Positions 1-64,000 of a stretch of 64,000 nucleotides of DNA are shown in pieces. Under the pieces are notes generated by a model. It was not told where the DNA came from. It did no database searches and saw only the letters and a program-made list of their open reading frames with translations. Each line of letters opens with the position of its first letter. Within the stretch, counting starts at the first letter, position 1. The translations under genes and the position numbers were made by a program. Where the stretch lies: assembly GCF_000733935.1 (NCBI RefSeq), contig NZ_JPON01000001.1, positions 372,001 through 436,000 on the forward strand. Reading direction: 5' to 3'. This DNA comes from Methylomarinum vadi. GTDB lineage: Bacteria > Pseudomonadota > Gammaproteobacteria > Methylococcales > Methylomonadaceae.

Positions 1-1
1 G

Positions 2-1339
2 TCGCGGCCCTGGACCAATGTCGCTTGGATGTTCCTGACGCTGGGTATTACGCTGGGCAGCTGGTGGGCCTATTACGAACTGGGCTGGGGCGGCTGGTGG
101 TTTTGGGACCCGGTCGAAAACGCCTCGTTTATGCCGTGGCTGGTCGGTACCGCCTTGATTCATTCATTAGCGGCCAGTGAGAAACGCGGCGTGTTCAAGA
201 CCTGGACCGTGCTGCTGGCGATTTTCGCTTTTTCGTTGAGCCTGCTCGGTACTTTTCTGGTGCGCTCCGGCGTGTTGACCTCGGTGCATGCTTTCGCCAG
301 CGATCCGGCGCGGGGGTTGTTCATCCTGATTTTCCTGGCCGTCGTCGTCGGCGGTTCGTTGCTGTTGTATGCGATAAGGGCGCCGTATGTGAAGAGCAGT
401 GCCAGTTTCGAACTGGTGTCGCGCGAGTCGGTGTTGTTGATCAACAATGTGCTTTTAGTCGTCACCGCCGCCAGTATTTTGCTCGGTACCCTCTATCCGC
501 TGTTTGTCGACGCTCTGGGCTTGGGCAAAATCTCGGTCGGGCCGCCGTATTTCAATGCCGTGTTTATTCCGTTGATGGCGCCCTTGGCGGTCGCGGTTGG
601 GTTGGGCGTCATGTTGCGTTGGAAACGCGACCAACTCGGAACCTTAATGATAAGACTGGGCTGGCTGATAGCTTTTTGCGTCGGCGGCGGTTTGTTGGTT
701 CCGCTGGCGATGCCGTTTTATTCCTGGGGCGCCGCGCTCGGCGTGACCTTGGCCTTATGGACCGTGGCCGTTTCCGGTCTGGCTTTCAAGGACCGTTTGG
801 GACAGCAAGGTTTTAGCTGGCAACGCCTGACCCAGATTCCTGCCGGTTTCTACGGCATGACGCTGGCGCACTTCGGTATTGCCGTGTTCGTCATCGGCAT
901 TACCTTTACCTCGATCTACAGTGTCGAGCGGGATGTCAGAATGGCCCCTGGTGACAAGTTGGACATGTCCGGTTACATTTTCGAATTTCACGGCGTCAAG
1001 CAAACCGAAGGCCCCAATTACTTGGCCGAACAGGGTTTTTTGACCGTCACTTATGACGGCAAAGAAGTGGCCAGGCTGGAACCGCAGAAACGGGTTTACC
1101 GCGTACAGAAAATGCCGATGACCGAAGCGGCGATCGACGCCGGTTTGTTCCGCGATTTGTTCGTCGCTATCGGCGAACCCTTAGGCGACCAGGGCGCCTG
1201 GAGCCTCAGGGTTTATTACAAAGCCTTCATCCGCTGGATCTGGCTGGGCGCGTTATTCATGGCCGGAGGCGGTTTGCTGGCAATCGGTGACAGACGTTAC
1301 CGCATCAGTCATAAAAAAAAGATAGTGGCCCATGCTTAG
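2..1339 (+). CDS. ccmF: Cytochrome c maturation protein CcmF, 3' part
   Basis: This is the C-terminal part of the heme lyase subunit that, with CcmH, attaches heme to apocytochrome c at the periplasmic face of the inner membrane. The reading frame is open from base 2, so the gene begins upstream of the window. The tryptophan-rich WWD signature (GWGGWWFWDPVEN) that contacts heme on holo-CcmE lies near the start of the visible part. Several hydrophobic spans follow, then a periplasmic stretch and a last span near the C-terminus. The stop overlaps the ccmG start by 8 nt, and ccmG, ccmH and ccmI follow in the classic ccm order, which makes the call secure. Partial only because of the window edge. 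Confidence 0.97.
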   Translation, partial: SRPWTNVAWMFLTLGITLGSWWAYYELGWGGWWFWDPVENASFMPWLVGTALIHSLAASEKRGVFKTWTVLLAIFAFSLSLLGTFLVRSGVLTSVHAFASDPARGLFILIFLAVVVGGSLLLYAIRAPYVKSSASFELVSRESVLLINNVLLVVTAASILLGTLYPLFVDALGLGKISVGPPYFNAVFIPLMAPLAVAVGLGVMLRWKRDQLGTLMIRLGWLIAFCVGGGLLVPLAMPFYSWGAALGVTLALWTVAVSGLAFKDRLGQQGFSWQRLTQIPAGFYGMTLAHFGIAVFVIGITFTSIYSVERDVRMAPGDKLDMSGYIFEFHGVKQTEGPNYLAEQGFLTVTYDGKEVARLEPQKRVYRVQKMPMTEAAIDAGLFRDLFVAIGEPLGDQGAWSLRVYYKAFIRWIWLGALFMAGGGLLAIGDRRYRISHKKKIVAHA

Positions 1340-1862
1340 ATACGTCATTCCCTTATTGCTATTTGTCGTCCTGGCGGTATTTTTGGCGTTGGGACTGAAA
1401 TTGAATCCGCGCGATATTCCCTCGCCGCTGATCGGCAAACCGGCACCGGCGTTTTCCTTGCCGGTGTTGTCGACCCCCGAGCGGCAGCTGACCGAACAAG
1501 ATTTCAAAGGCCAAGTCTGGCTGCTCAATGTTTGGGCTTCCTGGTGCGTTTCCTGCCGTTCCGAGCATCCGGTATTGAATGAAATGGCGAAATTGAATGC
1601 GGCCCCTATCGTCGGCCTGAATTACAAGGACGAGCCGGAGGCCGCCGAGCAATGGCTGGCGCGATTGGGCAATCCCTATCGAGTCAGCATCATGGATATC
1701 GAGGGCCGCACCGGCATCGATTACGGCGTCTATGGTGTTCCGGAAACCTTCGTCATCGACAAACACGGCGTCATTCGATACAAGCATACCGGCCCGGTCA
1801 CGGCCGAGGATGTCGAGCGAGTGTTTTTGCCAATGATCAACCAATTAAAGGCGGAAAGCTGA
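1332..1862 (+). CDS. ccmG: Thiol:disulfide interchange protein CcmG/DsbE
   Basis: A membrane-tethered periplasmic thioredoxin-fold protein of 176 residues that keeps the apocytochrome c heme-binding cysteines reduced. An N-terminal signal anchor (about residues 4-22) is followed by the family's GKPAPAFSLP segment. The active site WASWCVSC has redox cysteines C72 and C75. The later GVYGVPETFVID segment carries the cis-proline loop (VPET). Length is normal for the family. The ATG overlaps the ccmF end by 8 nt and the stop overlaps the ccmH ATG by 1 nt, indicating translational coupling in the ccm operon. Confidence 0.97.
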   Translation: MLRYVIPLLLFVVLAVFLALGLKLNPRDIPSPLIGKPAPAFSLPVLSTPERQLTEQDFKGQVWLLNVWASWCVSCRSEHPVLNEMAKLNAAPIVGLNYKDEPEAAEQWLARLGNPYRVSIMDIEGRTGIDYGVYGVPETFVIDKHGVIRYKHTGPVTAEDVERVFLPMINQLKAES

Positions 1863-2317
1863 TGAGGTGGCTTTATTTTTTTGTGCTGGCATTGTTTCTG
1901 GCACACAGCCAGGCCGGTGTCGAATATCGCGAATTCGACAATGCCGACCAGGAGGAGACCTACCAAGGCTTGATTTCTGAACTGCGGTGTCTGGTGTGTC
2001 AAAATCAGACCATCGCCGATTCCAATGCCGATTTGGCCAAGGATTTACGCCGTCAGGTCTATGAGATGCTGCGACAAGGCAAGAGTCGACAGGAGATTGT
2101 CGAATTTATGACCCAGCGATATGGCGATTTTGTCATGTATCGGCCACCCTTCAAGACAAAAACGATGTTGTTGTGGCTTGGGCCGTTGTTGTTTGTTTTA
2201 ATCGGTCTGGTGGCGCTGGTCGTAGTCAGTCGAAGGCGCAGGGCCGCGGCCGCCGCTTTACCGCCGGAAAAAAAGGCCAAAATCCATGCCTTATTGGAAG
2301 AGGGTGACGAGTCTTGA
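1862..2317 (+). CDS. ccmH: Cytochrome c maturation protein CcmH (N-terminal, CcmL-type)
   Basis: A thiol oxidoreductase of the heme lyase complex, 151 residues. It has an N-terminal signal peptide, the family motif LRCLVCQNQ with C43 and C46, a helical periplasmic domain and a TM segment at about residues 101-120 followed by an arginine-rich cytoplasmic tail. The ATG at 1862 shares one base with the ccmG stop; an upstream in-frame extension lies inside ccmG and is rejected because it removes the signal peptide from the N-terminus. The short form means the TPR half is a separate gene (ccmI), as seen next. Confidence 0.96.
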   Translation: MRWLYFFVLALFLAHSQAGVEYREFDNADQEETYQGLISELRCLVCQNQTIADSNADLAKDLRRQVYEMLRQGKSRQEIVEFMTQRYGDFVMYRPPFKTKTMLLWLGPLLFVLIGLVALVVVSRRRRAAAAALPPEKKAKIHALLEEGDES

Positions 2318-3534
2318 ATAGTGTATTTTGGTTGGCCGTTGCGTTACTGATCGCCACGGCGTTAATGATCATCGTCGTTCCGCTTTGGCGCCGGAGCGAT
2401 TTGGCCGAAAGCGATGTCGAACAACGCAATATCAAGATCGCCCGGGAAAGATTACAGGAATTGAAACAGCAATTGCGGGACGGCGCGTTGAGCCAACAGC
2501 AATTCGACGAGCAATATCAGGAGTTGGAACTTTCCCTGAGCGATGACCTGGACAGCATTCTCGCTCAGAGCAGGAAAGCGGGGCAGGGTAAATGGATGAT
2601 CGTCGCCATCCTCTTGTTTGTGCCGCTGGTCAGCCTGTCGCTGTATTTTACGTTGGGCGACACACAAGCCATGGTCAAGGTTGAGCAACAACAGCTGGCG
2701 TTGCAAAAACAGCAGGAAGCGCAGCAGACGATCTTCAAGATGGTCAACGGTTTGGCCGAAAGGCTGCAGCAACAGCCGAACGATAGCGAAGGCTGGCTGA
2801 TGTTGGGGCGTTCCTTAAAATATATGCGGCAATATGACAAAGCCGCGCAAGCCTTCGCTCAAGCATATCGCTTGTTGGGCGAGGAGCCGAGCGTGATGTT
2901 GCAATATGCCGACGCCCTGGCGATGGCGCAAGGCGGCAAATTGAGCGGGAAACCGGCCGAATTGATTTTCAAGGCCTTGTCCTTAGCGCCCGATGATGCC
3001 ACCGGCTTATGGCTAGGCGGCATGGCCAAGGCCGAAATGGGCGAATATCAACAGGCCTTGCGCTATTGGCAGAAATTGGAGCCGAAGTTGGCAGGCAATC
3101 CCGAATCACTCAGGGAGGTGCAAGGCCTGATCGCCGCGTTGAAGGAGCGCATTGCCGAAACGGGCGGCCTTGAGACAGCGTCAGGGCAGACCGGGATCGA
3201 AGTCGAGGTCAAACTGGACGATTCCTTGTATGACAAGGTTCAAGCTGGCGACACCGTGTTTATCTACGCGCAGGCACTGAACGGCCCCAAGATGCCGCTG
3301 GCGATCGTGCGCAAGCGGGTCGCCGATTTGCCGTTGTCGGTGGAATTGAACGATGCGCTGGCGATGACGCCGGCAATGAAATTATCGGCCTTCGATAACG
3401 TTAAAGTGATCGCTCGAATCTCCAAGAGCGGCAATGCCATGCCGCAGCCCGGCGATTTGATCGGCTATGTCGATACGGCCGAACCGGGACAAGATCGTGC
3501 CGTAGTCATCACCATCAACCAGCAAGTGAAATAA
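2314..3534 (+). CDS. ccmI: Cytochrome c biogenesis protein CcmI (TPR protein)
   Basis: An apocytochrome c chaperone of 406 residues. TM segments lie near residues 4-22 and about 94-113, separated by a charged leucine/glutamine-rich coil. A TPR region (GWLMLGRSLKYMRQYDKAAQAF) and a C-terminal periplasmic domain follow. The best start is a TTG at 2314 whose last two bases begin the ccmH TGA (TTGA overlap), with a GAGGGTGA Shine-Dalgarno-like stretch just upstream. The stop overlaps the hemN ATG by 1 nt. The C-terminal segment (VEVKLDDSLYDKVQAGDTVFIYAQA) is the usual end domain of gammaproteobacterial CcmI/CcmH fusions. Confidence 0.93.
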   Translation: MNSVFWLAVALLIATALMIIVVPLWRRSDLAESDVEQRNIKIARERLQELKQQLRDGALSQQQFDEQYQELELSLSDDLDSILAQSRKAGQGKWMIVAILLFVPLVSLSLYFTLGDTQAMVKVEQQQLALQKQQEAQQTIFKMVNGLAERLQQQPNDSEGWLMLGRSLKYMRQYDKAAQAFAQAYRLLGEEPSVMLQYADALAMAQGGKLSGKPAELIFKALSLAPDDATGLWLGGMAKAEMGEYQQALRYWQKLEPKLAGNPESLREVQGLIAALKERIAETGGLETASGQTGIEVEVKLDDSLYDKVQAGDTVFIYAQALNGPKMPLAIVRKRVADLPLSVELNDALAMTPAMKLSAFDNVKVIARISKSGNAMPQPGDLIGYVDTAEPGQDRAVVITINQQVK

Positions 3535-4913
3535 TGGATCAATCCATCGTATTCGACCTGGACCTGATCAACCGTTACAACACATCCGGTCCGCGCTATA
3601 CCTCATACCCCACTGCGCTGGAGTTGCACGAAGGTTTCGACGATAGCGACTACCGCAAGCATATCACTCAGTCGAATGCCGCGGGCGGGCCGCTATCGCT
3701 GTATTTTCATATTCCGTTTTGCGATACGGTGTGCTATTACTGCGCCTGCAACAAGATCATCACGAAAAACCGCAAGCACGCCGAGCCCTATCTGGACAAT
3801 TTATGCCGGGAAATCACCATGCAGGGCGAGCTGTTCGATCGTAGGCGCATCGTCAATCAATTGCATTGGGGCGGCGGCACGCCGACCTTTTTGAGTGCGG
3901 AGCAGATGCGGCGTTTAATGCGAACCACGCGCCAGCATTTCAACCTGCGCGACGACGATCAGGGCGAGTATTCGATCGAAGTCGACCCGCGCGAAACCGA
4001 TGACAGAACCATCGCCGAATTGCGTCAATTGGGCTTCAATCGCATCAGCCTCGGGGTGCAGGACTTCGAGCCGGCCGTGCAGAAAGCGGTCAATCGTCTG
4101 CAGAGCAAGAAACAAACCTTCGCGGTATTGGAAGCGGCGCGCAAGGAAGGTTTTCGTTCCACCAACATCGATTTGATCTACGGTTTGCCTTTGCAAACGG
4201 TGGACAGCTTTGCCAATACCTTGGATCAAGTGTTGGAGCAATTGCCGGAACGCTTTTCGGTCTTCAATTACGCGCATTTGCCCAGCCGCTTCAAGACGCA
4301 ACGGCAAATCAACGAGGCAGAATTGCCCAGCCCGCAAACCAAGCTGGACATCCTGCAGATGGTCGGACAGAAGTTGACCGAAGCCGGCTATGTCTACATT
4401 GGCATGGATCATTTTGCCCGTCCCGACGACGAGCTGGCGGTGGCCCAGCGCGAAGGCAAGCTGTATCGCAATTTCCAGGGGTATTCGACCCATTCCGATT
4501 GCGACTTGGTGGGACTGGGCATCACCTCGATAGGCCGTGTCGGCGACGCCTATATCCAGAACGTCAAAGACCTAGAGCGATACGGTGCACTGATCGACCA
4601 AGGCCGCCTGCCTGTATTCAAAGGCGTGGAGCTCGACGACGACGATAAGCTGCGCCGCGCGGTGATTACCCAACTGATATGTCATTTCGAATTGTCCTTC
4701 GTAACGATCGAACGACAATTCCCTATTGATTTCAAACACTATTTTGCCGGCGAACTAAACGGCCTCAAAGGCATGGAAGCGGACGGCCTGCTCACAATCG
4801 GCGCCGACCGTATTCAAGTACTGGCCCCGGGGCGTTTGTTGATCCGCAATATTTGCATGGTGTTCGACAAATATCTGGCGCGGAAACAGCAACAGTTTTC
4901 CAAGGTGATTTAG
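3534..4913 (+). CDS. hemN: Oxygen-independent coproporphyrinogen III oxidase (radical SAM)
   Basis: A cytoplasmic radical SAM enzyme of 459 residues that decarboxylates coproporphyrinogen III to protoporphyrinogen IX without oxygen. The N-terminus has the HemN trip-wire-like LINRYNTSGPRYTSYPTA. The Fe-S motif FCDTVCYYCAC has C63, C67 and C70 as cluster ligands and C72 as the extra conserved Cys. HWGGGTPTF and EVDPRETD are further family motifs. Length matches true HemN rather than the shorter HemW. The gene begins with a 1-nt overlap after ccmI, coupling heme supply to cytochrome c maturation. Confidence 0.97.
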   Translation: MDQSIVFDLDLINRYNTSGPRYTSYPTALELHEGFDDSDYRKHITQSNAAGGPLSLYFHIPFCDTVCYYCACNKIITKNRKHAEPYLDNLCREITMQGELFDRRRIVNQLHWGGGTPTFLSAEQMRRLMRTTRQHFNLRDDDQGEYSIEVDPRETDDRTIAELRQLGFNRISLGVQDFEPAVQKAVNRLQSKKQTFAVLEAARKEGFRSTNIDLIYGLPLQTVDSFANTLDQVLEQLPERFSVFNYAHLPSRFKTQRQINEAELPSPQTKLDILQMVGQKLTEAGYVYIGMDHFARPDDELAVAQREGKLYRNFQGYSTHSDCDLVGLGITSIGRVGDAYIQNVKDLERYGALIDQGRLPVFKGVELDDDDKLRRAVITQLICHFELSFVTIERQFPIDFKHYFAGELNGLKGMEADGLLTIGADRIQVLAPGRLLIRNICMVFDKYLARKQQQFSKVI

Positions 4914-4926
4914 CAAGAGAGAAGCG

Positions 4927-5172
4927 ATGGCTTTAGATAATAAACAAGCGTTGGATTTGGCCGGCGCCGGAAGGTGGGATGATGCGCATGAAATGGTGCA
5001 AGCTCATTCCGACAAATTGGCTTGCTTGATTCATGCCTATTTGCATCGCGTGGAAGGGGACCTCGGCAACGCGCGATATTGGTACAATCGGGCCCGTGAA
5101 GCGATGCCGGCGAACACGGAAGAACAGGAATTGGAGAGACTCTATCGTTTAATAAGCGATCAGAGAAAATAA
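4927..5172 (+). CDS. Small conserved-looking protein, unknown function
   Basis: I do not recognise a named family. The 81-residue product is soluble and helical, with no signal peptide or TM segment. It resembles a single TPR-like helical pair: a GRWDDAHEMVQAH helix and a GDLGNARYWYNRAREAMP helix spaced as in tetratricopeptide units. It lies 13 nt after hemN on the same strand, with AAGAGAGAAG before the ATG as a ribosome binding site. The coding character is good (balanced charged and aliphatic residues, no low-complexity tract). It is probably the last gene of the ccm-hemN transcript. Confidence 0.75.
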   Translation: MALDNKQALDLAGAGRWDDAHEMVQAHSDKLACLIHAYLHRVEGDLGNARYWYNRAREAMPANTEEQELERLYRLISDQRK

Positions 5173-5220
5173 GCCGTAACAAGCGGTGGCATCTTTGACT
5201 CGCTCCAGTTTAAGCATAAC

Positions 5221-5982
5221 ATGACAACTAACGCATTTCTTACCGGTAACAGTTGCGGCCTTGGCAAAGGGTTGACCGAGGTTCTGCTGGAGCAAGGATA
5301 TCAGGTGTACGGTTGCAGCCGGCGCGGTTGCGATTTGCAGGGCGTTATCGGGGACATTCGCTGTGACCTGTCCGATTTCGCCGGCATAGCTCCCGCGCTG
5401 AATACATTGTTGGCGGATGTGCAATCGCTGGATCTGGTGGTGCTGAACGCCGGCATATTGGGACGGTTACAAGACATCGGCGAGACTTCGCTCGATGAGT
5501 TGAAGCGGATCATGGATATCAATGTCTGGTCGAACAAGATCATTTTCGATTGGCTGTTACACTCGAATATCCGCATCGAGCAAATTCTGCTGATTTCATC
5601 GGGGGCCGCCGTTTTAGGCAATAAGGGATGGGGCGGCTATGCCTTGTCCAAAGCGACCCTTAACATGCTTGGCAAGCTTTACGCCCACGAATTCCCTCGT
5701 AGCCACATTATGTCCATCGCTCCCGGCCTGATCGAAACCGAAATGATGGAGTCTCTGTGCAATGACGCCGACAGCAAAAGATTTCCGGCTCTGCGACGTA
5801 TTCAACAGGCTCGGGGAACCGAAAAAATGCTTTCTCCGAGACAAGCTGCCGAACAGATTTTGTCGGTCCTGCCAGCATTAAAGGAGTATCCCAGCGGCAG
5901 TTTCATCGACTTACGGGAGATTCTGGCGCCGGAAGACTATGCGGAATTGATGAAAATATCGGTCCGCAAGATCCGACGTTGA
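5221..5982 (+). CDS. Short-chain dehydrogenase/reductase (SDR), substrate unknown
   Basis: A classical-size SDR of 253 residues with an N-terminal Rossmann fold. The cofactor loop LTGNSCGLGKG is a variant of TGxxxGxG. NAG (in LNAGILG), the catalytic Ser in LLISSGAA and the YxxxK pair in GGYALSKATLN are all present, so it should be an active NAD(P)-dependent oxidoreductase. The C-terminal half has SIAPGLIETEMM, the usual PG motif after the active site. It lies 48 nt after the small gene and is convergent with the aminotransferase gene. Nothing nearby indicates the substrate. Confidence 0.88.
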   Translation: MTTNAFLTGNSCGLGKGLTEVLLEQGYQVYGCSRRGCDLQGVIGDIRCDLSDFAGIAPALNTLLADVQSLDLVVLNAGILGRLQDIGETSLDELKRIMDINVWSNKIIFDWLLHSNIRIEQILLISSGAAVLGNKGWGGYALSKATLNMLGKLYAHEFPRSHIMSIAPGLIETEMMESLCNDADSKRFPALRRIQQARGTEKMLSPRQAAEQILSVLPALKEYPSGSFIDLREILAPEDYAELMKISVRKIRR

Positions 5983-5998
5983 TGTTGACGAACTTAGA

Positions 5999-6027
5999 GC
6001 GAACCTCCAGCGTAACCGGAAGTTCGC
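5999..6027. terminator. Hairpin between convergent genes
   Basis: The arms GCGAACCTCC and GGAAGTTCGC pair with one mismatch around a 9-nt loop, between the SDR stop (5982) and the aminotransferase stop (6037). It could serve as a bidirectional terminator. There is no strong T tract on the plus side (CCCGGGGGG follows), so intrinsic function is uncertain. Confidence 0.4.
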
Positions 6028-6036
6028 CCGGGGGGA

Positions 6037-7218
6037 TTAAATGGCTTGTTTGATTCTGGCCAAGGCGTTGGCCAGATTTTCCATGCTGGTGGCAATGGAA
6101 ATGCGGATATGGCCGGGACAACCGAATGCCGAGCCCGGTACTAGCGCGACGCCGGCCTTTTCGATCAAATATTCGGCAAAATCAAGATCGTTGCTTATGC
6201 CGTCCAGGCGCTCGATCACGCCTTCCACGTTCGGAAACACATAAAACGTGCCGTCGGTTTTCAAACAATCGATGCCATCCATGCTGTTGAGTTCATCGAC
6301 AACAAAATCATGGCGTTTCTTGAATTCCACCATCATCGTGTCGATACAGCTTTGATCGCCGCGCAATGCTTCTTCCGCCGCGACCTGCGAGATCGAGGTC
6401 GGATTGGATGTGCTTTGCGACTGAATCTTGCGCATCGCGCCGATGACTTCGGCCGGCCCTGCCGCATAACCGATGCGCCAGCCTGTCATGGAATAAGCTT
6501 TGGAGACGCCGTTCAATACCATCGTCCGGCCGTACAGCTCCGGTGTGGCGTTAAGGATATTCACGAAACTGCCTTTTTGCCACAGAATATGTTCATACAT
6601 GTCGTCGGTGGCGATGACGATATCGGGATAATCGAGCAATACCTCGCCCAATGCTTTCAGTTCAGCCAAGGTATAGGCGACACCGGTCGGGTTTGATGGG
6701 CTGTTGATGACCAATAAGCGGGTCTTGTCGGTGATCGCGGCGCGCAATTGTTGAGCGGGCATTTTAAAATTTTGCGCCTGCGTGGTTTCGACGATTACGG
6801 GGACGCCGTCGGCCAGCAAGACCATGTCGGGATAGGACACCCAATAGGGGGCCGGAATGATGACTTCGTCACCGGGGTTCAACAGGGCTTGCGCCAAGTT
6901 ATAGAAACTTTGTTTGCCGCCGCAGGACACCAGGATCTGATTCAATTGATAGTCGAATCCGTTGTCCTTGTTGAACTTTTCGATGATGGCTTGTTTCAGA
7001 CTGGGAATACCATCGACCGCGGTGTATTTGGTAAACCCTCGATCCAGTGCTTTGACCGCGGCAGCCTTGATGTGTTCCGGGGTGTCGAAATCCGGTTCAC
7101 CGGCTCCCAAGCCAATAATATCCTTTCCGGCTGCGCGCATTTCCGCGGCTCTCGCAGTTATCGCCAGGGTCGGGGAAGGTTTGACGGCTTTAACTCTGTC
7201 TGAAAGTTGAATGCTCAT
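6037..7218 (-). CDS. Class I PLP-dependent aspartate aminotransferase
   Basis: A cytoplasmic fold-type I aminotransferase of 393 residues, most like the bacterial aspartate/prephenate aminotransferase subgroup (Ib). Visible motifs are GLGAGEPDFDTP near the N-terminus, NSPSNPTGVAY (Asn and Pro of the PLP pocket), IATDDMYEHI, and VSKAYSMTGWRIGY with the Schiff-base lysine followed by the PLP-phosphate-binding region. The C-terminal GHIRISIATS carries the carboxylate-binding Arg. An upstream in-frame ATG exists at 7248, but the ATG at 7218 follows GAGGAATT at good spacing and gives the usual MSIQLSDRVKAVKPS start. The gene is divergent from uvrB with a shared promoter region. Confidence 0.93.
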   Translation of the reverse strand: MSIQLSDRVKAVKPSPTLAITARAAEMRAAGKDIIGLGAGEPDFDTPEHIKAAAVKALDRGFTKYTAVDGIPSLKQAIIEKFNKDNGFDYQLNQILVSCGGKQSFYNLAQALLNPGDEVIIPAPYWVSYPDMVLLADGVPVIVETTQAQNFKMPAQQLRAAITDKTRLLVINSPSNPTGVAYTLAELKALGEVLLDYPDIVIATDDMYEHILWQKGSFVNILNATPELYGRTMVLNGVSKAYSMTGWRIGYAAGPAEVIGAMRKIQSQSTSNPTSISQVAAEEALRGDQSCIDTMMVEFKKRHDFVVDELNSMDGIDCLKTDGTFYVFPNVEGVIERLDGISNDLDFAEYLIEKAGVALVPGSAFGCPGHIRISIATSMENLANALARIKQAI

Positions 7219-7249
7219 AATTCCTCGGTCGATATCAAAATAACCCATT

Positions 7250-7268
7250 ATTATACTCCATGTATAAT
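7250..7268. promoter_or_regulatory. Palindrome carrying divergent TATAAT -10 boxes
   Basis: ATTATAC-TCCAT-GTATAAT is a perfect 7-bp inverted repeat with a 5-nt spacer. The right arm is a TATAAT (7263-7268) correctly placed for uvrB (GTG at 7307). The left arm read on the minus strand is TATAAT (7255-7250), correctly placed for the aminotransferase (ATG at 7218). No convincing -35 hexamer was found for either. The two start regions would be mutually exclusive for polymerase if both -10 boxes are real. Confidence 0.55.
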
Positions 7269-7306
7269 ATTCATCTAGATTTACAGCGCCAGAAACAGAT
7301 ATTTTC

Positions 7307-9313
7307 GTGAAAAAAGCATTTAGAATTCAGAGTCGTTACCAGCCTGCCGGCGATCAGCCTGAAGCGATCAAACGTTTGGTCGAGGGGGTCAACGATGGCG
7401 AAGTGCATCAGACCTTGTTAGGCGTCACCGGTTCCGGCAAGACCTTTACCATGGCCAATGTCATCAAGGAGACTCAGCGTCCGACGATGATTTTGGCGCC
7501 GAACAAGACGCTGGCCGCCCAGTTGTACGGCGAAATGAAGGAGTTTTTTCCCGACAACAGCGTGGAGTACTTCGTTTCTTATTATGATTATTATCAACCG
7601 GAAGCCTATGTGCCAGCTTCGGATACCTTTATCGACAAGGATGCTTCGTTAAACGAGCATATCGAACAGATGCGTTTGTCGGCGACCAAGGCATTGATCG
7701 AGCGCCGTGATACCGTCGTGGTCGCGACGGTGTCGGCCATCTATGGTTTGGGAGAGCCCGAGTCTTATTTCAAGATGGTATTGCATCTGGTGCGCGGAGA
7801 TATGGTTTCCCAGCGCGATATTGTGCGCCGGCTGGCGGAAATGCAGTACACGCGTAACGAGACGGAATTGCGCCGGGCCACCTACCGGGTCAGAGGCGAC
7901 GTCATCGACGTGTTTCCGGCCGAGTCGGAGGAACAGGCGTTGCGCATCGAATTGTTCGATGACGAAGTCGAAAGGCTGTCGATGTTCGATCCGCTGACGG
8001 GTGAAATTCTACAGCGTGTCGCCAGATTTACCATTTATCCGAAAAACCATTATGTGACGCCCAGGGAACAATTGCTCAATGCCGTCGAAACCATAAAGGT
8101 CGAGCTGGCCGATAGATTGGGTAATTTGAGATCGCTGAACAAAATGGTCGAGGCTCAGCGCTTGGAACAGCGCACTTTGTTCGATCTCGAAATGATCATG
8201 GAGGTCGGTTATTGTTCCGGTATCGAAAATTACTCGCGTTATCTGTCGGGCAGGCCGGAAGGGGAGCCGCCGCCGACCATGTTCGATTATTTGCCGCCCG
8301 ATGCCCTGGTCATAATCGACGAAAGTCATGTCACCGTCCCGCAAATCGGGGCGATGTATAAAGGCGACCGGTCGCGCAAGGAAACACTGGTGGAATATGG
8401 TTTCAGATTGCCGTCGGCATTGGATAACCGGCCCCTCAGATTCGAAGAGTTCGAACGCTTGGCGGGACAGCGTATCTATGTCTCCGCCACCCCGGGTCCT
8501 TACGAAAAAGAACATTCCGGTGTCTTTGTCGAACAAGTCGTCAGGCCTACCGGATTATTGGACCCTATTGTCGAGGTGCGGCCAGCGAGCACCCAGGTCG
8601 ATGATTTATTGTCGGAAATCACTAAGCGCGTGGCGAAAAACGAACGCGTATTGGTCACGACTCTGACCAAGCGTATGGCAGAAGATCTGACCGATTATTT
8701 AATGGAACACGATGTCAGGGTACGCTATCTGCATTCCGATATCGATACGGTCGAACGGGTGGAGATCATCCGCGACTTGCGCTTAGGGCAGTTCGATGTG
8801 CTCGTGGGCATCAATCTGCTCAGAGAGGGTCTGGATATTCCGGAGGTGTCCCTGGTGGCCATCCTTGATGCCGACAAGGAAGGTTTCCTGCGTTCCTTGG
8901 TTTCCTTGGTCCAGACGATTGGACGGGCCGCGCGAAATGCCAATGGAACGGCTATTTTGTACGGCGATAAAGTCACCCGGTCCATGCAACAGGCTATCGA
9001 CGAAACTCAGCGGCGCCGGGAGAAGCAGGAGGCCTTTAATCGCAAGCATAATATCCAACCGCAAACCGTGTATAAGTCGGTGACGGATATTTTGGAGTTG
9101 GCGATTCCCGGCGCCGGTGGCGCACTGGCCCACGTCAAGACCAAGGTCGCGGAATCAGCCGCCGAGTATCAGTCTTTGACGCCGAAGCAGGCGGCCAGAA
9201 AACTGAAGCAATTAGAAGACAAGATGTATCAGCATGCTAAGAATCTTGAATTTGAGGAGGCTGCCAAGATAAGGGATCAGATAAAGCTGTTGCAGGCGGA
9301 AGTTGTGGTATAA
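7307..9313 (+). CDS. uvrB: Excinuclease ABC subunit B
   Basis: The damage-verifying helicase-like subunit of nucleotide excision repair, 668 residues with a GTG start. Walker A is GVTGSGKT (about residues 38-45). The beta-hairpin that inserts into DNA is in [12 protein letters not shown]. Helicase motifs include [27 protein letters not shown] and QTIGRAARN. The C-terminal UVR motif for UvrC/UvrA contact is at [24 protein letters not shown] (about residues 628-660). Length is normal. I saw no LexA-type CTGT-N8-ACAG box upstream, so SOS control is not evident from the sequence. Confidence 0.98.
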
Positions 9314-9324
9314 GTAGCGGCTGT

Positions 9325-9510
9325 TTACCAAATCAGCATGCCATAAAGATGTTCTTCTGGGAGCTCGTAATCTCTGTTGTCTTCTTCCTTTTCCAGAAAA
9401 AACAAGGTCGGCCCGTATATAGGGGGATTTTTTGTTGGTTGGTCTATGCCGTTCTGACGGTTGGCGCTTTTCCATTGCTGTAAATCAATCAGGTTGTCTT
9501 TTTTCTTCAT
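9325..9510 (-). CDS. Small hydrophilic protein, unknown
   Basis: A 61-residue product beginning MKKKDNLIDLQQW, hydrophilic and acidic toward the C-terminus, with an aromatic run near GPTLFFLEKEED. The ATG at 9510 follows AGGTGAG by 4 nt, a good ribosome binding site, which is why I prefer it to the GTG at 9519. The gene is convergent with uvrB, 11 nt apart. No family recognised. It is supported by the RBS and plausible composition only. Confidence 0.5.
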   Translation of the reverse strand: MKKKDNLIDLQQWKSANRQNGIDQPTKNPPIYGPTLFFLEKEEDNRDYELPEEHLYGMLIW

Positions 9511-9645
9511 TTTTCTCACCTAGATGCAAACGTGATTACACTATATCAACAATTTTCTGAATGAAACGTGAATAAAATTGAATTGCGGCCGCTTTCTCGA
9601 GATTTTTAGTGCTGACGCAGCTTTAAGAAGGAAGAGCCGTTTAAA

Positions 9646-9651
9646 TTGACA
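9646..9651 (+). promoter_or_regulatory. Candidate -35 box upstream of nrdR
   Basis: A consensus TTGACA sits in an AT-rich stretch 73 bp before the nrdR ATG. The -10 is not clear: TTAAAT at 9671-9676 would give a 19-nt spacer. The 213-bp gap 9511-9723 holds nothing else I can support; its right half is extremely AT-rich. Confidence 0.35.
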
Positions 9652-9723
9652 ATAATATATAATAAAATAATTAAATTTTGTTGATTTTTTTATTTTATTC
9701 TTTTCTGGCGAGATATATAAGAA

Positions 9724-10176
9724 ATGCGATGTCCATTTTGCGGGGCGCAGGATACACGGGTGATCGACTCCCGTTTGGCCAGTGAAGGCGACCAGGTCAG
9801 GCGTCGGCGTGAATGCACAGCCTGCAAGGAAAGGTTTACCACCTATGAGGTGGCGGAGTTGTCTTTGCCGCGCATTATTAAGCGTAATGGTGTCAGGGAA
9901 ACATTCGACGAAAGAAAACTGAGGGCGGGCATGCAGCGGGCGCTGGAAAAGCGTCCGGTAGACAGCGATGAAATAGAAGCCGCCATCAACCGCATCAAAA
10001 AAGCGATGACGGCTAGCGGCGAAAGAGAATTCAAGGCGCAGGAGCTCGGTGAATTGGTCATGAAGGAATTGAGCGCGCTCGATCATGTCGCCTTCATCCG
10101 TTTCGCCTCCGTGTATCGCAGTTTCGAGGATGTCAGCGAATTCACCGACATGATCGAAAAGCTGAAAAACAAATGA
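9724..10176 (+). CDS. nrdR: Transcriptional repressor NrdR
   Basis: An ATP/dATP-sensing repressor of ribonucleotide reductase genes, 150 residues. The N-terminal zinc ribbon is intact ([17 protein letters not shown], then [17 protein letters not shown], giving two CxxC pairs). The ATP-cone domain follows ([18 protein letters not shown], then [17 protein letters not shown]). It starts the rib cluster and its stop overlaps the ribD ATG by 4 nt, the common gammaproteobacterial nrdR-ribD arrangement. Confidence 0.97.
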
Positions 10177-11261
10177 CGCCGGCTCAAGATTCGGTTTACA
10201 TGGCCAGGGCGATTGAACTGGCGAAAAAAGGGCGATACACCACCGATCCGAACCCCCGGGTAGGTTGCGTTTTGGTCAAGCATGCGCGGGTGATCGCCGA
10301 GGGCTGGCACCGACGCGCCGGCTGCGGACACGCCGAAGTCGAGGCTTTGGCTAAGACCGACGACGCGGCCGGGGCGACCGCCTATGTGACGCTGGAGCCT
10401 TGCAGTCATCACGGCCGCACCGGTCCGTGCAGCGATGCGTTGATCGAGGCCGGGGTGGCGCGCGTTGTGATCGCGATGCAGGACCCCAATCCACTGGTCA
10501 GCGGCAACGGCATCCGCAAACTGCGCGAAGCAGGTATCGAAGTGGACTGCGGCATCCTGCAAGCCGATGCCGAACAGCTGAATCGCGGCTTTATCAAGCG
10601 CATGACCGCCGGTTATCCGTTCGTCTGCAGCAAGCTGGCCATGAGTCTGGATGGCCGCACCGCGATGGCTTCCGGGGAAAGCAAATGGATCACGTCAACC
10701 CAAGCCCGGCAGGATGTGCAGCGCCATCGCGCGGAAAGCAGCGCGATCGTCACCGGCATTCAAACGGTGTTGGCCGACGATCCGCAGTTAAATGTCAGAA
10801 TGGAGCAAGAGGTGAAGCAGCCGGTTCGGGTGGTGCTCGATTCGACATTGCAGATGCCCTTGTCGGCTAAGATGCTGGCCGATCCAGATACGGTTTGGAT
10901 CGTCACCTGCAGCCGAGAGCAAGACAAAATCAAACGCTTGCAAGGGACCGGCGTCAAGGTTTTTCGAGTCGACGAGGAGCATGGACGAGTCAATTTAAAA
11001 CAGGCGTTCGCCTTGTTGGCCGAGCAACAAATCAATACGGTCTGGGTCGAAGCCGGGGCGACTTTGAACGGCGCCTTGATGAATACCGACTTGGTCGATG
11101 AATGGTTGGTTTATATGGCGCCCTGTATCTTGGGCGACCGGGCGCGCCCTTTGCTGCACCTGCCGGGTTTGCAAAAGATGGCGGATAGAAAAGATATACA
11201 AATGACTTCGGTCAGGCAGGTCGGGCCCGATTTGCGCTTGGCCTTCACAGTTAAGCGATAG
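10173..11261 (+). CDS. ribD: Bifunctional riboflavin deaminase/reductase RibD
   Basis: This enzyme performs the second and third steps of riboflavin synthesis: deamination of the diaminopyrimidine phosphate, then ribosyl reduction with NADPH. It has 362 residues. The N-terminal deaminase has zinc ligands in GHAEVEAL (H53, catalytic E55) and [11 protein letters not shown] (C77, C86). The C-terminal reductase begins near [20 protein letters not shown] and contains [11 protein letters not shown]. Both active halves look complete. It overlaps nrdR by 4 nt and is followed directly by ribE. Confidence 0.97.
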
Positions 11262-11268
11262 GGTGAAC

Positions 11269-11928
11269 ATGTTTACGGGTATCATTTTAGCAATCGGGAA
11301 AATCTCGGCGATACAGCCGCGCGGCGGCGATTGCCGCTTGAAAATCGACACCGGCAAGTTGCCGATTGAGGATGCCGCGCTGGGCGATAGCATTGCCGTC
11401 AATGGCGTTTGTCTGACGGCGGTCGAACTGGGCGAGCATTATTTTTGCGCCGACGTTTCCAACGAAACATTGTCTCGCACGACGTTGCGTTCGGCGACGA
11501 CCGGCACTTCCGTCAACCTGGAACTGGCACTGACGCCGACGACGCGCTTGGGCGGGCATATCGTCAGCGGCCATGTCGACGGCTTCGGCAGGGTCATCGC
11601 CAAGCAAAATGACGGCCGCTCGATTCGCTTTCGTTTCCAGGCGCCGGACAGTTTGGCCAAATACATTGCCGAAAAAGGCTCTATCTGTATCAACGGCATT
11701 AGCCTGACCGTCAATGAGGTCGACGGCGCCTTGTTCAGCGTTAATATCGTGCCGCATACCTTGCAGGAAACGACGTTGGGGACGACCGAAATCGGCGACG
11801 AAGTCAACTTGGAAGTGGATTTGCTGGCGCGCTATATGGAACGATTGATGAAAGGCGAAGCGGCGGCCCGTTGCCAAGGCGGCGTCAGTGAAGAATTATT
11901 GCAGAACAGCGGTTTTTTGACGAAATGA
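11269..11928 (+). CDS. ribE: Riboflavin synthase alpha subunit
   Basis: Dismutates two 6,7-dimethyl-8-ribityllumazine molecules to riboflavin. The 219-residue protein has the hallmark MFTGII N-terminus and two homologous lumazine-binding barrels, visible as the repeated GDSIAVNGVCLT and GSICINGISLTVNEV. LGGHIVSGHVDG marks the domain link. I chose the ATG at 11269, preceded by AGGGTGA, over an in-frame GTG two codons upstream. The stop overlaps the ribBX ATG by 4 nt. Confidence 0.96.
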   Translation: MFTGIILAIGKISAIQPRGGDCRLKIDTGKLPIEDAALGDSIAVNGVCLTAVELGEHYFCADVSNETLSRTTLRSATTGTSVNLELALTPTTRLGGHIVSGHVDGFGRVIAKQNDGRSIRFRFQAPDSLAKYIAEKGSICINGISLTVNEVDGALFSVNIVPHTLQETTLGTTEIGDEVNLEVDLLARYMERLMKGEAAARCQGGVSEELLQNSGFLTK

Positions 11929-13031
11929 ACAGTATCGAAGAGATCATCGAGGATCTACGCCAAGGTAAAATGGTCATCATCATGGACGATGAAGACCGGG
12001 AAAACGAAGGCGATTTGCTGATGGCCGCCTCCTTCACGCGGCCGGAAGACATCAATTTCATGGCCCGCTATGGCCGCGGCTTGATTTGTTTGACCTTGAC
12101 CCGGGAACGCTGCCAGCAGCTGCGCCTGCCGCTCATGGTCAACGACAATAAAACAGTGCATTCGACCAATTTCACCGTTTCGATCGAGGCGGCCCACGGC
12201 GTTACCACCGGCATTTCCGCGGCCGACCGCGCCTTGACGATACAAGCGGCGGTGGCGGAAAACGCGCAACCGGAAGATCTGGTGCAGCCGGGTCATATAT
12301 TCCCGCTGATGGCGCAACCGGGCGGCGTCTTGAATCGGGCCGGGCATACCGAAGCCGGCTGCGATCTTGCGCGCCTGGCGGGGGTCGAGCCGGCGGCGGT
12401 AATCGTCGAAATTCTCAACGAAGACGGCAGCATGGCTCGTCGTCCCGACCTGGAGATCTTCGCCAAGCAGCACAATCTCAAGATCGGCACGATCTCCGAT
12501 TTGATTCATTATCGCATCCAACATGAAAATACCCTGGAGCGGATCAGTCAATGCCGCTATCCGACCGAATTCGGCGATTTCCGTTTGTATGCTTATCAAG
12601 ACAGAAACGACAACAACGTTCATTTGGCTCTGGTAATGGGTGATATCGCCGGTGAAGAACCGGTATTGGTCAGGGTGCATGCTCGCAACCTGATGGATGA
12701 CGCGTTCTTTTCCAAACGGACCGATTGCGGCATGCCGGTGCGAGAGGCCATGAAACGCATCGCCGAGGCAGGCCGCGGCGTATTGGTCGTTATCCGCCAA
12801 AACGAAAACAACAAGGCGCTGGTCGAGTTGATCCATAAGTATCAAATGGAGGATCATGGCGTCAACAGCAATACTGATGCCGCCTTTGAGACCGATTGGC
12901 GTACCACCGGTACCGGTTCGCGGATATTGGCCGATTTGGGCGTGCGCCGTTTGAAAGTGATGGGCGTGCAAAAGAAGTACATCGGCCTGTCAGGGTTCGA
13001 CCTGGAAGTGGTCGAACACACCGAATCTTGA
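11925..13031 (+). CDS. ribBX: DHBP synthase with degenerate GTP cyclohydrolase II domain (RibBX type)
   Basis: The N-terminal domain (about residues 1-200) is 3,4-dihydroxy-2-butanone 4-phosphate synthase, with DDEDRENEGDL and the basic/acidic substrate residues intact, and GHIFPL and RAGHTEA later. The C-terminal domain aligns with GTP cyclohydrolase II but has lost key residues. Of the three zinc cysteines in HSECLTGD and RCDCG only C268 remains (RTDCG; the first is in HARNLMDD). The RQEGRGIGL loop reads RQNENNKAL, and DTVEAN is absent. This fits the RibBX variants known in proteobacteria, so it should not have cyclohydrolase II activity and a separate ribA is expected elsewhere. It lies within the rib operon. 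Confidence 0.93.
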   Translation: MNSIEEIIEDLRQGKMVIIMDDEDRENEGDLLMAASFTRPEDINFMARYGRGLICLTLTRERCQQLRLPLMVNDNKTVHSTNFTVSIEAAHGVTTGISAADRALTIQAAVAENAQPEDLVQPGHIFPLMAQPGGVLNRAGHTEAGCDLARLAGVEPAAVIVEILNEDGSMARRPDLEIFAKQHNLKIGTISDLIHYRIQHENTLERISQCRYPTEFGDFRLYAYQDRNDNNVHLALVMGDIAGEEPVLVRVHARNLMDDAFFSKRTDCGMPVREAMKRIAEAGRGVLVVIRQNENNKALVELIHKYQMEDHGVNSNTDAAFETDWRTTGTGSRILADLGVRRLKVMGVQKKYIGLSGFDLEVVEHTES

Positions 13032-13065
13032 TGTATAACGAATTTTTAAACCTACAGAGAAAGTA

Positions 13066-13545
13066 ATGTCGACTGTAAAATTAATTGAAGGCAATTTGTC
13101 CGCGCAAGGCGGGAAATTTTGTATCGTGGCTTCCCGCTTCAACAGTTTCATCGTTGAGCAACTGGAAGGCGGAGCGATCGATGCGTTGGTCAGGCATGGA
13201 GCGGAAAGAGCGAACATCGATCTGGTCAAGGCGCCGGGCGCGTTCGAACTGCCGATGGTGGTTCAACGCATCGCCGCGAGCAAAAAATACGATGCGGTCA
13301 TCGCCCTGGGGGCGGTTATCCGTGGCGGCACGCCGCATTTTGAATACGTAGCCGGCGAATGCGTTAAGGGCCTCGCTTCCGTTTCCTTGAAATATGATGT
13401 GCCGGTCAGCTTCGGTGTGCTGACGGTCGATACCATCGAACAGGCGATCGAGAGAGCCGGAACCAAGGCCGGTAATAAAGGCGCCGAGGCCGCATTGTCC
13501 GCAGTGGAGATGGTCAGCCTGTTTAACGCGATGGGCGCTGAATGA
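13066..13545 (+). CDS. ribH: 6,7-dimethyl-8-ribityllumazine synthase
   Basis: Condenses the RibD product with DHBP to give lumazine. 159 residues, the normal size for the icosahedral family. Motifs include [12 protein letters not shown] near the N-terminus, [25 protein letters not shown] (catalytic His) and [11 protein letters not shown] with the phosphate-binding region. It lies 34 nt after ribBX with AGAGAAAG as a ribosome binding site. Its stop overlaps nusB by 4 nt. Confidence 0.97.
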
Positions 13546-13982
13546 GCCAGGCAAAGACGAACGCCAGAAAATGCGCGGTCCAGGCGCTGTATCAGTGGCA
13601 GATGACCGGCGAGAGCTTGAGCCGTATCGAAACCTATATTCTCGAGGATCAATTGTTGAAGGGCGCGCAGAAAAGTTATTTTTATGACATTTTTCACGGC
13701 GTTCCCCAACAACTCGATGTCATCGACGCGATCTTGGCCGAATTTATCGATAGACCCATCGATAAGGTCGATCCGGTGGAACGGGCCATTTTGCGGATCG
13801 GCGTCTACGAATTGATCAACCGGCTGGAAATTCCCTACCGCGTGATTATCAACGAAGGCGTCAATCTGGCGAAATGTTATGGCGCCGAAGGCAGCCATAA
13901 ATACATCAACGGTATCTTGGACAAAGTCAGCCAGAAAAAGCGCGCCGTAGAAATCAATGCCAAGAAGTCCGCGGATAAATAG
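13542..13982 (+). CDS. nusB: Transcription antitermination factor NusB
   Basis: An all-helical RNA-binding factor that with NusE binds boxA in rRNA leaders. 146 residues. The N-terminal [16 protein letters not shown] and the C-terminal [29 protein letters not shown] plus FINGILDKV-like [10 protein letters not shown] are diagnostic. It occupies the standard ribH-nusB-thiL position with a 4-nt ATGA overlap upstream. Confidence 0.97.
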
Positions 13983-13984
13983 TA

Positions 13985-14920
13985 GTGCCGCTGTCTGAAT
14001 TCGGAATCATCGAGCGTTATTTCGCCGGCCGCGAATTAATCAACCCCATCAACAAACTAGGCATCGGCGACGACTGCGCTTTGTTGCAAGTTCCCGAAGG
14101 CCAGCAGTTGGCCGTAACCGCCGACACCATGGTCGAAGGGGTCCATTTTTTTGCCGGATGCGACCCTTATTTGCTGGGCCACAAACTGCTGGCGGTTAAT
14201 CTCAGCGATCTCGCCAGCATGGGCGCCGAGCCCGTCGCCGTTACCTTGGCACTGACTTTGCCGAAGGTGGACGAGGAATGGTTGCAGCGCTTCGCCGATG
14301 GCTTTCTGCAGTTGGCCGGGCGCTATTCGGTCGACTTGATCGGTGGCGATACCACGTCCGGGCCGTTGACGCTGACGGTGCAAGCGCTGGGCGTCGTGCC
14401 GCAAAACGGTGCGATGCGCCGATCGGGCGCGAAGGTTGGCGATTTGATCTTTATGACCGGCCATCTCGGCGATGCCGGGTTGGGCCTGAAAATCAGACAG
14501 GGCTACGACTGTTCCGATCCAGGGCAGGCGCTATGCCGATTCGACTCGCCCGAACCCAGGGTAAAGGAAGGACGAGCGATCCGGGGCATCGCCCATGCCT
14601 GTATCGATTTATCGGATGGTTTGGCGTCCGATTTGGGTCATATTCTCAAGAAGAGCGGCGCAGGCGCTCGATTGTGGTGGGACAAGATTCCGTTGGCCGC
14701 CTCGGTGAAACGCTATATCGAAGAAACCGGGGACTGGACGATGCCTTTGTTGGCCGGTGATGATTACGAACTGTGTTTTACTGTGGCGCCGGAAAACCGT
14801 GCCAAGATTAAAATACCAGCGGCCTGCATCGGCGTGATAGAAGACGAGCGCGGCATGAGGATCGAGCGGGAAGGGCGAATCAGCCCCTTGACGAAAAAAG
14901 GTTATGAGCATTTTTCTTAA
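13985..14920 (+). CDS. thiL: Thiamine-monophosphate kinase
   Basis: Makes thiamine diphosphate from the monophosphate with ATP. 311 residues, GTG start 2 nt after the nusB stop. Typical features are the N-terminal EFGIIERYF, GIGDDCALL, VTADTMVEGVHF, LAVNLSDLASMGAEP (metal- and nucleotide-binding aspartates) and DLIGGDTTSGPLTLTV. The C-terminal half has CIDLSDGLASDLGHI and LLAGDDYELCFTV. All catalytic motifs look intact. Confidence 0.96.
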   Translation: MPLSEFGIIERYFAGRELINPINKLGIGDDCALLQVPEGQQLAVTADTMVEGVHFFAGCDPYLLGHKLLAVNLSDLASMGAEPVAVTLALTLPKVDEEWLQRFADGFLQLAGRYSVDLIGGDTTSGPLTLTVQALGVVPQNGAMRRSGAKVGDLIFMTGHLGDAGLGLKIRQGYDCSDPGQALCRFDSPEPRVKEGRAIRGIAHACIDLSDGLASDLGHILKKSGAGARLWWDKIPLAASVKRYIEETGDWTMPLLAGDDYELCFTVAPENRAKIKIPAACIGVIEDERGMRIEREGRISPLTKKGYEHFS

Positions 14921-15416
14921 ACAGTATTACGGTAACAGCCGAATGACGGCTAAGCAGATCATGACGGATTGGAAGCTGTTTTTGGCCTTCGGCTTCGGTT
15001 CCGGCCTATCCAAATACATGCCCGGAACGATGGGAACCCTGGCGGCTATTCCGTTGTATCTGTTAATGACTCAGATCAATATCTGGTTATACAGTATTTT
15101 GACTGTTGCCGCTGTGTTTGGCGGTATCGGAATTTGCCGTTATGCGGCCGAAAAGCTGGACGTTCATGACTTCGGCGGCATCGTCTGGGACGAAGTAGTG
15201 GGGTTGTTGATCACGTTTTGGTTCGTGCCTTTTTCCTGGCATGCGCTGATCGGCGGGTTTGTTCTGTTTCGTATTTTTGATATCATAAAGCCGTGGCCGA
15301 TAAAATGGATTGACCGAAAGGTCGGCGGCGGGCTGGGGATTATGCTGGACGACGTGCTGGCAGGCCTGTTCGCAGGGTTAATCCTGATTATTTTAATAAT
15401 GTACTTGCCTTATTAA
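14904..15416 (+). CDS. pgpA: Phosphatidylglycerophosphatase A
   Basis: An inner-membrane phosphatase converting phosphatidylglycerophosphate to phosphatidylglycerol. 170 residues with about four hydrophobic spans. Motifs are FGFGSGLSKYMPGTMGTL near the N-terminus, VWDEVVGLLITF and FRIFDIIKPWPIKWID, with the acidic GGLGIMLDDVLAGL near the end. The start at 14904 overlaps thiL by 17 nt and follows AAAAAGG. An alternative ATG at 14944 has no ribosome binding site. This is the last gene of the nrdR-to-pgpA run. Confidence 0.95.
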   Translation: MSIFLKQYYGNSRMTAKQIMTDWKLFLAFGFGSGLSKYMPGTMGTLAAIPLYLLMTQINIWLYSILTVAAVFGGIGICRYAAEKLDVHDFGGIVWDEVVGLLITFWFVPFSWHALIGGFVLFRIFDIIKPWPIKWIDRKVGGGLGIMLDDVLAGLFAGLILIILIMYLPY

Positions 15417-15432
15417 ATTTTGTCTGTATAAT
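15405..15432 (+). promoter_or_regulatory. Sigma-70 promoter for the initiator tRNA
   Basis: TTGCCT (15405-15410), a 16-nt spacer and a perfect TATAAT (15427-15432) lie 13 bp before the mature tRNA 5' end. The -35 overlaps the end of pgpA. Confidence 0.75.
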
Positions 15433-15445
15433 AGTACAGATCAAT

Positions 15446-15522
<77 letters not shown>

Positions 15523-15530
15523 GAATTCAC

Positions 15531-15563
15531 AAGGGCTTATCCCGCAAGGGTAAGCCCTTTTTT
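15531..15563 (+). terminator. Rho-independent terminator of the tRNA
   Basis: The arms AAGGGCTTA (15531-15539) and TAAGCCCTT (15551-15559) pair perfectly, followed by a T run. It is placed 8 nt after the tRNA CCA end. Confidence 0.92.
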
Positions 15564-15775
15564 GTGTCCGTTGGTATTTAGGAAGCGCCGAGAATCGATC
15601 CAGGATTTTTCTTGACCGATCATGGAAAATGTAATATCAAAGCTTTGTTAATCAGGTTCAGCGATTGAGCTTGATGGGTAGATCCATGCAATTCAGAAAA
15701 GCTTAGTAGATAGGTTTTCCTTGTTAAGCATGTTGCGTAAAAAAAAATAATAAAATCTATTTGATGGGTGGTCAG

Positions 15776-15982
15776 ATGGTGAGGAAAATATTTAAACGCA
15801 GAAACCCGCCTGTTCTATGGCGAGCAAAATGGCTTTTACTTTTGGTAACCATAGGCTGTCTCGAAATTTTGCCTATCCCCGTTACCGACACGATATTGAT
15901 TTACATACTGCTCTTTCGCCCCAACTGGTTCAAAGGCGTGGTCGATAAACTTTACTCGCATTTATTGCCTGAGCGCGTCTAA
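15776..15982 (+). CDS. Small single-span membrane protein, unknown
   Basis: About 68 residues from the ATG at 15776 (ATG at 15764 and TTG at 15761 are in-frame alternatives). A basic N-terminus (MVRKIFKRRNPP) is followed by a hydrophobic segment LLLLVTIGCLEILPIP and a second apolar stretch DTILIYILLF, so one or two spans with the N-terminus inside. No family recognised. A strong terminator follows directly, supporting a real transcription unit. The 238-bp gap before it (15523-15760) holds the tRNA terminator and AT-rich sequence only. Confidence 0.6.
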   Translation: MVRKIFKRRNPPVLWRAKWLLLLVTIGCLEILPIPVTDTILIYILLFRPNWFKGVVDKLYSHLLPERV

Positions 15983-15998
15983 TTTTATAAGCACATGG

Positions 15999-16026
15999 AA
16001 AAGCCTAGCCGAGGGCTAGGCTTTTC
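15999..16026 (+). terminator. Rho-independent terminator
   Basis: GAAAAGCCTAGCC, a short loop, then GCTAGGCTTTTC. The stem is about 10 bp with flanking A/T tracts, so it can work on both strands. It lies 17 nt after the small membrane protein gene. Confidence 0.85.
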
Positions 16027-16372
16027 ATTCGTTTACCGTACCCAAAGCTCATCCAATTCTTCGCAAATTGACACAGAGAATTAAGCTACCTCTTGCATAC
16101 TTTCGAAACAAAATAGCCTCGTAGTCCACATGAAGCCTTGCGTGATGTGAGACTTCGTAACCACGCCATTCCCGGATTCCGCTACGCTGCATCCAGGCTA
16201 CGAATTATCGCTGTTGAGCTAATCGTATTATTCCTACAAATTCGGTATGATAGCGCTCGTTTTTTATTCGCAAGGAAGAATGCCGAATTTTCTCAAATAC
16301 TTGGCTTGGTCGGTGTCACACCTAACCGCAGGATAATTTAAAAAAATATTACAACCAAATACCTATTATTCC
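16027..16372. other. Non-coding gap upstream of dusA with a small imperfect palindrome
   Basis: No gene is supported here. A 67-codon open frame at 16138-16341 has no ribosome binding site and odd composition. Bases 16171-16201 (CCCGGATTCC... to ...ATCCAGG) form an imperfect palindrome of the kind scattered between genes in many gammaproteobacteria. TATGAT at 16246-16251 could be a -10 box for dusA but lacks a -35 at proper spacing. Confidence 0.4.
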
Positions 16373-17350
16373 ATGACGGATCAACAGCCGATAGATCATT
16401 CCTTCTGCGTGGCGCCCATGCTCGATTGGACCGATAGGCACTGTCGGTACTTCTATCGCTTGATTACTCAGCACGCCTTGCTTTATACCGAGATGGTCAC
16501 GACCGGCGCTATTTTGCATGGCAATAGGGAGCGCATGCTGCAGTTTAATCAGGAGGAGCATCCGGTCGCCTTTCAGTTGGGCGGCAGTAATCCCACGGAA
16601 TTGGCTGAATGCGCCAAAATAGTCGAGCAATACGGTTACGACGAAATAAATCTGAATGTCGGCTGCCCCAGCGACCGCGTACAGAATGGACGATTTGGCG
16701 CCTGTTTGATGGCGCGGCCTGAGTTGGTCGGTGAATGTGTCGCTGCCATGCAACGGACTGTTAACGTTCCGGTGACGGTGAAATCGCGTATCGGTATCGA
16801 CGAACAGGATTCCTACGAAGAATTGATTCGATTTATCGGGATCGTCGCCGATAGCGGATGCCGAACATTTATCGTTCATGCCCGCAAGGCGTGGTTGCAA
16901 GGGTTGTCACCCAAGGAAAACCGGGAAATTCCTCCGTTACGCTACGATGTCGTGATGCAATTAAAGCAGGATTTTCCGCAACTGGAAATTGTCCTGAATG
17001 GCGGCATCACCACTCTCGATCAAGCGAGAGATTATTTACGTCGAATGGATGGGGTGATGCTGGGGCGCGAGGTTTACCACAATCCCTATATCCTGGCTGA
17101 GGTTGACCAGCGATTGTTCGGCGTGCAGCAATGGCCGGTTTCGCGCCACGATGTCGCGATGGCGTTGATCCCCTATATTCAACGACAATTGAAGCAAGGA
17201 GAGAGGCTCAACAACATTTCCCGGCACATCCTGGGATTATTTCATGGCGTTGCCGGCGCCAGGGCTTGGCGGCGCTATATCAGCGAACATGCGCACAAGC
17301 CCGGGGCCGATGAAAATGTCATTCTGCAAGCGTTAAGTTTTACCGGTTGA
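16373..17350 (+). CDS. dusA: tRNA-dihydrouridine(20/20a) synthase
   Basis: An FMN enzyme that reduces U20/U20a in tRNA D-loops, 325 residues. The N-terminal [17 protein letters not shown] with the extra WTDRHCR segment is typical of DusA rather than DusB or Dus[20 protein letters not shown] contains the catalytic Cys. VKSRIGID and VLNGGITT belong to the TIM barrel FMN site, and the helical C-terminal RNA-binding domain has [12 protein letters not shown]. Length is normal. Confidence 0.96.
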
Positions 17351-17392
17351 TAAGATATACTGTATTGCCTTTTATTCTATAGAGTTAACAAG

Positions 17393-17938
17393 ATGGAAGA
17401 GTATTTTTCCAAGATAATCGAGGCAATTGGCGAGGATGTGACCCGCGAAGGTCTGGTCGATACGCCGGCGCGGGCGGCTAAGGCCTTTCAATTCCTGAAC
17501 AACGGTTACGAAAAGAAATTGGAAGACGTGTTGAATGACGCGATTTTCGAGGCCGATACCGAGGATATGGTGATCGTTAAGGATATCGAGTTGTATTCGT
17601 TGTGCGAACACCATTTGTTGCCTTTTATTGGAAAATGTCATATCGGCTACATTCCCCAGGGTAAAGTGTTGGGTTTATCCAAGTTGGCCCGAATTGTCGA
17701 TATGTATGGCAGACGCCTCCAGATTCAGGAAAAGCTGACCAAACAGATTGCCGACGCAGTGGAAACCGCCATCCATGCCAAGGGGGTCGCCGTGGTGATC
17801 GAAGCCAAGCATTTGTGCATGATGATGCGCGGCGTAGAAAAACAGAATTCGGTGATGACGACTTCAGTCATGACAGGGATTTTCCGAAAGGAAATCAGTA
17901 CGCGTTCGGAATTCTTAAACCTCATCAATAGGTCCTAG
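17393..17938 (+). CDS. folE: GTP cyclohydrolase I
   Basis: Opens GTP to dihydroneopterin triphosphate for folate (and tetrahydropterin) synthesis, 181 residues. The zinc/substrate segment [25 protein letters not shown] is intact, with Cys-Glu-His-His, and the third zinc ligand lies in [19 protein letters not shown]. It is 42 nt after dusA and 2 nt before hemH, so folE and hemH are probably cotranscribed. It is unrelated to the missing GTP cyclohydrolase II function noted for RibBX. Confidence 0.97.
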
Positions 17939-17940
17939 CG

Positions 17941-18921
17941 ATGTCACGAACTCCGGGAAAAAAAATCGGTGTTTTACTGGTCAACTTGGGTTCGCCGGAT
18001 GCGCCGACCACTTCCCGGGTCAGGCGCTTTCTGCGTGAGTTTCTGGGCGATCCGCGCGTGGTCAATCTGCCGCGTTCCTTGTGGTGGGTGATACTCAATT
18101 TTTTCGTTTTGCCGTTTCGGCCGCGCAAATCGGCTCATGCCTATCGGCAAATCTGGACCGACAAAGGCTCGCCATTGACGTTCTATACCCGCCAGCTAAG
18201 CGATAAGTTGGCCGAGGCGATAGGTTCCGATGAGGTTCGGGTCGATTTCGCGATGCGTTACGGTAAACCCGTTTTGGCGGACAAATTGAAGGCATTCAAG
18301 GCCCAATTGATTGACGAGATCGTCATTTTACCGCTTTATCCGCAATATTCCTCGACCACGACGGCATCCGTTTACGATGCCATGGATGACGAGATACGCA
18401 ATTGGCGTCATATTCCCTCCCTGCATTTCATCGGCGATTATCATGCTAATGAAGCCTATATTTCGGCTGTTGCCGAATCGATCAGAAATTATTGGCAGAA
18501 ACATGGCCGCAACGACCTGCTGTTGATGTCGTTTCACGGGCTGCCTGCTAAACTGACGGAGTGGGGAGACCCTTATTACCATCAATGCCAGCGCTCGGCG
18601 GCATTGATCGCGGAACGTCTGGCCTTGCATGACAATCAATGGAAACTGGTATTTCAATCCCGCTTCGGCAAAGCGGAATGGTTGAAACCCTATTGCATTG
18701 AAGTGTTGCGAGACTTGCCGAAATCGGGATGTAAGGAAGTGGATGTCGTTTGCCCGGGTTTTGCCGTCGATTGTTTGGAGACGTTAGAGGAAATCGCATT
18801 GGCTAATAAAGAAGAGTTTTTAGCGGCGGGTGGGAAGTCATATCGCTACATTCCGGCCTTGAATGATAGTGACGAACATGTCGACGTGCTAAAAGAATTA
18901 TTGACTCGTTATGTGCCATGA
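17941..18921 (+). CDS. hemH: Ferrochelatase
   Basis: Inserts ferrous iron into protoporphyrin IX. 326 residues, close to the family norm. Motifs: KIGVLLVNLGSPDAPT at the N-terminus, IVILPLYPQYSSTTTASVYDA, the catalytic His in LLMSFHGLPAKL and the acidic metal path VDCLETLEEI. No C-terminal TM extension. Its stop overlaps the next small gene by 4 nt. Confidence 0.96.
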   Translation: MSRTPGKKIGVLLVNLGSPDAPTTSRVRRFLREFLGDPRVVNLPRSLWWVILNFFVLPFRPRKSAHAYRQIWTDKGSPLTFYTRQLSDKLAEAIGSDEVRVDFAMRYGKPVLADKLKAFKAQLIDEIVILPLYPQYSSTTTASVYDAMDDEIRNWRHIPSLHFIGDYHANEAYISAVAESIRNYWQKHGRNDLLLMSFHGLPAKLTEWGDPYYHQCQRSAALIAERLALHDNQWKLVFQSRFGKAEWLKPYCIEVLRDLPKSGCKEVDVVCPGFAVDCLETLEEIALANKEEFLAAGGKSYRYIPALNDSDEHVDVLKELLTRYVP

Positions 18922-19109
18922 GGGATTACGATAGAAATTGCCCGGTATGCCGTTTTATGCGCAGTCTTGCGTTTACCGGTGTGGGTATGGCCTTGGGCTG
19001 CGGCGTCGCCTACTTAGTGGGCGCTTCGCAGCAAAACATTCTGTTGTCCGGCATTGTTGTGGCGGCTATTATCGTCTTTGGGTTGCTCGATAAAAAAAAG
19101 AAGAAATGA
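18918..19109 (+). CDS. Small membrane protein with N-terminal CPVC motif
   Basis: A 63-residue product of unknown function. The N-terminus DRNCPVCRF has a CxxC pair (C9, C12). Two hydrophobic segments follow (about residues 17-33 and 40-56), joined by a short turn, and the C-terminus is a polylysine tail (DKKKKK) that places it in the cytoplasm. The ATGA overlap with hemH and the 1-nt gap to the MutS-like gene argue that it is a real gene of the operon. Metal or redox binding by CPVC is a guess. Confidence 0.7.
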   Translation: MRDYDRNCPVCRFMRSLAFTGVGMALGCGVAYLVGASQQNILLSGIVVAAIIVFGLLDKKKKK

Positions 19110-19110
19110 C

Positions 19111-20706
19111 ATGAAACAGACTATATTGAAAAGTTGGAAAGGCCAATGGCCGGTCGTTCGCTCCAGCAAGCCTTTACCTCTTGGCGAAGGGGTTGTCGAT
19201 CAGGCGGCTTTCAATACCATCGAGGTCGATGAGCTTTTCGACACGGTTAATCATGCCGAGACCCTAGTCGGTCAGTCGGTGTTGTATCGTTCCTTGACAC
19301 AACCCTTGGATAGTCGAGAGAGCATCAGCGCCAAGCAAGAAGCCGTCAGGGAAATTCGCAATAATCCCGGCATTAGGGAAAATATCGAACGCATCGTACA
19401 AAACTGCGCGTCTCAGGAAAAAAATCTTTATGTGTTGCTCTATGGAGAGTTTCTCGGCTCGTTCGGTACTGCCCGGGAAGACAATCAAATCGAGGGCTAC
19501 GGCTATAAACAATATCGCCGAGGCATTCGGTTTGTTCTCGATCTGGTCGGTCATATCCATGCCTCCGATTCACCCAGCAGCGCTTATCTGCAGTCGATAT
19601 TCGACAAGATTCTGAAGTTCGGAGAAAGCCGGACTTATTCGCTGATGTTTGGTCCGGTCTATAACACCGAAAAAGGATTTCAGAGCAAGGAAGAGCGCAA
19701 AGGCTCTTTCACCCCGGCAACCATTTTTAGACCGAATATATTTAAGCCGATGTTGATCGCCGCTATTTTTGCGGTGCTATGGGGCATCATCAGCGTTTTT
19801 CCGACCGACATGTTCAGTTTCAGCAAGGATGCCATCCCGGTCGCCTCAATCTTTTTTATCCCTATGTTATTGGTGTATTTCCCTGTTGTCGGCTCCTACG
19901 ACCGGGACAATTGCATCATTCCGTTGCGCGATGAATTCAAGCAATCGGATGAATTGGGCGATGCGCTCGATGCCCTGGGGCAACTCGATGAGCTACTGTC
20001 CTTTATCAAATACGCGGAAAAATATGGCAGCACAACGATATTGCCGGACATGGCGGAGCCCGATAAACATGCGATACATTTGACCGCGGCGAAGAACCCG
20101 GTACTGGGTTTTGACAATCCCCCCTATGTCGCCAACGATTTCGATCTTGCCGATGAAAACCTGATTTTTATCACCGGGCCAAACAGCGGCGGTAAAACGG
20201 CATTTTGCAAAACCGTCACGCAAATACAACTGTTGGCGCAAATCGGCTGTTTCGTGCCTGCGGAAAAGGCCACACTGGCCGTGGCCGATCGTATATTTTA
20301 TCAGGCCCCGGAAATCAGCCATCTGGACGATGGGGAAGGCCGCTACGGTACTGAACTGAAAAGAACGAAAGACATTTTTATCAATACCACGGCCAAAAGC
20401 TTGGTGGTCCTCGATGAAATGTCTGAAGGCACGACGTTTGAGGAAAAAATGGAGTCGTCCACCAATGTCTTGGACGGTTTTTTCCGTAAGGGCAATAACA
20501 CGATCTTGATCACGCATAATCACCAACTGGTGGATGTATTTATGAACAAAGGCATCGGCGTGGCGAAACAAGTCGAGTTTGCCAACGAAGAGCCGACTTA
20601 TAAGCTGATCGAGGGTATTTCCCGCGTCAGCCATGCCGACAGGGTTGCCCGCAAGATCGGATTTTCCAAAGAAGACATCGACAAATATTTGGCAGGGTCA
20701 AAATGA
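19111..20706 (+). CDS. Membrane-anchored MutS-like ATPase
   Basis: A 531-residue protein with a MutS C-terminal ATPase but no mismatch-binding (domain I) region. The N-terminal about 200 residues correspond to the helical lever/core. Two hydrophobic spans at about 212-228 and 244-262 ([15 protein letters not shown] and [17 protein letters not shown]) lie in the middle. The ATPase has Walker A GPNSGGKT (356-363), the signature region [16 protein letters not shown], and Walker B LVVLDEM (431-437) followed by SEGTTFEEK. The ATG at 19111 is preferred to an upstream frame start because it directly follows the previous stop. The stop overlaps the purT ATG by 4 nt. Function unknown; the spans argue against ordinary mismatch repair. 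Confidence 0.85.
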
Positions 20707-21914
20707 AATTAGGTACCGCCTTAACCGAAAGCGCGACAAAAGCATTATTACTCGGTAGTGGAGAATTGGGCAAGGAAGTCGCCATTTCCTTGCAACGTTT
20801 CGGTGTCGAGGTGATCGCCGTCGATCGCTATCAGAACGCACCGGCTCATCATATCGCCCATCGGAGTTATGTCATCGACATGACCGATGCCGAAGCAGTG
20901 AAAAAGTTGATTGACCATGAACAACCGGATTACATAATTCCCGAGATCGAAGCGTTATCCACCAGCGCGTTACAGGAAATCGAACAGCAAGGACTGGCGA
21001 CCATAGTGCCGAATGCCAGGGCCGTGCAATTGACCATGAACCGAGAAGGCATACGCACATTAGCCGCGGAACAGGTTGGCGTGCCCACTTCCAGTTATGC
21101 TTTTGCCGAATCGTTTGCGGAATTGCAAGCCGTGGTCGAAAACAAAATTGGTTACCCTTGCTTTGTCAAGCCGACCATGTCGTCTTCTGGCAAGGGCCAA
21201 TCCATGGTCGAAAACGCCGAACAATTGCAGCAAGCCTGGGAATATGCGAAAAAAGCCGGCAGGACCGATACCGGTAAAGTGATCGTCGAAGGCAAGATCG
21301 ATTTCGATTATGAAATTACCTTGTTAACGGTTCGCACTAAAGACAGTAACGGTACCGTGCAGACGTATTTTTGCGAACCGATCGGCCATAGACAAGAGGG
21401 CGGGGATTACCGAGAAAGTTGGCAACCGCAACCAATGAGCGACAAGGCCATTCGCAGCGCAAAAGATATTGCCAAGAAAGTCACCGATGAAATCGGCGGT
21501 TTGGGAATTTTCGGAGTAGAGCTATTTATCAAGGGCGATCAAGTTTGGTTTAGTGAAGTAAGTCCCAGACCTCACGATACAGGTATGGTTACAATGATTA
21601 CCCAGCGGCAAAGCGAATTCGATTTGCATGCCAGGGCCATTCTAGGGTTGCCGGTTTCGACCCGGCTGAGTAATCCGGGAGCCAGTGCCGTGATTTTGGG
21701 GGGCATCGACGCCAAGTCGGCGGTTTATGAAGGCTTGGAGCAAGCGTTGGCGGATCCCGATACCGAAATCAGGTTGTTCGCCAAACCCGAAGTCTTCGTC
21801 AAACGGCGCATGGGGGTGGCATTAGCGTCTGCCGAGGATATTCAGCTTGCCAGGCAAAAGGCAACCAAAGCCGCTGAATCAATTCGTGTGAAAGTCGAAT
21901 CAAATACGGGGTAA
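20703..21914 (+). CDS. purT: Formate-dependent phosphoribosylglycinamide formyltransferase
   Basis: An ATP-grasp enzyme that formylates GAR using formate and ATP in purine synthesis, an alternative to folate-dependent PurN. 403 residues. Motifs: [14 protein letters not shown] at the N-terminus, VPEIEA-like [27 protein letters not shown] (ATP loop), GIFGVELFI and [15 protein letters not shown]. Complete and of normal length. Coupled by 4-nt overlap to the MutS-like gene. Confidence 0.97.
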
Positions 21915-21916
21915 TA

Positions 21917-22489
21917 ATGGATCGATTGATCATTTGTTCGTTAATAATGCTTGCTGCGGTTCCGGTGACGGCCGATGTCTATAAGTATACGGCGCCGGAT
22001 GGCAGTGTTTATTACACCGACGAGCCGAAAAAAGGGCTCAAGTACAAACTGATCATTCGCAGCAAGCCACGCAATTATGCTAAAACGGTCAAGTTTTTGC
22101 AGAAAAACAAGCGTAAATACAGTCCGCTGATTGCGAAAGCCGCGTCCAAATACAAAATCGACGAAAAATTGTTGCACGCCGTTATCCAGACCGAATCGGC
22201 CTACGATCCGAATGCGGTATCATCGGCCGGCGCGGTCGGCTTAATGCAGTTGATGCCTGAAACGGCGAAGCGTTATGGCGTCACCGATCGTAAAAACGCG
22301 GAACAGAATATCGACGGCGGCACCCGCTATTTGAAGGATCTGTTGAACATGTTCAATTCCAATCTTAAATTGGCCGTCGCCAGCTATAATGCCGGGGAAG
22401 GCGCGGTGAAAAAGTACAATAATTCCATTCCTCCTTATCCTGAGACACAGAATTACGTGAAGCAGGTATTGGCTTTATATCGTAAGTGA
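21917..22489 (+). CDS. Periplasmic lytic transglycosylase with N-terminal DUF4124
   Basis: A 190-residue exported peptidoglycan lytic transglycosylase. A signal peptide ends near VTA (about residue 19). A DUF4124-like segment DVYKYTAPDGSVYYTDEP follows, then the SLT domain: catalytic E93 in VIQTESAYDPNAVSSAGAVGL, the MQLMPETAKRYGV motif and ASYNAGEGAVKKY. It lies 2 nt after purT. All catalytic motifs of family 1 SLTs are visible. Cleavage yields 1,6-anhydromuropeptides. Confidence 0.93.
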   Translation: MDRLIICSLIMLAAVPVTADVYKYTAPDGSVYYTDEPKKGLKYKLIIRSKPRNYAKTVKFLQKNKRKYSPLIAKAASKYKIDEKLLHAVIQTESAYDPNAVSSAGAVGLMQLMPETAKRYGVTDRKNAEQNIDGGTRYLKDLLNMFNSNLKLAVASYNAGEGAVKKYNNSIPPYPETQNYVKQVLALYRK

Positions 22490-22495
22490 CGGTAA

Positions 22496-23359
22496 ATGAA
22501 CCAATTGACAGCTCACGCTTTGGTTGCCGATAGCATCGAGCTGTTTTCCCTTCCCGATATCTATTATCAGGTCTCTGAAATGATCAATGATCCAAGGTTT
22601 ACCTTGGAAGATATCGGCCAAGTCATTAGCAAGGATGTCGCCTTAAGTGCCCGGCTGTTAAAAATCGTTAACAGTTCGTTCTACGGTTTTCAAGCAAAGA
22701 TAGATACTATTTCCAGGGCGATAGTCGTTGTCGGTATCGAGGATCTAAAAAACCTGATCTTGGCCACTTCGGTAGTCGATAATTTTACCGATATCCCTTC
22801 CGATTTGGTGGATATGACCGACTTCTGGATGCATAGTATTCATTGCGGCGTTATGTGCAAATTATTGGCCAAGGCAAGTTTGGTGCTGCATTGCGAACGT
22901 TTGTTCCTGACCGGTTTATTGCATAATATCGGATCTTTGGTCCTCTATTGCAAGATGCCTCGGGAGTCGCAAAAAGTGTTGTTGGCTGTCGACAACGACA
23001 GACATAAAATCGCCGCGATGGAACAGGAAATCATCGGTTTCAATCATGCTGATGTAGGCAGCGAGTTGATCAAACGCTGGGACATGCCCGAATCACTCTA
23101 TGAAGCAATAGCCTGTTACCCGACACCGCAATTGGCCCAGGTTTATAAGCTGGATGCATATTTATTGTCTATTGCCGTTAAATTAGCAAACGCGGCGGAG
23201 CGCGGTAAGGGTTTTGATGAAATTGTCGAGAATCTGCCCGAGGCCGGTTTAGCCATGATCCGGTTGACAAGAGAGCAGGTGATTGCGGTCGCCAACCTGG
23301 CAGCCAATGAATATTCTCAGATTTTTGCCCTAATGGCACCGTCAAAAAGGTTCCATTAA
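22496..23359 (+). CDS. HDOD domain signalling protein
   Basis: A cytoplasmic 287-residue protein made of an HDOD domain (a non-catalytic relative of HD phosphohydrolases used in regulatory proteins). Typical segments are ALSARLLKIVNSSFYGF, ISRAIVVVGIEDLKNLILATSV and LFLTGLLHNIGSLVLY, where the HD pair is replaced by HN. HADVGSELIKRWDMPESL follows. No output domain is fused. It follows the transglycosylase by 6 nt. The target is not identifiable from the sequence. Confidence 0.88.
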   Translation: MNQLTAHALVADSIELFSLPDIYYQVSEMINDPRFTLEDIGQVISKDVALSARLLKIVNSSFYGFQAKIDTISRAIVVVGIEDLKNLILATSVVDNFTDIPSDLVDMTDFWMHSIHCGVMCKLLAKASLVLHCERLFLTGLLHNIGSLVLYCKMPRESQKVLLAVDNDRHKIAAMEQEIIGFNHADVGSELIKRWDMPESLYEAIACYPTPQLAQVYKLDAYLLSIAVKLANAAERGKGFDEIVENLPEAGLAMIRLTREQVIAVANLAANEYSQIFALMAPSKRFH

Positions 23360-23360
23360 T

Positions 23361-23390
23361 CGTGTTCTCATCGTTTGCAATGAGAACACG
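23361..23390. terminator. Perfect 11-bp hairpin between convergent genes
   Basis: CGTGTTCTCAT and ATGAGAACACG pair perfectly around an 8-nt loop, directly after the HDOD stop and 11 nt before the stop of the leftward lipoprotein gene. There is no T tract of note on either side, so it is a probable bidirectional termination or 3'-end stability element. Confidence 0.65.
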
Positions 23391-23400
23391 GATCAAAAGT

Positions 23401-23778
23401 TTACTTCACGAAACACATTTTTTCCGCATACTCTTCGGCTTCCTGCATCAGCTTCTTCAATCGCTTAGATTCTTTAGGATCGCGAAAGGCGGAGCCACTC
23501 TCGCCGGCTGTTTTGCGCATATAACCAAAGGTCATGGCCGCTTCGTAATCAGCGAAAGACATTTTTTCGGCAATTTTATCTATTTTGCAACCGCAAGCAT
23601 ATTGATTGATATAAGTCAGGCCGCCGTGTTTGGCGATGCATTGCAAGACATAATCGACTCGGTCACGAGTGGGGTATTCATTGATATAACTAACTTCCTG
23701 TTCGACTTTTTCCTGAGTCGTGCTGCATGCTGTTAAAAGACTTAACAAAGCTGCACCGACAATCGTTTTTTGCTTCAT
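23401..23778 (-). CDS. Small lipoprotein, unknown
   Basis: 125 residues from the ATG at 23778. The signal peptide MKQKTIVGAALLSLLTACSTT has a clear lipobox (LTAC). The mature part is hydrophilic, with three further cysteines in VLQCIAKHG and QYACGCKID and one near the C-terminus, which may form disulfides in the periplasm. An upstream in-frame extension to 23904 lacks a signal peptide at its N-terminus and is rejected. No family recognised. Probably in the same leftward transcript as the DUF302 gene. Confidence 0.8.
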   Translation of the reverse strand: MKQKTIVGAALLSLLTACSTTQEKVEQEVSYINEYPTRDRVDYVLQCIAKHGGLTYINQYACGCKIDKIAEKMSFADYEAAMTFGYMRKTAGESGSAFRDPKESKRLKKLMQEAEEYAEKMCFVK

Positions 23779-23887
23779 AGCTGTTGTAATTCCCAAAGTT
23801 CGGAAAGTGAAAGAGAATGCTCCAGAAAAGGAGCGGTTGAAACGTGTAGTTGTTCGGTTCCGTTTTTTACGCCAAAACACCATTATG

Positions 23888-24349
23888 TTATTCTTCGGCC
23901 GCAAAATCGACGATTTGTTTCAATTTTTTGTTCATTTTAGCAGCAAACGCGTTTAAAGATTGATTGTCGCTATCTTCCGGCAATAAGTGTGTCTTGATGA
24001 CCGTTTTTCCTTGAAATTGGTAAGTGACGACATTGCAAGGCATGTAACTGACTAGGTGGGGTGAAATTTCGAGCAAAGTCCTGGCATGGGTCAAATTACA
24101 AAACTGAATCGTATCGAATTCCGGAAAATTTTCTGCACCTCGTTCCCTGATGACTTTCCCGACACGGCTATGGCCCGTTATACGGAAATTATGCTCCGCA
24201 ATGGCGACTTCCAGCTCGGCCAGCACATCGTCATAGGGCTTAAGCGTTTCCGCCTGATAATAATGTATAAACTGACTGTTCGGGGATTGTTGCATCGAAC
24301 AACTTGCAAAAACCAGCAGCCACGTGACAATAAACATTATTTTTAGCAT
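23888..24349 (-). CDS. DUF302 family lipoprotein
   Basis: 153 residues from the ATG at 24349 (a TTG two codons upstream is in frame). The signal peptide has a lipobox-like FASC. The DUF302 core is visible in the order VLAELEVAIAEHNFRI, HSRVGKVIRERG, the FDTIQFCNLTHARTLLE strand-helix and PCNVVTYQFQGKTVI. The biochemical role of DUF302 is not established. It is divergent from mobA with a gap of only 17 bp between the two start codons, so promoters must overlap the coding starts. Confidence 0.82.
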   Translation of the reverse strand: MLKIMFIVTWLLVFASCSMQQSPNSQFIHYYQAETLKPYDDVLAELEVAIAEHNFRITGHSRVGKVIRERGAENFPEFDTIQFCNLTHARTLLEISPHLVSYMPCNVVTYQFQGKTVIKTHLLPEDSDNQSLNAFAAKMNKKLKQIVDFAAEE

Positions 24350-24366
24350 AAGCAAAGCTTATCACT

Positions 24367-24948
24367 ATGGAGAAGCAAAACAAAGTTACCGGTGTGGTGT
24401 TGGCGGGTGGATTGGCGCGCCGTATGCAACGAGCGGACAAAGGCTTGGAGCTTTACAGGCACCAACCGTTGGTCGTCTATGCCTTGCAAGCCTTGGTCGA
24501 GGTGGCGGACGAAGTGTTGATCAACGCCAATCGCAATATCGAGCGTTACCAGGCATTCGGTTATCCGGTGATCACCGATCTCAACGATCGCTTCCAAGGT
24601 CCTTTGGCCGGAATACTGGCGGCGATGACGGTCTCTACGGGGAATACATTATTAGTATTGCCATGTGATTCCCCATTCATTCAAGCAAGGCATTTGCGCA
24701 AATTGCTCGATAGTTTAAATGAAAGCGGTGCCGATGCGGCCGTCGCATTCGATGGCGAAAGACTGCATCCGGTCTTCTTGGCGCTTAAAATCAAGTTAAA
24801 AGGCAGTCTCCAGCAATATTTGACGGCAGGAGAACGTAAAGTCGAGCGCTGGCTCCGCCAACACAACATAGTACGGGTCGACTTTAGCCAAGAGCCGGAA
24901 GCCTTTGTCAATATCAATACGCTTACCGATTTACAACGATTGCACTGA
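24367..24948 (+). CDS. mobA: Molybdenum cofactor guanylyltransferase
   Basis: Attaches GMP to molybdopterin to give the bis-MGD cofactor. 193 residues, a Rossmann-like nucleotidyltransferase. The N-terminal GTP loop VVLAGGLARRMQRADKGLE matches the LAGGxxxRMxxxDK signature. VLPCDSPFI has the metal-binding Asp, and PLAGILAAM and HPVFLAL follow. Complete. The 166 bp after it up to the mobile element show no further gene. Confidence 0.95.
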   Translation: MEKQNKVTGVVLAGGLARRMQRADKGLELYRHQPLVVYALQALVEVADEVLINANRNIERYQAFGYPVITDLNDRFQGPLAGILAAMTVSTGNTLLVLPCDSPFIQARHLRKLLDSLNESGADAAVAFDGERLHPVFLALKIKLKGSLQQYLTAGERKVERWLRQHNIVRVDFSQEPEAFVNINTLTDLQRLH

Positions 24949-25124
24949 CAGAACGAAAATAACAAAACAATAGCTCCAAACCATAACCAGTAAGCGTATT
25001 ACTTAGCACTGTACCAGAGTGCTCTTCGCGCTGCCCTGCGCCACAATTGTCTTGCAACCGATTTTGCCATTCCGACTGACGCATGCTCATTCTCTTGTCA
25101 TAAATAACTGCACAAACTAAACAA

Positions 25125-25194
25125 CCACCCGCTCAAGCGGGTGGGTTCCAATAACGGACTGAAAGTCCGGATACGCGTCGACTAAACGACGCGT
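25125..25194. repeat. Hairpin cluster at the left end of IS200-type copy 1
   Basis: Three hairpins: CCACCCGC-TCAA-GCGGGTGG (25125-25144), GGACT-GAA-AGTCC (25156-25168) and ACGCGTCG-ACTAAA-CGACGCGT (25173-25194). The first is the kind of structure bound by IS200 transposase. The same cluster is at 32746-32815 in copy 2. Confidence 0.85.
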
Positions 25195-25195
25195 C

Positions 25196-25627
25196 TTAGT
25201 CGGGCTCCATCTTGAAATTATCGTTTGGATTAGGTTCAAAGTGATGCTCCAAATATTGCTTTATCATCTCATCAGTCATTTGCCCCACTGTGGCGCAAAA
25301 ATAACCGCGGGCTCAAAAATGTCGACCCCAATATCGCTTTTTCAAGTGCGGGAACTCTTCGAACAGATAGCTCGAAGTTCGTCCCTTGATTCGCCTCATG
25401 ATTTCGCTTGGGGCCATAGTCGGCGGCGCACTCACCAAAATGTGCACATGATCTTTGCTCACGACACCTTTGATAATCCGTATCTCAAAGGCTTCGCATG
25501 TCTGCCGCACCAAGTCTCTCACTCGTTCGGCTATTTCATCCTTCAGCACTTTATAACGATACTTCGTAACCCAAACAAAATGATACTCAATTTGGTAAAC
25601 CGTATGGCTGCCGTATCTATAGTCCAT
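25196..25627 (-). pseudogene. tnpA: IS200-family transposase TnpA with internal TGA, copy 1
   Basis: A Y1 HUH transposase frame of 143 codons. A near-perfect AAGGAGGTG precedes the ATG at 25627. The HUH pair is H60-V-H62 in SKDHVHILVS. Codon 105 is TGA (25313-25315), where relatives have Trp in the RHFWARGYF context. The frame continues intact for 38 more codons (ARGYFCATVGQMTDEM onward) and includes the likely catalytic Tyr125 in IKQYLEHHF. As read by the standard code, the product is 104 residues without the nucleophile. Copy 2 has the same stop. Confidence 0.85.
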
Positions 25628-25652
25628 CGCCACCTCCTTGGGCAAATTATCG

Positions 25653-25680
25653 CAGCTAAAGCTGACCGGCTAAAGCCGGT
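25653..25680. repeat. Two hairpins at the right end of IS200-type copy 1
   Basis: CAGC-TAAA-GCTG (25653-25664) is followed directly by ACCGGC-TAAA-GCCGGT (25665-25680). Both loops are TAAA. They lie between the tnpA ribosome binding site and the right limit of the shared segment, and recur at 33274-33301. Confidence 0.8.
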
Positions 25681-25776
25681 GGTTTAAACCTTATGATGGA
25701 TAATTAATGTCTTAGCTTTATTTGCGAAGTTGGCCGTTCGAGTAAACAATGAATTCCTCCCTTAAATGACAAAACT

Positions 25777-25808
25777 AGTCTAGGCTTCAAGCAAATGAGT
25801 CTAGGTTT
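25777..25808 (+). promoter_or_regulatory. Direct repeat upstream of the MCP gene
   Basis: AGTCTAGGCTT (25777-25787) and AGTCTAGGTTT (25798-25808) are 21 bp apart, two helical turns, ending 20 bp before the MCP ATG. It could be a regulator binding site. No sigma-28 promoter consensus was found. Confidence 0.35.
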
Positions 25809-25828
25809 TAATATATGGAGATTGGTAA

Positions 25829-27736
25829 ATGTTTAACTTGCTGACCATCAAGATGCGCTTGATTTTAGGGTTTGCTTTGGTCTTGCTCATTTCGGTTGTG
25901 TCGATCACACCGATCATGCTGGAAAAGGTCGGTTACGCGATCAATGAAGCCTCGGAGATCCAGCTCTCGGAATTGTTCAATAATATCCAGGTCCAATTAA
26001 ACGAGCAGGCCCGTCAGGCTGAAATGCTGAGTGCGCTGGTTGCTAACATTCCGGCCGTACAAAAAGCATTTGCCGAAGGCGATAGGAAAACGCTTGCCGA
26101 TTTGTTAACAAAGCCGTTTGAACATTTAAAGGCCGAATATGGCGCACGCCAGTTCCAGTTCCATACCCCGCCGGCCATGTCTTTTCTTCGAGTTCACAAA
26201 CTGGAAAAATTTGGTGATGATCTTTCCGGATTCCGCAAGACGGTGCTAAAGGCCAATAGCACAAAACAACCCGTAAGGGGGTTGGAGGTAGGGGTTGCGG
26301 GTCTGGGCATGCGAGGCATTGTACCGGTGCAATATCAGGGGCGGCACGTCGGAACGCTGGAGTTCGGCCTCAGTTTTGGTCAATCCTTTTTCGACCGCTT
26401 CAAGAAAAAACACGGTGTGGATATCGAAATGCATCTTTTTCAAGATGGCCGGTTTAAAATATTTGCCGATACACTGCAGCAATCCTTGTTGTCGAATGAA
26501 CAACTACTCTATGCGCTCAAAGGGAAAACGGTCAAAGTTCATCGTAAACTGCAGGATAAAAATGTCGTGATCATGGCTAAGCAAGTTGACGATTTTTCCG
26601 GTAATCCTATCGGGGTCGTTGGCATTATTTTTAATGAGAGCAAATATGTCGACATGATCGCATCGGCACGACATACGGCATTGCTGGTTGCGGTCGGGAT
26701 ATTATTGCTGGGAGTCGTCGTCTCCAGTCTGATTACCCGATCAATCGTCGGGCCAATAGATCAGACGGCGCGTTCCTTAATAGAAATCGCCCAAGGTGAA
26801 GGCGATCTTAGGGTGCGTTTGCCGGTAGAAGGGAAAAATGAGTTGGCTAATTTGAGTGATGCCTTCAACCAATTTGTGGTCAAAATTCAGCATACCATTG
26901 CTAATGTTCAGGACTCCATCGTTAAATTGACGCAGATGGCGGAAGCGTTAGCGGCGACCAGTGCTGATACCCGCTCGGGCGCGGCCAACCAATCCTTTGA
27001 AACGGAACAGGTTGCGGCCGCATTGACGGAAATGACCGCCTCCTTCCAGGAAGTCGCTAAAAGTGCCGGGCAAGCCGCCATAGCGGCCAGGGAGGCCAAC
27101 GACCAGGCTCATAACGGCAACCAAGTGGTCCAACAATCGATCCAAGCCATCAACGAATTGGCCCGAGAGGTCGAACGCTCTTCAAAAACCATCCATGGCT
27201 TGGAAGTACAAAGCAATCAGATCGGCGGTATTTTGGACGTGATCCGCAATATCGCCGAACAAACAAATTTATTGGCATTAAATGCGGCTATCGAGGCGGC
27301 TAGGGCCGGTGAACAGGGCCGAGGTTTTGCCGTGGTTGCCGATGAAATTCGTACATTGGCCGGACGTACCCAGGCTGCGACTCAGCAAATTCATGAAATG
27401 ATCGAGGCCTTGCAAGCGGGCGCGCAAAGCTCGGTGCAAGCCATGAAGCAAAGTCAGGACCAGGTGAAGATCAGTGTCCAGGAGGCCGAACAAGCTGGAT
27501 TGGCGTTGGATTCGATAACCGCCTCTATCGCGACTATCAGCGACATGAATGCGCATATTGCTTCCGCAGCCGAAGAACAGACCTCCGTGGCGGAAAACAT
27601 CAACCAAAATGAAGTGCGCATCAACGATGCCTCGCGCCATGCGGTCGAAGCCGCGGAAGCAATCGCCTCATCCAGCCAATCATTGGCGCAACTGGCCGAG
27701 AATCTGGAAGAATTACTGGGTAAGTTTAAAGTTTGA
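25829..27736 (+). CDS. Methyl-accepting chemotaxis protein
   Basis: A 635-residue transducer. TM1 is at about residues 10-30, followed by a periplasmic Cache-type sensor ([25 protein letters not shown] resembles the double-Cache class), TM2 at about 285-305, a HAMP domain from [10 protein letters not shown], and the coiled-coil signalling domain with the invariant hairpin tip [20 protein letters not shown] at about 477-496. The C-terminus ends at LLGKFKV without a CheR-binding pentapeptide. The ligand is unknown. It is a lone MCP with no che genes nearby. Confidence 0.95.
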
Positions 27737-27799
27737 AGGCATGATTCGCAGCGACAAACAGCAATGATAATGACATATAGGGTTGCCCAATGTTGCGGC

Positions 27800-27828
27800 T
27801 ATCAAAGTCACTATTGTACCGTTATAAT
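27800..27828 (+). promoter_or_regulatory. Candidate promoter for proA
   Basis: TATCAA (27800-27805), a 17-nt spacer and a perfect TATAAT (27823-27828), 32 bp before the proA ATG. The -35 is weak. Confidence 0.5.
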
Positions 27829-27860
27829 AGAAAATTTTATAAATCGAAGTGACGGCTAAA

Positions 27861-29117
27861 ATGGACATCAAAGCATACATGAGCCAGCTGGGCGAAAAGG
27901 CTAGAAACGCCAGTAGAGAATTGGGGCGGGCCGACACCGGCCGCAAGAATCTGGCACTGATCAAAATCGCCGAAGCGATCGAGGGAAACAGAGAACAGTT
28001 GGCACGGGAAAACCAGAAGGATTTGGCGGCGGGTCGGGAAAATGGCTTGGAAGCCGCATTGTTGGACAGATTGGAATTGAAACCGGGCACGATCGATTCG
28101 ATGATCGAAGGCTTGAAACAAGTCGCGGCTTTGGCCGACCCGGTCGGTAGTATTTCCGACCTGAACTATCGGCCATCAGGCATCCAGGTGGGGCAGATGC
28201 GCGTGCCTTTGGGCGTCATCGGTATTATTTACGAGTCGCGACCCAATGTGACTGTCGATGCGGCCGCCTTGTGTTTGAAATCGGGTAATGCCTGTATTTT
28301 GCGCGGCGGTTCCGAAGCCATTCATTCCAATCAGGCTATCGCTGCCTGCATAGCTGAAGGGTTGGACGCCGCTGGTTTGCCGGCCGAGGCGGTGCAAGTG
28401 GTCGAGACCACCGACCGGGCTGCCGTGGGCGAGTTGATTACGATGGACCGGTATGTCGATGTCATCGTGCCGCGCGGCGGTAGGAGCTTGATCGAACGCA
28501 TCAGCCGGGAGTCCACGATCGCCGTGATCAAGCACTTGGACGGCATTTGCCATGTATATATCGATGGCAAGGCCGACAGGCAAAAGGCGGTCAACATCGC
28601 CGTGAATGCCAAGACCCATCGATATGGCGTATGCAATGCGATGGAAACATTGTTGGTCGCAGAATCGATTGCCGCCCAGGTGCTGCCGGATTTGGCTGAA
28701 CACTATCTGGCTAAAGGCGTCGAATTGCGCGGCTGTTTGAAAACCTGCTCCTTGATACCGCAATGTTCGCGCGCGACGGAACAAGACTGGCATACCGAAT
28801 ACCTTGCGCCAATTCTATCGATCAAAATCGTCGAGGGAATCGATGAGGCGATAGAACATATCAATCACTACAGTTCCGGCCATACCGAGTCGATCGTCAC
28901 CGAGGATTACACACTGGCTCGCCGTTTCTTGCGCGAAGTCGATTCCAGTTCGGTCATGGTCAATGCCTCGACCCGCTTTGCCGACGGCTTCGAATATGGA
29001 CTCGGCGCGGAAATCGGCATCAGTACCGACAAATTGCATGCTCGTGGACCGGTCGGATTGAACGGCCTGACGACGTTAAAATACATCGTCCTGGGCGACG
29101 GTCAGACTCGGGAATAA
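27861..29117 (+). CDS. proA: Gamma-glutamyl phosphate reductase
   Basis: Reduces glutamyl-5-phosphate to the semialdehyde in proline synthesis, 418 residues. An aldehyde dehydrogenase fold. Motifs include [53 protein letters not shown] (catalytic Cys) and [15 protein letters not shown] with [21 protein letters not shown] near the end. I use the ATG at 27861; a GTG four codons upstream is in frame. proB is not adjacent. The stop overlaps the nadD ATG by 1 nt, the usual proA-nadD-rsfS order. Confidence 0.97.
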
Positions 29118-29737
29118 TGATCGGTATTTACGGCGGCACATTCAACCCGGTTCATTACGGCCATTTGCGGACGGCGTTGGAAGTCAAGCAAATTTTGGCG
29201 CTGGATGAAATCAGACTGGTTCCTTGCCGAATGCCGCCGCATCGTGAGCATCCGGAGGTGCCGGCCGAGATGCGGCTGCAGATGCTACAAATGGCTGTCG
29301 CCGAAGTTCCGGGCATGCGCGTGGACCGAAGGGAGCTGGATCGGGACGGCCCGTCTTATATGGTCGATACCTTGGCATCGTTGCGTCGCGAGTTATCGGC
29401 GCAGCCGATACTGTTATTCGTCGGCGCCGACGCCTTCGCCGGACTGGAAAAATGGCATAAGTGGCGCCATTTGTTCGATTACGCTCACGTGGTGGTGATG
29501 ACTCGCTCCGGTCATCGCGGCGGAGAATTGAGCGACTTTTTAAATCGACGCCTGACCGAACAGCCGGAAGATCTGCGTCGTAACAGTTGCGGTTGTCTAT
29601 ATTTTCAAAACGTCACCCGCCTCGAGATTTCGGCCACCGCCATCAGGGAGTTGATCGCCAACGAAATGGATCCTCGCTTTTTGTTGCCGGATGCCGTAAT
29701 CGGTTATATCAGGCGACATAATCTCTATCGTAGTTAA
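29117..29737 (+). CDS. nadD: Nicotinate-nucleotide adenylyltransferase
   Basis: Adenylates nicotinate mononucleotide to deamido-NAD, generally an essential step. 206 residues. The N-terminal GIYGGTFNPVHYGHLR carries the nucleotidyltransferase GxFxPxHxGH signature, and LEISATAIREL is the variant ISSTxIR motif near the C-terminus. VGADAFAGLEKWHKW is typical of NadD. Coupled to proA by a 1-nt overlap. Confidence 0.97.
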   Translation: MIGIYGGTFNPVHYGHLRTALEVKQILALDEIRLVPCRMPPHREHPEVPAEMRLQMLQMAVAEVPGMRVDRRELDRDGPSYMVDTLASLRRELSAQPILLFVGADAFAGLEKWHKWRHLFDYAHVVVMTRSGHRGGELSDFLNRRLTEQPEDLRRNSCGCLYFQNVTRLEISATAIRELIANEMDPRFLLPDAVIGYIRRHNLYRS

Positions 29738-29751
29738 CAACAGGAAATTGA

Positions 29752-30096
29752 ATGCAAGCAGAAGAATTACTCAAAGCCATCGAAAAAGTCGTGGATGAAC
29801 GCAAAGGTCAGAATATCACTATTCTCGACGTGCGCGGCAAGACCACGATCACCGATTATATGGTGTTGGTGACCGGCACGTCCGAACGCCACGCCAGGTC
29901 GCTTTGCGAATATGTAGCCGAAAAGGTCAAGGAACTTGGTGTCGAACATCCGGGGTTTGAAGGCCAGGAAGGTTCTGAATGGATACTGCTGGACCTCGGC
30001 GATGTCATTTTGCACGTGATGACGGCACAGGCCAGGGAGTTTTATCAGTTGGAAAAACTATGGTCGATAGACAGGGCGGAGGAAGCCGTTCATTGA
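29752..30096 (+). CDS. rsfS: Ribosome silencing factor RsfS
   Basis: Binds ribosomal protein uL14 and blocks subunit joining in starvation. 114 residues, typical length. The motifs DVRGKTTITDYMVLVTGTSERHA, GFEGQEGSEWILLDLGDVILHVM and REFYQLEKLW are diagnostic. It lies 14 nt after nadD with an ACAGGAAA ribosome binding site. Last gene of the proA-nadD-rsfS unit. Confidence 0.97.
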   Translation: MQAEELLKAIEKVVDERKGQNITILDVRGKTTITDYMVLVTGTSERHARSLCEYVAEKVKELGVEHPGFEGQEGSEWILLDLGDVILHVMTAQAREFYQLEKLWSIDRAEEAVH

Positions 30097-30170
30097 TGGC
30101 AGGCATGGGCTCAAGAAAATGAGTCGCAAGCCGATTCATTGATTAATACAGATCAAACAGGAGTATCTCG

Positions 30171-30863
30171 ATGAAAGCGGCTTTATCCAGATCGGTCATT
30201 TTTGTACTGGCGATGTTTATGTTCGCCTGTGCTTCGACGGGCGAAAAGCGCACCGCGCAGGAGGTCACTTTCACGCCCAAAAATCTGAGAGCTTCCGGAA
30301 AGGCCGTCATTCCGGTAGATGCTTCGTTAACCAAGGCGCAACGGCGGCTTGCCGCGAAACAAGCAGCCAAAATGAATGCATACCGCTCGCTGGCCTCCTT
30401 GCTTTACCAAGAACAATTGTCGGGAGGGATGACTGTCGGCGGACGAGTGATCAGCAACGAAAGCCATCGCGTTTATGTCGATACCTTTCTGCGCGAAGCC
30501 AAGGTCGATTTCATGCGAGACTTCGGCAACCAGTTGCATACCGTTTTGTCATTGGCGTTAACGGACCGCTTTTACCGCTGTATGTCCGGGCCCGAGGAGG
30601 TGGTTCGGCTATGTTTGCTTGAGGATAATAAAATGCCTTTTACCCGGTTGGGCTATAACAGTGCTGAAGTAAAGACCGTGAATTTGGCGTGCGGTACTGC
30701 CGATTGCAAGGGTATGCTCTCTGTCCAAGGTTTTTCCAATGGTAAGAACGCCTTCGATCGTACTTTACTGAATGCCGGTTTGTATGACGGCGAATGGATG
30801 GTCAATTCGGCGGGGCGGTTATTGGTCAATTTTATCCTTCTTAATAACATCCCCGAATTATAA
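30171..30863 (+). CDS. LPP20/FlgP-like outer membrane lipoprotein
   Basis: 230 residues. The lipoprotein signal peptide has its cysteine at about residue 20 (MFACAST). The LPP20-type core is seen in KAQRRLAAKQAAKMNAYRSLASLLYQEQ and the RVYVDTFLREAKVD region. LPP20 proteins include FlgP, the outer-membrane-associated basal body component of Vibrio and Campylobacter. It is longer than Vibrio FlgP, with an extra C-terminal domain holding two cysteines in NLACGTADCKG. The pairing with a FlgT homologue downstream (12-nt gap) supports a flagellar role. CAGGAG precedes the ATG. Confidence 0.75.
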   Translation: MKAALSRSVIFVLAMFMFACASTGEKRTAQEVTFTPKNLRASGKAVIPVDASLTKAQRRLAAKQAAKMNAYRSLASLLYQEQLSGGMTVGGRVISNESHRVYVDTFLREAKVDFMRDFGNQLHTVLSLALTDRFYRCMSGPEEVVRLCLLEDNKMPFTRLGYNSAEVKTVNLACGTADCKGMLSVQGFSNGKNAFDRTLLNAGLYDGEWMVNSAGRLLVNFILLNNIPEL

Positions 30864-30875
30864 CCGAGCCAGTTA

Positions 30876-32057
30876 ATGAAATTGTCTTTCCGCTTTTTAT
30901 TTGTAGTTTGTTTATTGCTACAGGCTTGCGCCTCGACACCCGAGGCTTTAAATTCAAGCGCGGCGGAAATTCGAGCGAACGCAAAAGTGTTCAATGCCGA
31001 AGGTCAGGCGGCTATCATTGATGGCGCGATATTGCGGGCGCGCCGACAAGCGATACAATCCGCTATCACTCGTGTCGCGGCTCAAGCCGGTAAGCAAAAC
31101 ACGACTAACAATTTACTCAGTAATACCAAGGTGGTAGACGAGTGGCGGGAAGGCGATGTTTATCATGTACAGATCTTAGCCATCCTGACGGAAAGCGACT
31201 ATTGCCGGGCGCCTTATCGAAAAAGCATTGTCGCCACGGCCTTTCCCATCGTCACTTCCGGTCAAATCAGCGGTAATGAGTCGCAGGATCTCTACGGCGG
31301 GATTCCCCGGGAGATCAATAACCTGTTGATGGAATCCGGAGATTTCATCGGCCGCAACAAAACCGATATCGTCTTGTATTCGAGACCCGATCTGGCGCCT
31401 GAGATTCAGCAAGCGGATGACTATTTCGGTTCCAGCGTCATTAATGTCGCCACAAATGCGGGAGCGCAATTCGTGCTTTCCGGCGTCATCAGGGATTTCG
31501 AGGTGGAATCCACCGAATATGTCCGAGGGGCGGGGATTCTGGCGCAGATCAAATCGGCTTTTCGCGATGCCATTGCCCGCCGGGGCATAACCCTGGATGT
31601 CTACGTCCACGATGGTTTTAGTGGCGCGTTATTGTTCCAGCATCGCTATTCCGACTCGATTCTCGGCGACGTCTGGATCCCGGGCGGTTATTCGGTGGGC
31701 AGCGAGCGTTTCAACGCCACCCCGGCGGGCAATAAAATCAGTGAGATCATTGAGATGGCCAGTACGGATATCAGGCGCCTATTCGGCTGTTATCCTTTTG
31801 CGGCCCGTGTGGCCATGGTGGCAAACGACAGTATCGTCATTGCCGCGGGAGCCCAAGATAAGGTGCAACGTGGCGATACCTTCGTCGTTTATACGGCTAA
31901 CCAGGCAACCTATGGCTTGGGGACTTCGGGCACTAATAAAGCACCGGTCGGCATGGTCAGAATCGAAAGCGTCAACAGCGATTTTTCGGTCGGCAAGCTG
32001 GAAACAGCGCTGAGCATCCGTAAAATAAGAGTGGGTGATTGGGTGAAAAGCTGGTGA
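30876..32057 (+). CDS. flgT: Flagellar assembly protein T homologue
   Basis: 393 residues. The signal peptide has a lipobox-like LLQACAST. FlgT's three parts are recognisable. The N-terminal domain has AIIDGAILRARRQAIQSAITRVAAQ and WREGDVYHVQILAIL. The middle CsgG/TolB-like domain includes the QFVLSGVIRDFEVEST strand and LDVYVHDGFSGALLFQHRYS. A short C-terminal SH3-like segment holds DKVQRGDTFVVY. In Vibrio FlgT forms the H-ring around the LP-ring. Only flgP- and flgT-like genes are here; no flgO or other flagellar gene is in the window. Confidence 0.85.
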   Translation: MKLSFRFLFVVCLLLQACASTPEALNSSAAEIRANAKVFNAEGQAAIIDGAILRARRQAIQSAITRVAAQAGKQNTTNNLLSNTKVVDEWREGDVYHVQILAILTESDYCRAPYRKSIVATAFPIVTSGQISGNESQDLYGGIPREINNLLMESGDFIGRNKTDIVLYSRPDLAPEIQQADDYFGSSVINVATNAGAQFVLSGVIRDFEVESTEYVRGAGILAQIKSAFRDAIARRGITLDVYVHDGFSGALLFQHRYSDSILGDVWIPGGYSVGSERFNATPAGNKISEIIEMASTDIRRLFGCYPFAARVAMVANDSIVIAAGAQDKVQRGDTFVVYTANQATYGLGTSGTNKAPVGMVRIESVNSDFSVGKLETALSIRKIRVGDWVKSW

Positions 32058-32083
32058 TTTCCTGTCTTCGTTACGGGGGAACA

Positions 32084-32668
32084 ATGAAACCGCGCATTGT
32101 CTTGGTGCATGGTATTTTTAATTCAGGCTATGTGTTTTATGCCATGCGTAAACGCTTGGAAGCCAAGGGTATCGAATGCTTCACGCCAAGTTTGAAACCG
32201 CGGGACGGACGTCATGGCATCGAGGATCTGGCGCTGAAATTAAAACGGGAAATCGATCACCGCTACGGCAGCGACGACCCTATTAATTTGCTGGGTTTTA
32301 GCATGGGAGGTATTGTTGCCCGCTATTATCTGCAAAAGCTGGCCGGCCATGAACGGGTCACCCGCTTTTTCACCGTTTCCGCCCCTCATCACGGCAGTTA
32401 CCTGGCTTACTGTTATCCCGGCCAAGGCGCCAGGGACTTACGGCCTAACAGCTGGTTACTGCGCAGTCTGATGGCCGATGAGGATCGTTATCGACATCTG
32501 CAACTTTATTCCTTCTGGACACCGTTCGATCTGATGATCATTCCGCCTAGTAGTTCGGTGTGGGCTGTCGCCGACAACAAGCAATTTTACTCGCCTTTGC
32601 ATCTGTTGATGCTGTTCAATCGGTCGTTAGTCGGCTTTGTTGGTAACTGCATCCTGGATCAGGAATGA
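32084..32668 (+). CDS. Small alpha/beta hydrolase, lipase/esterase type
   Basis: 194 residues from the ATG at 32084, preceded by GGGGGA; an upstream in-frame start at 32039 lies inside flgT and is rejected. The N-terminal IVLVHGIFNSGYVF is the oxyanion loop. The nucleophile elbow is GFSMGG in INLLGFSMGGIVARYYL, followed by FFTVSAPHHGSYLA, typical of triacylglycerol lipase/PGAP1-like enzymes. There is no signal peptide, so it is probably cytoplasmic. The catalytic His near the C-terminus is not certain. IS200-type copy 2 begins 67 bp after the stop. Confidence 0.8.
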   Translation: MKPRIVLVHGIFNSGYVFYAMRKRLEAKGIECFTPSLKPRDGRHGIEDLALKLKREIDHRYGSDDPINLLGFSMGGIVARYYLQKLAGHERVTRFFTVSAPHHGSYLAYCYPGQGARDLRPNSWLLRSLMADEDRYRHLQLYSFWTPFDLMIIPPSSSVWAVADNKQFYSPLHLLMLFNRSLVGFVGNCILDQE

Positions 32669-32735
32669 ACGAAGCATTCCCACGTCTGATTCGCAGATTA
32701 AGAGTAATTTATTTCATTTTCCATTTAGATTTTTG

Positions 32736-33328
32736 AACTAAACAACCACCCGCTCAAGCGGGTGGGTTCCAATAACGGACTGAAAGTCCGGATACGCGTC
32801 GACTAAACGACGCGTCTTAGTCGGGCTCCATCTTGAAATTATCGTTTGGATTAGGTTCAAAGTGATGCTCCAAATATTGCTTTATCATCTCATCAGTCAT
32901 TTGCCCCACTGTGGCGCAAAAATAACCGCGGGCTCAAAAATGTCGACCCCAATATCGCTTTTTCAAGTGCGGGAACTCTTCGAACAGATAGCTCGAAGTT
33001 CGTCCCTTGATTCGCCTCATGATTTCGCTTGGGGCCATAGTCGGCGGCGCACTCACCAAAATGTGCACATGATCTTTGCTCACGACACCTTTGATAATCC
33101 GTATCTCAAAGGCTTCGCATGTCTGCCGCACCAAGTCTCTCACTCGTTCGGCTATTTCATCCTTCAGCACTTTATAACGATACTTCGTAACCCAAACAAA
33201 ATGATACTCAATTTGGTAAACCGTATGGCTGCCGTATCTATAGTCCATCGCCACCTCCTTGGGCAAATTATCGCAGCTAAAGCTGACCGGCTAAAGCCGG
33301 TGGTTTAAACCTTATGATGGATAATTAA
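32736..33328 (-). mobile_element. IS200-type element, copy 2 (593-bp shared segment)
   Basis: Same segment and orientation as copy 1, 7,621 bp downstream. The left hairpins (32746-32815) and right hairpins (33274-33301) are present. The right limit falls inside the last codons of the leftward DUF3857 gene, whose stop codon (33312-33314) is inside the shared segment. Confidence 0.9.
32817..33248 (-). pseudogene. tnpA: IS200-family transposase TnpA with internal TGA, copy 2
   Basis: Identical to the copy at 25196-25627 as far as I can read. ATG at 33248 after AAGGAGGTG, HUH motif HVH intact. TGA at 32934-32936 replaces the conserved Trp codon, and the catalytic Tyr codon lies downstream of it. 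The same stop in two copies implies that the element was copied after the mutation arose. Confidence 0.85.
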
Positions 33329-35267
33329 ACCATATTCTATTTACCTGAAAGATTAAATCTAGAAATTGGTTAAATTCGCTAATTTTGTTTATCGGGATAG
33401 TGGCTTGAGGAAGACGAACCTCTGTCAACACTGTTAACTGAGCTCCATTAACGTCATACCAGCGGTTGAGTTCTCCCCAAGGACTTAGATAATTGATTGT
33501 AGGGCCTATATTGGCGATTATTTTTTCCGCATGCAGATAAGAAATTTCACTTCTATAGTGTAAACCTTGAAATTCATAAGGGTAGTGAAAACCCAAGGTT
33601 TTAAAATTAGGGATGATATTCCTCAGCCACAAATCATATTCGCTATATTCAGCCAATTGCTTCGGATCGAAAATATTATCGAATTGAGTTTCGCTGGAAA
33701 GAATCAGAGGAGAACCATAATTTTCTAGTCCGGTGACACGTAAATCCGGATTTACCCGATCCGTATAGATATTGTAATAGTCTTCTAGCAACCACTGGTC
33801 CCTTTGTTGTTTAGTTTTCGAGGATAAGGAGCGGCGCAATTGAGCCCCCCAATGCGACATATAACTACGCTCCAATGTTTCGAATATCGAACCCTGATCT
33901 GTAAAGCGGTTATGCGCCGTAATACTAACTCTCCATGCGTAACGCTCTTTTGGAAGCGTTTCAGGCTTGTCGGTTCCTTGCCCAATTTTTAACATTACTG
34001 AACCATGAAGATAATGAGGTAAATTTCCGACAGATGAATCCGGATCGGTTAAATCAACGCACTGTTCCTTTTTTGTTGGCATGCCTACGCAAGCGATCAT
34101 GTGATTAAAATACAACGATGATGGCAACAGTAATTTCGCCAATGATTTTCGCTTGGTCGAAGTCAGTACGGGATAAGCGCCGAAACCCAGATTTCTAGCC
34201 ATATCGACAAATAGCATGGTTTTGTCCTTACAATCGCCATAACGCTGCTCTAATGTTTTTCTCGTCGGTTTCGGTGTCAGGCCGTTGCTGCCGTGTTCTA
34301 TGCCGACATAGCGGACTTTGCCCGCTACAAAATCAGTTAAATGATTAAGTCTTTGTAGTGGTGAATTTTTTGTGCCTTTGATTAATGTGAATGCAAAATC
34401 CTGAACTTTTTTGTTGTCCTTTAATGCCGAAGAAGAGAGTTCTTCCATGGTGGAAGAAATTGTTTTCCAAGTGCTTGGCTCGGAAAGCACAAGTGTAGGC
34501 AATAAGTCGTAGGCGGAAGGCATACCGTCCTCGATGGGGAATGGGGGCGACGGTTGTTGGGTTCGACAAATTAAGCTGAATTGGTCTTCGCTGCAGTTTA
34601 AGTCCGGGTAATCGGTTTGCCAGACAGGTTTCCATTTCTCTGATTTCCAGCTCGCGCGAATGGAAAAGTTTTCAACAGGGGTAAATCCTGCAGGATAAAT
34701 GATACGCGCCCAAGGCATTGGACTGCGCTTTTTGTCGGTTCTTATTTTATAGGTTAAAATCGAAATGCTGCCTTGCTGCAACTGCGGATAGGGAATGGTG
34801 ACGTAAAAATAGTCGTTGAACGTACCCGAGGAGTTATCGCTATTGAATTGAAGCGCGCTTGGGTCGACTTGAAGACGTCGTCCATCCGGTTGTAGAACGT
34901 AAGCTTCCAAAATTTCCGCGTGCTGGTTATGGATATTGATCCAAAAACTGTCGTTGCCCGAGTTTTCGATACCTGAATTGGTAATGTACAAATAGGCGGA
35001 CGTGACCGTTTCCTCTACTAGAGATTGCTTTATCTCGATATCGTGTTTATCGATTAACTGGACGACACCGTAGCCCGATTGATGGTATGCAGTAGTTTTC
35101 TCGGATGTCGGCAAATCAACGCTATAAAAATCCTGCGCTTGTGCAACATGCCAGTCAACAAAGTTTTTCATACTGTCAGGCAATTGATCACTGGGATTTT
35201 CCTGGGCGAGGGCCTGTGTGAGAAACGGCAGCAATATGAAGGCAAAAAAAATCGCTTTGCTATTCAT
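33312..35267 (-). CDS. DUF3857 and transglutaminase-like exported protein
   Basis: 651 residues with a signal peptide ending near ALA (about 21). An N-terminal DUF3857 beta domain (about 50-230) precedes a transglutaminase-like domain with the Cys in RYGDCKDKTMLFVDMARNLG, a His in YFNHMIACV and an Asp in CVDLTDPDSS, so a Cys-His-Asp triad is plausible. Function is unknown; such proteins are exported in many bacteria. The last four residues (NYPS) and the stop are encoded by IS200-type copy 2, so the native C-terminus has been replaced. The start overlaps the upstream membrane gene by 8 nt. Confidence 0.82.
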   Translation of the reverse strand: MNSKAIFFAFILLPFLTQALAQENPSDQLPDSMKNFVDWHVAQAQDFYSVDLPTSEKTTAYHQSGYGVVQLIDKHDIEIKQSLVEETVTSAYLYITNSGIENSGNDSFWINIHNQHAEILEAYVLQPDGRRLQVDPSALQFNSDNSSGTFNDYFYVTIPYPQLQQGSISILTYKIRTDKKRSPMPWARIIYPAGFTPVENFSIRASWKSEKWKPVWQTDYPDLNCSEDQFSLICRTQQPSPPFPIEDGMPSAYDLLPTLVLSEPSTWKTISSTMEELSSSALKDNKKVQDFAFTLIKGTKNSPLQRLNHLTDFVAGKVRYVGIEHGSNGLTPKPTRKTLEQRYGDCKDKTMLFVDMARNLGFGAYPVLTSTKRKSLAKLLLPSSLYFNHMIACVGMPTKKEQCVDLTDPDSSVGNLPHYLHGSVMLKIGQGTDKPETLPKERYAWRVSITAHNRFTDQGSIFETLERSYMSHWGAQLRRSLSSKTKQQRDQWLLEDYYNIYTDRVNPDLRVTGLENYGSPLILSSETQFDNIFDPKQLAEYSEYDLWLRNIIPNFKTLGFHYPYEFQGLHYRSEISYLHAEKIIANIGPTINYLSPWGELNRWYDVNGAQLTVLTEVRLPQATIPINKISEFNQFLDLIFQVNRIWFNYPS

Positions 35268-36690
35268 CTTTCTCTTTATCCTTATTAACTAAACGCAAAC
35301 TGTCCACGATAGCTTTAATCGCAAGACTGTGTTCGTTATTGCTCTGAGTTGGTGAATATCCTACGGCTTCAATCACCGTTGTTGGCGTTGTAACAGTTGC
35401 GACATATATGGTTTCCGAGCTATCGATTAATCCATCACCATGGGTATAGGCCGCTAATGATAGCGGCGTTAGCTTGGCGCCGGAATCAAGGCTGCGGGAT
35501 TCCGTATAGCGATAATGTTGCCATGACGAAGACACTATCTCCCTTCTACTAGTCACCATGGAATCCAAGCTTAGTTGATGATTCGGGGAAACCCTGACCA
35601 CGATCCATCGATCTAGTGACTTCGCGATGAGTTCGAGATCGGTGTCGTTATCTAAGGTGCCGAGATGGACCTTACGCCAATTATCACTTTCGATCTGTAA
35701 GCGATATATCGGCGTGTTTCCTTGGACATACTGGTTTAGAGCAAGTTTTTCGCCCATATAGTATGCATAGCCATTCTGGTTGCCGTATAACGCCACTGCC
35801 ATCAAGGGTATGCCGAATAACAATATGCCATATTCGGTTTTAGTAAAGCGTTTATGGCTAACCGCCTGCTTTTCTAAATAAGACAATCTGAGTGCATTCA
35901 TTTGCTGATTGAGGAGCAACCAAGGCACTGAAATCAATAGGAAATATAGAGGGAATAAAAATCCTGGCAGTTTATATGTAGCAGCCGAAATTAGAATGAG
36001 GAAAAAACATAACCAAAATGGCGTTACTCGAAAACTGATGTTTTGTTTGTTTGCCGTTTCGGCAATATTTTTTGCTAGAGAATAAAAAACGATCAAAGAA
36101 ATAACGGGGAAAAACACCGCTGTGGCGTAACCTATTGGATTCATTTTGTTGTTACCTAGTTTTACTAGGTCTTTGGCAATACGATACGCTAGAACTACTG
36201 AATATAAAGTGAAGCTGAAAAACTCTAGTAAACATACTAGCCAGGTAGGCAGCGGCGTAGAGAGAGTCGACTGTGGTTTTTGGGGGAGATTGTCGACTGC
36301 ATTCAAGCCGTTTTGTTTTGCATTGCCAAGAATAATGTCACGATGCCGTTTATGACCGAACCAAAACAATAGTATGCCAGGAATGAGCAAAGTGAAGGGA
36401 ACTCCTAAGAGTAATAGTGAAGCATCGGATTTATGAACTTTATGGTAGTCGTAACCAAATCCGGCAACAGCAAACGGGATAGCTATCAATAAAACTCCAA
36501 GAACAAAACGCCAACCGCCTCTATATTTGAAAATAGCAGCGCCAAAATAGGCAATTCCAATCGCGCTTATTCCCCATGCTAGCGTGTAGGCTCCGTTACC
36601 GGATATTGATTCATTGATATTTGATACGATTACGGCCAAAAAACCAGTGAGGGTTAATATAAAGCCGGAAAATCCAAGAGCGATTTGCAT
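35260..36690 (-). CDS. Multi-span membrane protein with soluble C-terminal domain, unknown
   Basis: 476 residues from the ATG at 36690 (an in-frame TTG at 36723 is less likely). About nine to ten hydrophobic spans occupy residues 1-310. A C-terminal soluble region of about 150 residues follows, rich in beta-type sequence (YRLQIESDNWRKVHLGTLDND). The last span near FGIPLMAVALYG would place this domain outside the cytoplasm if the count is right. No family recognised. It is cotranscribed with and overlaps the DUF3857 gene, so the two probably act together at the envelope. Confidence 0.7.
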   Translation of the reverse strand: MQIALGFSGFILTLTGFLAVIVSNINESISGNGAYTLAWGISAIGIAYFGAAIFKYRGGWRFVLGVLLIAIPFAVAGFGYDYHKVHKSDASLLLLGVPFTLLIPGILLFWFGHKRHRDIILGNAKQNGLNAVDNLPQKPQSTLSTPLPTWLVCLLEFFSFTLYSVVLAYRIAKDLVKLGNNKMNPIGYATAVFFPVISLIVFYSLAKNIAETANKQNISFRVTPFWLCFFLILISAATYKLPGFLFPLYFLLISVPWLLLNQQMNALRLSYLEKQAVSHKRFTKTEYGILLFGIPLMAVALYGNQNGYAYYMGEKLALNQYVQGNTPIYRLQIESDNWRKVHLGTLDNDTDLELIAKSLDRWIVVRVSPNHQLSLDSMVTSRREIVSSSWQHYRYTESRSLDSGAKLTPLSLAAYTHGDGLIDSSETIYVATVTTPTTVIEAVGYSPTQSNNEHSLAIKAIVDSLRLVNKDKEKDE

Positions 36691-37036
36691 TGATGGTTCT
36701 CGAACGAAAATAAATGATGGCAATTGAAATTAAAATGGGGAATTTGTGGGCGTAGGTTGTTTGATTAAGCGAGATGATTTAAATAGACCTTTATCGCTAT
36801 TTTGGAAATGAGGAATTGCAAGATTCACCTTGTCCCTTGGTTTTTTTTGATGAATGGTGAAATGGAATTGGTGCGAAAGTCAGTCATTATACGTGTTAAC
36901 AACCGACTGGCAACACTGCTTGCCCGTTAGTTTTGAACTAGGTCCAGAAAAATTAAATAAGTCATCTCCGGCATAGCCGGAGATTTATTACGATACGCCC
37001 TCGAAGGGTTCTTATGCAGCTTTTATTTTTGGTGAT
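36691..37036. other. Intergenic gap with two hairpins
   Basis: No gene is supported. The left half is AT-rich and should hold the promoter of the leftward membrane protein gene; no clear -35/-10 pair was found. The right end holds the two hairpins given separately. Confidence 0.5.
36964..37008 (-). terminator. Tandem hairpins at the end of the kinase/deacetylase operon
   Basis: On the minus strand the transcript passes CCCT-TCG-AGGG (37008-36998), then ATCTCCGGC-TAT-GCCGGAGAT (36984-36964), a perfect 9-bp stem. TTATTTAATTTTTC begins a few bases after the second stem, a loose T-rich tract. It is a probable terminator for the leftward operon. Confidence 0.65.
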
Positions 37037-38827
37037 TTACAGATCTCTCAACATTTCCAGCATCTCCCGTGCCTGGGTATGGTTTGGATTCAAGCACAGT
37101 GCCGATTCCAGGTTTTCGATCGCCTCGGAAATTTTATCGTTATTGAAATGCTCTATGGCGATAGCGTAGAAATCGTCGGCCATCGCTTTCGGGTCTTTGG
37201 TTAAGGTAATATGACAATCTTTACGGCTGATGCTCGGTTTGATTTTTATCTCTACCGGAATCGATGGCAAGGTGAGTTTCATTCCTTCGCTTAAATCCGC
37301 CTCGTCCGTGACATTGTTATTGAAGAGCGGGACCAAAATGGCCTTTTCGGGGTCTTGATAGATCTGGCTGGCAATCGAAGCAAAGCTGTCGCTTGCCTTG
37401 ACTTGATAGAGCAAAGGCCGATTTTTTCCCATATTCGTTTGAAACAACTCGATTGGCGCCTTGTTTTCCGGATTGAATAATAATGTTTGTAACAGTAATC
37501 CACGCGCGCTGTCATCATGCATATTTTTGATCGCGGCTAGATAAGATTGTTTCGAGATGTCGTTTAATTTAATGGTTAATTCCAATACCTTTCGCTTGGC
37601 TTCGGCGATGGATTGTTTCAGATTCAGCAATTCGGATTCGGCATTTTGATCGTTCGGGTTAATTTGATTCAATCTTGACAGTAGTTTGTCGCGGCGCAGT
37701 TTCCAAGCCAATAAGGCGCTGCGCCACTGATTGTTGTTTTCGAAGTGCTGCGGCGTTTGTGCGGTGATTTTGGCCAGTGGCGTTAAGGTATCGACGGGCT
37801 CTGAGGGCGCGATGTCGACCTGTTTAAAATAGTCGAGATTTTTAATGAATTGTCCGAGCGAGAAGGTGCCATAAATCATCGAGCGATTGAGTTTCAAGCT
37901 TTGTAAATAAAAGGGGTTGCCCTGTCGATTGACGGTAAAGGCTGTTTTATAGCCCTGTAATCTGAGCAAGGCCATGACGAGTGGATTGGTGTTGCCGAAT
38001 GGGTAGGCCAGCGCAGTAACGCGTTTACCCAGCTTTTCATAAATGATTTGTTTCGACTTTGTCACATCCTGGTTCACCGCCCGGATATACTCGGCAAAGG
38101 ATTCGTTGCCGTTGATGGTGCTGAGGTCTCGATGTGATTTACTGTGGCATTGAATGTCGATGATGCTGTCGGACACCATCTCCTTGAGTTGAGCCCAACT
38201 AACCGCACGGTTGCTGCCCGAATTAATGAAATCCGTCGGAATAAACAGCGAGGCATTGAAACCGAACTCCCTGAGCAGAGGGTAGGCGATTTCGTAACTG
38301 GAAATCCAACCGTCATCGAGACTGATCAGTACAGACCGCTCGGGCACTTGGCCATAATCGAGAAACTCAATCAATTGGTCCATGGTGATGACATGGTAAT
38401 TGTGTTCTTTTAAATAGTGGAGTTGTTCCCGGAAGTCTTTTGCCGAAACCGTTAATTTATTCGAGCTGGGACCACGGCTGAAGTTGTGATAGCTCAACAC
38501 CGGCACCAGTTGATAGCCGTTCGCGGTCATTCCACCGGGCCGGAAGGGTTTCAAGGGAATGATAATTTCCTGGCCGGCCAGTGCCTGTTGGACGCCGTTA
38601 AATTCTTCGATGCGCCATGCCAAATCGGCATTTCCGGTATATTGCCGCGCTAAAGACTGAAGGCTATCGCCAGTTTTCACCGTGACGAATTGAAAATCGA
38701 TCGGCTGTTCGGGTTGGGGTAAGTGTTTTGCGCATCCACTGATCAGGGCTATCAATAGAAGGATGCAATATGTGTTAACGGTACAAGCGATGCCTTTCAT
38801 ATTCTTGAGCTTACAGTGGCTATACAT
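37037..38827 (-). CDS. LysM - NodB polysaccharide deacetylase - LysM - TPR lipoprotein
   Basis: 596 residues. The signal peptide has a lipobox at C32 (LISGC). LysM 1 covers about 46-93 (VKTGDSLQSLARQY). The NodB/PgaB-like deacetylase domain covers about 105-330, with metal-site SLDDGW (D171, D172), HSKSH (H228, H232) and AYPFG. A charged helical region covers 365-460. LysM 2 is at about 475-522 (VKASDSFASIASQIY) and a TPR-like pair is at 550-592. It should bind peptidoglycan and remove N- or O-acetyl groups in the periplasm. The ATG at 38827 follows AGGAAG. It lies 38 nt after the Ser/Thr kinase gene on the same strand, in an apparent two-gene operon. Confidence 0.88.
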   Translation of the reverse strand: MYSHCKLKNMKGIACTVNTYCILLLIALISGCAKHLPQPEQPIDFQFVTVKTGDSLQSLARQYTGNADLAWRIEEFNGVQQALAGQEIIIPLKPFRPGGMTANGYQLVPVLSYHNFSRGPSSNKLTVSAKDFREQLHYLKEHNYHVITMDQLIEFLDYGQVPERSVLISLDDGWISSYEIAYPLLREFGFNASLFIPTDFINSGSNRAVSWAQLKEMVSDSIIDIQCHSKSHRDLSTINGNESFAEYIRAVNQDVTKSKQIIYEKLGKRVTALAYPFGNTNPLVMALLRLQGYKTAFTVNRQGNPFYLQSLKLNRSMIYGTFSLGQFIKNLDYFKQVDIAPSEPVDTLTPLAKITAQTPQHFENNNQWRSALLAWKLRRDKLLSRLNQINPNDQNAESELLNLKQSIAEAKRKVLELTIKLNDISKQSYLAAIKNMHDDSARGLLLQTLLFNPENKAPIELFQTNMGKNRPLLYQVKASDSFASIASQIYQDPEKAILVPLFNNNVTDEADLSEGMKLTLPSIPVEIKIKPSISRKDCHITLTKDPKAMADDFYAIAIEHFNNDKISEAIENLESALCLNPNHTQAREMLEMLRDL

Positions 38828-38865
38828 GGTTCAATGCTTCCTAATGTGCCTGGATATAGAGAGGT

Positions 38866-41800
38866 TTATTTTAATAATTCTTTTTCCAGGGCTTCCCGGA
38901 CCGTTTGAATGGGCTCTAGCGACAAGCCGAGCATGAAATATTCATTGGCAATCGATGGTTGATTGCTTTTTTTGAAATTTCGCCCCTTGAATAAACAACG
39001 TAATGCGATGAGGTTTTTAGTTTTTCTGACGAATTCCTTGCCGTTTTCGCCGCTACCATTGCCCCCGTTATTGAATCGTTCCCAGTGATTGAGCACGTCG
39101 GCTAATTGAGGAATCGCTCCAGGGGTATCCGTCAATTTGAGCAGTCTTTTTTTCAGTTGGTCAAAAACAGCGTTATTTTGCGTTAAGTAACCGGAATCGA
39201 TAGTGCGGAGTTTCAATAGCGGGTTGAAAATTGCCTGCCCCTGTAAACGGTCGGCATGAATGGCGGTTAAGCTTTCTTGAGCTAATTGCTTGAGTCTTGA
39301 ATTTTTGCTGGCGACGATGAGGTTTTCCAGGTTCGCAGTTTCTCTGTTATCGGGCAACATAGCCTGCAGTTTTGCCACTGTTTCCAAAGCCTTATCGTAC
39401 GCATCTTGTTGGATTAACGATTCGATATGTGTGCGATAAAAAGCGATGAGTTGTTTGCTCAATGGGTTGATGATCTTTTCCTGGTCGCCGTGAGAGGATG
39501 TCGTTTTAATGTCCTTGATTGCCTGCTCGATTGATTTGAGTTGGCCGCCTTCGATCGCCTGTTGCAGTTTGCGGGACAGTTTTTCTCGATTTTGGAAGGC
39601 TATCAGTTGCGCCTGTCTTTTCTCCGTTAACTGTTTGTAAGTGTTGCTATTTGAGTCCGCCGGTTTCAACGCCTTCCAGTCGTTCAATAGACGAGCGGCC
39701 AAAGCGAACTGTTCGTTATCGATGGCGGTATCGATTTTGGCAGAGTAACTTTCACCGATTGTGGGTAGAGTCAGCAAGTCATGCTCGGGTGATACCCGCG
39801 AAACGGCTTTTAGGAGGGCCTGGATATGCGTTATATTGGGCTCCTCGTGTTGCAATTCCGTCTGGTAGTCGTGCGTTAACGAGTCAAGGTATCTCGTTTC
39901 TCGTAGTTGCACGCTTTTGGCCAGCGCCTTTAGCTCGAGTACTTCGGCGCGGTTGCCGGAAAATAAGTTTATGCCATCCGTAACCAGGGACAGTGCCGGT
40001 TTGAAGTTGTTTTCCTCTAAATAGGCGGTAACCGAATCCTGGTAAAATTGCAGTAATCGCTGTTTGACCGCAGGGCGAGATAATGTCTGTTGGCGCACAA
40101 CAGTATTGGCTTGCTGCAATGTCGTTATTTGTTGTTGCAGTTGATTGTCATCGCTCGATTGTAACTTCTCGCTTAATGCCTCGATCTCCCTCGATATCAG
40201 CAGTTGTTGTTCGAGCTGGGCGCGACGCTCATTTTCCTGCGGTTCCAAGCTGCGCCACTGGTCCAGCAATTGAGTGGCAGGTTCGATTTGTCCGTTATTC
40301 AAATAAGACTGGGTCTCTTTGTCGAAGCGAGTCGTTAAGGTTGCGGACGCCGGCAAGCTAATTGTATCGTCGATTTTCCGCAGGCGCTCTTTGCTGTCGA
40401 GCAAGCATGGCGATAATTCGAGCAAAGGCCGAGAAATATCGAACAGGCATTGGCGGTATTGGCTTAATAAGGCCGCAATTGTTGTTTGGCGTTTAGGTTC
40501 GATCGAACGGGCGTGTTCCATCAGTTGTATTGAGTCGGGATATTGTTGCAAGAGCTCCTGCGATAATTGTTGCGCCCGGTCGAACTCATCGGCGGCAATC
40601 GCTTGTTCAATCAAGCCGATAAAATGTGCAATTAAATATTCTCTGACTTTTTGATTGGATAATAAAGCTTGTTTAATAGGGGGGGCTAGCTGTTCGATAA
40701 AGCGCAGAACGTCCAGCTTCTGGTAATGCGTGGCGGCTAATTTGAGTAAGGCCGACCGCAGCGCCGGATCGTTGACCAGCACCATTTGATCTTGTAGGGC
40801 AAGCATTTTGAAGTCCTCTAATCCCTCGGATTCTCCTTCGCTGATTGTCGCTTTGACGCGGTTGAAACGCCAACTGTCATAGGCTTGATAAGCAAGGTAG
40901 GGAAGCAGGATTAATGCTAACAGGGTTAATGCGCCGGCAATTATTTGCCGCAGGCGTTTTTTTTCGGCGATTATTCGGGGAGAAAACAATTCGTCATAAA
41001 ACTGTTTGGCGCTGGGGGTCCTGTCGTTACGATGGAAGCTGAGTCCATGTAAAATGGCATTGAACTCATCCCTGCTCAAGCCTTGAATGGGTTTCGGCCG
41101 CATCTTCGCGCCTTCCGCCTTCAAGGCCAAGTTCTTGTCGAATGGATGTCGGCCGGACAGCAGTTCATAAACGACGCAGGCCAAGCCATAAATATCATCG
41201 CGCGGATCGGGTTCCTCTTGTATCAACATTTCAATGCTGGCATAGGCTGTCGTCATCGCGCCCAGATTGCCGGGGTCGAAACGTGTCTTATCGCGGTCCT
41301 GGCGGCTGCTGAGCCGGGCGATGCCGAAATCGATGACTTTTCCGATACCCGTTTGCGGGTTGTAAAAAACATTGCCGGGCTTGAAATCGAGGTGGATGAT
41401 GCCTTCATGATGCGCGTAATCCAGGGCGTCGCACATCGCTTTGATGATGGGTTGCGCCTCCTTAAGAGAGATGCCTTCGGGATGATTCTTGATAAATTGT
41501 TTTAATGACAAGCCTTCGAGATACTCCATGGCGATGAAGACCTCTGATTCATCCCGGTTTAATTCGTAGGCTTTGACGATATTAGGATGAATCAGTTTTT
41601 TATAGCGGGCGAATTCCCTGACCAGGGCTTTGAGGGCGTCGGGATGGCTTCTGATTTCATGATTAATGAATTTGATCGCGGCATATTTGTCGCGTGATTC
41701 GCCAGCGTCCTGAATCAGGTCCAATGCTTTCCAGACCTCTCCCATGCCGCCGCTGCCTATTTTGAAGTCTAACTGATAAGTGCCCCTGATGATTTGACCG

Positions 41801-42189
41801 GGTTTGATGTTTTTTCTTTCCTTGCTCGCATCCCAGCGCAACAGGTCTTGTAGCAAAGAGGAAGATTGAGTGTGGTGGGCTTTACTGTCGGCGGCGGCTT
41901 GAGAATCGGATGGGGAAAAGTTCGAGTCTGTGGGGTGGGGGAAGATGCGGGTCTTTTGCTCAATTAACTTATTCAATAAAAGCCGGTTTAAATCGGGCGG
42001 TAAATTCGCTGCAGAAACCAAATCGCTTAATTCTTGACGACCGCCGTTGTTTGCTACCACGTCACTTTGCATCAGAATACTGTCCAATGCGTCAATAACT
42101 TCCTTATCCCCGATTTCCCCTTGAGCGAAGGCGGCGAGTTGCTCGGTAAAACCAGACTTTAATTCATCCCAAGAGTCCGATCCTTTCAT
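38866..42189 (-). CDS. Transmembrane Ser/Thr protein kinase of the T6SS locus (PpkA role)
   Basis: 1107 residues. A roughly 125-residue helical N-terminal region precedes the kinase domain at about 138-402. The glycine loop is GSGGMG (145-150), with K173 in AIKF. The catalytic loop HLDFKPGN (D268) lacks the usual Arg before Asp, and DFG is at 287-289. A TM segment at about 416-436 is followed by a long periplasmic region of about 670 residues made of helical, TPR-like repeats rich in Gln and Leu. In HSI-I systems PpkA phosphorylates the FHA protein; here the kinase is divergent from fha/tagH. The periplasmic part differs from the von Willebrand-type domain of P. aeruginosa PpkA, so it is a different sensor. 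Confidence 0.9.
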   Translation of the reverse strand: MKGSDSWDELKSGFTEQLAAFAQGEIGDKEVIDALDSILMQSDVVANNGGRQELSDLVSAANLPPDLNRLLLNKLIEQKTRIFPHPTDSNFSPSDSQAAADSKAHHTQSSSLLQDLLRWDASKERKNIKPGQIIRGTYQLDFKIGSGGMGEVWKALDLIQDAGESRDKYAAIKFINHEIRSHPDALKALVREFARYKKLIHPNIVKAYELNRDESEVFIAMEYLEGLSLKQFIKNHPEGISLKEAQPIIKAMCDALDYAHHEGIIHLDFKPGNVFYNPQTGIGKVIDFGIARLSSRQDRDKTRFDPGNLGAMTTAYASIEMLIQEEPDPRDDIYGLACVVYELLSGRHPFDKNLALKAEGAKMRPKPIQGLSRDEFNAILHGLSFHRNDRTPSAKQFYDELFSPRIIAEKKRLRQIIAGALTLLALILLPYLAYQAYDSWRFNRVKATISEGESEGLEDFKMLALQDQMVLVNDPALRSALLKLAATHYQKLDVLRFIEQLAPPIKQALLSNQKVREYLIAHFIGLIEQAIAADEFDRAQQLSQELLQQYPDSIQLMEHARSIEPKRQTTIAALLSQYRQCLFDISRPLLELSPCLLDSKERLRKIDDTISLPASATLTTRFDKETQSYLNNGQIEPATQLLDQWRSLEPQENERRAQLEQQLLISREIEALSEKLQSSDDNQLQQQITTLQQANTVVRQQTLSRPAVKQRLLQFYQDSVTAYLEENNFKPALSLVTDGINLFSGNRAEVLELKALAKSVQLRETRYLDSLTHDYQTELQHEEPNITHIQALLKAVSRVSPEHDLLTLPTIGESYSAKIDTAIDNEQFALAARLLNDWKALKPADSNSNTYKQLTEKRQAQLIAFQNREKLSRKLQQAIEGGQLKSIEQAIKDIKTTSSHGDQEKIINPLSKQLIAFYRTHIESLIQQDAYDKALETVAKLQAMLPDNRETANLENLIVASKNSRLKQLAQESLTAIHADRLQGQAIFNPLLKLRTIDSGYLTQNNAVFDQLKKRLLKLTDTPGAIPQLADVLNHWERFNNGGNGSGENGKEFVRKTKNLIALRCLFKGRNFKKSNQPSIANEYFMLGLSLEPIQTVREALEKELLK

Positions 42190-42615
42190 GACACCCCAAA
42201 AAAATTCTGATTAAGAAAAATTTAAAGTCCTTATTAAGCTATATTTCCTAAAGTTCAAATCAAAGAATACAACTAAACTGGTAAAAATATAAGTTGATGC
42301 AGCCTTTGACGCGATCAAAAAATGGTAGGTAAAGGTTTACCGGCTTGACTTTGGAAACGTTAATTCGTCGGCGAGGCTTTTACCTTGTTTATCCATACGG
42401 CTTGCGTTGTTTTTATAGTATTCTGACCTTAGCTGATCACAGTCTACTACAAAAGGAATGCCGACGTTAGTGACGTTAAAAACGCCCGTGGATGCATGCT
42501 TGATTTAGTTAATGGGGTTACGTTATATTGAGTTTTGCTTGAATGCCGCGTCGTCATTAGCAAAGCTCAGAAATTAATTATAAATAATAGCCCTGGGCAA
42601 GGGATGAGAGGAAAT
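42190..42615. other. Divergent regulatory region of the T6SS locus
   Basis: A 426-bp region between the kinase and fha start codons. The left 200 bp is AT-rich. No gene is supported; an in-frame extension of fha to 42535 lacks a ribosome binding site. It must hold promoters for both directions; only the rightward one can be proposed from sequence. Confidence 0.5.
42500..42528 (+). promoter_or_regulatory. Candidate sigma-70 promoter of the main T6SS operon
   Basis: TTGATT (42500-42505), a 17-nt spacer and TTATAT (42523-42528), about 88 bp before the fha/tagH ATG. Confidence 0.5.
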
Positions 42616-44142
42616 ATGAAGCTTGTTTTAAGTGTCATATCGCAGACTGGGGCGGCGATGGAGAAGATTTCTCTTGACCAGCAATCCGCGACTATTGGCC
42701 GGGCCCAGGATAACACTCTTGTTTTGGAAGACCCCAAACGCTATATTTCCAGTCATCATGCGGTAATTGATTACCGTTCTCCCGATTATTATTTAACCGA
42801 TACCAGTACCAACGGCGTCATCATTAACGATGCGACACAACCGTTAGGCAAGGGAAATAGCGTCCGATTAAACGATGGCGACCGGCTTCATGTCGGCGAT
42901 TACACCCTCTCGGTAACACTCCTCGAATCGGCCTCGGAAACGGCGGCGGAAGTTTCCCCGGGTCCGTTGTTCGATGAACAGTTTACTTTCGAAGAAGATC
43001 CTTTCGCCGAGTTAGGTAAAGATGCCGTGCAAGAGATGATTGATGAAAATCAATTAGTGCCGGAAAAGTGGCAGGGCTCGGAAGATCAATCCGATCATGT
43101 CCTGGACTTTCCTTCGTCGGACGAGACAACAGGGAAGAAAGAAAAAGAAGAAGTCGAACAACCGCCCGCTTATAAGGAAGCATTCGAACCCTTCCAAGGC
43201 AAGAGCGAGAATAAGCAAACCGAAGCCGCCGATATCTTTGCCGAAGATTGGTTTTTGGATAAGAAGGAGGAAACAAAGCCCGAAGCGCAAGATCCCTTCG
43301 CCGGAGACTGGTTGGCGGATAAAGGGGAAGACAAGAAAGCGGCCGGCAAAGAACCCCTTTCCGAGGATTTTTTTGCGGAAACTAAAACGAGCGCCGAGGA
43401 AAGTCGGCAGCAGAAGGAACCGGCAGTAACGGAGGACACTAGCGAACAAGAGGAAGCCAAGCGCCCCAGCCACCAAATACCCAGTCCTCCCAAACCTGCC
43501 GCCAAAATCGATGCCGCTTCAGCCGAGCAAGTATTCGAACAAATTGTTCAACAATTTCTATTGGGAGCGGGATTGGAAGGAACCTCTCTTCAACAAGCAC
43601 TTACGCCGGAAACTTTTTACATCGTCGGCAAAATTTTGCGGGCTTCCGTGCAGGGGACGCTGGATGTATTGATTGGCAGAGCGAAAATAAAAAATGAAAT
43701 GCATTTGGATGTGACGATGATCAGGTCCAAGCAAAACAACCCGATAAAATTTTCGGTCAGCGCCGAAGAGGCGATCAAAAAGTTGTTGGCGCCGCAAGAC
43801 AGCGGCTATCTTTCCGCGGAAGATGCCATCGAAGAAGCGTTCGATGACATTAAAGCCCATCAATATTCAGTGATAGCTGGCATGCAAACGGCGTTGCTGG
43901 AAGTGTTGAAACGCTTCGACCCGCAAAAACTTGAAAACCGTTTGCAGGAAGAAAGCCCAATCAGCGCCAGCATCCCGATCCATAAACAGGCGAAATTATG
44001 GCGCCTGTTCGAGCACCTTTATAAGGATATCGAACACGAAGCGACGGACAACTTTTACCACTTGTTCGGCCAGGCGTTTGCCGAGACCTATCAACAGCAA
44101 ATCAACCAATTGAAAAGCGCCAAAAAAGAAACTCCTTTTTAA
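42616..44142 (+). CDS. tagH: T6SS FHA domain protein (Fha/TagH)
   Basis: 508 residues from the ATG at 42616, which follows AGAGGAAAT. The FHA domain (about 1-100) has ATIGRAQDNTLVL, the phosphothreonine-binding YISSHHAVI and TSTNGVIIND. A long acidic linker (about 110-300) contains three exact 20-residue units beginning at residues 206, 226 and 246 (DIFAEDWFLD, DPFAGDWLAD, EPLSEDFFAE). The conserved C-terminal TagH domain (about 305-500) includes LQQALTPETFYIVGKILRASVQGTLDVL. In HSI-I, Fha1 is phosphorylated by PpkA and dephosphorylated by PppA to trigger assembly. It is the first gene of the rightward cluster. Confidence 0.93.
   Translation: MKLVLSVISQTGAAMEKISLDQQSATIGRAQDNTLVLEDPKRYISSHHAVIDYRSPDYYLTDTSTNGVIINDATQPLGKGNSVRLNDGDRLHVGDYTLSVTLLESASETAAEVSPGPLFDEQFTFEEDPFAELGKDAVQEMIDENQLVPEKWQGSEDQSDHVLDFPSSDETTGKKEKEEVEQPPAYKEAFEPFQGKSENKQTEAADIFAEDWFLDKKEETKPEAQDPFAGDWLADKGEDKKAAGKEPLSEDFFAETKTSAEESRQQKEPAVTEDTSEQEEAKRPSHQIPSPPKPAAKIDAASAEQVFEQIVQQFLLGAGLEGTSLQQALTPETFYIVGKILRASVQGTLDVLIGRAKIKNEMHLDVTMIRSKQNNPIKFSVSAEEAIKKLLAPQDSGYLSAEDAIEEAFDDIKAHQYSVIAGMQTALLEVLKRFDPQKLENRLQEESPISASIPIHKQAKLWRLFEHLYKDIEHEATDNFYHLFGQAFAETYQQQINQLKSAKKETPF
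43231..43410 (+). repeat. Three 60-bp tandem units in tagH
   Basis: Units start at 43231, 43291 and 43351, in frame. Encoded units begin DIFAEDWFLD, DPFAGDWLAD and EPLSEDFFAE, each followed by ten mostly Lys/Glu residues. A possible more diverged unit precedes at 43171 (YKEAFEPFQG). Similarity is clearer in protein than in DNA. Confidence 0.7.
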
Positions 44143-44166
44143 TCTATCGAGCTGGGAAGCATAATT

Positions 44167-44634
44167 ATGCAAATTTTTAAATTAAGTTTGATTTTGGCAT
44201 TTCTGATACTGCAGGGGTGTAGTTCCGAGCCGGAAAAACCGGAACCGCCGCCAACCATTATTTCGGCTAAGATTGCGGTATCGGGCAAAGCAAATCCCGA
44301 TGTCAGTGGCCGGCCGTCGCCCATCGTGATTAGGTTGTATGAGCTGAAGAGTCTCGGTAAATATGTCGAAGGCGATTTCTACGATTTATTCGAAAACTAT
44401 GATTCATCGCTAGGTTCCGATCTGCTCAGCTCCGAACAATTTCATCTCAAGCCAGGCGATATACATACCTTAAAACACGAAGTTTCGCCCGATACCCGCT
44501 TCATCGCCGTCGTCGCCGCTTATCGCGATCTCGACCGCGCCGTTTGGCGGGACTCGATCATGATACCGGCGGAAAAGACCACCGATTTATTCGTTTTTGC
44601 CGAGCCGTTAACCGTCAGTATATGGAAAAAATAA
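44167..44634 (+). CDS. tssJ: T6SS outer membrane lipoprotein TssJ
   Basis: 155 residues. Lipoprotein signal with C18 in LILQGCSSE. The mature transthyretin-like sandwich has ISAKIAVSGKANPDVSGRPSPIVIRLYEL, typical of TssJ/VasD, and ends with the family's FAEPLTVSIWKK-type strand. It anchors the TssM C-terminal domain at the outer membrane and forms the TssJLM complex with the gene products downstream. It lies 24 nt after tagH. Confidence 0.94.
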   Translation: MQIFKLSLILAFLILQGCSSEPEKPEPPPTIISAKIAVSGKANPDVSGRPSPIVIRLYELKSLGKYVEGDFYDLFENYDSSLGSDLLSSEQFHLKPGDIHTLKHEVSPDTRFIAVVAAYRDLDRAVWRDSIMIPAEKTTDLFVFAEPLTVSIWKK

Positions 44635-44718
44635 TCGTTTCCATTTTTCCAGAACGGACGGCCCACGGAAGGAGGTGTTCGTTTACCAACTTATTCGCTT
44701 ATAGTTCGAGATTCGCAT

Positions 44719-46059
44719 ATGTCATGGAATAACAAGGTCATCTGGACCGAAGGCATGTTTCTGCAGCCTTCCCATTTTCAACAACAGGATCGTAATATTC
44801 AGAATTGGATCGAATCCCGCTGTGGAGGATTGCAAGTTTATTCCTGGGGAATCACGCATTTAGCAATCGATCAGCAGCTCTTGTCGCTGGGCAAATTCGC
44901 CGTCTCAAGTTGCAAAGGGGTTTTTCCGGACGGTACGCCGTTCAATATTCCCGACCAGCATCCGTTGCCGGTGCCGTTGGACATCAAGACCGACACCAAA
45001 AACCAAATTGTCTATCTGGCGTTGCCGGTTAAGCGCAGTGCCGGCAAGGAAGTCGCTTGGGAGCAGGATCAGCTGGATGAATCGAACCGTTATCTTATGC
45101 AAGAGATTGAGATCAAGGACGTTCATTCCCAGTCAGAACAAAATAGCACGGTCATCCAAAGCGGAGAATTATGGACCCGGCTGCGTTTGTCGTCTCTGAG
45201 CCAGGATGCTTTCGTAACGATTCCAATCGCCAGAGTTCTGGAAATGAAGGTCGATAAGCAGGTCGTATTGGATCCCAATTTCATTCCCACCAGTTTGCAT
45301 TGCCAAGCCGCCGAACCCATCATGAATTTTATCGAGGAGATTTCGGGTATTTTGCATCACCGCGGCGAGGCATTGGCGCAAAGGCTGGGTTCGCCCGGCG
45401 CCGGCGGTGTGTCGGAAATCGTCGATTTTTTACTGCTGCAAATTGTGAATCGCTACGAACCTTTGTTCAATCATTGGAGCGAATTAAATCAATTTCACCC
45501 GGAACGTCTCTTCAGCGTATTGCTGCAAATGGCCGGCGAATTGGCGACGATAACCCAACCCGACCATCGCTTTAAGCCGTTTCCGGCCTATCAGCACACC
45601 GATCTGCAGCAATCCTTCGAGCCGGTAATTGCCGCCTTGCGCAAGGCCTTGAGCTGGGTATCGGAAAGCAGAGCGATACCGATTCCATTGGAAGAACATC
45701 CTCACCAAATCAGAACGGCGCTGATCAAGGATAGACAGTTATTGACGAGCGCGGAATTCGTTTTGGCGGTCGGCGCCCAATTGTCGCCCGATACCATTCG
45801 TTCCCAGCTACCCAGACAGACCACTATCGCTACGGTGGAAAAATTGCGCGACTTGGTCATGTCGCAAGTGCCGGGCATCAAATTGAACCCCATGGCGGTC
45901 GCCCCCAGGCAAATTCCTTATCACAAGGGTAAAATCTATTTCGAATTAGATAAGAATCATGCTTTATGGAAGGACCTGCAGCAAAGCGGCACTATAGCGA
46001 TGCACTTTTCCGGTGAGTATCCAGGATTGGAGCTCGAATTCTGGGCGATACGAGGATAG
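44719..46059 (+). CDS. tssK: T6SS baseplate-membrane adaptor TssK
   Basis: 446 residues of the ImpJ/VasE family. The N-terminal NKVIWTEGMFLQPSHFQQQDR is the family signature (shell domain binding TssFG). The middle is helical, and the C-terminal head (about 315-446) that contacts TssL/TssM ends with PGLELEFWAIRG. The stop overlaps the GTG preceding tssL. An 84-bp gap from tssJ shows no other gene. Confidence 0.95.
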   Translation: MSWNNKVIWTEGMFLQPSHFQQQDRNIQNWIESRCGGLQVYSWGITHLAIDQQLLSLGKFAVSSCKGVFPDGTPFNIPDQHPLPVPLDIKTDTKNQIVYLALPVKRSAGKEVAWEQDQLDESNRYLMQEIEIKDVHSQSEQNSTVIQSGELWTRLRLSSLSQDAFVTIPIARVLEMKVDKQVVLDPNFIPTSLHCQAAEPIMNFIEEISGILHHRGEALAQRLGSPGAGGVSEIVDFLLLQIVNRYEPLFNHWSELNQFHPERLFSVLLQMAGELATITQPDHRFKPFPAYQHTDLQQSFEPVIAALRKALSWVSESRAIPIPLEEHPHQIRTALIKDRQLLTSAEFVLAVGAQLSPDTIRSQLPRQTTIATVEKLRDLVMSQVPGIKLNPMAVAPRQIPYHKGKIYFELDKNHALWKDLQQSGTIAMHFSGEYPGLELEFWAIRG

Positions 46060-46064
46060 TGAAG

Positions 46065-47369
46065 ATGGCAAGCGACGATCCATTCTTTTCCCCGCAGGGC
46101 GATGACAAAACCATCATCAGGCCCGTCCCCGGCGGCAAACGCTCCGATCTGAGATCGGCACCTCCCGAGGCGAAGCCGGAACAGGTTGGCAGCGCCCAGC
46201 CGTTACCCAGGCTCGGTGGCTTGAATGCATTGGAAAAAGCCTCCTCCGGGCTTTTAGCCTTGCTGACCCGGATCAATACCTCGAGACGTCAAACCGACCC
46301 GATGGAGTTGAAAAATAAAATCGTCCGGGAAATCCAGCAATTTCAGATGGTGGCGCAAAGTGCGGGTGTGGATCCGCAAACAGTGTCATCGGCGCGCTAT
46401 GTTTTGTGTACGGTTTTGGACGAGGCGGTGTTGAACACTCCTTGGGGCAACGACAGCGGTTGGGCGCAACAAAGTTTATTAAGCCTGTTTCATAAAGAGG
46501 TTTCCGGGGGCGAACGTTTTTTTCATTTATTAAAATCGTTGGCGCAAAATCCGGGCAAGAATCGCGACTTGCTGGAATTGATGTATCTTTGTCTGGCATT
46601 GGGATTCGAGGGGCGCTATCGCTTGATCGAAGGGGGGAAAAACAAACTGATCGGTATCAAGGAGTGGTTATATCAGATTCTGCTACAGGAAAGAGGGACG
46701 CTCGCTCGGGAACTGTCCCCCCATTGGCAAGGCGTGACCGATCGCCGAAATCCGTTGATGCGTTTAGTGCCTTTATGGGTGTTCGGGGCCGCCGCGGCCG
46801 GAATCCTGGCCATTATGTACAGTGTTTTTTTGTTTCAGTTGAATAAGGACTCGGATCCCGTTTTTAGCCAAATCAATGCCATTAAGCCTCCCGTGCCGCA
46901 ATTCGTTGTGGAGGAGCCGGAACCGTCTTATACCCCGGTTCCCGAATTGACCCTGTCGATGCTATTGGCGGATGAAATCGATGCCAAGCGATTGAAGGTA
47001 TTGGAATTGGCTCAGCGCAGCACAATTACGATTCAAGGGGATAATTTATTCGCCTCGGGTAGTGCCTCGGTCAACCGCGATTTGATACCGGTTTTGCACC
47101 GAATCGCCGACGCCTTGAACCAATTGCCTGGACAGGTGTTAATTACCGGGCATTCGGATAATGTGCCGATTCGCAGCTCACGTTTTCCCTCCAACTGGCA
47201 TTTATCCAAGGCTCGAGCGGATGCGGTTGCGGAAGTAATCAAACAGAATTTGACCGTTCCCGACCGGACGGTGATCGAAGGGCGTTCCGACTTGGATCCC
47301 ATCGCCTCGAATAAAACACCGGAAGGGCGGGCTAAAAACCGTCGTGTCGAAATTACCTTACTTAAATAA
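46065..47369 (+). CDS. tssL: T6SS TssL (DotU) with C-terminal OmpA domain
   Basis: 434 residues from the ATG at 46065 with GAGG upstream; a GTG at 46059 is in frame. A disordered N-terminus (FSPQGDDKTIIRPVPGG) is followed by the cytoplasmic DotU domain (ARYVLCTVLDEAVLNTPWG, LGFEGRYRLIEGG). A TM segment (VFGAAAAGILAIMYSVFLF) leads to a periplasmic OmpA/MotB-like domain with GHSDNVP and LSKARADAVAEVI for peptidoglycan binding. This extended TssL removes the need for a separate TagL anchor, as in P. aeruginosa HSI-I. Confidence 0.95.
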   Translation: MASDDPFFSPQGDDKTIIRPVPGGKRSDLRSAPPEAKPEQVGSAQPLPRLGGLNALEKASSGLLALLTRINTSRRQTDPMELKNKIVREIQQFQMVAQSAGVDPQTVSSARYVLCTVLDEAVLNTPWGNDSGWAQQSLLSLFHKEVSGGERFFHLLKSLAQNPGKNRDLLELMYLCLALGFEGRYRLIEGGKNKLIGIKEWLYQILLQERGTLARELSPHWQGVTDRRNPLMRLVPLWVFGAAAAGILAIMYSVFLFQLNKDSDPVFSQINAIKPPVPQFVVEEPEPSYTPVPELTLSMLLADEIDAKRLKVLELAQRSTITIQGDNLFASGSASVNRDLIPVLHRIADALNQLPGQVLITGHSDNVPIRSSRFPSNWHLSKARADAVAEVIKQNLTVPDRTVIEGRSDLDPIASNKTPEGRAKNRRVEITLLK

Positions 47370-47441
47370 CTCACAATTAGCTGTGATCGGCGAAGACACT
47401 GTTAGCGCCGTCCTCGCGACGGGCGAAAATGGATTCCAAAC

Positions 47442-50400
47442 ATGAAGAAGCTATTGAATTTTATTAGGCAGCGTTGGTTTATTTCCTTGCTCGGGATCAT
47501 TGCGCTCGCCTTGCTGATATGGTTTGTTGGCCCGCTGTTTGCCTTCGCCGACTATTCCCCGTTGGAAGCAGAGGAAAACCGCTGGTTTTTAATTATTGGT
47601 TTGTTCCTATTCTGGCTGATCGTTCAACTTTGGTTTTATTACAAGAACAAAAAAAAGAATAACCAAGTGATGTCGGCGATGATGGGGACGGCCGAGCCGG
47701 GCTTGAGTCCCGATCAACAAGCTTCCATGGATGAACTGCAGACCTTGAAAAAAAGAATGCAGGAAGCGCTCGATATCTTAAAGCAAACCAAACTGGGCGG
47801 CGGATTCGATCGGCAATTTCTCTATCAATTGCCGTGGTATATCATCATTGGACCGCCGGGGTCTGGTAAGACGACGCTGCTGAAAAATTCCGATTTAAAA
47901 TTTCCTTTGTCCGATCGCTACGGTAAAGATGCCATTCGCGGTGTCGGCGGCACGCGTAACTGTGATTGGTGGTTCGCCGATGATGCCGTATTGTTGGATA
48001 CCGCCGGACGCTATACCACGCAAGACAGCCACGAAACGGTCGATCAGGCTGCTTGGTTGGGTTTTTTGGATTTATTGAAAAAAAATCGCAGCCGCCGCCC
48101 CATTAACGGGGTCATTATCGCCGTCAGCGTTGCCGATTTATTGCAGCAAAACTCCGAGCAACAATTGCAGCAAGCCACGGCGATACGCAAACGGATCCAG
48201 GAATTGTACGATCGGTTCAATATTCGTTTTCCAGTTTATTTGCTCTTTACTAAATGCGATCTGCTGGCCGGGTTCATGGAATTTTTCGACGACCTCGACC
48301 ATGAACAACGATCCCAGGTATGGGGCATGACCTTTCCGCTGGACGAACAAGAGCAGCATAATGCCCTGGAACAATTCAACAGCGAATTTCCGTTATTGCA
48401 ACAAAATCTGCAACGGCAATTGTTATACAAACTAGAGCAGGAGAGGAGCGGGGAACGACGTAATCTGATCTATACCTTTCCGCAGCAATTCAGTTCATTG
48501 CAGTCGGTGATCAAGCCTTTCCTGGAAGAAGTGTTCCAGACCAGCCGTTACGCGCATCCGGCCATGTTCCGCGGTATTTATTTTACCAGCGCGACTCAGG
48601 AGGGGTCGCCGATCGACCGGATCATGGGGTCGTTAGCCAATAATTTTGGCCTGGATAATCAATTGCAGACCGCCGCCAGCGGGCAGGGCAAAAGTTTTTT
48701 TATCAATCGCTTGTTGCGGTCGGTCATTTTTGCCGAATCCGGTCTGGCCGGCACCAACCTGAAATTGGAAAAAAAACGTTTCTGGATGCAACGCGGCGCT
48801 TTCGTCGGCCTGGGCGCCGTCGCCGTATTGATGGCTGTTGTCTGGGTCACCAGCTATATGCGCAACCAAGCCTATATTGAGGATGTGGCAGCAAAAACCA
48901 GCAATTTGCAAAAGGACATCGAGACTATCGATCCCGAGCAGCCCGACCCATTAGTCGTTCTGCCGTTATTGAATCGTGCCCGCGATTTGCCTGGCGGTTT
49001 TGCCGATCAACAACACGGCGCGCCGTGGTCTTTGCGTTTCGGTCTGTATCAAGGGGACAAGCTGGGCGAAGCCGAAGTCTCCTTGTATCACAAATTGTTA
49101 AAAAACGTTTTTTTACCCAGACTGTTGTCGCGGCTTGAAAACCAGTTGCAAACCAATACCAACAATAGCGAATATTTATACGAGGCGCTTAAGGCTTATT
49201 TAATGATTGCCAGCGCGGAACATTACGATGCGGCGGCGATCGCCAATTGGTTTAAACTGGATTGGAAATATAACCTGCCGCTGGAAGTAACGACACAGCA
49301 GCGAAACGATCTCGATCAACATTTACAAGCCCTATTGGCGGTGCGGCCGGCGCCGATGCCCCGGCCTTTGAATGCGGCCCTGATCCAGCAAACGCGCGAC
49401 TTGTTAATGGATACGCCGGTCGCGCAACGCGTCTATTCACGGCTAAAATTGGAACTGAGTAACAACGATATCGCAGATTTTCGGGTCAGCGAAAAAGCCG
49501 GCCGGGATGCGCCGTTGATCCTAATCAGCAAGAGTGGCAAACCGTTGAGTAGCGGTGTTCCGGGGCTCTTTACCTGTGCCGGTTATAAAGAGGTTTTTTT
49601 ACCTAACAAGGAGCGGCTTATCGATCGGCAAGCGAGTGATAATTGGGTCTTTGGGATAAAGGACGAAAAAACACTTTCCAAGGAAGAATTGAAAGTGTTG
49701 CAGGAAGACGTGCTGAAATTATATCTGCAAGACTATATCAAGCATTGGGACGAATTATTGCAGGATATACAGCTCAAACCCTTTACCAGTCAGGTGCAAA
49801 TGGTCGAAATGCTCAATATCATTTCCGGCGAACACTCACCGATAAAATTATTTTTGCAATCGGTGGATCAGGAAACCAGCATGGCTTGTCTGGCTAAAAA
49901 AGAAGATTCCTTGCTGGCCAAAGCCAGCGAAAAGTTCGATAGCGCCAGATCGTCATTAGACCGCATCATGAGCACGACACCGGAAGCCAGGGGCACTGCC
50001 GGTACGGAAGTTACCATCAATATGGTGACCGATTATTTCAAAGGGCTGCATGAAATCGTGCTGAGCAAAGACGGCGTCCCTCCGCCACTGGACCGCACCT
50101 TGTCGGTCTTGAACGAATTATATGTTTATCTCAATTCGTTGTTGCATGCCAGCGGCGACGAATTGGTGATGGAGCAACGGAAACAAATCGTCCAGGTGAT
50201 CGAGAAAGTCAAATTGGAAGGTAAGCGAACGCCATTCCCTGTCAGCAGCATGATGGATAGTATCGCCGAAGGTAGCGGTAACCTGGTCAGCGGCGGTATC
50301 CGGAAGCATTTGAATGCGATGTGGCGTTCGACCGTTCTTCCTTTTTGCCAGAAAGCCATCCAGGGCTTGTATCCGATCGCTAAAAATTCCCGTGAAATTA

Positions 50401-51002
50401 CCTACGAGGATTTTACTTATTTCTTCGGACCAGGCGGGCTGATGGATGAGTTCTTCAATAAATATCTGGCCGCCTCGGTCGAAAAGGGCGGCAAAAACTG
50501 GCGCTGGAATTCTCGTGGCGAAGGCGGTGGCGGCATTTCCTACGGCGCCTTGAAACAGTTCCAGCGGGCCGATAACATCAAGAATATCTTCTTCCGCATG
50601 GGTAAACAGGCGCCTACGGTGAGTTTTAAGTTGAAGCCGATTTCAATGAGCCCTTCCATCGTGCAGTTCGTCATGGATGTCGACGGACAGGTTTTGACGT
50701 ATGCCCATGGGCCGCTCAGACCGGTGGCGATGAAATGGCCGGGGCCGAATAATTCCGGTCAGGTAAGAGTGCAATTGTTACCTCCATTACAAGGTTATTC
50801 CGGTCTGTCGAAGGACGGTCCCTGGGCGTTGTTCCGGGTTTTCGATGAAGCGCATATTGCCCGCACTTCCAATCCGGCCATCTTTATCATGACATTCAAC
50901 ATTCAAGGGCGCGAGGTTAAGCTTGAATTACAAGCGAATAGTGCTGTCAATCCTTTTCAATTAAACGACCTGCAATCCTTTCAATGCTTATCGAATCTAT
51001 AG
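47442..51002 (+). CDS. tssM: T6SS inner membrane protein TssM (IcmF)
   Basis: 1186 residues. Two N-terminal TM segments, a cytoplasmic NTPase domain with intact Walker A GPPGSGKT (137-144) and DTAGRYTTQD (switch region), a third TM at about 452-471, then the large periplasmic part whose C-terminal beta domain (about 1050-1186) docks TssJ. Length and order are normal. An intact Walker A suggests nucleotide binding, which not all TssM proteins keep. The 3' end overlaps tagF by 19 nt. Confidence 0.96.
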   Translation: MKKLLNFIRQRWFISLLGIIALALLIWFVGPLFAFADYSPLEAEENRWFLIIGLFLFWLIVQLWFYYKNKKKNNQVMSAMMGTAEPGLSPDQQASMDELQTLKKRMQEALDILKQTKLGGGFDRQFLYQLPWYIIIGPPGSGKTTLLKNSDLKFPLSDRYGKDAIRGVGGTRNCDWWFADDAVLLDTAGRYTTQDSHETVDQAAWLGFLDLLKKNRSRRPINGVIIAVSVADLLQQNSEQQLQQATAIRKRIQELYDRFNIRFPVYLLFTKCDLLAGFMEFFDDLDHEQRSQVWGMTFPLDEQEQHNALEQFNSEFPLLQQNLQRQLLYKLEQERSGERRNLIYTFPQQFSSLQSVIKPFLEEVFQTSRYAHPAMFRGIYFTSATQEGSPIDRIMGSLANNFGLDNQLQTAASGQGKSFFINRLLRSVIFAESGLAGTNLKLEKKRFWMQRGAFVGLGAVAVLMAVVWVTSYMRNQAYIEDVAAKTSNLQKDIETIDPEQPDPLVVLPLLNRARDLPGGFADQQHGAPWSLRFGLYQGDKLGEAEVSLYHKLLKNVFLPRLLSRLENQLQTNTNNSEYLYEALKAYLMIASAEHYDAAAIANWFKLDWKYNLPLEVTTQQRNDLDQHLQALLAVRPAPMPRPLNAALIQQTRDLLMDTPVAQRVYSRLKLELSNNDIADFRVSEKAGRDAPLILISKSGKPLSSGVPGLFTCAGYKEVFLPNKERLIDRQASDNWVFGIKDEKTLSKEELKVLQEDVLKLYLQDYIKHWDELLQDIQLKPFTSQVQMVEMLNIISGEHSPIKLFLQSVDQETSMACLAKKEDSLLAKASEKFDSARSSLDRIMSTTPEARGTAGTEVTINMVTDYFKGLHEIVLSKDGVPPPLDRTLSVLNELYVYLNSLLHASGDELVMEQRKQIVQVIEKVKLEGKRTPFPVSSMMDSIAEGSGNLVSGGIRKHLNAMWRSTVLPFCQKAIQGLYPIAKNSREITYEDFTYFFGPGGLMDEFFNKYLAASVEKGGKNWRWNSRGEGGGGISYGALKQFQRADNIKNIFFRMGKQAPTVSFKLKPISMSPSIVQFVMDVDGQVLTYAHGPLRPVAMKWPGPNNSGQVRVQLLPPLQGYSGLSKDGPWALFRVFDEAHIARTSNPAIFIMTFNIQGREVKLELQANSAVNPFQLNDLQSFQCLSNL

Positions 51003-51763
51003 TTAACGGATATTACGGCAAAGTTCCTACGCATGGAGATTTCGTAAGCAGGGGCTTGCCGGCCAGTTTCATCGATCCCTGGGATGCCTGGCTACAGGAG
51101 GCCGTAATAACCAGTCGGCGGCAATTGGGTAATAATTGGCTGGATAGTTACCTGACCAGTCCGATTTATCGTTTTGTGCTTTCTCCAGGTATTTGCGGCG
51201 AACATAGCTGGCTGGGAATTTTGATGCCCAGTGTCGATAGGGTGGGGCGCTATTATCCGATGACCATTGGCCTGCTGAATCAACATAACATCAACCCTTT
51301 TCTTGCCATGCAACGAGAAGTAACTTGGTTCACCAATGCCGAAACCCTAGCTCTCTCCAGTCTGGCCGATAATTTTAACCTGCAGGAATTCAACGACCAA
51401 TTGAGCCGGTTGAGCCCCGAAATACTGAATGATAACTGTGTCAACGGTTTCGATGAGGAACCCAGCGAACGTCAGCCCAGTCATCACGCCTGGCAACAGA
51501 CGTTCGGCAATAAACAAAACATCTGCGATGTTTTACCTTGTTTTTTGGACACACAATTGAAAGAACAATTCTTTGCCTATAGCGTTTGGTGGACGCAAGG
51601 CTCAGAACGGGTTGCTCCTTCCTTATTGATTTGCGAAGGTTTGCCGCCTTTCGATGGCATGGCGGCGATGTTCGACGGTAATTGGAAAAAATGGGGATGG
51701 GAAGGGAACCGCTATCCTTCTTTGCCGTTTGGAAATCAAGGAAACAATCAACGCAATGCCTAG
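50984..51763 (+). CDS. tagF: T6SS-associated protein TagF (ImpM family)
   Basis: 259 residues. The N-terminal GYYGKVPTHGDFVSRGLPASFIDPWDAWLQ and SPGICGEHSWLGILMPSVDRVGRYYPMTI are typical of TagF. In P. aeruginosa TagF is a posttranslational repressor that acts on Fha1 independently of the threonine phosphorylation pathway. Here it sits between tssM and the phosphatase gene, overlapping both, which matches tagF/pppA linkage in HSI-I-type clusters. Confidence 0.93.
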   Translation: MLIESIVNGYYGKVPTHGDFVSRGLPASFIDPWDAWLQEAVITSRRQLGNNWLDSYLTSPIYRFVLSPGICGEHSWLGILMPSVDRVGRYYPMTIGLLNQHNINPFLAMQREVTWFTNAETLALSSLADNFNLQEFNDQLSRLSPEILNDNCVNGFDEEPSERQPSHHAWQQTFGNKQNICDVLPCFLDTQLKEQFFAYSVWWTQGSERVAPSLLICEGLPPFDGMAAMFDGNWKKWGWEGNRYPSLPFGNQGNNQRNA

Positions 51764-52487
51764 TACGTCATGGTTATCCTACGGTAGAACCCATATAGGG
51801 AAAATTCGAAGTATCAATCAGGATGCATTCGCCAATATACCGGAGAAAAGCCTGTGGGTGGTCGCCGATGGGATGGGAGGACATAAGGATGGAGATTTCG
51901 CCAGTCGCGCGATCGTCAAAGCCATGCAGGATCTGGAGCCAACGAAATACATCGGCGCAACAGTCAAACGGATTTATCAACAATTGCATCATGTCAACCA
52001 ACATCTCCTCGATCATGCGGCGGTTCATGGCGAGAACGACGTCATTGGCAGCACGGTCGCAATATTACTGGCGCATCGTCATCATTGCGTGACGATGTGG
52101 TCGGGGGATAGTCGCATTTATCTCTTCAGGCGTGGCATATTGAAGCAAATCACTCGCGACCACAATAATGAGTCCAAACTGTTGGCGGACGGCTATTCCA
52201 TGGAGGAAATCAAGCAGAATCCCTATGCGCAAACTTTGACGCATGCTATCGGTGGGGAAAGTGAAGTTTTTCTTGATGCTCAAGCATTGGAAGCCTGCCA
52301 TGACGATATTTTTCTGCTGTGCAGCGATGGGTTGACCAAGGAAGTGGCGGACAGTGAGATCGAAGACATTCTCGGGCAGGCGCCTTACCGGCAGGCGGTC
52401 GATCTTTTAATGGATTTGGCTCTTCTGAGGGGAGGACGCGACAATATCACCGTGCTGGTGGTGAAATGTTGTCGCCAAACCGCTTAA
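51756..52487 (+). CDS. pppA: PP2C-type Ser/Thr phosphatase of the T6SS (PppA role)
   Basis: 243 residues from the ATG at 51756, overlapping tagF by 8 nt. PPM-family motifs: SINQDAFANI, LWVVADGMGGHKDGDFAS (metal-binding aspartates), WSGDSRIYLFR, LLCSDGLTKEV and GGRDNITVLVV. All metal ligands appear present, so it should be active. It is expected to reverse the kinase action on TagH and so disassemble or retune the apparatus. Confidence 0.94.
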   Translation: MPSTSWLSYGRTHIGKIRSINQDAFANIPEKSLWVVADGMGGHKDGDFASRAIVKAMQDLEPTKYIGATVKRIYQQLHHVNQHLLDHAAVHGENDVIGSTVAILLAHRHHCVTMWSGDSRIYLFRRGILKQITRDHNNESKLLADGYSMEEIKQNPYAQTLTHAIGGESEVFLDAQALEACHDDIFLLCSDGLTKEVADSEIEDILGQAPYRQAVDLLMDLALLRGGRDNITVLVVKCCRQTA

Positions 52488-52624
52488 TTGGTCTATGCTT
52501 TGAATAGTTTTGTGAAGAGTTTCAAATTGCTTTTCTGTCGGTGATTGTTGGTGGTAGTATCTGGATAATTGATTATAAGGCTTTGATATTTAAGCTTAAT
52601 AAATGGTTATTTAATTAAATTCTA

Positions 52625-53686
52625 ATGGTGATGTCGTTGGCCGACCTAAATCTAGAACAATTGCTTCAAGACATTTCAGCGGACGCCCCTTGTGGTGAAA
52701 ACCTCGAAGAAGATCCGTTATTTTTGCAGCTGGAGGATGCGGCCCGTTTTGTCGAAGAAAGGCAAATGGGGGACTCGATCATTCCCGCCGAGGAACCTGA
52801 CTGGAAAGTCGTGCGTAAGCTGGCCGTGGAATTGCTGGAGCGCAGTCACGATGTACAAATTGCCATGCATTTAATTTGTGCTTTGGTCAGAATGGAGGGG
52901 TTCGCTGGATTGCAGCAAGGGTTGGCACTGATCAAGGGTTGGCTGCAAGACCATTGGGACGAAGTCTATCCATTGCAAGATCCCGAGGACGATTATCCGA
53001 TTCTACGCATCAATACCTTGTCCGGCTTAAACGATTATCGGTTAATCGTCGGCCCGGTCAATCATCTGCCGTTGACTCAATCGGCCATGGGAAACTTTTC
53101 CTGGCGCGAACATGAAATCGCCCATGGAAAAATAACGGTTTCCGGCGAGGAAGAACAACCTGATCCAACCATCATCGATGCGGCATTTAATGATACCGAT
53201 TTTGACGTGCTCAAATCCTTACAGGACGCTGTTAGACAGTCCCTGGCATTAGTGAAGGAACTGTTGACCATAGTCATCGAAAAAGCGGACACTGTTAATG
53301 CCCCGGATTTGTCGGCGTTGACGAATATATTGGGGAGCATCGATGGCTTGTTGACCGAGAAAATCCAGGAAAGGCCGGAAAACGAGGCTATTAGCCAAGC
53401 AGTCGAAGGCTCGGGTGAAGAAGGTAGCGTGGCTGCCGGAGAACAACCGGCCATTGCAAAAGCGGTAAAAAAAGAAGGAATCCACAGCCGGGAAGATGTG
53501 GTGCGCGCGATCGATGAAATTTGCAAATATTTCGAGCGGTACGAACCGTCCAGCCCCGTACCTTTTTTACTGTTGAGAGCCAAAAAGCTACTGTCGATGA
53601 ATTTTATCGATATTCTTCGTGACTTGACCCCCGACGCGGTACATCAAGCGGAAAACATCTGCGGAATACAAAACAACGAAGACTAA
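52625..53686 (+). CDS. tssA: T6SS protein TssA (ImpA-type, short form)
   Basis: 353 residues. The N-terminal ImpA_N region has SADAPCGENLEEDPLFLQLEDAAR and LIKGWLQDHWDEVYP. A linker follows (about 250-290), and a C-terminal helical segment SREDVVRAIDEICKYFERYEPSSPVPFLLLRAKKL. The short class resembles TssA1 of HSI-I, which contributes to baseplate priming. The 137-bp gap upstream (52488-52624) is AT-rich and could hold an internal promoter; none is convincing. Confidence 0.93.
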   Translation: MVMSLADLNLEQLLQDISADAPCGENLEEDPLFLQLEDAARFVEERQMGDSIIPAEEPDWKVVRKLAVELLERSHDVQIAMHLICALVRMEGFAGLQQGLALIKGWLQDHWDEVYPLQDPEDDYPILRINTLSGLNDYRLIVGPVNHLPLTQSAMGNFSWREHEIAHGKITVSGEEEQPDPTIIDAAFNDTDFDVLKSLQDAVRQSLALVKELLTIVIEKADTVNAPDLSALTNILGSIDGLLTEKIQERPENEAISQAVEGSGEEGSVAAGEQPAIAKAVKKEGIHSREDVVRAIDEICKYFERYEPSSPVPFLLLRAKKLLSMNFIDILRDLTPDAVHQAENICGIQNNED

Positions 53687-53744
53687 TTTTCTCTTGGAAA
53701 ATGAAGATAACAACATACAGCAACACTAAATCAGGAGGCCGATA

Positions 53745-54290
53745 ATGGCTAAAGCAAGTAGTCAGAAATTCATCGCCAGGAACCGGGCGCCCAGGGTGCA
53801 GATTGAATACGATGTGGAATTGTATGGCGCCGAAAAAACTATTCAATTGCCGTTTGTGATGGGTGTCATGGCGGATTTGTCCGGCAAACCGGCCGATCCG
53901 TTACCAGCGGTAGGCGACCGTGATTTTCTCGAAATCGACGTGGATAATTTCGATGACCGCTTAAAAGCGATGAAACCGAGAGTCGCTTTTCAGGTTCCCA
54001 ATGTGTTGACCGGAGAAGGCAATTTGAGCGTCGATATCACTTTCGAAAACATGGATGATTTTTCTCCTGCGGCCGTCGCCAGTAAGGTCGAGGCTCTGAA
54101 TAAGCTGCTACAGGCCAGAACTCAACTGGCTAACTTGTTAACCTATATGGACGGCAAAGGCGGCGCGGAAGAATTAATCGCCAAGGCATTGAATGATCCG
54201 GCCTTGTTGCAATCGTTGGCTTCTGCGCCTAAGCCGGAAGCGGGTGCCGAGGCTAATGAATCAAGTGACGATAAATCAGAGGAGAGTTAA
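53745..54290 (+). CDS. tssB: T6SS contractile sheath small subunit TssB (VipA)
   Basis: 181 residues. RNRAPRVQIEYDVELYGAEKTIQLPFVMGVMADLSG is the diagnostic N-terminus, followed by FDDRLKAMKPRV and the helical SKVEALNKLLQARTQLANLLTYMDGKG that interlocks with TssC. An acidic tail ends the protein. A perfect AGGAGG precedes the ATG, fitting a high-level structural gene. tssC begins 2 nt after the stop. Confidence 0.97.
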   Translation: MAKASSQKFIARNRAPRVQIEYDVELYGAEKTIQLPFVMGVMADLSGKPADPLPAVGDRDFLEIDVDNFDDRLKAMKPRVAFQVPNVLTGEGNLSVDITFENMDDFSPAAVASKVEALNKLLQARTQLANLLTYMDGKGGAEELIAKALNDPALLQSLASAPKPEAGAEANESSDDKSEES

Positions 54291-54292
54291 CC

Positions 54293-55792
54293 ATGGCTGA
54301 AACAGAAGTCGAAGCTACCGCCGCAGCCGCCGAAGGCGAGGTTCAGGAAAGTCCGGATTTTTCAGCACTGCTGCAAAAAGAATTCAAGCCAAAATCGGAT
54401 AGAGCAAAGGAAGCGGTCGAAAACGCCGTCAGAACTTTAGCTGAACAAGCATTGGCCGAAACCGCCTTGATTTCAGAGGACGCGGTAAAAACCATCGAAT
54501 CATTGATCGCCGAAATCGACAAGCGCCTGAGCGATCAGGTCAACTTGATTATGCACCACGAGGACTTCCAGAAACTGGAAGGCAGTTGGAGGGGTATGCA
54601 TCATTTGGTGAACAATACCGAAACCGATGAAATGTTAAAGATCAAGGTCATGAATATCTCCAAAAAGGATGTTCATAAGACCTTGAAAAAATTTAAGGGG
54701 ACGGCCTGGGATCAAAGCCCGCTTTTCAAGAAAATTTATGAACATGAATACGGCCAATTCGGCGGTGAGCCGTTCGGTTGTTTGATCGGTGACTATGAAT
54801 TCGACCATACACCGCCGGACGTCGAATTTCTCAATGGTATCGCCGAAATTTCCGCCTCCGCCCATGTGCCTTTTATTGCTGCGGCAGCACCTCGTTTGAT
54901 GAATATGGATTCCTGGCAGGAACTGGCCGATCCGCGCGATTTAACCAAGATTTTCCAAACGCCGGAATATGCGAGTTGGCGTTCCCTGCGCGAATCGGAA
55001 GATTCCCGTTACATCGGTTTGACCCTGCCGCGTTTTCTATCGCGTTTGCCCTATGGCGCCAATACTGCGCCGGTGGAGGAATTCGATTTTGAAGAAGACG
55101 TCGCTCATGCCGACCACAGTAAATACACATGGTCCAATTCGGCCTATGCGATGGGCGTCAATATTAACCGGGCCTTCAAACTTTATGGTTGGTGCTCGAG
55201 AATTCGCGGTATCGAATCCGGTGGGGCGGTCGAAGGCCTACCGACCCATACTTTCCCGACCGACGATGGCGGGGTCGATATGAAATGCCCGACCGAAATC
55301 GCCATCAGTGACCGGCGTGAAGCGGAACTGGCCAAGAATGGTTTCATGCCGCTGTTGCATAAAAAAAATTCGGATTTCGCGGCCTTCATCGGCGCGCAAT
55401 CCCTGCAAAAGCCGGCCGAATATGACGACCCCGATGCGACCGCGAACGCCAATCTTGCTGCGCGGCTGCCTTACTTATTCGCCACTTGCCGTTTCGCCCA
55501 CTACCTGAAATGTATCGTCAGGGACAAGATCGGTTCCTTCAAGGAACGGGACGATATGGAAAAATGGTTGAATAAATGGATTAGCAATTATGTGGAAGCG
55601 AATCCGGCGACCGCATCGGAAGAGGACAAAGCTAGAAAACCGTTGGCCGCCGCGGAAGTCGTGGTCGAGGAAGTTGAAGGCAATCCGGGGTATTACACCT
55701 CCAAATTCTTCTTGAGGCCTCATTATCAACTCGAAGGGTTAACCGTTTCCTTGCGTTTGGTTTCTAAATTGCCTTCTCAAAAAGGAGGATGA
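54293..55792 (+). CDS. tssC: T6SS contractile sheath large subunit TssC (VipB)
   Basis: 499 residues. Family motifs: HHEDFQKLEGSWRGMHHLVNNTETDEMLKIKVMNISK, GCLIGDYEFDHTPPDVEFLNGI, FIAAAAPRLMNMDSW, YIGLTLPRFLSRLPYG and HYLKCIVRDKIGSF. Complete and normal length. It forms the sheath with TssB and is recycled by ClpV. AGGAGAGTTAACC precedes the ATG. Confidence 0.97.
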   Translation: MAETEVEATAAAAEGEVQESPDFSALLQKEFKPKSDRAKEAVENAVRTLAEQALAETALISEDAVKTIESLIAEIDKRLSDQVNLIMHHEDFQKLEGSWRGMHHLVNNTETDEMLKIKVMNISKKDVHKTLKKFKGTAWDQSPLFKKIYEHEYGQFGGEPFGCLIGDYEFDHTPPDVEFLNGIAEISASAHVPFIAAAAPRLMNMDSWQELADPRDLTKIFQTPEYASWRSLRESEDSRYIGLTLPRFLSRLPYGANTAPVEEFDFEEDVAHADHSKYTWSNSAYAMGVNINRAFKLYGWCSRIRGIESGGAVEGLPTHTFPTDDGGVDMKCPTEIAISDRREAELAKNGFMPLLHKKNSDFAAFIGAQSLQKPAEYDDPDATANANLAARLPYLFATCRFAHYLKCIVRDKIGSFKERDDMEKWLNKWISNYVEANPATASEEDKARKPLAAAEVVVEEVEGNPGYYTSKFFLRPHYQLEGLTVSLRLVSKLPSQKGG

Positions 55793-55886
55793 CGGAGCGG
55801 ATAAATCAACGGCGTTATCAATTCAGGAATAACTGGTAAATAAAGGGATGTGAAGTTTATTAATCTTATAATCAAGGTAAATTACG

Positions 55887-56372
55887 ATGGCTACAAGTAC
55901 ATATTTACAGATCGAACCCATTAAAGGCGAATCAACCGATGAGAAACACAAAGATTGGATAGAGGTCGACAGTTACAGCGCTAATGTATCCCAACCGATG
56001 TCGGGCCCTAGCGGCACAGGCGGTCGCGCGGCCGCAAGAGCCGATTTCGGCCCCTTTGTCGTCAGCAAAAGCGTGGATAAATCGACGCCTGACCTGAATC
56101 AATATTGTGCCCAGGGGAAACATATCGCCAAATTGGTTTTGGAACAAACCCAGGAAACCGGTGAAAAAGTTTGCTACCTCAAATACGAACTTGAAAACGT
56201 GATGGTGCAATCGATCAGTCTCAGCGGTGGCGGTTCCTCTCGTCCCCGCGAAAGCGTCACTTTCGTCTACGACAAAATTAAATGGACCTATACTCCGATC
56301 AAAAACGATGGCAGTGCCGATACGGCAGTCGGTCCTAAGGGATGGGATCTTGAAACCAACAAAGCGATATAA
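55887..56372 (+). CDS. hcp: T6SS tube protein Hcp (TssD)
   Basis: 161 residues, a single Hcp domain of the Hcp1 class that stacks as hexameric rings inside the sheath. Visible strands: STYLQIEPIKGESTDEKHKDWIEV, FVVSKSVDKSTPDL, KLVLEQTQETGEKVCYLKYELENVMVQSISLSG and RESVTFVYDKIKWTYTP. No C-terminal toxin extension. AAGG lies 8 nt before the ATG. A 94-bp gap upstream and a strong hairpin downstream separate it from its neighbours, suggesting differential expression. Confidence 0.97.
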   Translation: MATSTYLQIEPIKGESTDEKHKDWIEVDSYSANVSQPMSGPSGTGGRAAARADFGPFVVSKSVDKSTPDLNQYCAQGKHIAKLVLEQTQETGEKVCYLKYELENVMVQSISLSGGGSSRPRESVTFVYDKIKWTYTPIKNDGSADTAVGPKGWDLETNKAI

Positions 56373-56388
56373 GAATTTTTCTCCTCAA

Positions 56389-56430
56389 CTGCTTACCGAC
56401 GGACGACTTACGTCGTTTGCCGGTAGGCAG
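56389..56430 (+). promoter_or_regulatory. Long hairpin directly after hcp
   Basis: CTGCTTACCGACGGACGAC (56389-56407), loop TTAC, then GTCGTTTGCCGGTAGGCAG (56412-56430). Nineteen paired positions include three G-U wobbles and one A-C mismatch. There is no T tract, so it is more likely an mRNA-stabilising or attenuating element than a full terminator. It lies 16 nt after the hcp stop. Confidence 0.7.
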
Positions 56431-56459
56431 ATGCAAGTAAACAATAACTGAATATACAT

Positions 56460-57269
56460 ATGACCGCGGAAGAATCTCTGAAACAGGGCGATATCGATAC
56501 CGCCTTGCTCGCATTGCAAGAACAGGTAAGAAAACAACCGGCCAACGTCGAGCTGCGTGTGTTTCTATTTCAGCTTCTTGCGGTAATGGGGCAATGGGAC
56601 AGGGCCTTGACCCAATTAAATGTAGCCGGCGATATGGATGACAGTACCCTGGCGATGGTAACTATGTACCGCCAGGTGATTACTTGCGAACGCCTGCGTG
56701 AGCAAGTGTTCATGGGCAACAAGGAGCCGGTGGTGTTCGGCAAGCCTAAAGAATGGGTTGCCTTGTTATTGCAGGCATTGAAATTAACCGCTCAGGGCGA
56801 GTACGCAAAATCGCAACAACTCAGAACTCAGGCATTCGATGAGGCCGAGGTCACCTCGGGGATCATCGATGAAAAATCGTTCGCCTGGATTGCAGACAGC
56901 GACCCCAGACTGGGGCCTGTCATGGAAGCCATCATCGATGGCCGCTATCTATGGGTGCCTTTTGAAAACCTGAAATCGATCGTGGTCGACGAGCCCGTCG
57001 ATTTACGCGATGTGATTTGGTTGCCGGCACACTTTACTTGGCAAAATGGCGGGGAAAATTACGGATTAATCCCGGCGCGTTATCCTTTTTCATATCAATA
57101 CGAGTCATTGCTGGCCCTTTCGCGTAAAACCGAATGGCAGGATTGCGGTGAGGATTTGTTTTTGGGCATAGGGCAAAAAATTTGGGTGACCGATGTCGAC
57201 GAATATCCCTTGATGGATGTTAGGTCGATACAGTTTAACGCCGGGTTGGATAACGACCAGGAGTCATAG
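56460..57269 (+). CDS. tagJ: T6SS accessory protein TagJ (ImpE/SciE family)
   Basis: 269 residues. The N-terminal TPR-like helices (SLKQGDIDTALLALQEQVRKQPANVELRVFLFQLLAVMGQWDRALTQL) and the C-terminal domain with IADSDPRLGPVMEAIIDGRYLWVPFENLKSI and RDVIWLPAHFTWQNGG are typical of ImpE. In P. aeruginosa TagJ binds the TssB sheath protein; it is found in clusters of the HSI-I type. It lies between hcp and tssE. Confidence 0.92.
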   Translation: MTAEESLKQGDIDTALLALQEQVRKQPANVELRVFLFQLLAVMGQWDRALTQLNVAGDMDDSTLAMVTMYRQVITCERLREQVFMGNKEPVVFGKPKEWVALLLQALKLTAQGEYAKSQQLRTQAFDEAEVTSGIIDEKSFAWIADSDPRLGPVMEAIIDGRYLWVPFENLKSIVVDEPVDLRDVIWLPAHFTWQNGGENYGLIPARYPFSYQYESLLALSRKTEWQDCGEDLFLGIGQKIWVTDVDEYPLMDVRSIQFNAGLDNDQES

Positions 57270-57270
57270 G

Positions 57271-57933
57271 GTGGCCAGAACGCTACCTAAGGAACGTTTT
57301 CTGCCTTCATTGTTGGATCGTTTGACCGACGACGATCCAGTCAATAATTCCATACAGCGACAGAATCAACAAATTCATCGTATCGAGAAAGAACTCATGG
57401 AATTGAGTAAACGACAAATGGACGACTCCGAACCGGATTTCCAAAAAAAACACCATCAACTTTTGCAGCAACTGGAGCAACTGCGCTTGCAACAAAATGT
57501 GTTGAGTGCGTCACTCAGCTCGTTGAGGGAACTGCGGGCTTGCGTGAAAAGAGACTTGGACTGGTTGCTGAATGCCAGTCAATATTCGCCGCAACAGGAG
57601 CTGGAAGGCTATCCGGAAATAGCGCGATCGGTCCTTAATTATGGCTTGCCGGATTTAACCGGAAAAACCGTTTCCGGTTTCGATATCCGCCATTTAGAGC
57701 GCTTATTGAAGCAAGTGATAATCGATTTCGAGCCACGTATCATTAAGAAGACCTTGGTCATCAGAATACTAGCCGATAAGAGTATGTTCGACCATAATGC
57801 CGTCACCTTTGAAATCGAAGGCGAACTGTGGGCCGAACCTCAACCTTTGCATTTGCATTTGCGTACCGAATTCGAACTGGAAAGCGGCAATGTTTCGGTG
57901 TATGACTACCGCCAAACCGGGGCCAAGCGATGA
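57271..57933 (+). CDS. tssE: T6SS baseplate protein TssE (gp25-like) with coiled-coil insert
   Basis: 220 residues from a GTG at 57271 with AGGAG 8 nt upstream and 1 nt after the tagJ stop. The N-terminal RFLPSLLDRLTDDDP and the gp25 core (LRACVKRDLDWLLNASQ, SVLNYGLPDLTG, IIDFEPRIIKKTLVI) are typical. Between them, about residues 28-85, lies a Gln/Leu-rich coiled coil (IQRQNQQIHRIEKELMELSK and HHQLLQQLEQLRLQQ) not usual in TssE, which is generally shorter. The stop overlaps tssF by 4 nt. Confidence 0.92.
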   Translation: MARTLPKERFLPSLLDRLTDDDPVNNSIQRQNQQIHRIEKELMELSKRQMDDSEPDFQKKHHQLLQQLEQLRLQQNVLSASLSSLRELRACVKRDLDWLLNASQYSPQQELEGYPEIARSVLNYGLPDLTGKTVSGFDIRHLERLLKQVIIDFEPRIIKKTLVIRILADKSMFDHNAVTFEIEGELWAEPQPLHLHLRTEFELESGNVSVYDYRQTGAKR

Positions 57934-59801
57934 ATCCCAAGTTTCTTGAGCATTACAATCGAGAGCTCCAGTTCATTCGCGAAATGGGGGGCGAATTCGC
58001 CAAACGTTATCCGAAGATAGCCGCCGGCTTGGACCTGGGGGGAACCGAATGCGCCGATCCTTATGTTGAAAGGTTATTGGAAAGCTTCGCCTTTTTGACT
58101 GCCCGAGTGCAGTTGAAAATGGAAGCGGAATTTCCCCGTTTCACTCAACATTTGCTGGAAATCGTTTATCCGCATTATTTGGCGCCGTTACCCTCGATGA
58201 CCGTTGTCGAGATACGCCCGGATTTACAGGGAGGCATCAGCGAAGAAGGCTTTCAACTGCCTAGGCACACCCGCTTATTCAGCAATACGGGGGCCAAAGG
58301 CCGCAGCAAATGCGAATTTCAAACGGCCCATGAATTAACGCTGTGGCCAGTCAAGCTTAAAGAGGCCTCTTATTTGCCATTGGGCGAAGCCTTGCGATAT
58401 GCCGGTTCTTCAGTGAAAGGCGTCAAAGCCGGTTTGTGCTTGAAACTGCAAACGGTGTTGGAAATCGGCTTCCATGAAATGCAGATCGACCATCTGCCTT
58501 TTTATCTGCATGGTACCGGTGCGTTGCCGGGAGAATTGTATGAATTAATTATCGGCCATGGCGCCGCGGTCGTCATCAAGGACAAAACGGCGGATGGGAA
58601 AACGCACGTTTTGCATAAGTCCTGCATCGAGTCACTAGGCTTTGGTGAAAACGAGGCGCTATTGCCTTATACGGCGGCCTCCTTTCAGGGCTATCGTTTG
58701 TTGCAGGAATATTTTGCATTACCGCAGCGTTTTCTGTTTTTCCAATTGCGGCAATTAAATTCGGCTTTGCAGTGTTGCCGAGGCGACGAAGTCGAAATCG
58801 TGATTCTTCTCGACAGCGCCAAGGATGAATTGGAAGACGTTATCAGCAGTGATCATTTCAAGTTGAATTGCACGCCGGCGATTAATCTTTTTCCCAAACG
58901 CACCGACCGGATCCATCTCGACCAATACAGCAGTGAGCATCACTTGGTCATCGATCGAACCCGGCCGCAAGACTTCGAGGTATTCAGCATTTTGGAAGTC
59001 GCCGGTTACGGGGCCGGTTCGAAAAACGAACAAATTTTTCGGCCGTTTTATTCGGACCGTCAGGACTCCGGAATACAGGGAGATTTCGCTTATTATACCG
59101 TCAGGCGGCAGCCGACCCTCGAAGCGGCGCAAAGCGGCATAGGTAAGTTAAAAACGGATTATGTCGGCAGCGAATTGTTCTTGTCCCTGGTCGATGCCGG
59201 CGAATTGCCTTATCGAACCGATCTACGCCAGTTAGGGGTGAGGACCTTGTGTACTAATCGTTCCTTGCCTAAGCTCATGTTGGTCGGCGAGGGCAAGTCT
59301 GATTTTACTTGGGAAATCAGTGCGCCGATAGAGTCGATCCATTGCCTGGCGGGACCGACCGACCCCAAGCCGTCCCATGCCGAAGGAAGCCATGCCTGGC
59401 GTTTGATCAACCATTTGACGCTGAATTATTTGAGCCTGATCAATAACGACAGCCGTCAAGGCGCTACGGCATTACGGGATTTGCTCAGGTTGTACGGCGA
59501 TTTCAGCGAACCCGCCATCGCCAAACAGATCGAGGGGTTATTGACCGTGCACAGTCGATCGGTGACGATGCGAGTGCCTATCAAGGGACCTATGACATTC
59601 GGTCGCGGTGTGGAGATCAGCGTTAATTTCGACGAATCCTCGTTCGTTGGCGGCAGTTGTTTTTTACTGGGCGCGATACTGGAGCGATTTTTTTGCAAAT
59701 ATGTATCGATCAACAGTTTCACTCAAGTAGTCATTAAAACCCGAGAACGTGGCGAGATTATGCGATGGCCGGTCAGAACAGGCACCCGAACTTTGATTTA
59801 G
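57930..59801 (+). CDS. tssF: T6SS baseplate protein TssF
   Basis: 623 residues of the ImpG/VasA family. The N-terminal FLEHYNRELQFIREMGGEFAKRYPKIAAGL is the signature, followed by DPYVERLLESFAFLTARVQLKMEAEFPRF and, later, RQPTLEAAQSG and LRTLCTNRSLP. The C-terminal FTQVVIKTRERGEIMRWPVRTGTR matches the family end. It forms the wedge with TssG and TssE. The 3' end overlaps tssG by 37 nt. Confidence 0.96.
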   Translation: MNPKFLEHYNRELQFIREMGGEFAKRYPKIAAGLDLGGTECADPYVERLLESFAFLTARVQLKMEAEFPRFTQHLLEIVYPHYLAPLPSMTVVEIRPDLQGGISEEGFQLPRHTRLFSNTGAKGRSKCEFQTAHELTLWPVKLKEASYLPLGEALRYAGSSVKGVKAGLCLKLQTVLEIGFHEMQIDHLPFYLHGTGALPGELYELIIGHGAAVVIKDKTADGKTHVLHKSCIESLGFGENEALLPYTAASFQGYRLLQEYFALPQRFLFFQLRQLNSALQCCRGDEVEIVILLDSAKDELEDVISSDHFKLNCTPAINLFPKRTDRIHLDQYSSEHHLVIDRTRPQDFEVFSILEVAGYGAGSKNEQIFRPFYSDRQDSGIQGDFAYYTVRRQPTLEAAQSGIGKLKTDYVGSELFLSLVDAGELPYRTDLRQLGVRTLCTNRSLPKLMLVGEGKSDFTWEISAPIESIHCLAGPTDPKPSHAEGSHAWRLINHLTLNYLSLINNDSRQGATALRDLLRLYGDFSEPAIAKQIEGLLTVHSRSVTMRVPIKGPMTFGRGVEISVNFDESSFVGGSCFLLGAILERFFCKYVSINSFTQVVIKTRERGEIMRWPVRTGTRTLI

Positions 59802-60790
59802 AACCGCTCGATCAGTTGCGGCAAGCGCCTTATAAATTCGATTTTTATCAGGCCTTGCGGCTGATGGAGTGCCTGAATAAAAAGAAACCGCGCTTGGGGT
59901 ATTCGGCCAAACCGGCCGACGATCTTGTTCGCCTGGGGCAAAAGCCCAGTATGCAGTTCGCGCCGTCGATGCTGGCTTCTTTCAAGCTCGATGGCAAACG
60001 GGCGGCCGTATTGAAAGTATTTTTTTTCGGCGTGTTCGGCCCCAACGGTCCATTGCCTTTGCATTTGACCGAGTATGCCCGAAGCCGGATACGGCACGCC
60101 AAAGACGAGACCTTCGCCGAATTCGCCGATTTGTTTCACCACCGTCTGCTAAGCTTGTTTTATCGTGCCTGGGCCGATAAAGAACCGACCGTGCAATTGG
60201 ACCGGCCGGATCATGACCGTTTCAGTTTTTATGTCGGATCGCTGACCGGCATGGCGGAACCATCGCTGCGTAAACGCGATGAAATTTCGGATCATACCAA
60301 ACTGCATTTTGCGGCACATTTAGCGTGTCATTGCCGGCATGCCGAAGGTCTTCAGGTCATATTGCAAGACTATTTTCAAGTACCGGTACGACTGGATGAA
60401 TTCGTCGGCGAATGGCTGGATATGCCCGCTGACAGTTATTGTTTTCTTGATCAGGATGAAACGACCGGACAATTGGGCGTTTCGACGGTGATCGGAACGC
60501 GCAGTTGGCAATGCCAACATAAATTCCGTATTACCATCGGGCCATTAACGTTAGAGCAATATGAAAAAATGCTGCCGAACGGGGAAAATTTGACTAAGCT
60601 TCATGGCCTGGTCAGGAACTATGTCGGTTTTGAATTGACTTGGGATGTTAACCTGGTTTTAAAAGCCGCCGAAGTCCCTTCGCTACAACTTGGTGGCCAT
60701 GGCAGGCTCGGCTGGACAAGCTGGCTGCAAGCTGGTAAAAGACAACAAGCGGTGAATGATTTGTTTCTCAACATGGAGCGGATGGTATGA
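59765..60790 (+). CDS. tssG: T6SS baseplate protein TssG
   Basis: 341 residues of the ImpH/VasB family. PYKFDFYQALRLMECLNKKKPRLGYSAKPADDLVRLGQ near the N-terminus, FFGVFGPNGPLPLHLTEYARSR and GTRSWQCQHKFRITIGPL are the recognised motifs. It starts within tssF with GGCGAGATT upstream and ends with a 4-nt overlap on clpV, so tssE-F-G-H are translationally coupled. Confidence 0.96.
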   Translation: MAGQNRHPNFDLEPLDQLRQAPYKFDFYQALRLMECLNKKKPRLGYSAKPADDLVRLGQKPSMQFAPSMLASFKLDGKRAAVLKVFFFGVFGPNGPLPLHLTEYARSRIRHAKDETFAEFADLFHHRLLSLFYRAWADKEPTVQLDRPDHDRFSFYVGSLTGMAEPSLRKRDEISDHTKLHFAAHLACHCRHAEGLQVILQDYFQVPVRLDEFVGEWLDMPADSYCFLDQDETTGQLGVSTVIGTRSWQCQHKFRITIGPLTLEQYEKMLPNGENLTKLHGLVRNYVGFELTWDVNLVLKAAEVPSLQLGGHGRLGWTSWLQAGKRQQAVNDLFLNMERMV

Positions 60791-63510
60791 CAGAAATTAG
60801 CCGAACAGCGTTGTTTGGAAAACTCAATAACGTGGCTTACAAAGGCATCGAAAGCGCTACGGTGTTTTGTAAGATGCGCGGCAATGCCTATGTTGAGCTG
60901 GTACATTGGCTGCATCAAATCCTGCAATTACAGGATTCCGACCTTCACCGCATTATTAAACGCTTCGAATTGAACCCTTCCCATCTGGCCCGTGATTTTA
61001 CCGATTCCCTGGATCGTTTGCCCGCCGGGGCGACCGCTATTTCCGATCTGTCCGCGCATGTCGAACAGGCCGTTGAGCAAGGTTGGCTGTATGCCAGCTT
61101 GATGTATGGCAGCAATCAGGTGCGCAGCGGCCATTTGATCGTCGGTATCGTCAAAACACCGGATCTGCGCAATAACTTATATGCCATCTCCGGTCAGTTC
61201 AAAAAGATCAATACCGATACGCTGCTGGATGAATTCGATAAGATCGTTTCCGGTTCTCCCGAAGATAATTTGTCTGCCCATGACGGCAGCGCGCTTGCCG
61301 GCAATGCTGCTCCCGGCGAATATTCGGGCGCCATGCCGCCGGCGCAAATGGGCAAACAGGCTGCTTTACAACAGTTTTCGGTAGATCTGACCGAGGCCGC
61401 CCGCAAGGGCGATCTCGATCCGATCGTCGGCCGAGATGACGAAATTCGTCAAGTCATCGACATTTTGATGCGCCGCCGGCAAAACAACCCGATTTTGACC
61501 GGCGAGGCCGGCGTCGGCAAGACAGCCGTGGTCGAAGGCTTTGCCCAACGTATTGCCGCCGGCGATGTGCCGCCGCCGTTGCAAAATGTCAGCATCCGCA
61601 CGTTGGACCTGGGCTTGCTGCAAGCCGGCGCCAGCATGAAGGGCGAATTCGAAAACCGGCTGCGCCAGGTGATCGAGGAAGTCCAAGCCTCGGAAAAACC
61701 GATCATTTTGTTCATCGACGAAGCGCATACCTTGATCGGCGCCGGCGGGGCGGCCGGCACCGGCGATGCCGCCAATCTGCTCAAGCCGGCCTTGGCCAGA
61801 GGGTCATTGCGCACGGTTGCCGCGACCACTTGGGCCGAGTACAAGAAACATTTCGAGAAAGACCCCGCCTTGACCCGCCGTTTCCAGGTCGTCAAGGTCG
61901 ACGAGCCGAGCGAAGACAAGGCTCTGATGATGATGCGCGGCGTCGCGGCCGTCATGGAAAAGCATCATCAGGTATTATTGCTCGATGAGGCGTTGGAGGA
62001 TTCCGTCAAATTGTCGCACCGTTATATTCCCGACCGGCAGTTGCCGGATAAATCGGTCAGTGTGCTGGATACTGCCTGCGCCCGGGTCGCGATCAGTCAA
62101 TCGGCCGTGCCGGCGAAAGTCGATGACTGTCGCCGTCGTATCGAGGCGCTCAAGGTGGAAGCCGGGATTATCGAGCGGGAAAGTGCGGTCGGTATCGAGA
62201 TCAAGGATCGCAAGGAAGTTGTCGATTCCAAGCTGCAGGAGGAACAGCAGCGCCTGGAACAACTGGAGCAACGCTGGCAGCAAGAAAAGGAAGTCGTCGA
62301 ACAGATTTTGCAGTTGCGCGCCCAACTGAGAGGGGAAACCGTCGTCGACACTTCCCCCGAACAGGGCGAAAGTGCCGACGAGGAGAATGCCCCCTCAACG
62401 GATTCCGCTGTGGAAATTCAGCCAGAAGAATTGAAACAGCAGCTCAAAGATTTGCAGGTCAAATTAAATGACCTGCAAGGGGAGCAGCCGCTGATGTTCC
62501 CAACCGTCGACGGCCAGGCGATTTCTTCGGTCATTGCCGATTGGACCGGTATCCCGGTAGGACGCATGGTGAAAAATGAGATCGAGGCCATCCTGCAGTT
62601 GGGCGATACGCTGAACAAACGCGTCATCGGCCAGCGCCATGCCTTGGATATGATCGCGAGACGGGTACAGACTTCCCGCGCCAGTTTGGACAATCCTGGC
62701 AAGCCGATCGGTGTATTCCTGTTGTGCGGCCCGTCCGGGGTCGGTAAAACCGAAACCGGCCTGGCCTTGGCGGAAGCCCTGTATGGCGGCGAGGAAAACA
62801 TCATCACCATTAACATGAGCGAATACCAGGAAGCGCATACCGTTTCGACCCTGAAAGGTTCTCCCCCGGGGTATGTGGGCTACGGAGAAGGCGGTATTTT
62901 GACCGAGGCGGTCCGGCGTCGTCCCTATAGCGTGATTCTGTTAGACGAGGTGGAAAAAGCCCATCCGGATGTGCACGAGATATTCTTCCAGGTTTTCGAC
63001 AAAGGCTGGATGGAAGACGCCGAGGGTCGTTTTATCGACTTCAAGAATACGATCATCCTGCTGACCTCCAATGCCGGTACCGACCTGATCATGAATTTGT
63101 GCAAGGACCCCGACTTAATGCCGGATGCCGAGGGCATCGCCAAGGCCTTGCGCGAACCGTTGCTGAAAATATTCCCGGCCGCGTTATTGGGTAGATTGGT
63201 GACAATACCTTATTATCCGCTTAGCGACGAAATGCTGAAAGCCATTATCAAGTTGCAATTGAGCAGAATCGAAAAACGCGTCAAGGCCAACCACGGTATT
63301 CCGTTCACTTACGACGAGGCCGTCATACAATTGATCGCGGACCGTTGCAACGAACTCGAGAGTGGCGCCAGGGTGGTCGACGCCATTTTGACCAACACCG
63401 TCTTGCCGACCGTCAGCCAGGAATTTTTGACTAAAATGATGACAGGAGAACCGTTATCGGCCATTAGAATCGAAGTCGAGAACGGCGAGTTCAGTTATCG
63501 CTTCGAATAA
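60787..63510 (+). CDS. clpV: T6SS sheath-disassembly AAA+ ATPase ClpV (TssH)
   Basis: 907 residues. The N domain (about 1-160) recognises the TssC N-terminus. The first AAA has Walker A GEAGVGKT and Walker B IILFIDEAHTLIGAGG. A middle coiled coil (about 470-580) includes an acidic Ser/Glu-rich insertion (SPEQGESADEENAPSTDS). The second AAA has GPSGVGKT and VILLDEVEKAHPDV. No ClpP-binding loop is expected in ClpV. The gene completes the coupled tssEFGH block. Confidence 0.96.
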   Translation: MTEISRTALFGKLNNVAYKGIESATVFCKMRGNAYVELVHWLHQILQLQDSDLHRIIKRFELNPSHLARDFTDSLDRLPAGATAISDLSAHVEQAVEQGWLYASLMYGSNQVRSGHLIVGIVKTPDLRNNLYAISGQFKKINTDTLLDEFDKIVSGSPEDNLSAHDGSALAGNAAPGEYSGAMPPAQMGKQAALQQFSVDLTEAARKGDLDPIVGRDDEIRQVIDILMRRRQNNPILTGEAGVGKTAVVEGFAQRIAAGDVPPPLQNVSIRTLDLGLLQAGASMKGEFENRLRQVIEEVQASEKPIILFIDEAHTLIGAGGAAGTGDAANLLKPALARGSLRTVAATTWAEYKKHFEKDPALTRRFQVVKVDEPSEDKALMMMRGVAAVMEKHHQVLLLDEALEDSVKLSHRYIPDRQLPDKSVSVLDTACARVAISQSAVPAKVDDCRRRIEALKVEAGIIERESAVGIEIKDRKEVVDSKLQEEQQRLEQLEQRWQQEKEVVEQILQLRAQLRGETVVDTSPEQGESADEENAPSTDSAVEIQPEELKQQLKDLQVKLNDLQGEQPLMFPTVDGQAISSVIADWTGIPVGRMVKNEIEAILQLGDTLNKRVIGQRHALDMIARRVQTSRASLDNPGKPIGVFLLCGPSGVGKTETGLALAEALYGGEENIITINMSEYQEAHTVSTLKGSPPGYVGYGEGGILTEAVRRRPYSVILLDEVEKAHPDVHEIFFQVFDKGWMEDAEGRFIDFKNTIILLTSNAGTDLIMNLCKDPDLMPDAEGIAKALREPLLKIFPAALLGRLVTIPYYPLSDEMLKAIIKLQLSRIEKRVKANHGIPFTYDEAVIQLIADRCNELESGARVVDAILTNTVLPTVSQEFLTKMMTGEPLSAIRIEVENGEFSYRFE

Positions 63511-63534
63511 CTTACACAGTGAACGGACCCGTTT

Positions 63535-64000
63535 ATGTCAGTCACCCAACAAAATCGTGAAATCGAATTCATCACCCCGCTCGGGCCTGATGCCTTATTG
63601 CTGCGCGATGTCACGGTAACGGAAGAACTCGGGCGTCTGTTCACCATCAATGTCGAGCTCGGCAGTAGCGAGAATATAAATTTCGAAGATTTACTGGGCC
63701 AGAACGTTTCCATCCGTCTGAATCTGCTCAATGGCGGCGAACGTTATTTCAACGGCTTCGTCACCTCCCTGTCCCAGGGGGTCAATGAAGGCCGTTTTAC
63801 CCGCTACCACGCGACCATCCATCCCTGGTTATGGTTTTTGACCCGCACCTCCGATTGCCGCATTTTCCAAAACAAGACCGTTCCGGACATTATCAAGCAG
63901 GTCTGCAAAGACCTGGGTTTTACCGATATTGTCGACCGTTTGAGCGGCACTTATCGAACGTGGGAATATTGTGTGCAATACCGGGAGACGGATTTTAATT
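63535..64000 (+). CDS. vgrG: T6SS spike protein VgrG (TssI), 5' part
   Basis: The first 155 codons are visible; the gene runs off the window. ATG at 63535, 24 nt after clpV. The sequence has the VgrG N-terminal gp27-like signature: an opening REIEFITPLGPDALLLRDV segment, EELGRLFTINVEL, YFNGFVTSLSQG and TIHPWLWFLTRTSDCRIFQNKTVPDIIKQV. Whether a C-terminal effector extension or a PAAR/effector gene follows cannot be seen. Confidence 0.95.
   Translation, partial: MSVTQQNREIEFITPLGPDALLLRDVTVTEELGRLFTINVELGSSENINFEDLLGQNVSIRLNLLNGGERYFNGFVTSLSQGVNEGRFTRYHATIHPWLWFLTRTSDCRIFQNKTVPDIIKQVCKDLGFTDIVDRLSGTYRTWEYCVQYRETDFN

Follow-up and report, generated by a model that had tools for sequence, protein, structure and literature searches.

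This locus raises the question of why a lipoprotein with a LysM domain and a polysaccharide deacetylase domain (P0001) is encoded directly behind a Ser/Thr kinase (P0002) beside T6SS genes. We analysed the surrounding 64,000 nucleotides of the Methylomarinum vadi contig NZ_JPON01000001.1 (the window), in which the two genes are transcribed divergently from tagH, which belongs to a T6SS cluster (Table 1). The most likely answer is that P0001 serves a PpkA-like kinase as a putative periplasmic partner bound to the wall, with a role like that of TagR, RtkS and TssW and with an enzyme domain in addition.

The gene pair and its products

The positions of the two genes agree with the initial annotation, as does the gap of 38 nt between them. 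The two genes may be transcribed from one promoter, judging from their shared strand, the short gap and a stem-loop 3' of the deacetylase gene that is of a terminator-like kind found 10 times in the region against a mean of 8.6 in shuffled sequences. P0002 scores 133 bits against the Ser/Thr kinase domain PF00069 (cut-off 31.7) and is encoded together with Fha and a PP2C phosphatase, a PpkA-like neighbourhood. Two kinase profiles detected no further kinase in the window, in the T6SS stretch L117 of G585, or in L116 of G645. A hydrophobic stretch at about residues 415-434, read by eye from the sequence, is followed by about 670 residues that had been described as TPR-like and periplasmic. Their length stands, and a single-sequence model of this part is all-helical at low confidence (mean pLDDT 52.5), but Pfam calls no TPRs in P0002 or in P0001, and the periplasmic location is a prediction.

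P0001 carries a lipoprotein signal. It scores 61.9 bits against the NodB-homology domain PF01522 (cut-off 23.1), and its CE4 domain can be aligned with solved PgaB and other deacetylases. An Asp-Asp pair and an HxxxH motif provide the metal and base residues of CE4/NodB polysaccharide deacetylases. The corresponding D171, D172, H228 and H232, along with the seven residues examined in the LysM region, are identical in 26 of 26 aligned relatives; catalysis therefore appears to be selected. Of the domains attributed to the lipoprotein at the outset, the LysM domain and the deacetylase with its intact Asp/His site are confirmed, but Pfam finds neither the second LysM domain nor the TPRs in P0001. 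Profile-profile comparison does recover the second LysM region (Table 1), and matches under the Pfam cut-offs are seen for the second LysM of the relative P0006 (19.5 against 20.9 bits) and for TPRs in P0008. The single-sequence structure model of P0001, made without an alignment, has a mean pLDDT of 36, and neither this model nor that of the kinase part is confident enough for use.

Table 1. Features of the kinase-deacetylase pair and the T6SS cluster, with positions in the window.
Feature	Position	Strand	Evidence or remark
Terminator-like stem-loop 3' of the deacetylase gene	36964..36984	-	shuffled sequences contain such sites at a similar frequency
P0001, lipoprotein of 596 aa with LysM, CE4 deacetylase, helical, LysM-like and TPR-like regions in this order	37037..38827	-	
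Second LysM-like region, about residues 472-521 of P0001	37265..37414	-	LysM-TPR lipoproteins matched at 96% probability in profile-profile comparison
CE4/NodB deacetylase core, P0001 residues 160-295; D171 D172 H228 H232	37943..38350	-	Pfam E 7.4e-17; PgaB structures
First LysM domain, P0001 residues 49-91	38555..38683	-	Pfam E 5.4e-6
P0002, Ser/Thr kinase of 1107 aa with a predicted membrane segment and a long helical C-terminal part	38866..42189	-	
P0002 residues 435-1107, predicted to be periplasmic	38869..40887	-	after hydrophobic stretch ~415-434; helical in low-confidence model
Kinase domain core, P0002 residues 138-354	41128..41778	-	Pfam E 1.5e-38
TagH/Fha, T6SS protein with an FHA domain; gene divergent from that of the kinase	42535..44142	+	NCBIfam TIGR03354, E 1.2e-90
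TssJ	44167..44634	+	Pfam
TssK	44719..46059	+	Pfam
TssL with OmpA-type domain	46059..47369	+	Pfam DotU, OmpA
TssM	47442..51002	+	Pfam
TagF	50984..51763	+	Pfam
PP2C phosphatase (PppA-like)	51654..52487	+	Pfam PP2C_2; NCBIfam Stp1 187 bits, under cut-off 230
TssA	52625..53686	+	NCBIfam
TssB and TssC sheath genes	53745..55792	+	Pfam
Hcp	55887..56372	+	Pfam
TssF, TssG, TssH (ClpV)	57930..63510	+	NCBIfam, Pfam

Distribution and conserved neighbourhood

Of the 26 genomes in which a relative of the LysM-CE4 protein was detected, 23 contain tssK. The initial annotation had set a genome survey as its test, with occurrence of the pair mostly in genomes without a T6SS as the outcome that would speak against it; the survey gives the opposite picture. 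The T6SS role that had been proposed for the deacetylase is favoured by this co-occurrence and by proximity, the kinase-deacetylase unit being located within 15 kb of T6SS genes in 14 of the 26 genomes (including G149, where only the 5' part of the kinase is on the T6SS contig), but three genomes encode the LysM-CE4 protein and neither tssK nor tssC (G019, G269 and G545; 98, 86 and 96% complete). The neighbours of the protein in G269 are genes that we take to be for chemotaxis and motility.

Within the order of G585, tssK is present in 16/16 deacetylase-positive and 36/103 negative genomes (Fisher p 3.9e-7, a value that ignores kinship, 15 of the 16 positives belonging to one genus). The class sample gave 4/6 against 67/363 (p 0.014). 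Here, 16 of the 369 genomes passed E 1e-30, and we counted six (G000 and five at 259-293 bits), leaving out ten as generic CE4 proteins with best matches of 109-152 bits that start at profile positions 59-106. The corresponding fractions in the window's own family, 5/6 and 100/231, do not differ significantly (p 0.06). The exact LysM-NodB-LysM-TPR protein is found in 6 of 237 genomes of this family, and its presence in only 5 of the 105 tssK-positive ones indicates an accessory rather than a general solution for wall passage. When a CE4 profile was run over 46 of the 105 T6SS cluster regions, besides the window, the fused protein was recovered in one (G145), a count that is a lower bound because many regions end at contig ends or about 9 kb from tssK. 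The LysM-CE4 protein occurs in 1/200 genomes of a phylum sample, namely the window's own, and in 1/8 and 1/6 genomes of the orders of G257 and G545, each time only in the genome already known. Among 910 matches of P0001 to records of the plasmid collection, not one covered 80% of P0001, and the G585 protein had no match there at E 1e-30.

The kinase gene is found directly upstream of the deacetylase gene, on the same strand, in all four other readable loci of the window's family (whole in G145 and G018, with its 3' end in G142 and G149; the locus of G019, the sixth member, starts at a contig edge and is outside this count). The same holds for 18 of the 19 readable loci outside the family, where the unit consists of the kinase, the LysM-CE4 protein and a TPR lipoprotein. 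Kinase and deacetylase genes overlap or lie at most 83 nt apart in 17 of these 18, the overlaps depending on the chosen start, and are separated by 357 nt in one. The kinase adjoins tagH in the window, G145, G149 and G257, and G645 has a single operon with the order tagH, kinase, CE4, TPR lipoprotein, tssJKLM; adjacency to tagH spans three families (f1, f24 and f143). The tagH found in G018 diverges from tssA instead of the kinase, and the CE4 and TPR genes of G374 lack an adjacent kinase, the T6SS being located on another contig with a kinase of its own. The partner kinases differ strongly between families and form two groups across a branch with 100/100 support, in a tree from which a length filter had removed the short kinase piece L097. 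That the two genes are neighbours by chance is rejected, given the conserved pair and the in-operon case of G645.

A possible wall-bound input of the kinase

We put the probability at roughly one half that the two genes form a module which is conserved as an accessory to the threonine-phosphorylation pathway of the T6SS, with the lipoprotein as the wall-bound input of the kinase. In such a module, the kinase would sit in the inner membrane and do the job of PpkA, phosphorylating TagH/Fha, the product of the adjacent divergent gene, and would be opposed by the PP2C phosphatase that the cluster encodes. The lipoprotein, for which an outer-membrane anchor is probable, would bind peptidoglycan through LysM and act as the predicted CE4 deacetylase, and its helical repeats may contact the large, predicted periplasmic part of the kinase. 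It could hold the kinase at a place on the wall or report to it from there, and deacetylation of the glycan might either prepare the site or form part of the signal. This suggests that T6SS firing is linked to cell-wall state in a way not described so far. A bolder version makes the peptidoglycan deacetylase the sensor-effector arm of the trigger kinase, with LysM and the catalytic cycle reading and writing wall acetylation, so that firing occurs only where the wall state is right; we regard it as tentative and rather doubt it. If it were true, wall chemistry would choose where the T6SS is assembled.

The PpkA/PppA/Fha pathway of Pseudomonas, Serratia, Agrobacterium and Acidovorax likewise has a Ser/Thr kinase beside Fha/TagH, in a cluster that also encodes TagF and a PP2C phosphatase. 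The present system differs from it in the pairing of kinase and deacetylase, in the roughly 670 predicted periplasmic residues of the kinase in the window's family, and in the sCache and HAMP domains of two partner kinases of other genera that we profiled. The signal input of PpkA-type T6SS kinases is known in a few bacteria, and the partners described in the literature searched differ from one another. RtkS and TagR (PMC6082577) and TssW (PMC12607579) are periplasmic or outer-membrane partners of PpkA proposed to act upstream of the kinase, and the genes of RtkS and TssW adjoin others of the pathway. The LysM-CE4 protein is set apart from both by description, RtkS being presented without recognisable homology (PMC6082577) and the terms deacetyl- and LysM being absent from the TssW paper (PMC12607579). 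We found no described equivalent of a kinase-paired LysM-CE4 protein in the literature searched. A wall-binding enzyme partner beside two sorts of kinase in several families points concretely to wall state as a candidate signal.

An alternative explanation is that the deacetylase remodels the wall locally at the assembly site, or makes the wall of its own cell withstand hydrolases, and is expressed along with the kinase but sends it no signal. The conserved active site and the LysM domain fit this explanation, as do the endopeptidase TagX (PMC10433429) and the transglycosylase MltE (PMC10564176), wall enzymes that these papers link to T6SS assembly in other bacteria. However, both of these cut the wall whereas a deacetylase modifies it, and deacetylation alone does not cut glycan; the constant place behind the kinase (18/19 readable loci outside the family) and the 100 of 105 tssK-positive family genomes without the fused protein also make remodelling alone somewhat unlikely. 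The pair might instead be a general envelope-sensing kinase module that is not dedicated to the T6SS and lies near T6SS genes by chance in many genomes. This would account for the three genomes without tssK and tssC, for G374, and for the units located on another contig than tssK (7/26) or about 30 and 42 kb from it (two genomes). It is at odds with the 16/16 against 36/103 genomes in one order, with the operon of G645 and with the kinase-tagH adjacency in three families, and we consider it unlikely.

The best solved relatives of the P0001 CE4 domain, and its best NCBIfam models, are PgaB and IcaB, which share the domain and the same metal residues, and the protein could thus be an exopolysaccharide deacetylase acting on a secreted glucosamine polymer. 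Its scores are nevertheless far under the equivalog cut-offs (111.3 against 321.9 bits for PgaB, 86 against 248 for IcaB), it has LysM and helical repeats around the CE4 domain, and no polymer synthase was matched among the subset of neighbouring window genes scanned; this function is quite improbable. Hardly to be expected at all is an antibacterial T6SS effector: a PgdA-like deacetylase-domain protein is listed as a candidate effector in Salmonella SPI-21 (PMC13304343), but P0001 has a lipoprotein signal and a conserved place behind the kinase, and the ORF list, read by eye, contains no obvious small immunity gene adjoining it.

Fused and separate lipoproteins

Comparison of the sequences suggests that P0001 is probably a fusion of the LysM-CE4 protein and the TPR lipoprotein. 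Profile-profile probabilities are 93-97% with the regions in the expected order, and a search of the ORFs from 48 loci of the family returned, for each of the two profiles, only the fused protein of G145. Against a fusion, the TPR-lipoprotein profile does not reach P0001 in a single-protein search, and the LysM-TPR profile gives E 2.7e-5 with the whole of P0001 and E 1.8e-5 with an unrelated window protein (30171-30863). The LysM-TPR profile also matches the predicted periplasmic part of the kinase (69% probability, profile-profile), which indicates that helical repeats match generically. A search of genome contigs with P0001 recovered two generic CE4 loci only, and the window's own genome contains one more CE4 match, which is weak (30% identity).

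T6SS link of the kinase–deacetylase unit

The initial annotation was right in pairing a Ser/Thr kinase with a LysM-deacetylase lipoprotein beside the T6SS of the window: the unit is divergent from tagH, with a gap of 38 nt between its two genes. Because two kinase profiles found no second kinase among the window ORFs of at least 100 amino acids, and because genes for TagF and a PP2C phosphatase belong to the cluster, the window kinase would be the natural partner for Fha (TagH) at this locus.

Coordinates of the features discussed (window, or L-numbered stretches taken from the compared genomes, which carry G-numbers)
Feature	Position	Source	Strand	Remark
T6SS cluster	tagH start 42535 to tssH end 63510	window		profile matches
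Ser/Thr kinase, 1107 residues	38866-42189	window	minus	first gene of two-gene unit, divergent from tagH
Lipoprotein, 596 residues	37037-38827	window	minus	38 nt after kinase gene
TssL	46059-47369	window		Pfam DotU and OmpA
Two downstream genes	33312-36723	window	as lipoprotein gene	
Gene trio	5003-8563	L035 (G545)		
Second kinase	14772-16283	L035 (G545)		
T6SS-region kinase ORF, 1481 residues	1917-6362	L071 (G196)		
LysM-TPR lipoprotein	15810-17174	L036		
LysM-TPR lipoprotein	2702-4060	L103		

Over all surveys, 26 genomes encode a LysM-CE4 protein (6 + 4 + 16 from family, class and order, with G585 counted once), and tssK is present in 23 of them. The unit lies less than 15 kb from T6SS genes in 14 of the 26 (the window, G145, G149 through its kinase, G257, G645, and nine members of the large genus, G585 among them). 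In G670 and G672 it shares a contig with tssK at a distance of about 30 and 42 kb, and unit and tssK are on separate contigs in seven genomes (G018, G142, G374, G661, G613, G659 and G648). In G019, G269 and G545 the LysM-CE4 protein is present, and tssK and tssC were both not found. With p-values that treat genomes as independent, which related genomes are not, tssK occurs in 16/16 deacetylase-positive versus 36/103 negative genomes of the order (p = 3.9e-7), in 4/6 versus 67/363 of the class (p = 0.014), and in 5/6 versus 100/231 of the family (p = 0.06). The large genus includes no fewer than two genomes (G629, G715) with tssK but no LysM-CE4 protein. The counts for presence and proximity make the T6SS link of the pair firmer than sequence alone could show; the specific mechanism suggested at the outset, local wall remodelling or a wall sensor that feeds the kinase, is still hypothetical.

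Gene order and partner kinases in relatives

The full-length protein was found in 6 of 237 family genomes (3 of 29 genera), and tssK in 105, including five of these six. A kinase precedes the deacetylase gene in all five members with upstream sequence, complete in the window and in G145 and G018, and as a 3' end only in G142 and G149; in G019 the deacetylase sequence begins at the contig edge. In G149 the long kinase is divided between contigs: its 5' portion adjoins tagH at the edge of the T6SS contig, and its 3' end lies with the deacetylase on a different one. The tagH identified in G018 is transcribed divergently from tssA, and the pair does not adjoin it. Besides the window, we compared the T6SS regions of 46 of the 105 tssK-positive genomes: the CE4 profile found the protein in G145 only, and the kinase profile found a kinase in 18, two of which (G145, G149) are of the window's long type. 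The others differ from it, and all but one have 396-655 residues as read. The T6SS-region kinase ORF of G196 extends about 1100 residues past the kinase domain and is unlike other family kinases. In G019 the contig with the deacetylase gene also carries genes for three subunits of particulate monooxygenase, and the family is therefore probably one of methane oxidisers.

Outside the family, the class sample of 369 genomes yields five more in which a LysM-CE4 match is strong but lacks the C-terminal extension, and the protein occurs in 16 of 119 genomes of one order, that of one class relative, 15 of them in one genus. Among the 20 outside loci counted (five class, fifteen order), all have a gene for a TPR lipoprotein 3' of the CE4 gene (in G659 the match is split in two), which overlaps it in 15, by 4 nt in 12. 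A kinase lies upstream in 18 of the 19 readable loci; the two partner kinases profiled both have sCache and HAMP, and the remaining 16 have a BLAST match to the sensor part of the first. In G645 this trio of kinase, CE4 and TPR lipoprotein genes lies between tagH and tssJKLM and is transcribed in the same direction as they are.

The tree built from 37 kinase domains puts the four long kinases (window, G018, G145, G149) into one clade (support 100/100) within a group of 18, together with 13 other family T6SS-region kinases and a second kinase found in G545. Across a branch with 100/100 support are the 17 partner kinases of other families, along with two divergent family kinases; as a group the 17 reach only 89/86, with a long-branch warning that makes fine placement unsure. 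One LysM-CE4 enzyme family is thus paired with kinases that are unlike in kinase domain and periplasmic part. In G545 the trio lies about 6 kb from the second kinase; this arrangement may be what is left of a lost T6SS or reflect a separate use of the module.

Lipoprotein architecture

The window lipoprotein has the lipobox LISGC-A, and 16 of the 26 relatives match this strict pattern too. Asp at position +2 retains a lipoprotein, and by this rule outer-membrane sorting is predicted. After a LysM domain comes a CE4 domain that resembles PgaB/IcaB most; the C-terminal part contains helices, then a weak LysM, then TPR-like helices. All 26 LysM-CE4 proteins are invariant at the four catalytic residues and at the seven residues inspected in the LysM region, which indicates that catalysis is under selection, and probably binding as well.

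In profile-profile comparisons, the C-terminal region shared by the window protein and its family members matches the TPR lipoprotein first (93-94% probability) and a LysM-TPR lipoprotein second (96-97%), and crossed comparisons of the C-terminal segments with the other lipoprotein are weak (29-36%). Because the matches come in this order and the crossed ones are weak, the window lipoprotein is probably, but not provably, a fusion of parts encoded elsewhere by separate genes. Caution is due, as helical repeats match generically (the periplasmic part of the kinase reaches 69% against the LysM-TPR profile), and the LysM-TPR profile gives the window lipoprotein by itself no better a score than an unrelated window protein.

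Candidate envelope partners

Pseudomonas TagQRST and Serratia RtkS (PMC6082577, PMC10433429) are described as envelope proteins that give input to a T6SS kinase, as is Acidovorax TssW, whose gene lies between ppkA and fha and which affects apparatus activity and position (PMC12607579). Judged by its position and domain make-up, the LysM-CE4 lipoprotein makes a good candidate for such a role, to which it would bring wall binding and an enzyme. In this hypothesis a PpkA-like kinase has an envelope partner that carries an enzyme, and the enzyme might prepare the wall, mark it, or take part in sensing. Titles and abstract openings of the open literature searched contain no deacetylase or LysM partner of a T6SS kinase (a full-text mention is possible), and a deacetylase appears as a listed or candidate effector in PMC8861277 and PMC13304343.

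The LysM-TPR lipoprotein lies inside the stretch examined in 12 of the 20 outside loci. In nine of these, from one genus, it adjoins the PP2C gene near where the T6SS genes end (e.g., L036, L103), and it is another candidate wall-binding accessory. Downstream of the window deacetylase, the two genes encode a protein without Pfam match and a DUF3857/transglutaminase-like protein; tblastn found no counterparts in the G145 stretches. The window TssL carries an OmpA-type domain. Such domains usually bind peptidoglycan, so that TssL may anchor the window T6SS to the wall independently of the LysM protein.
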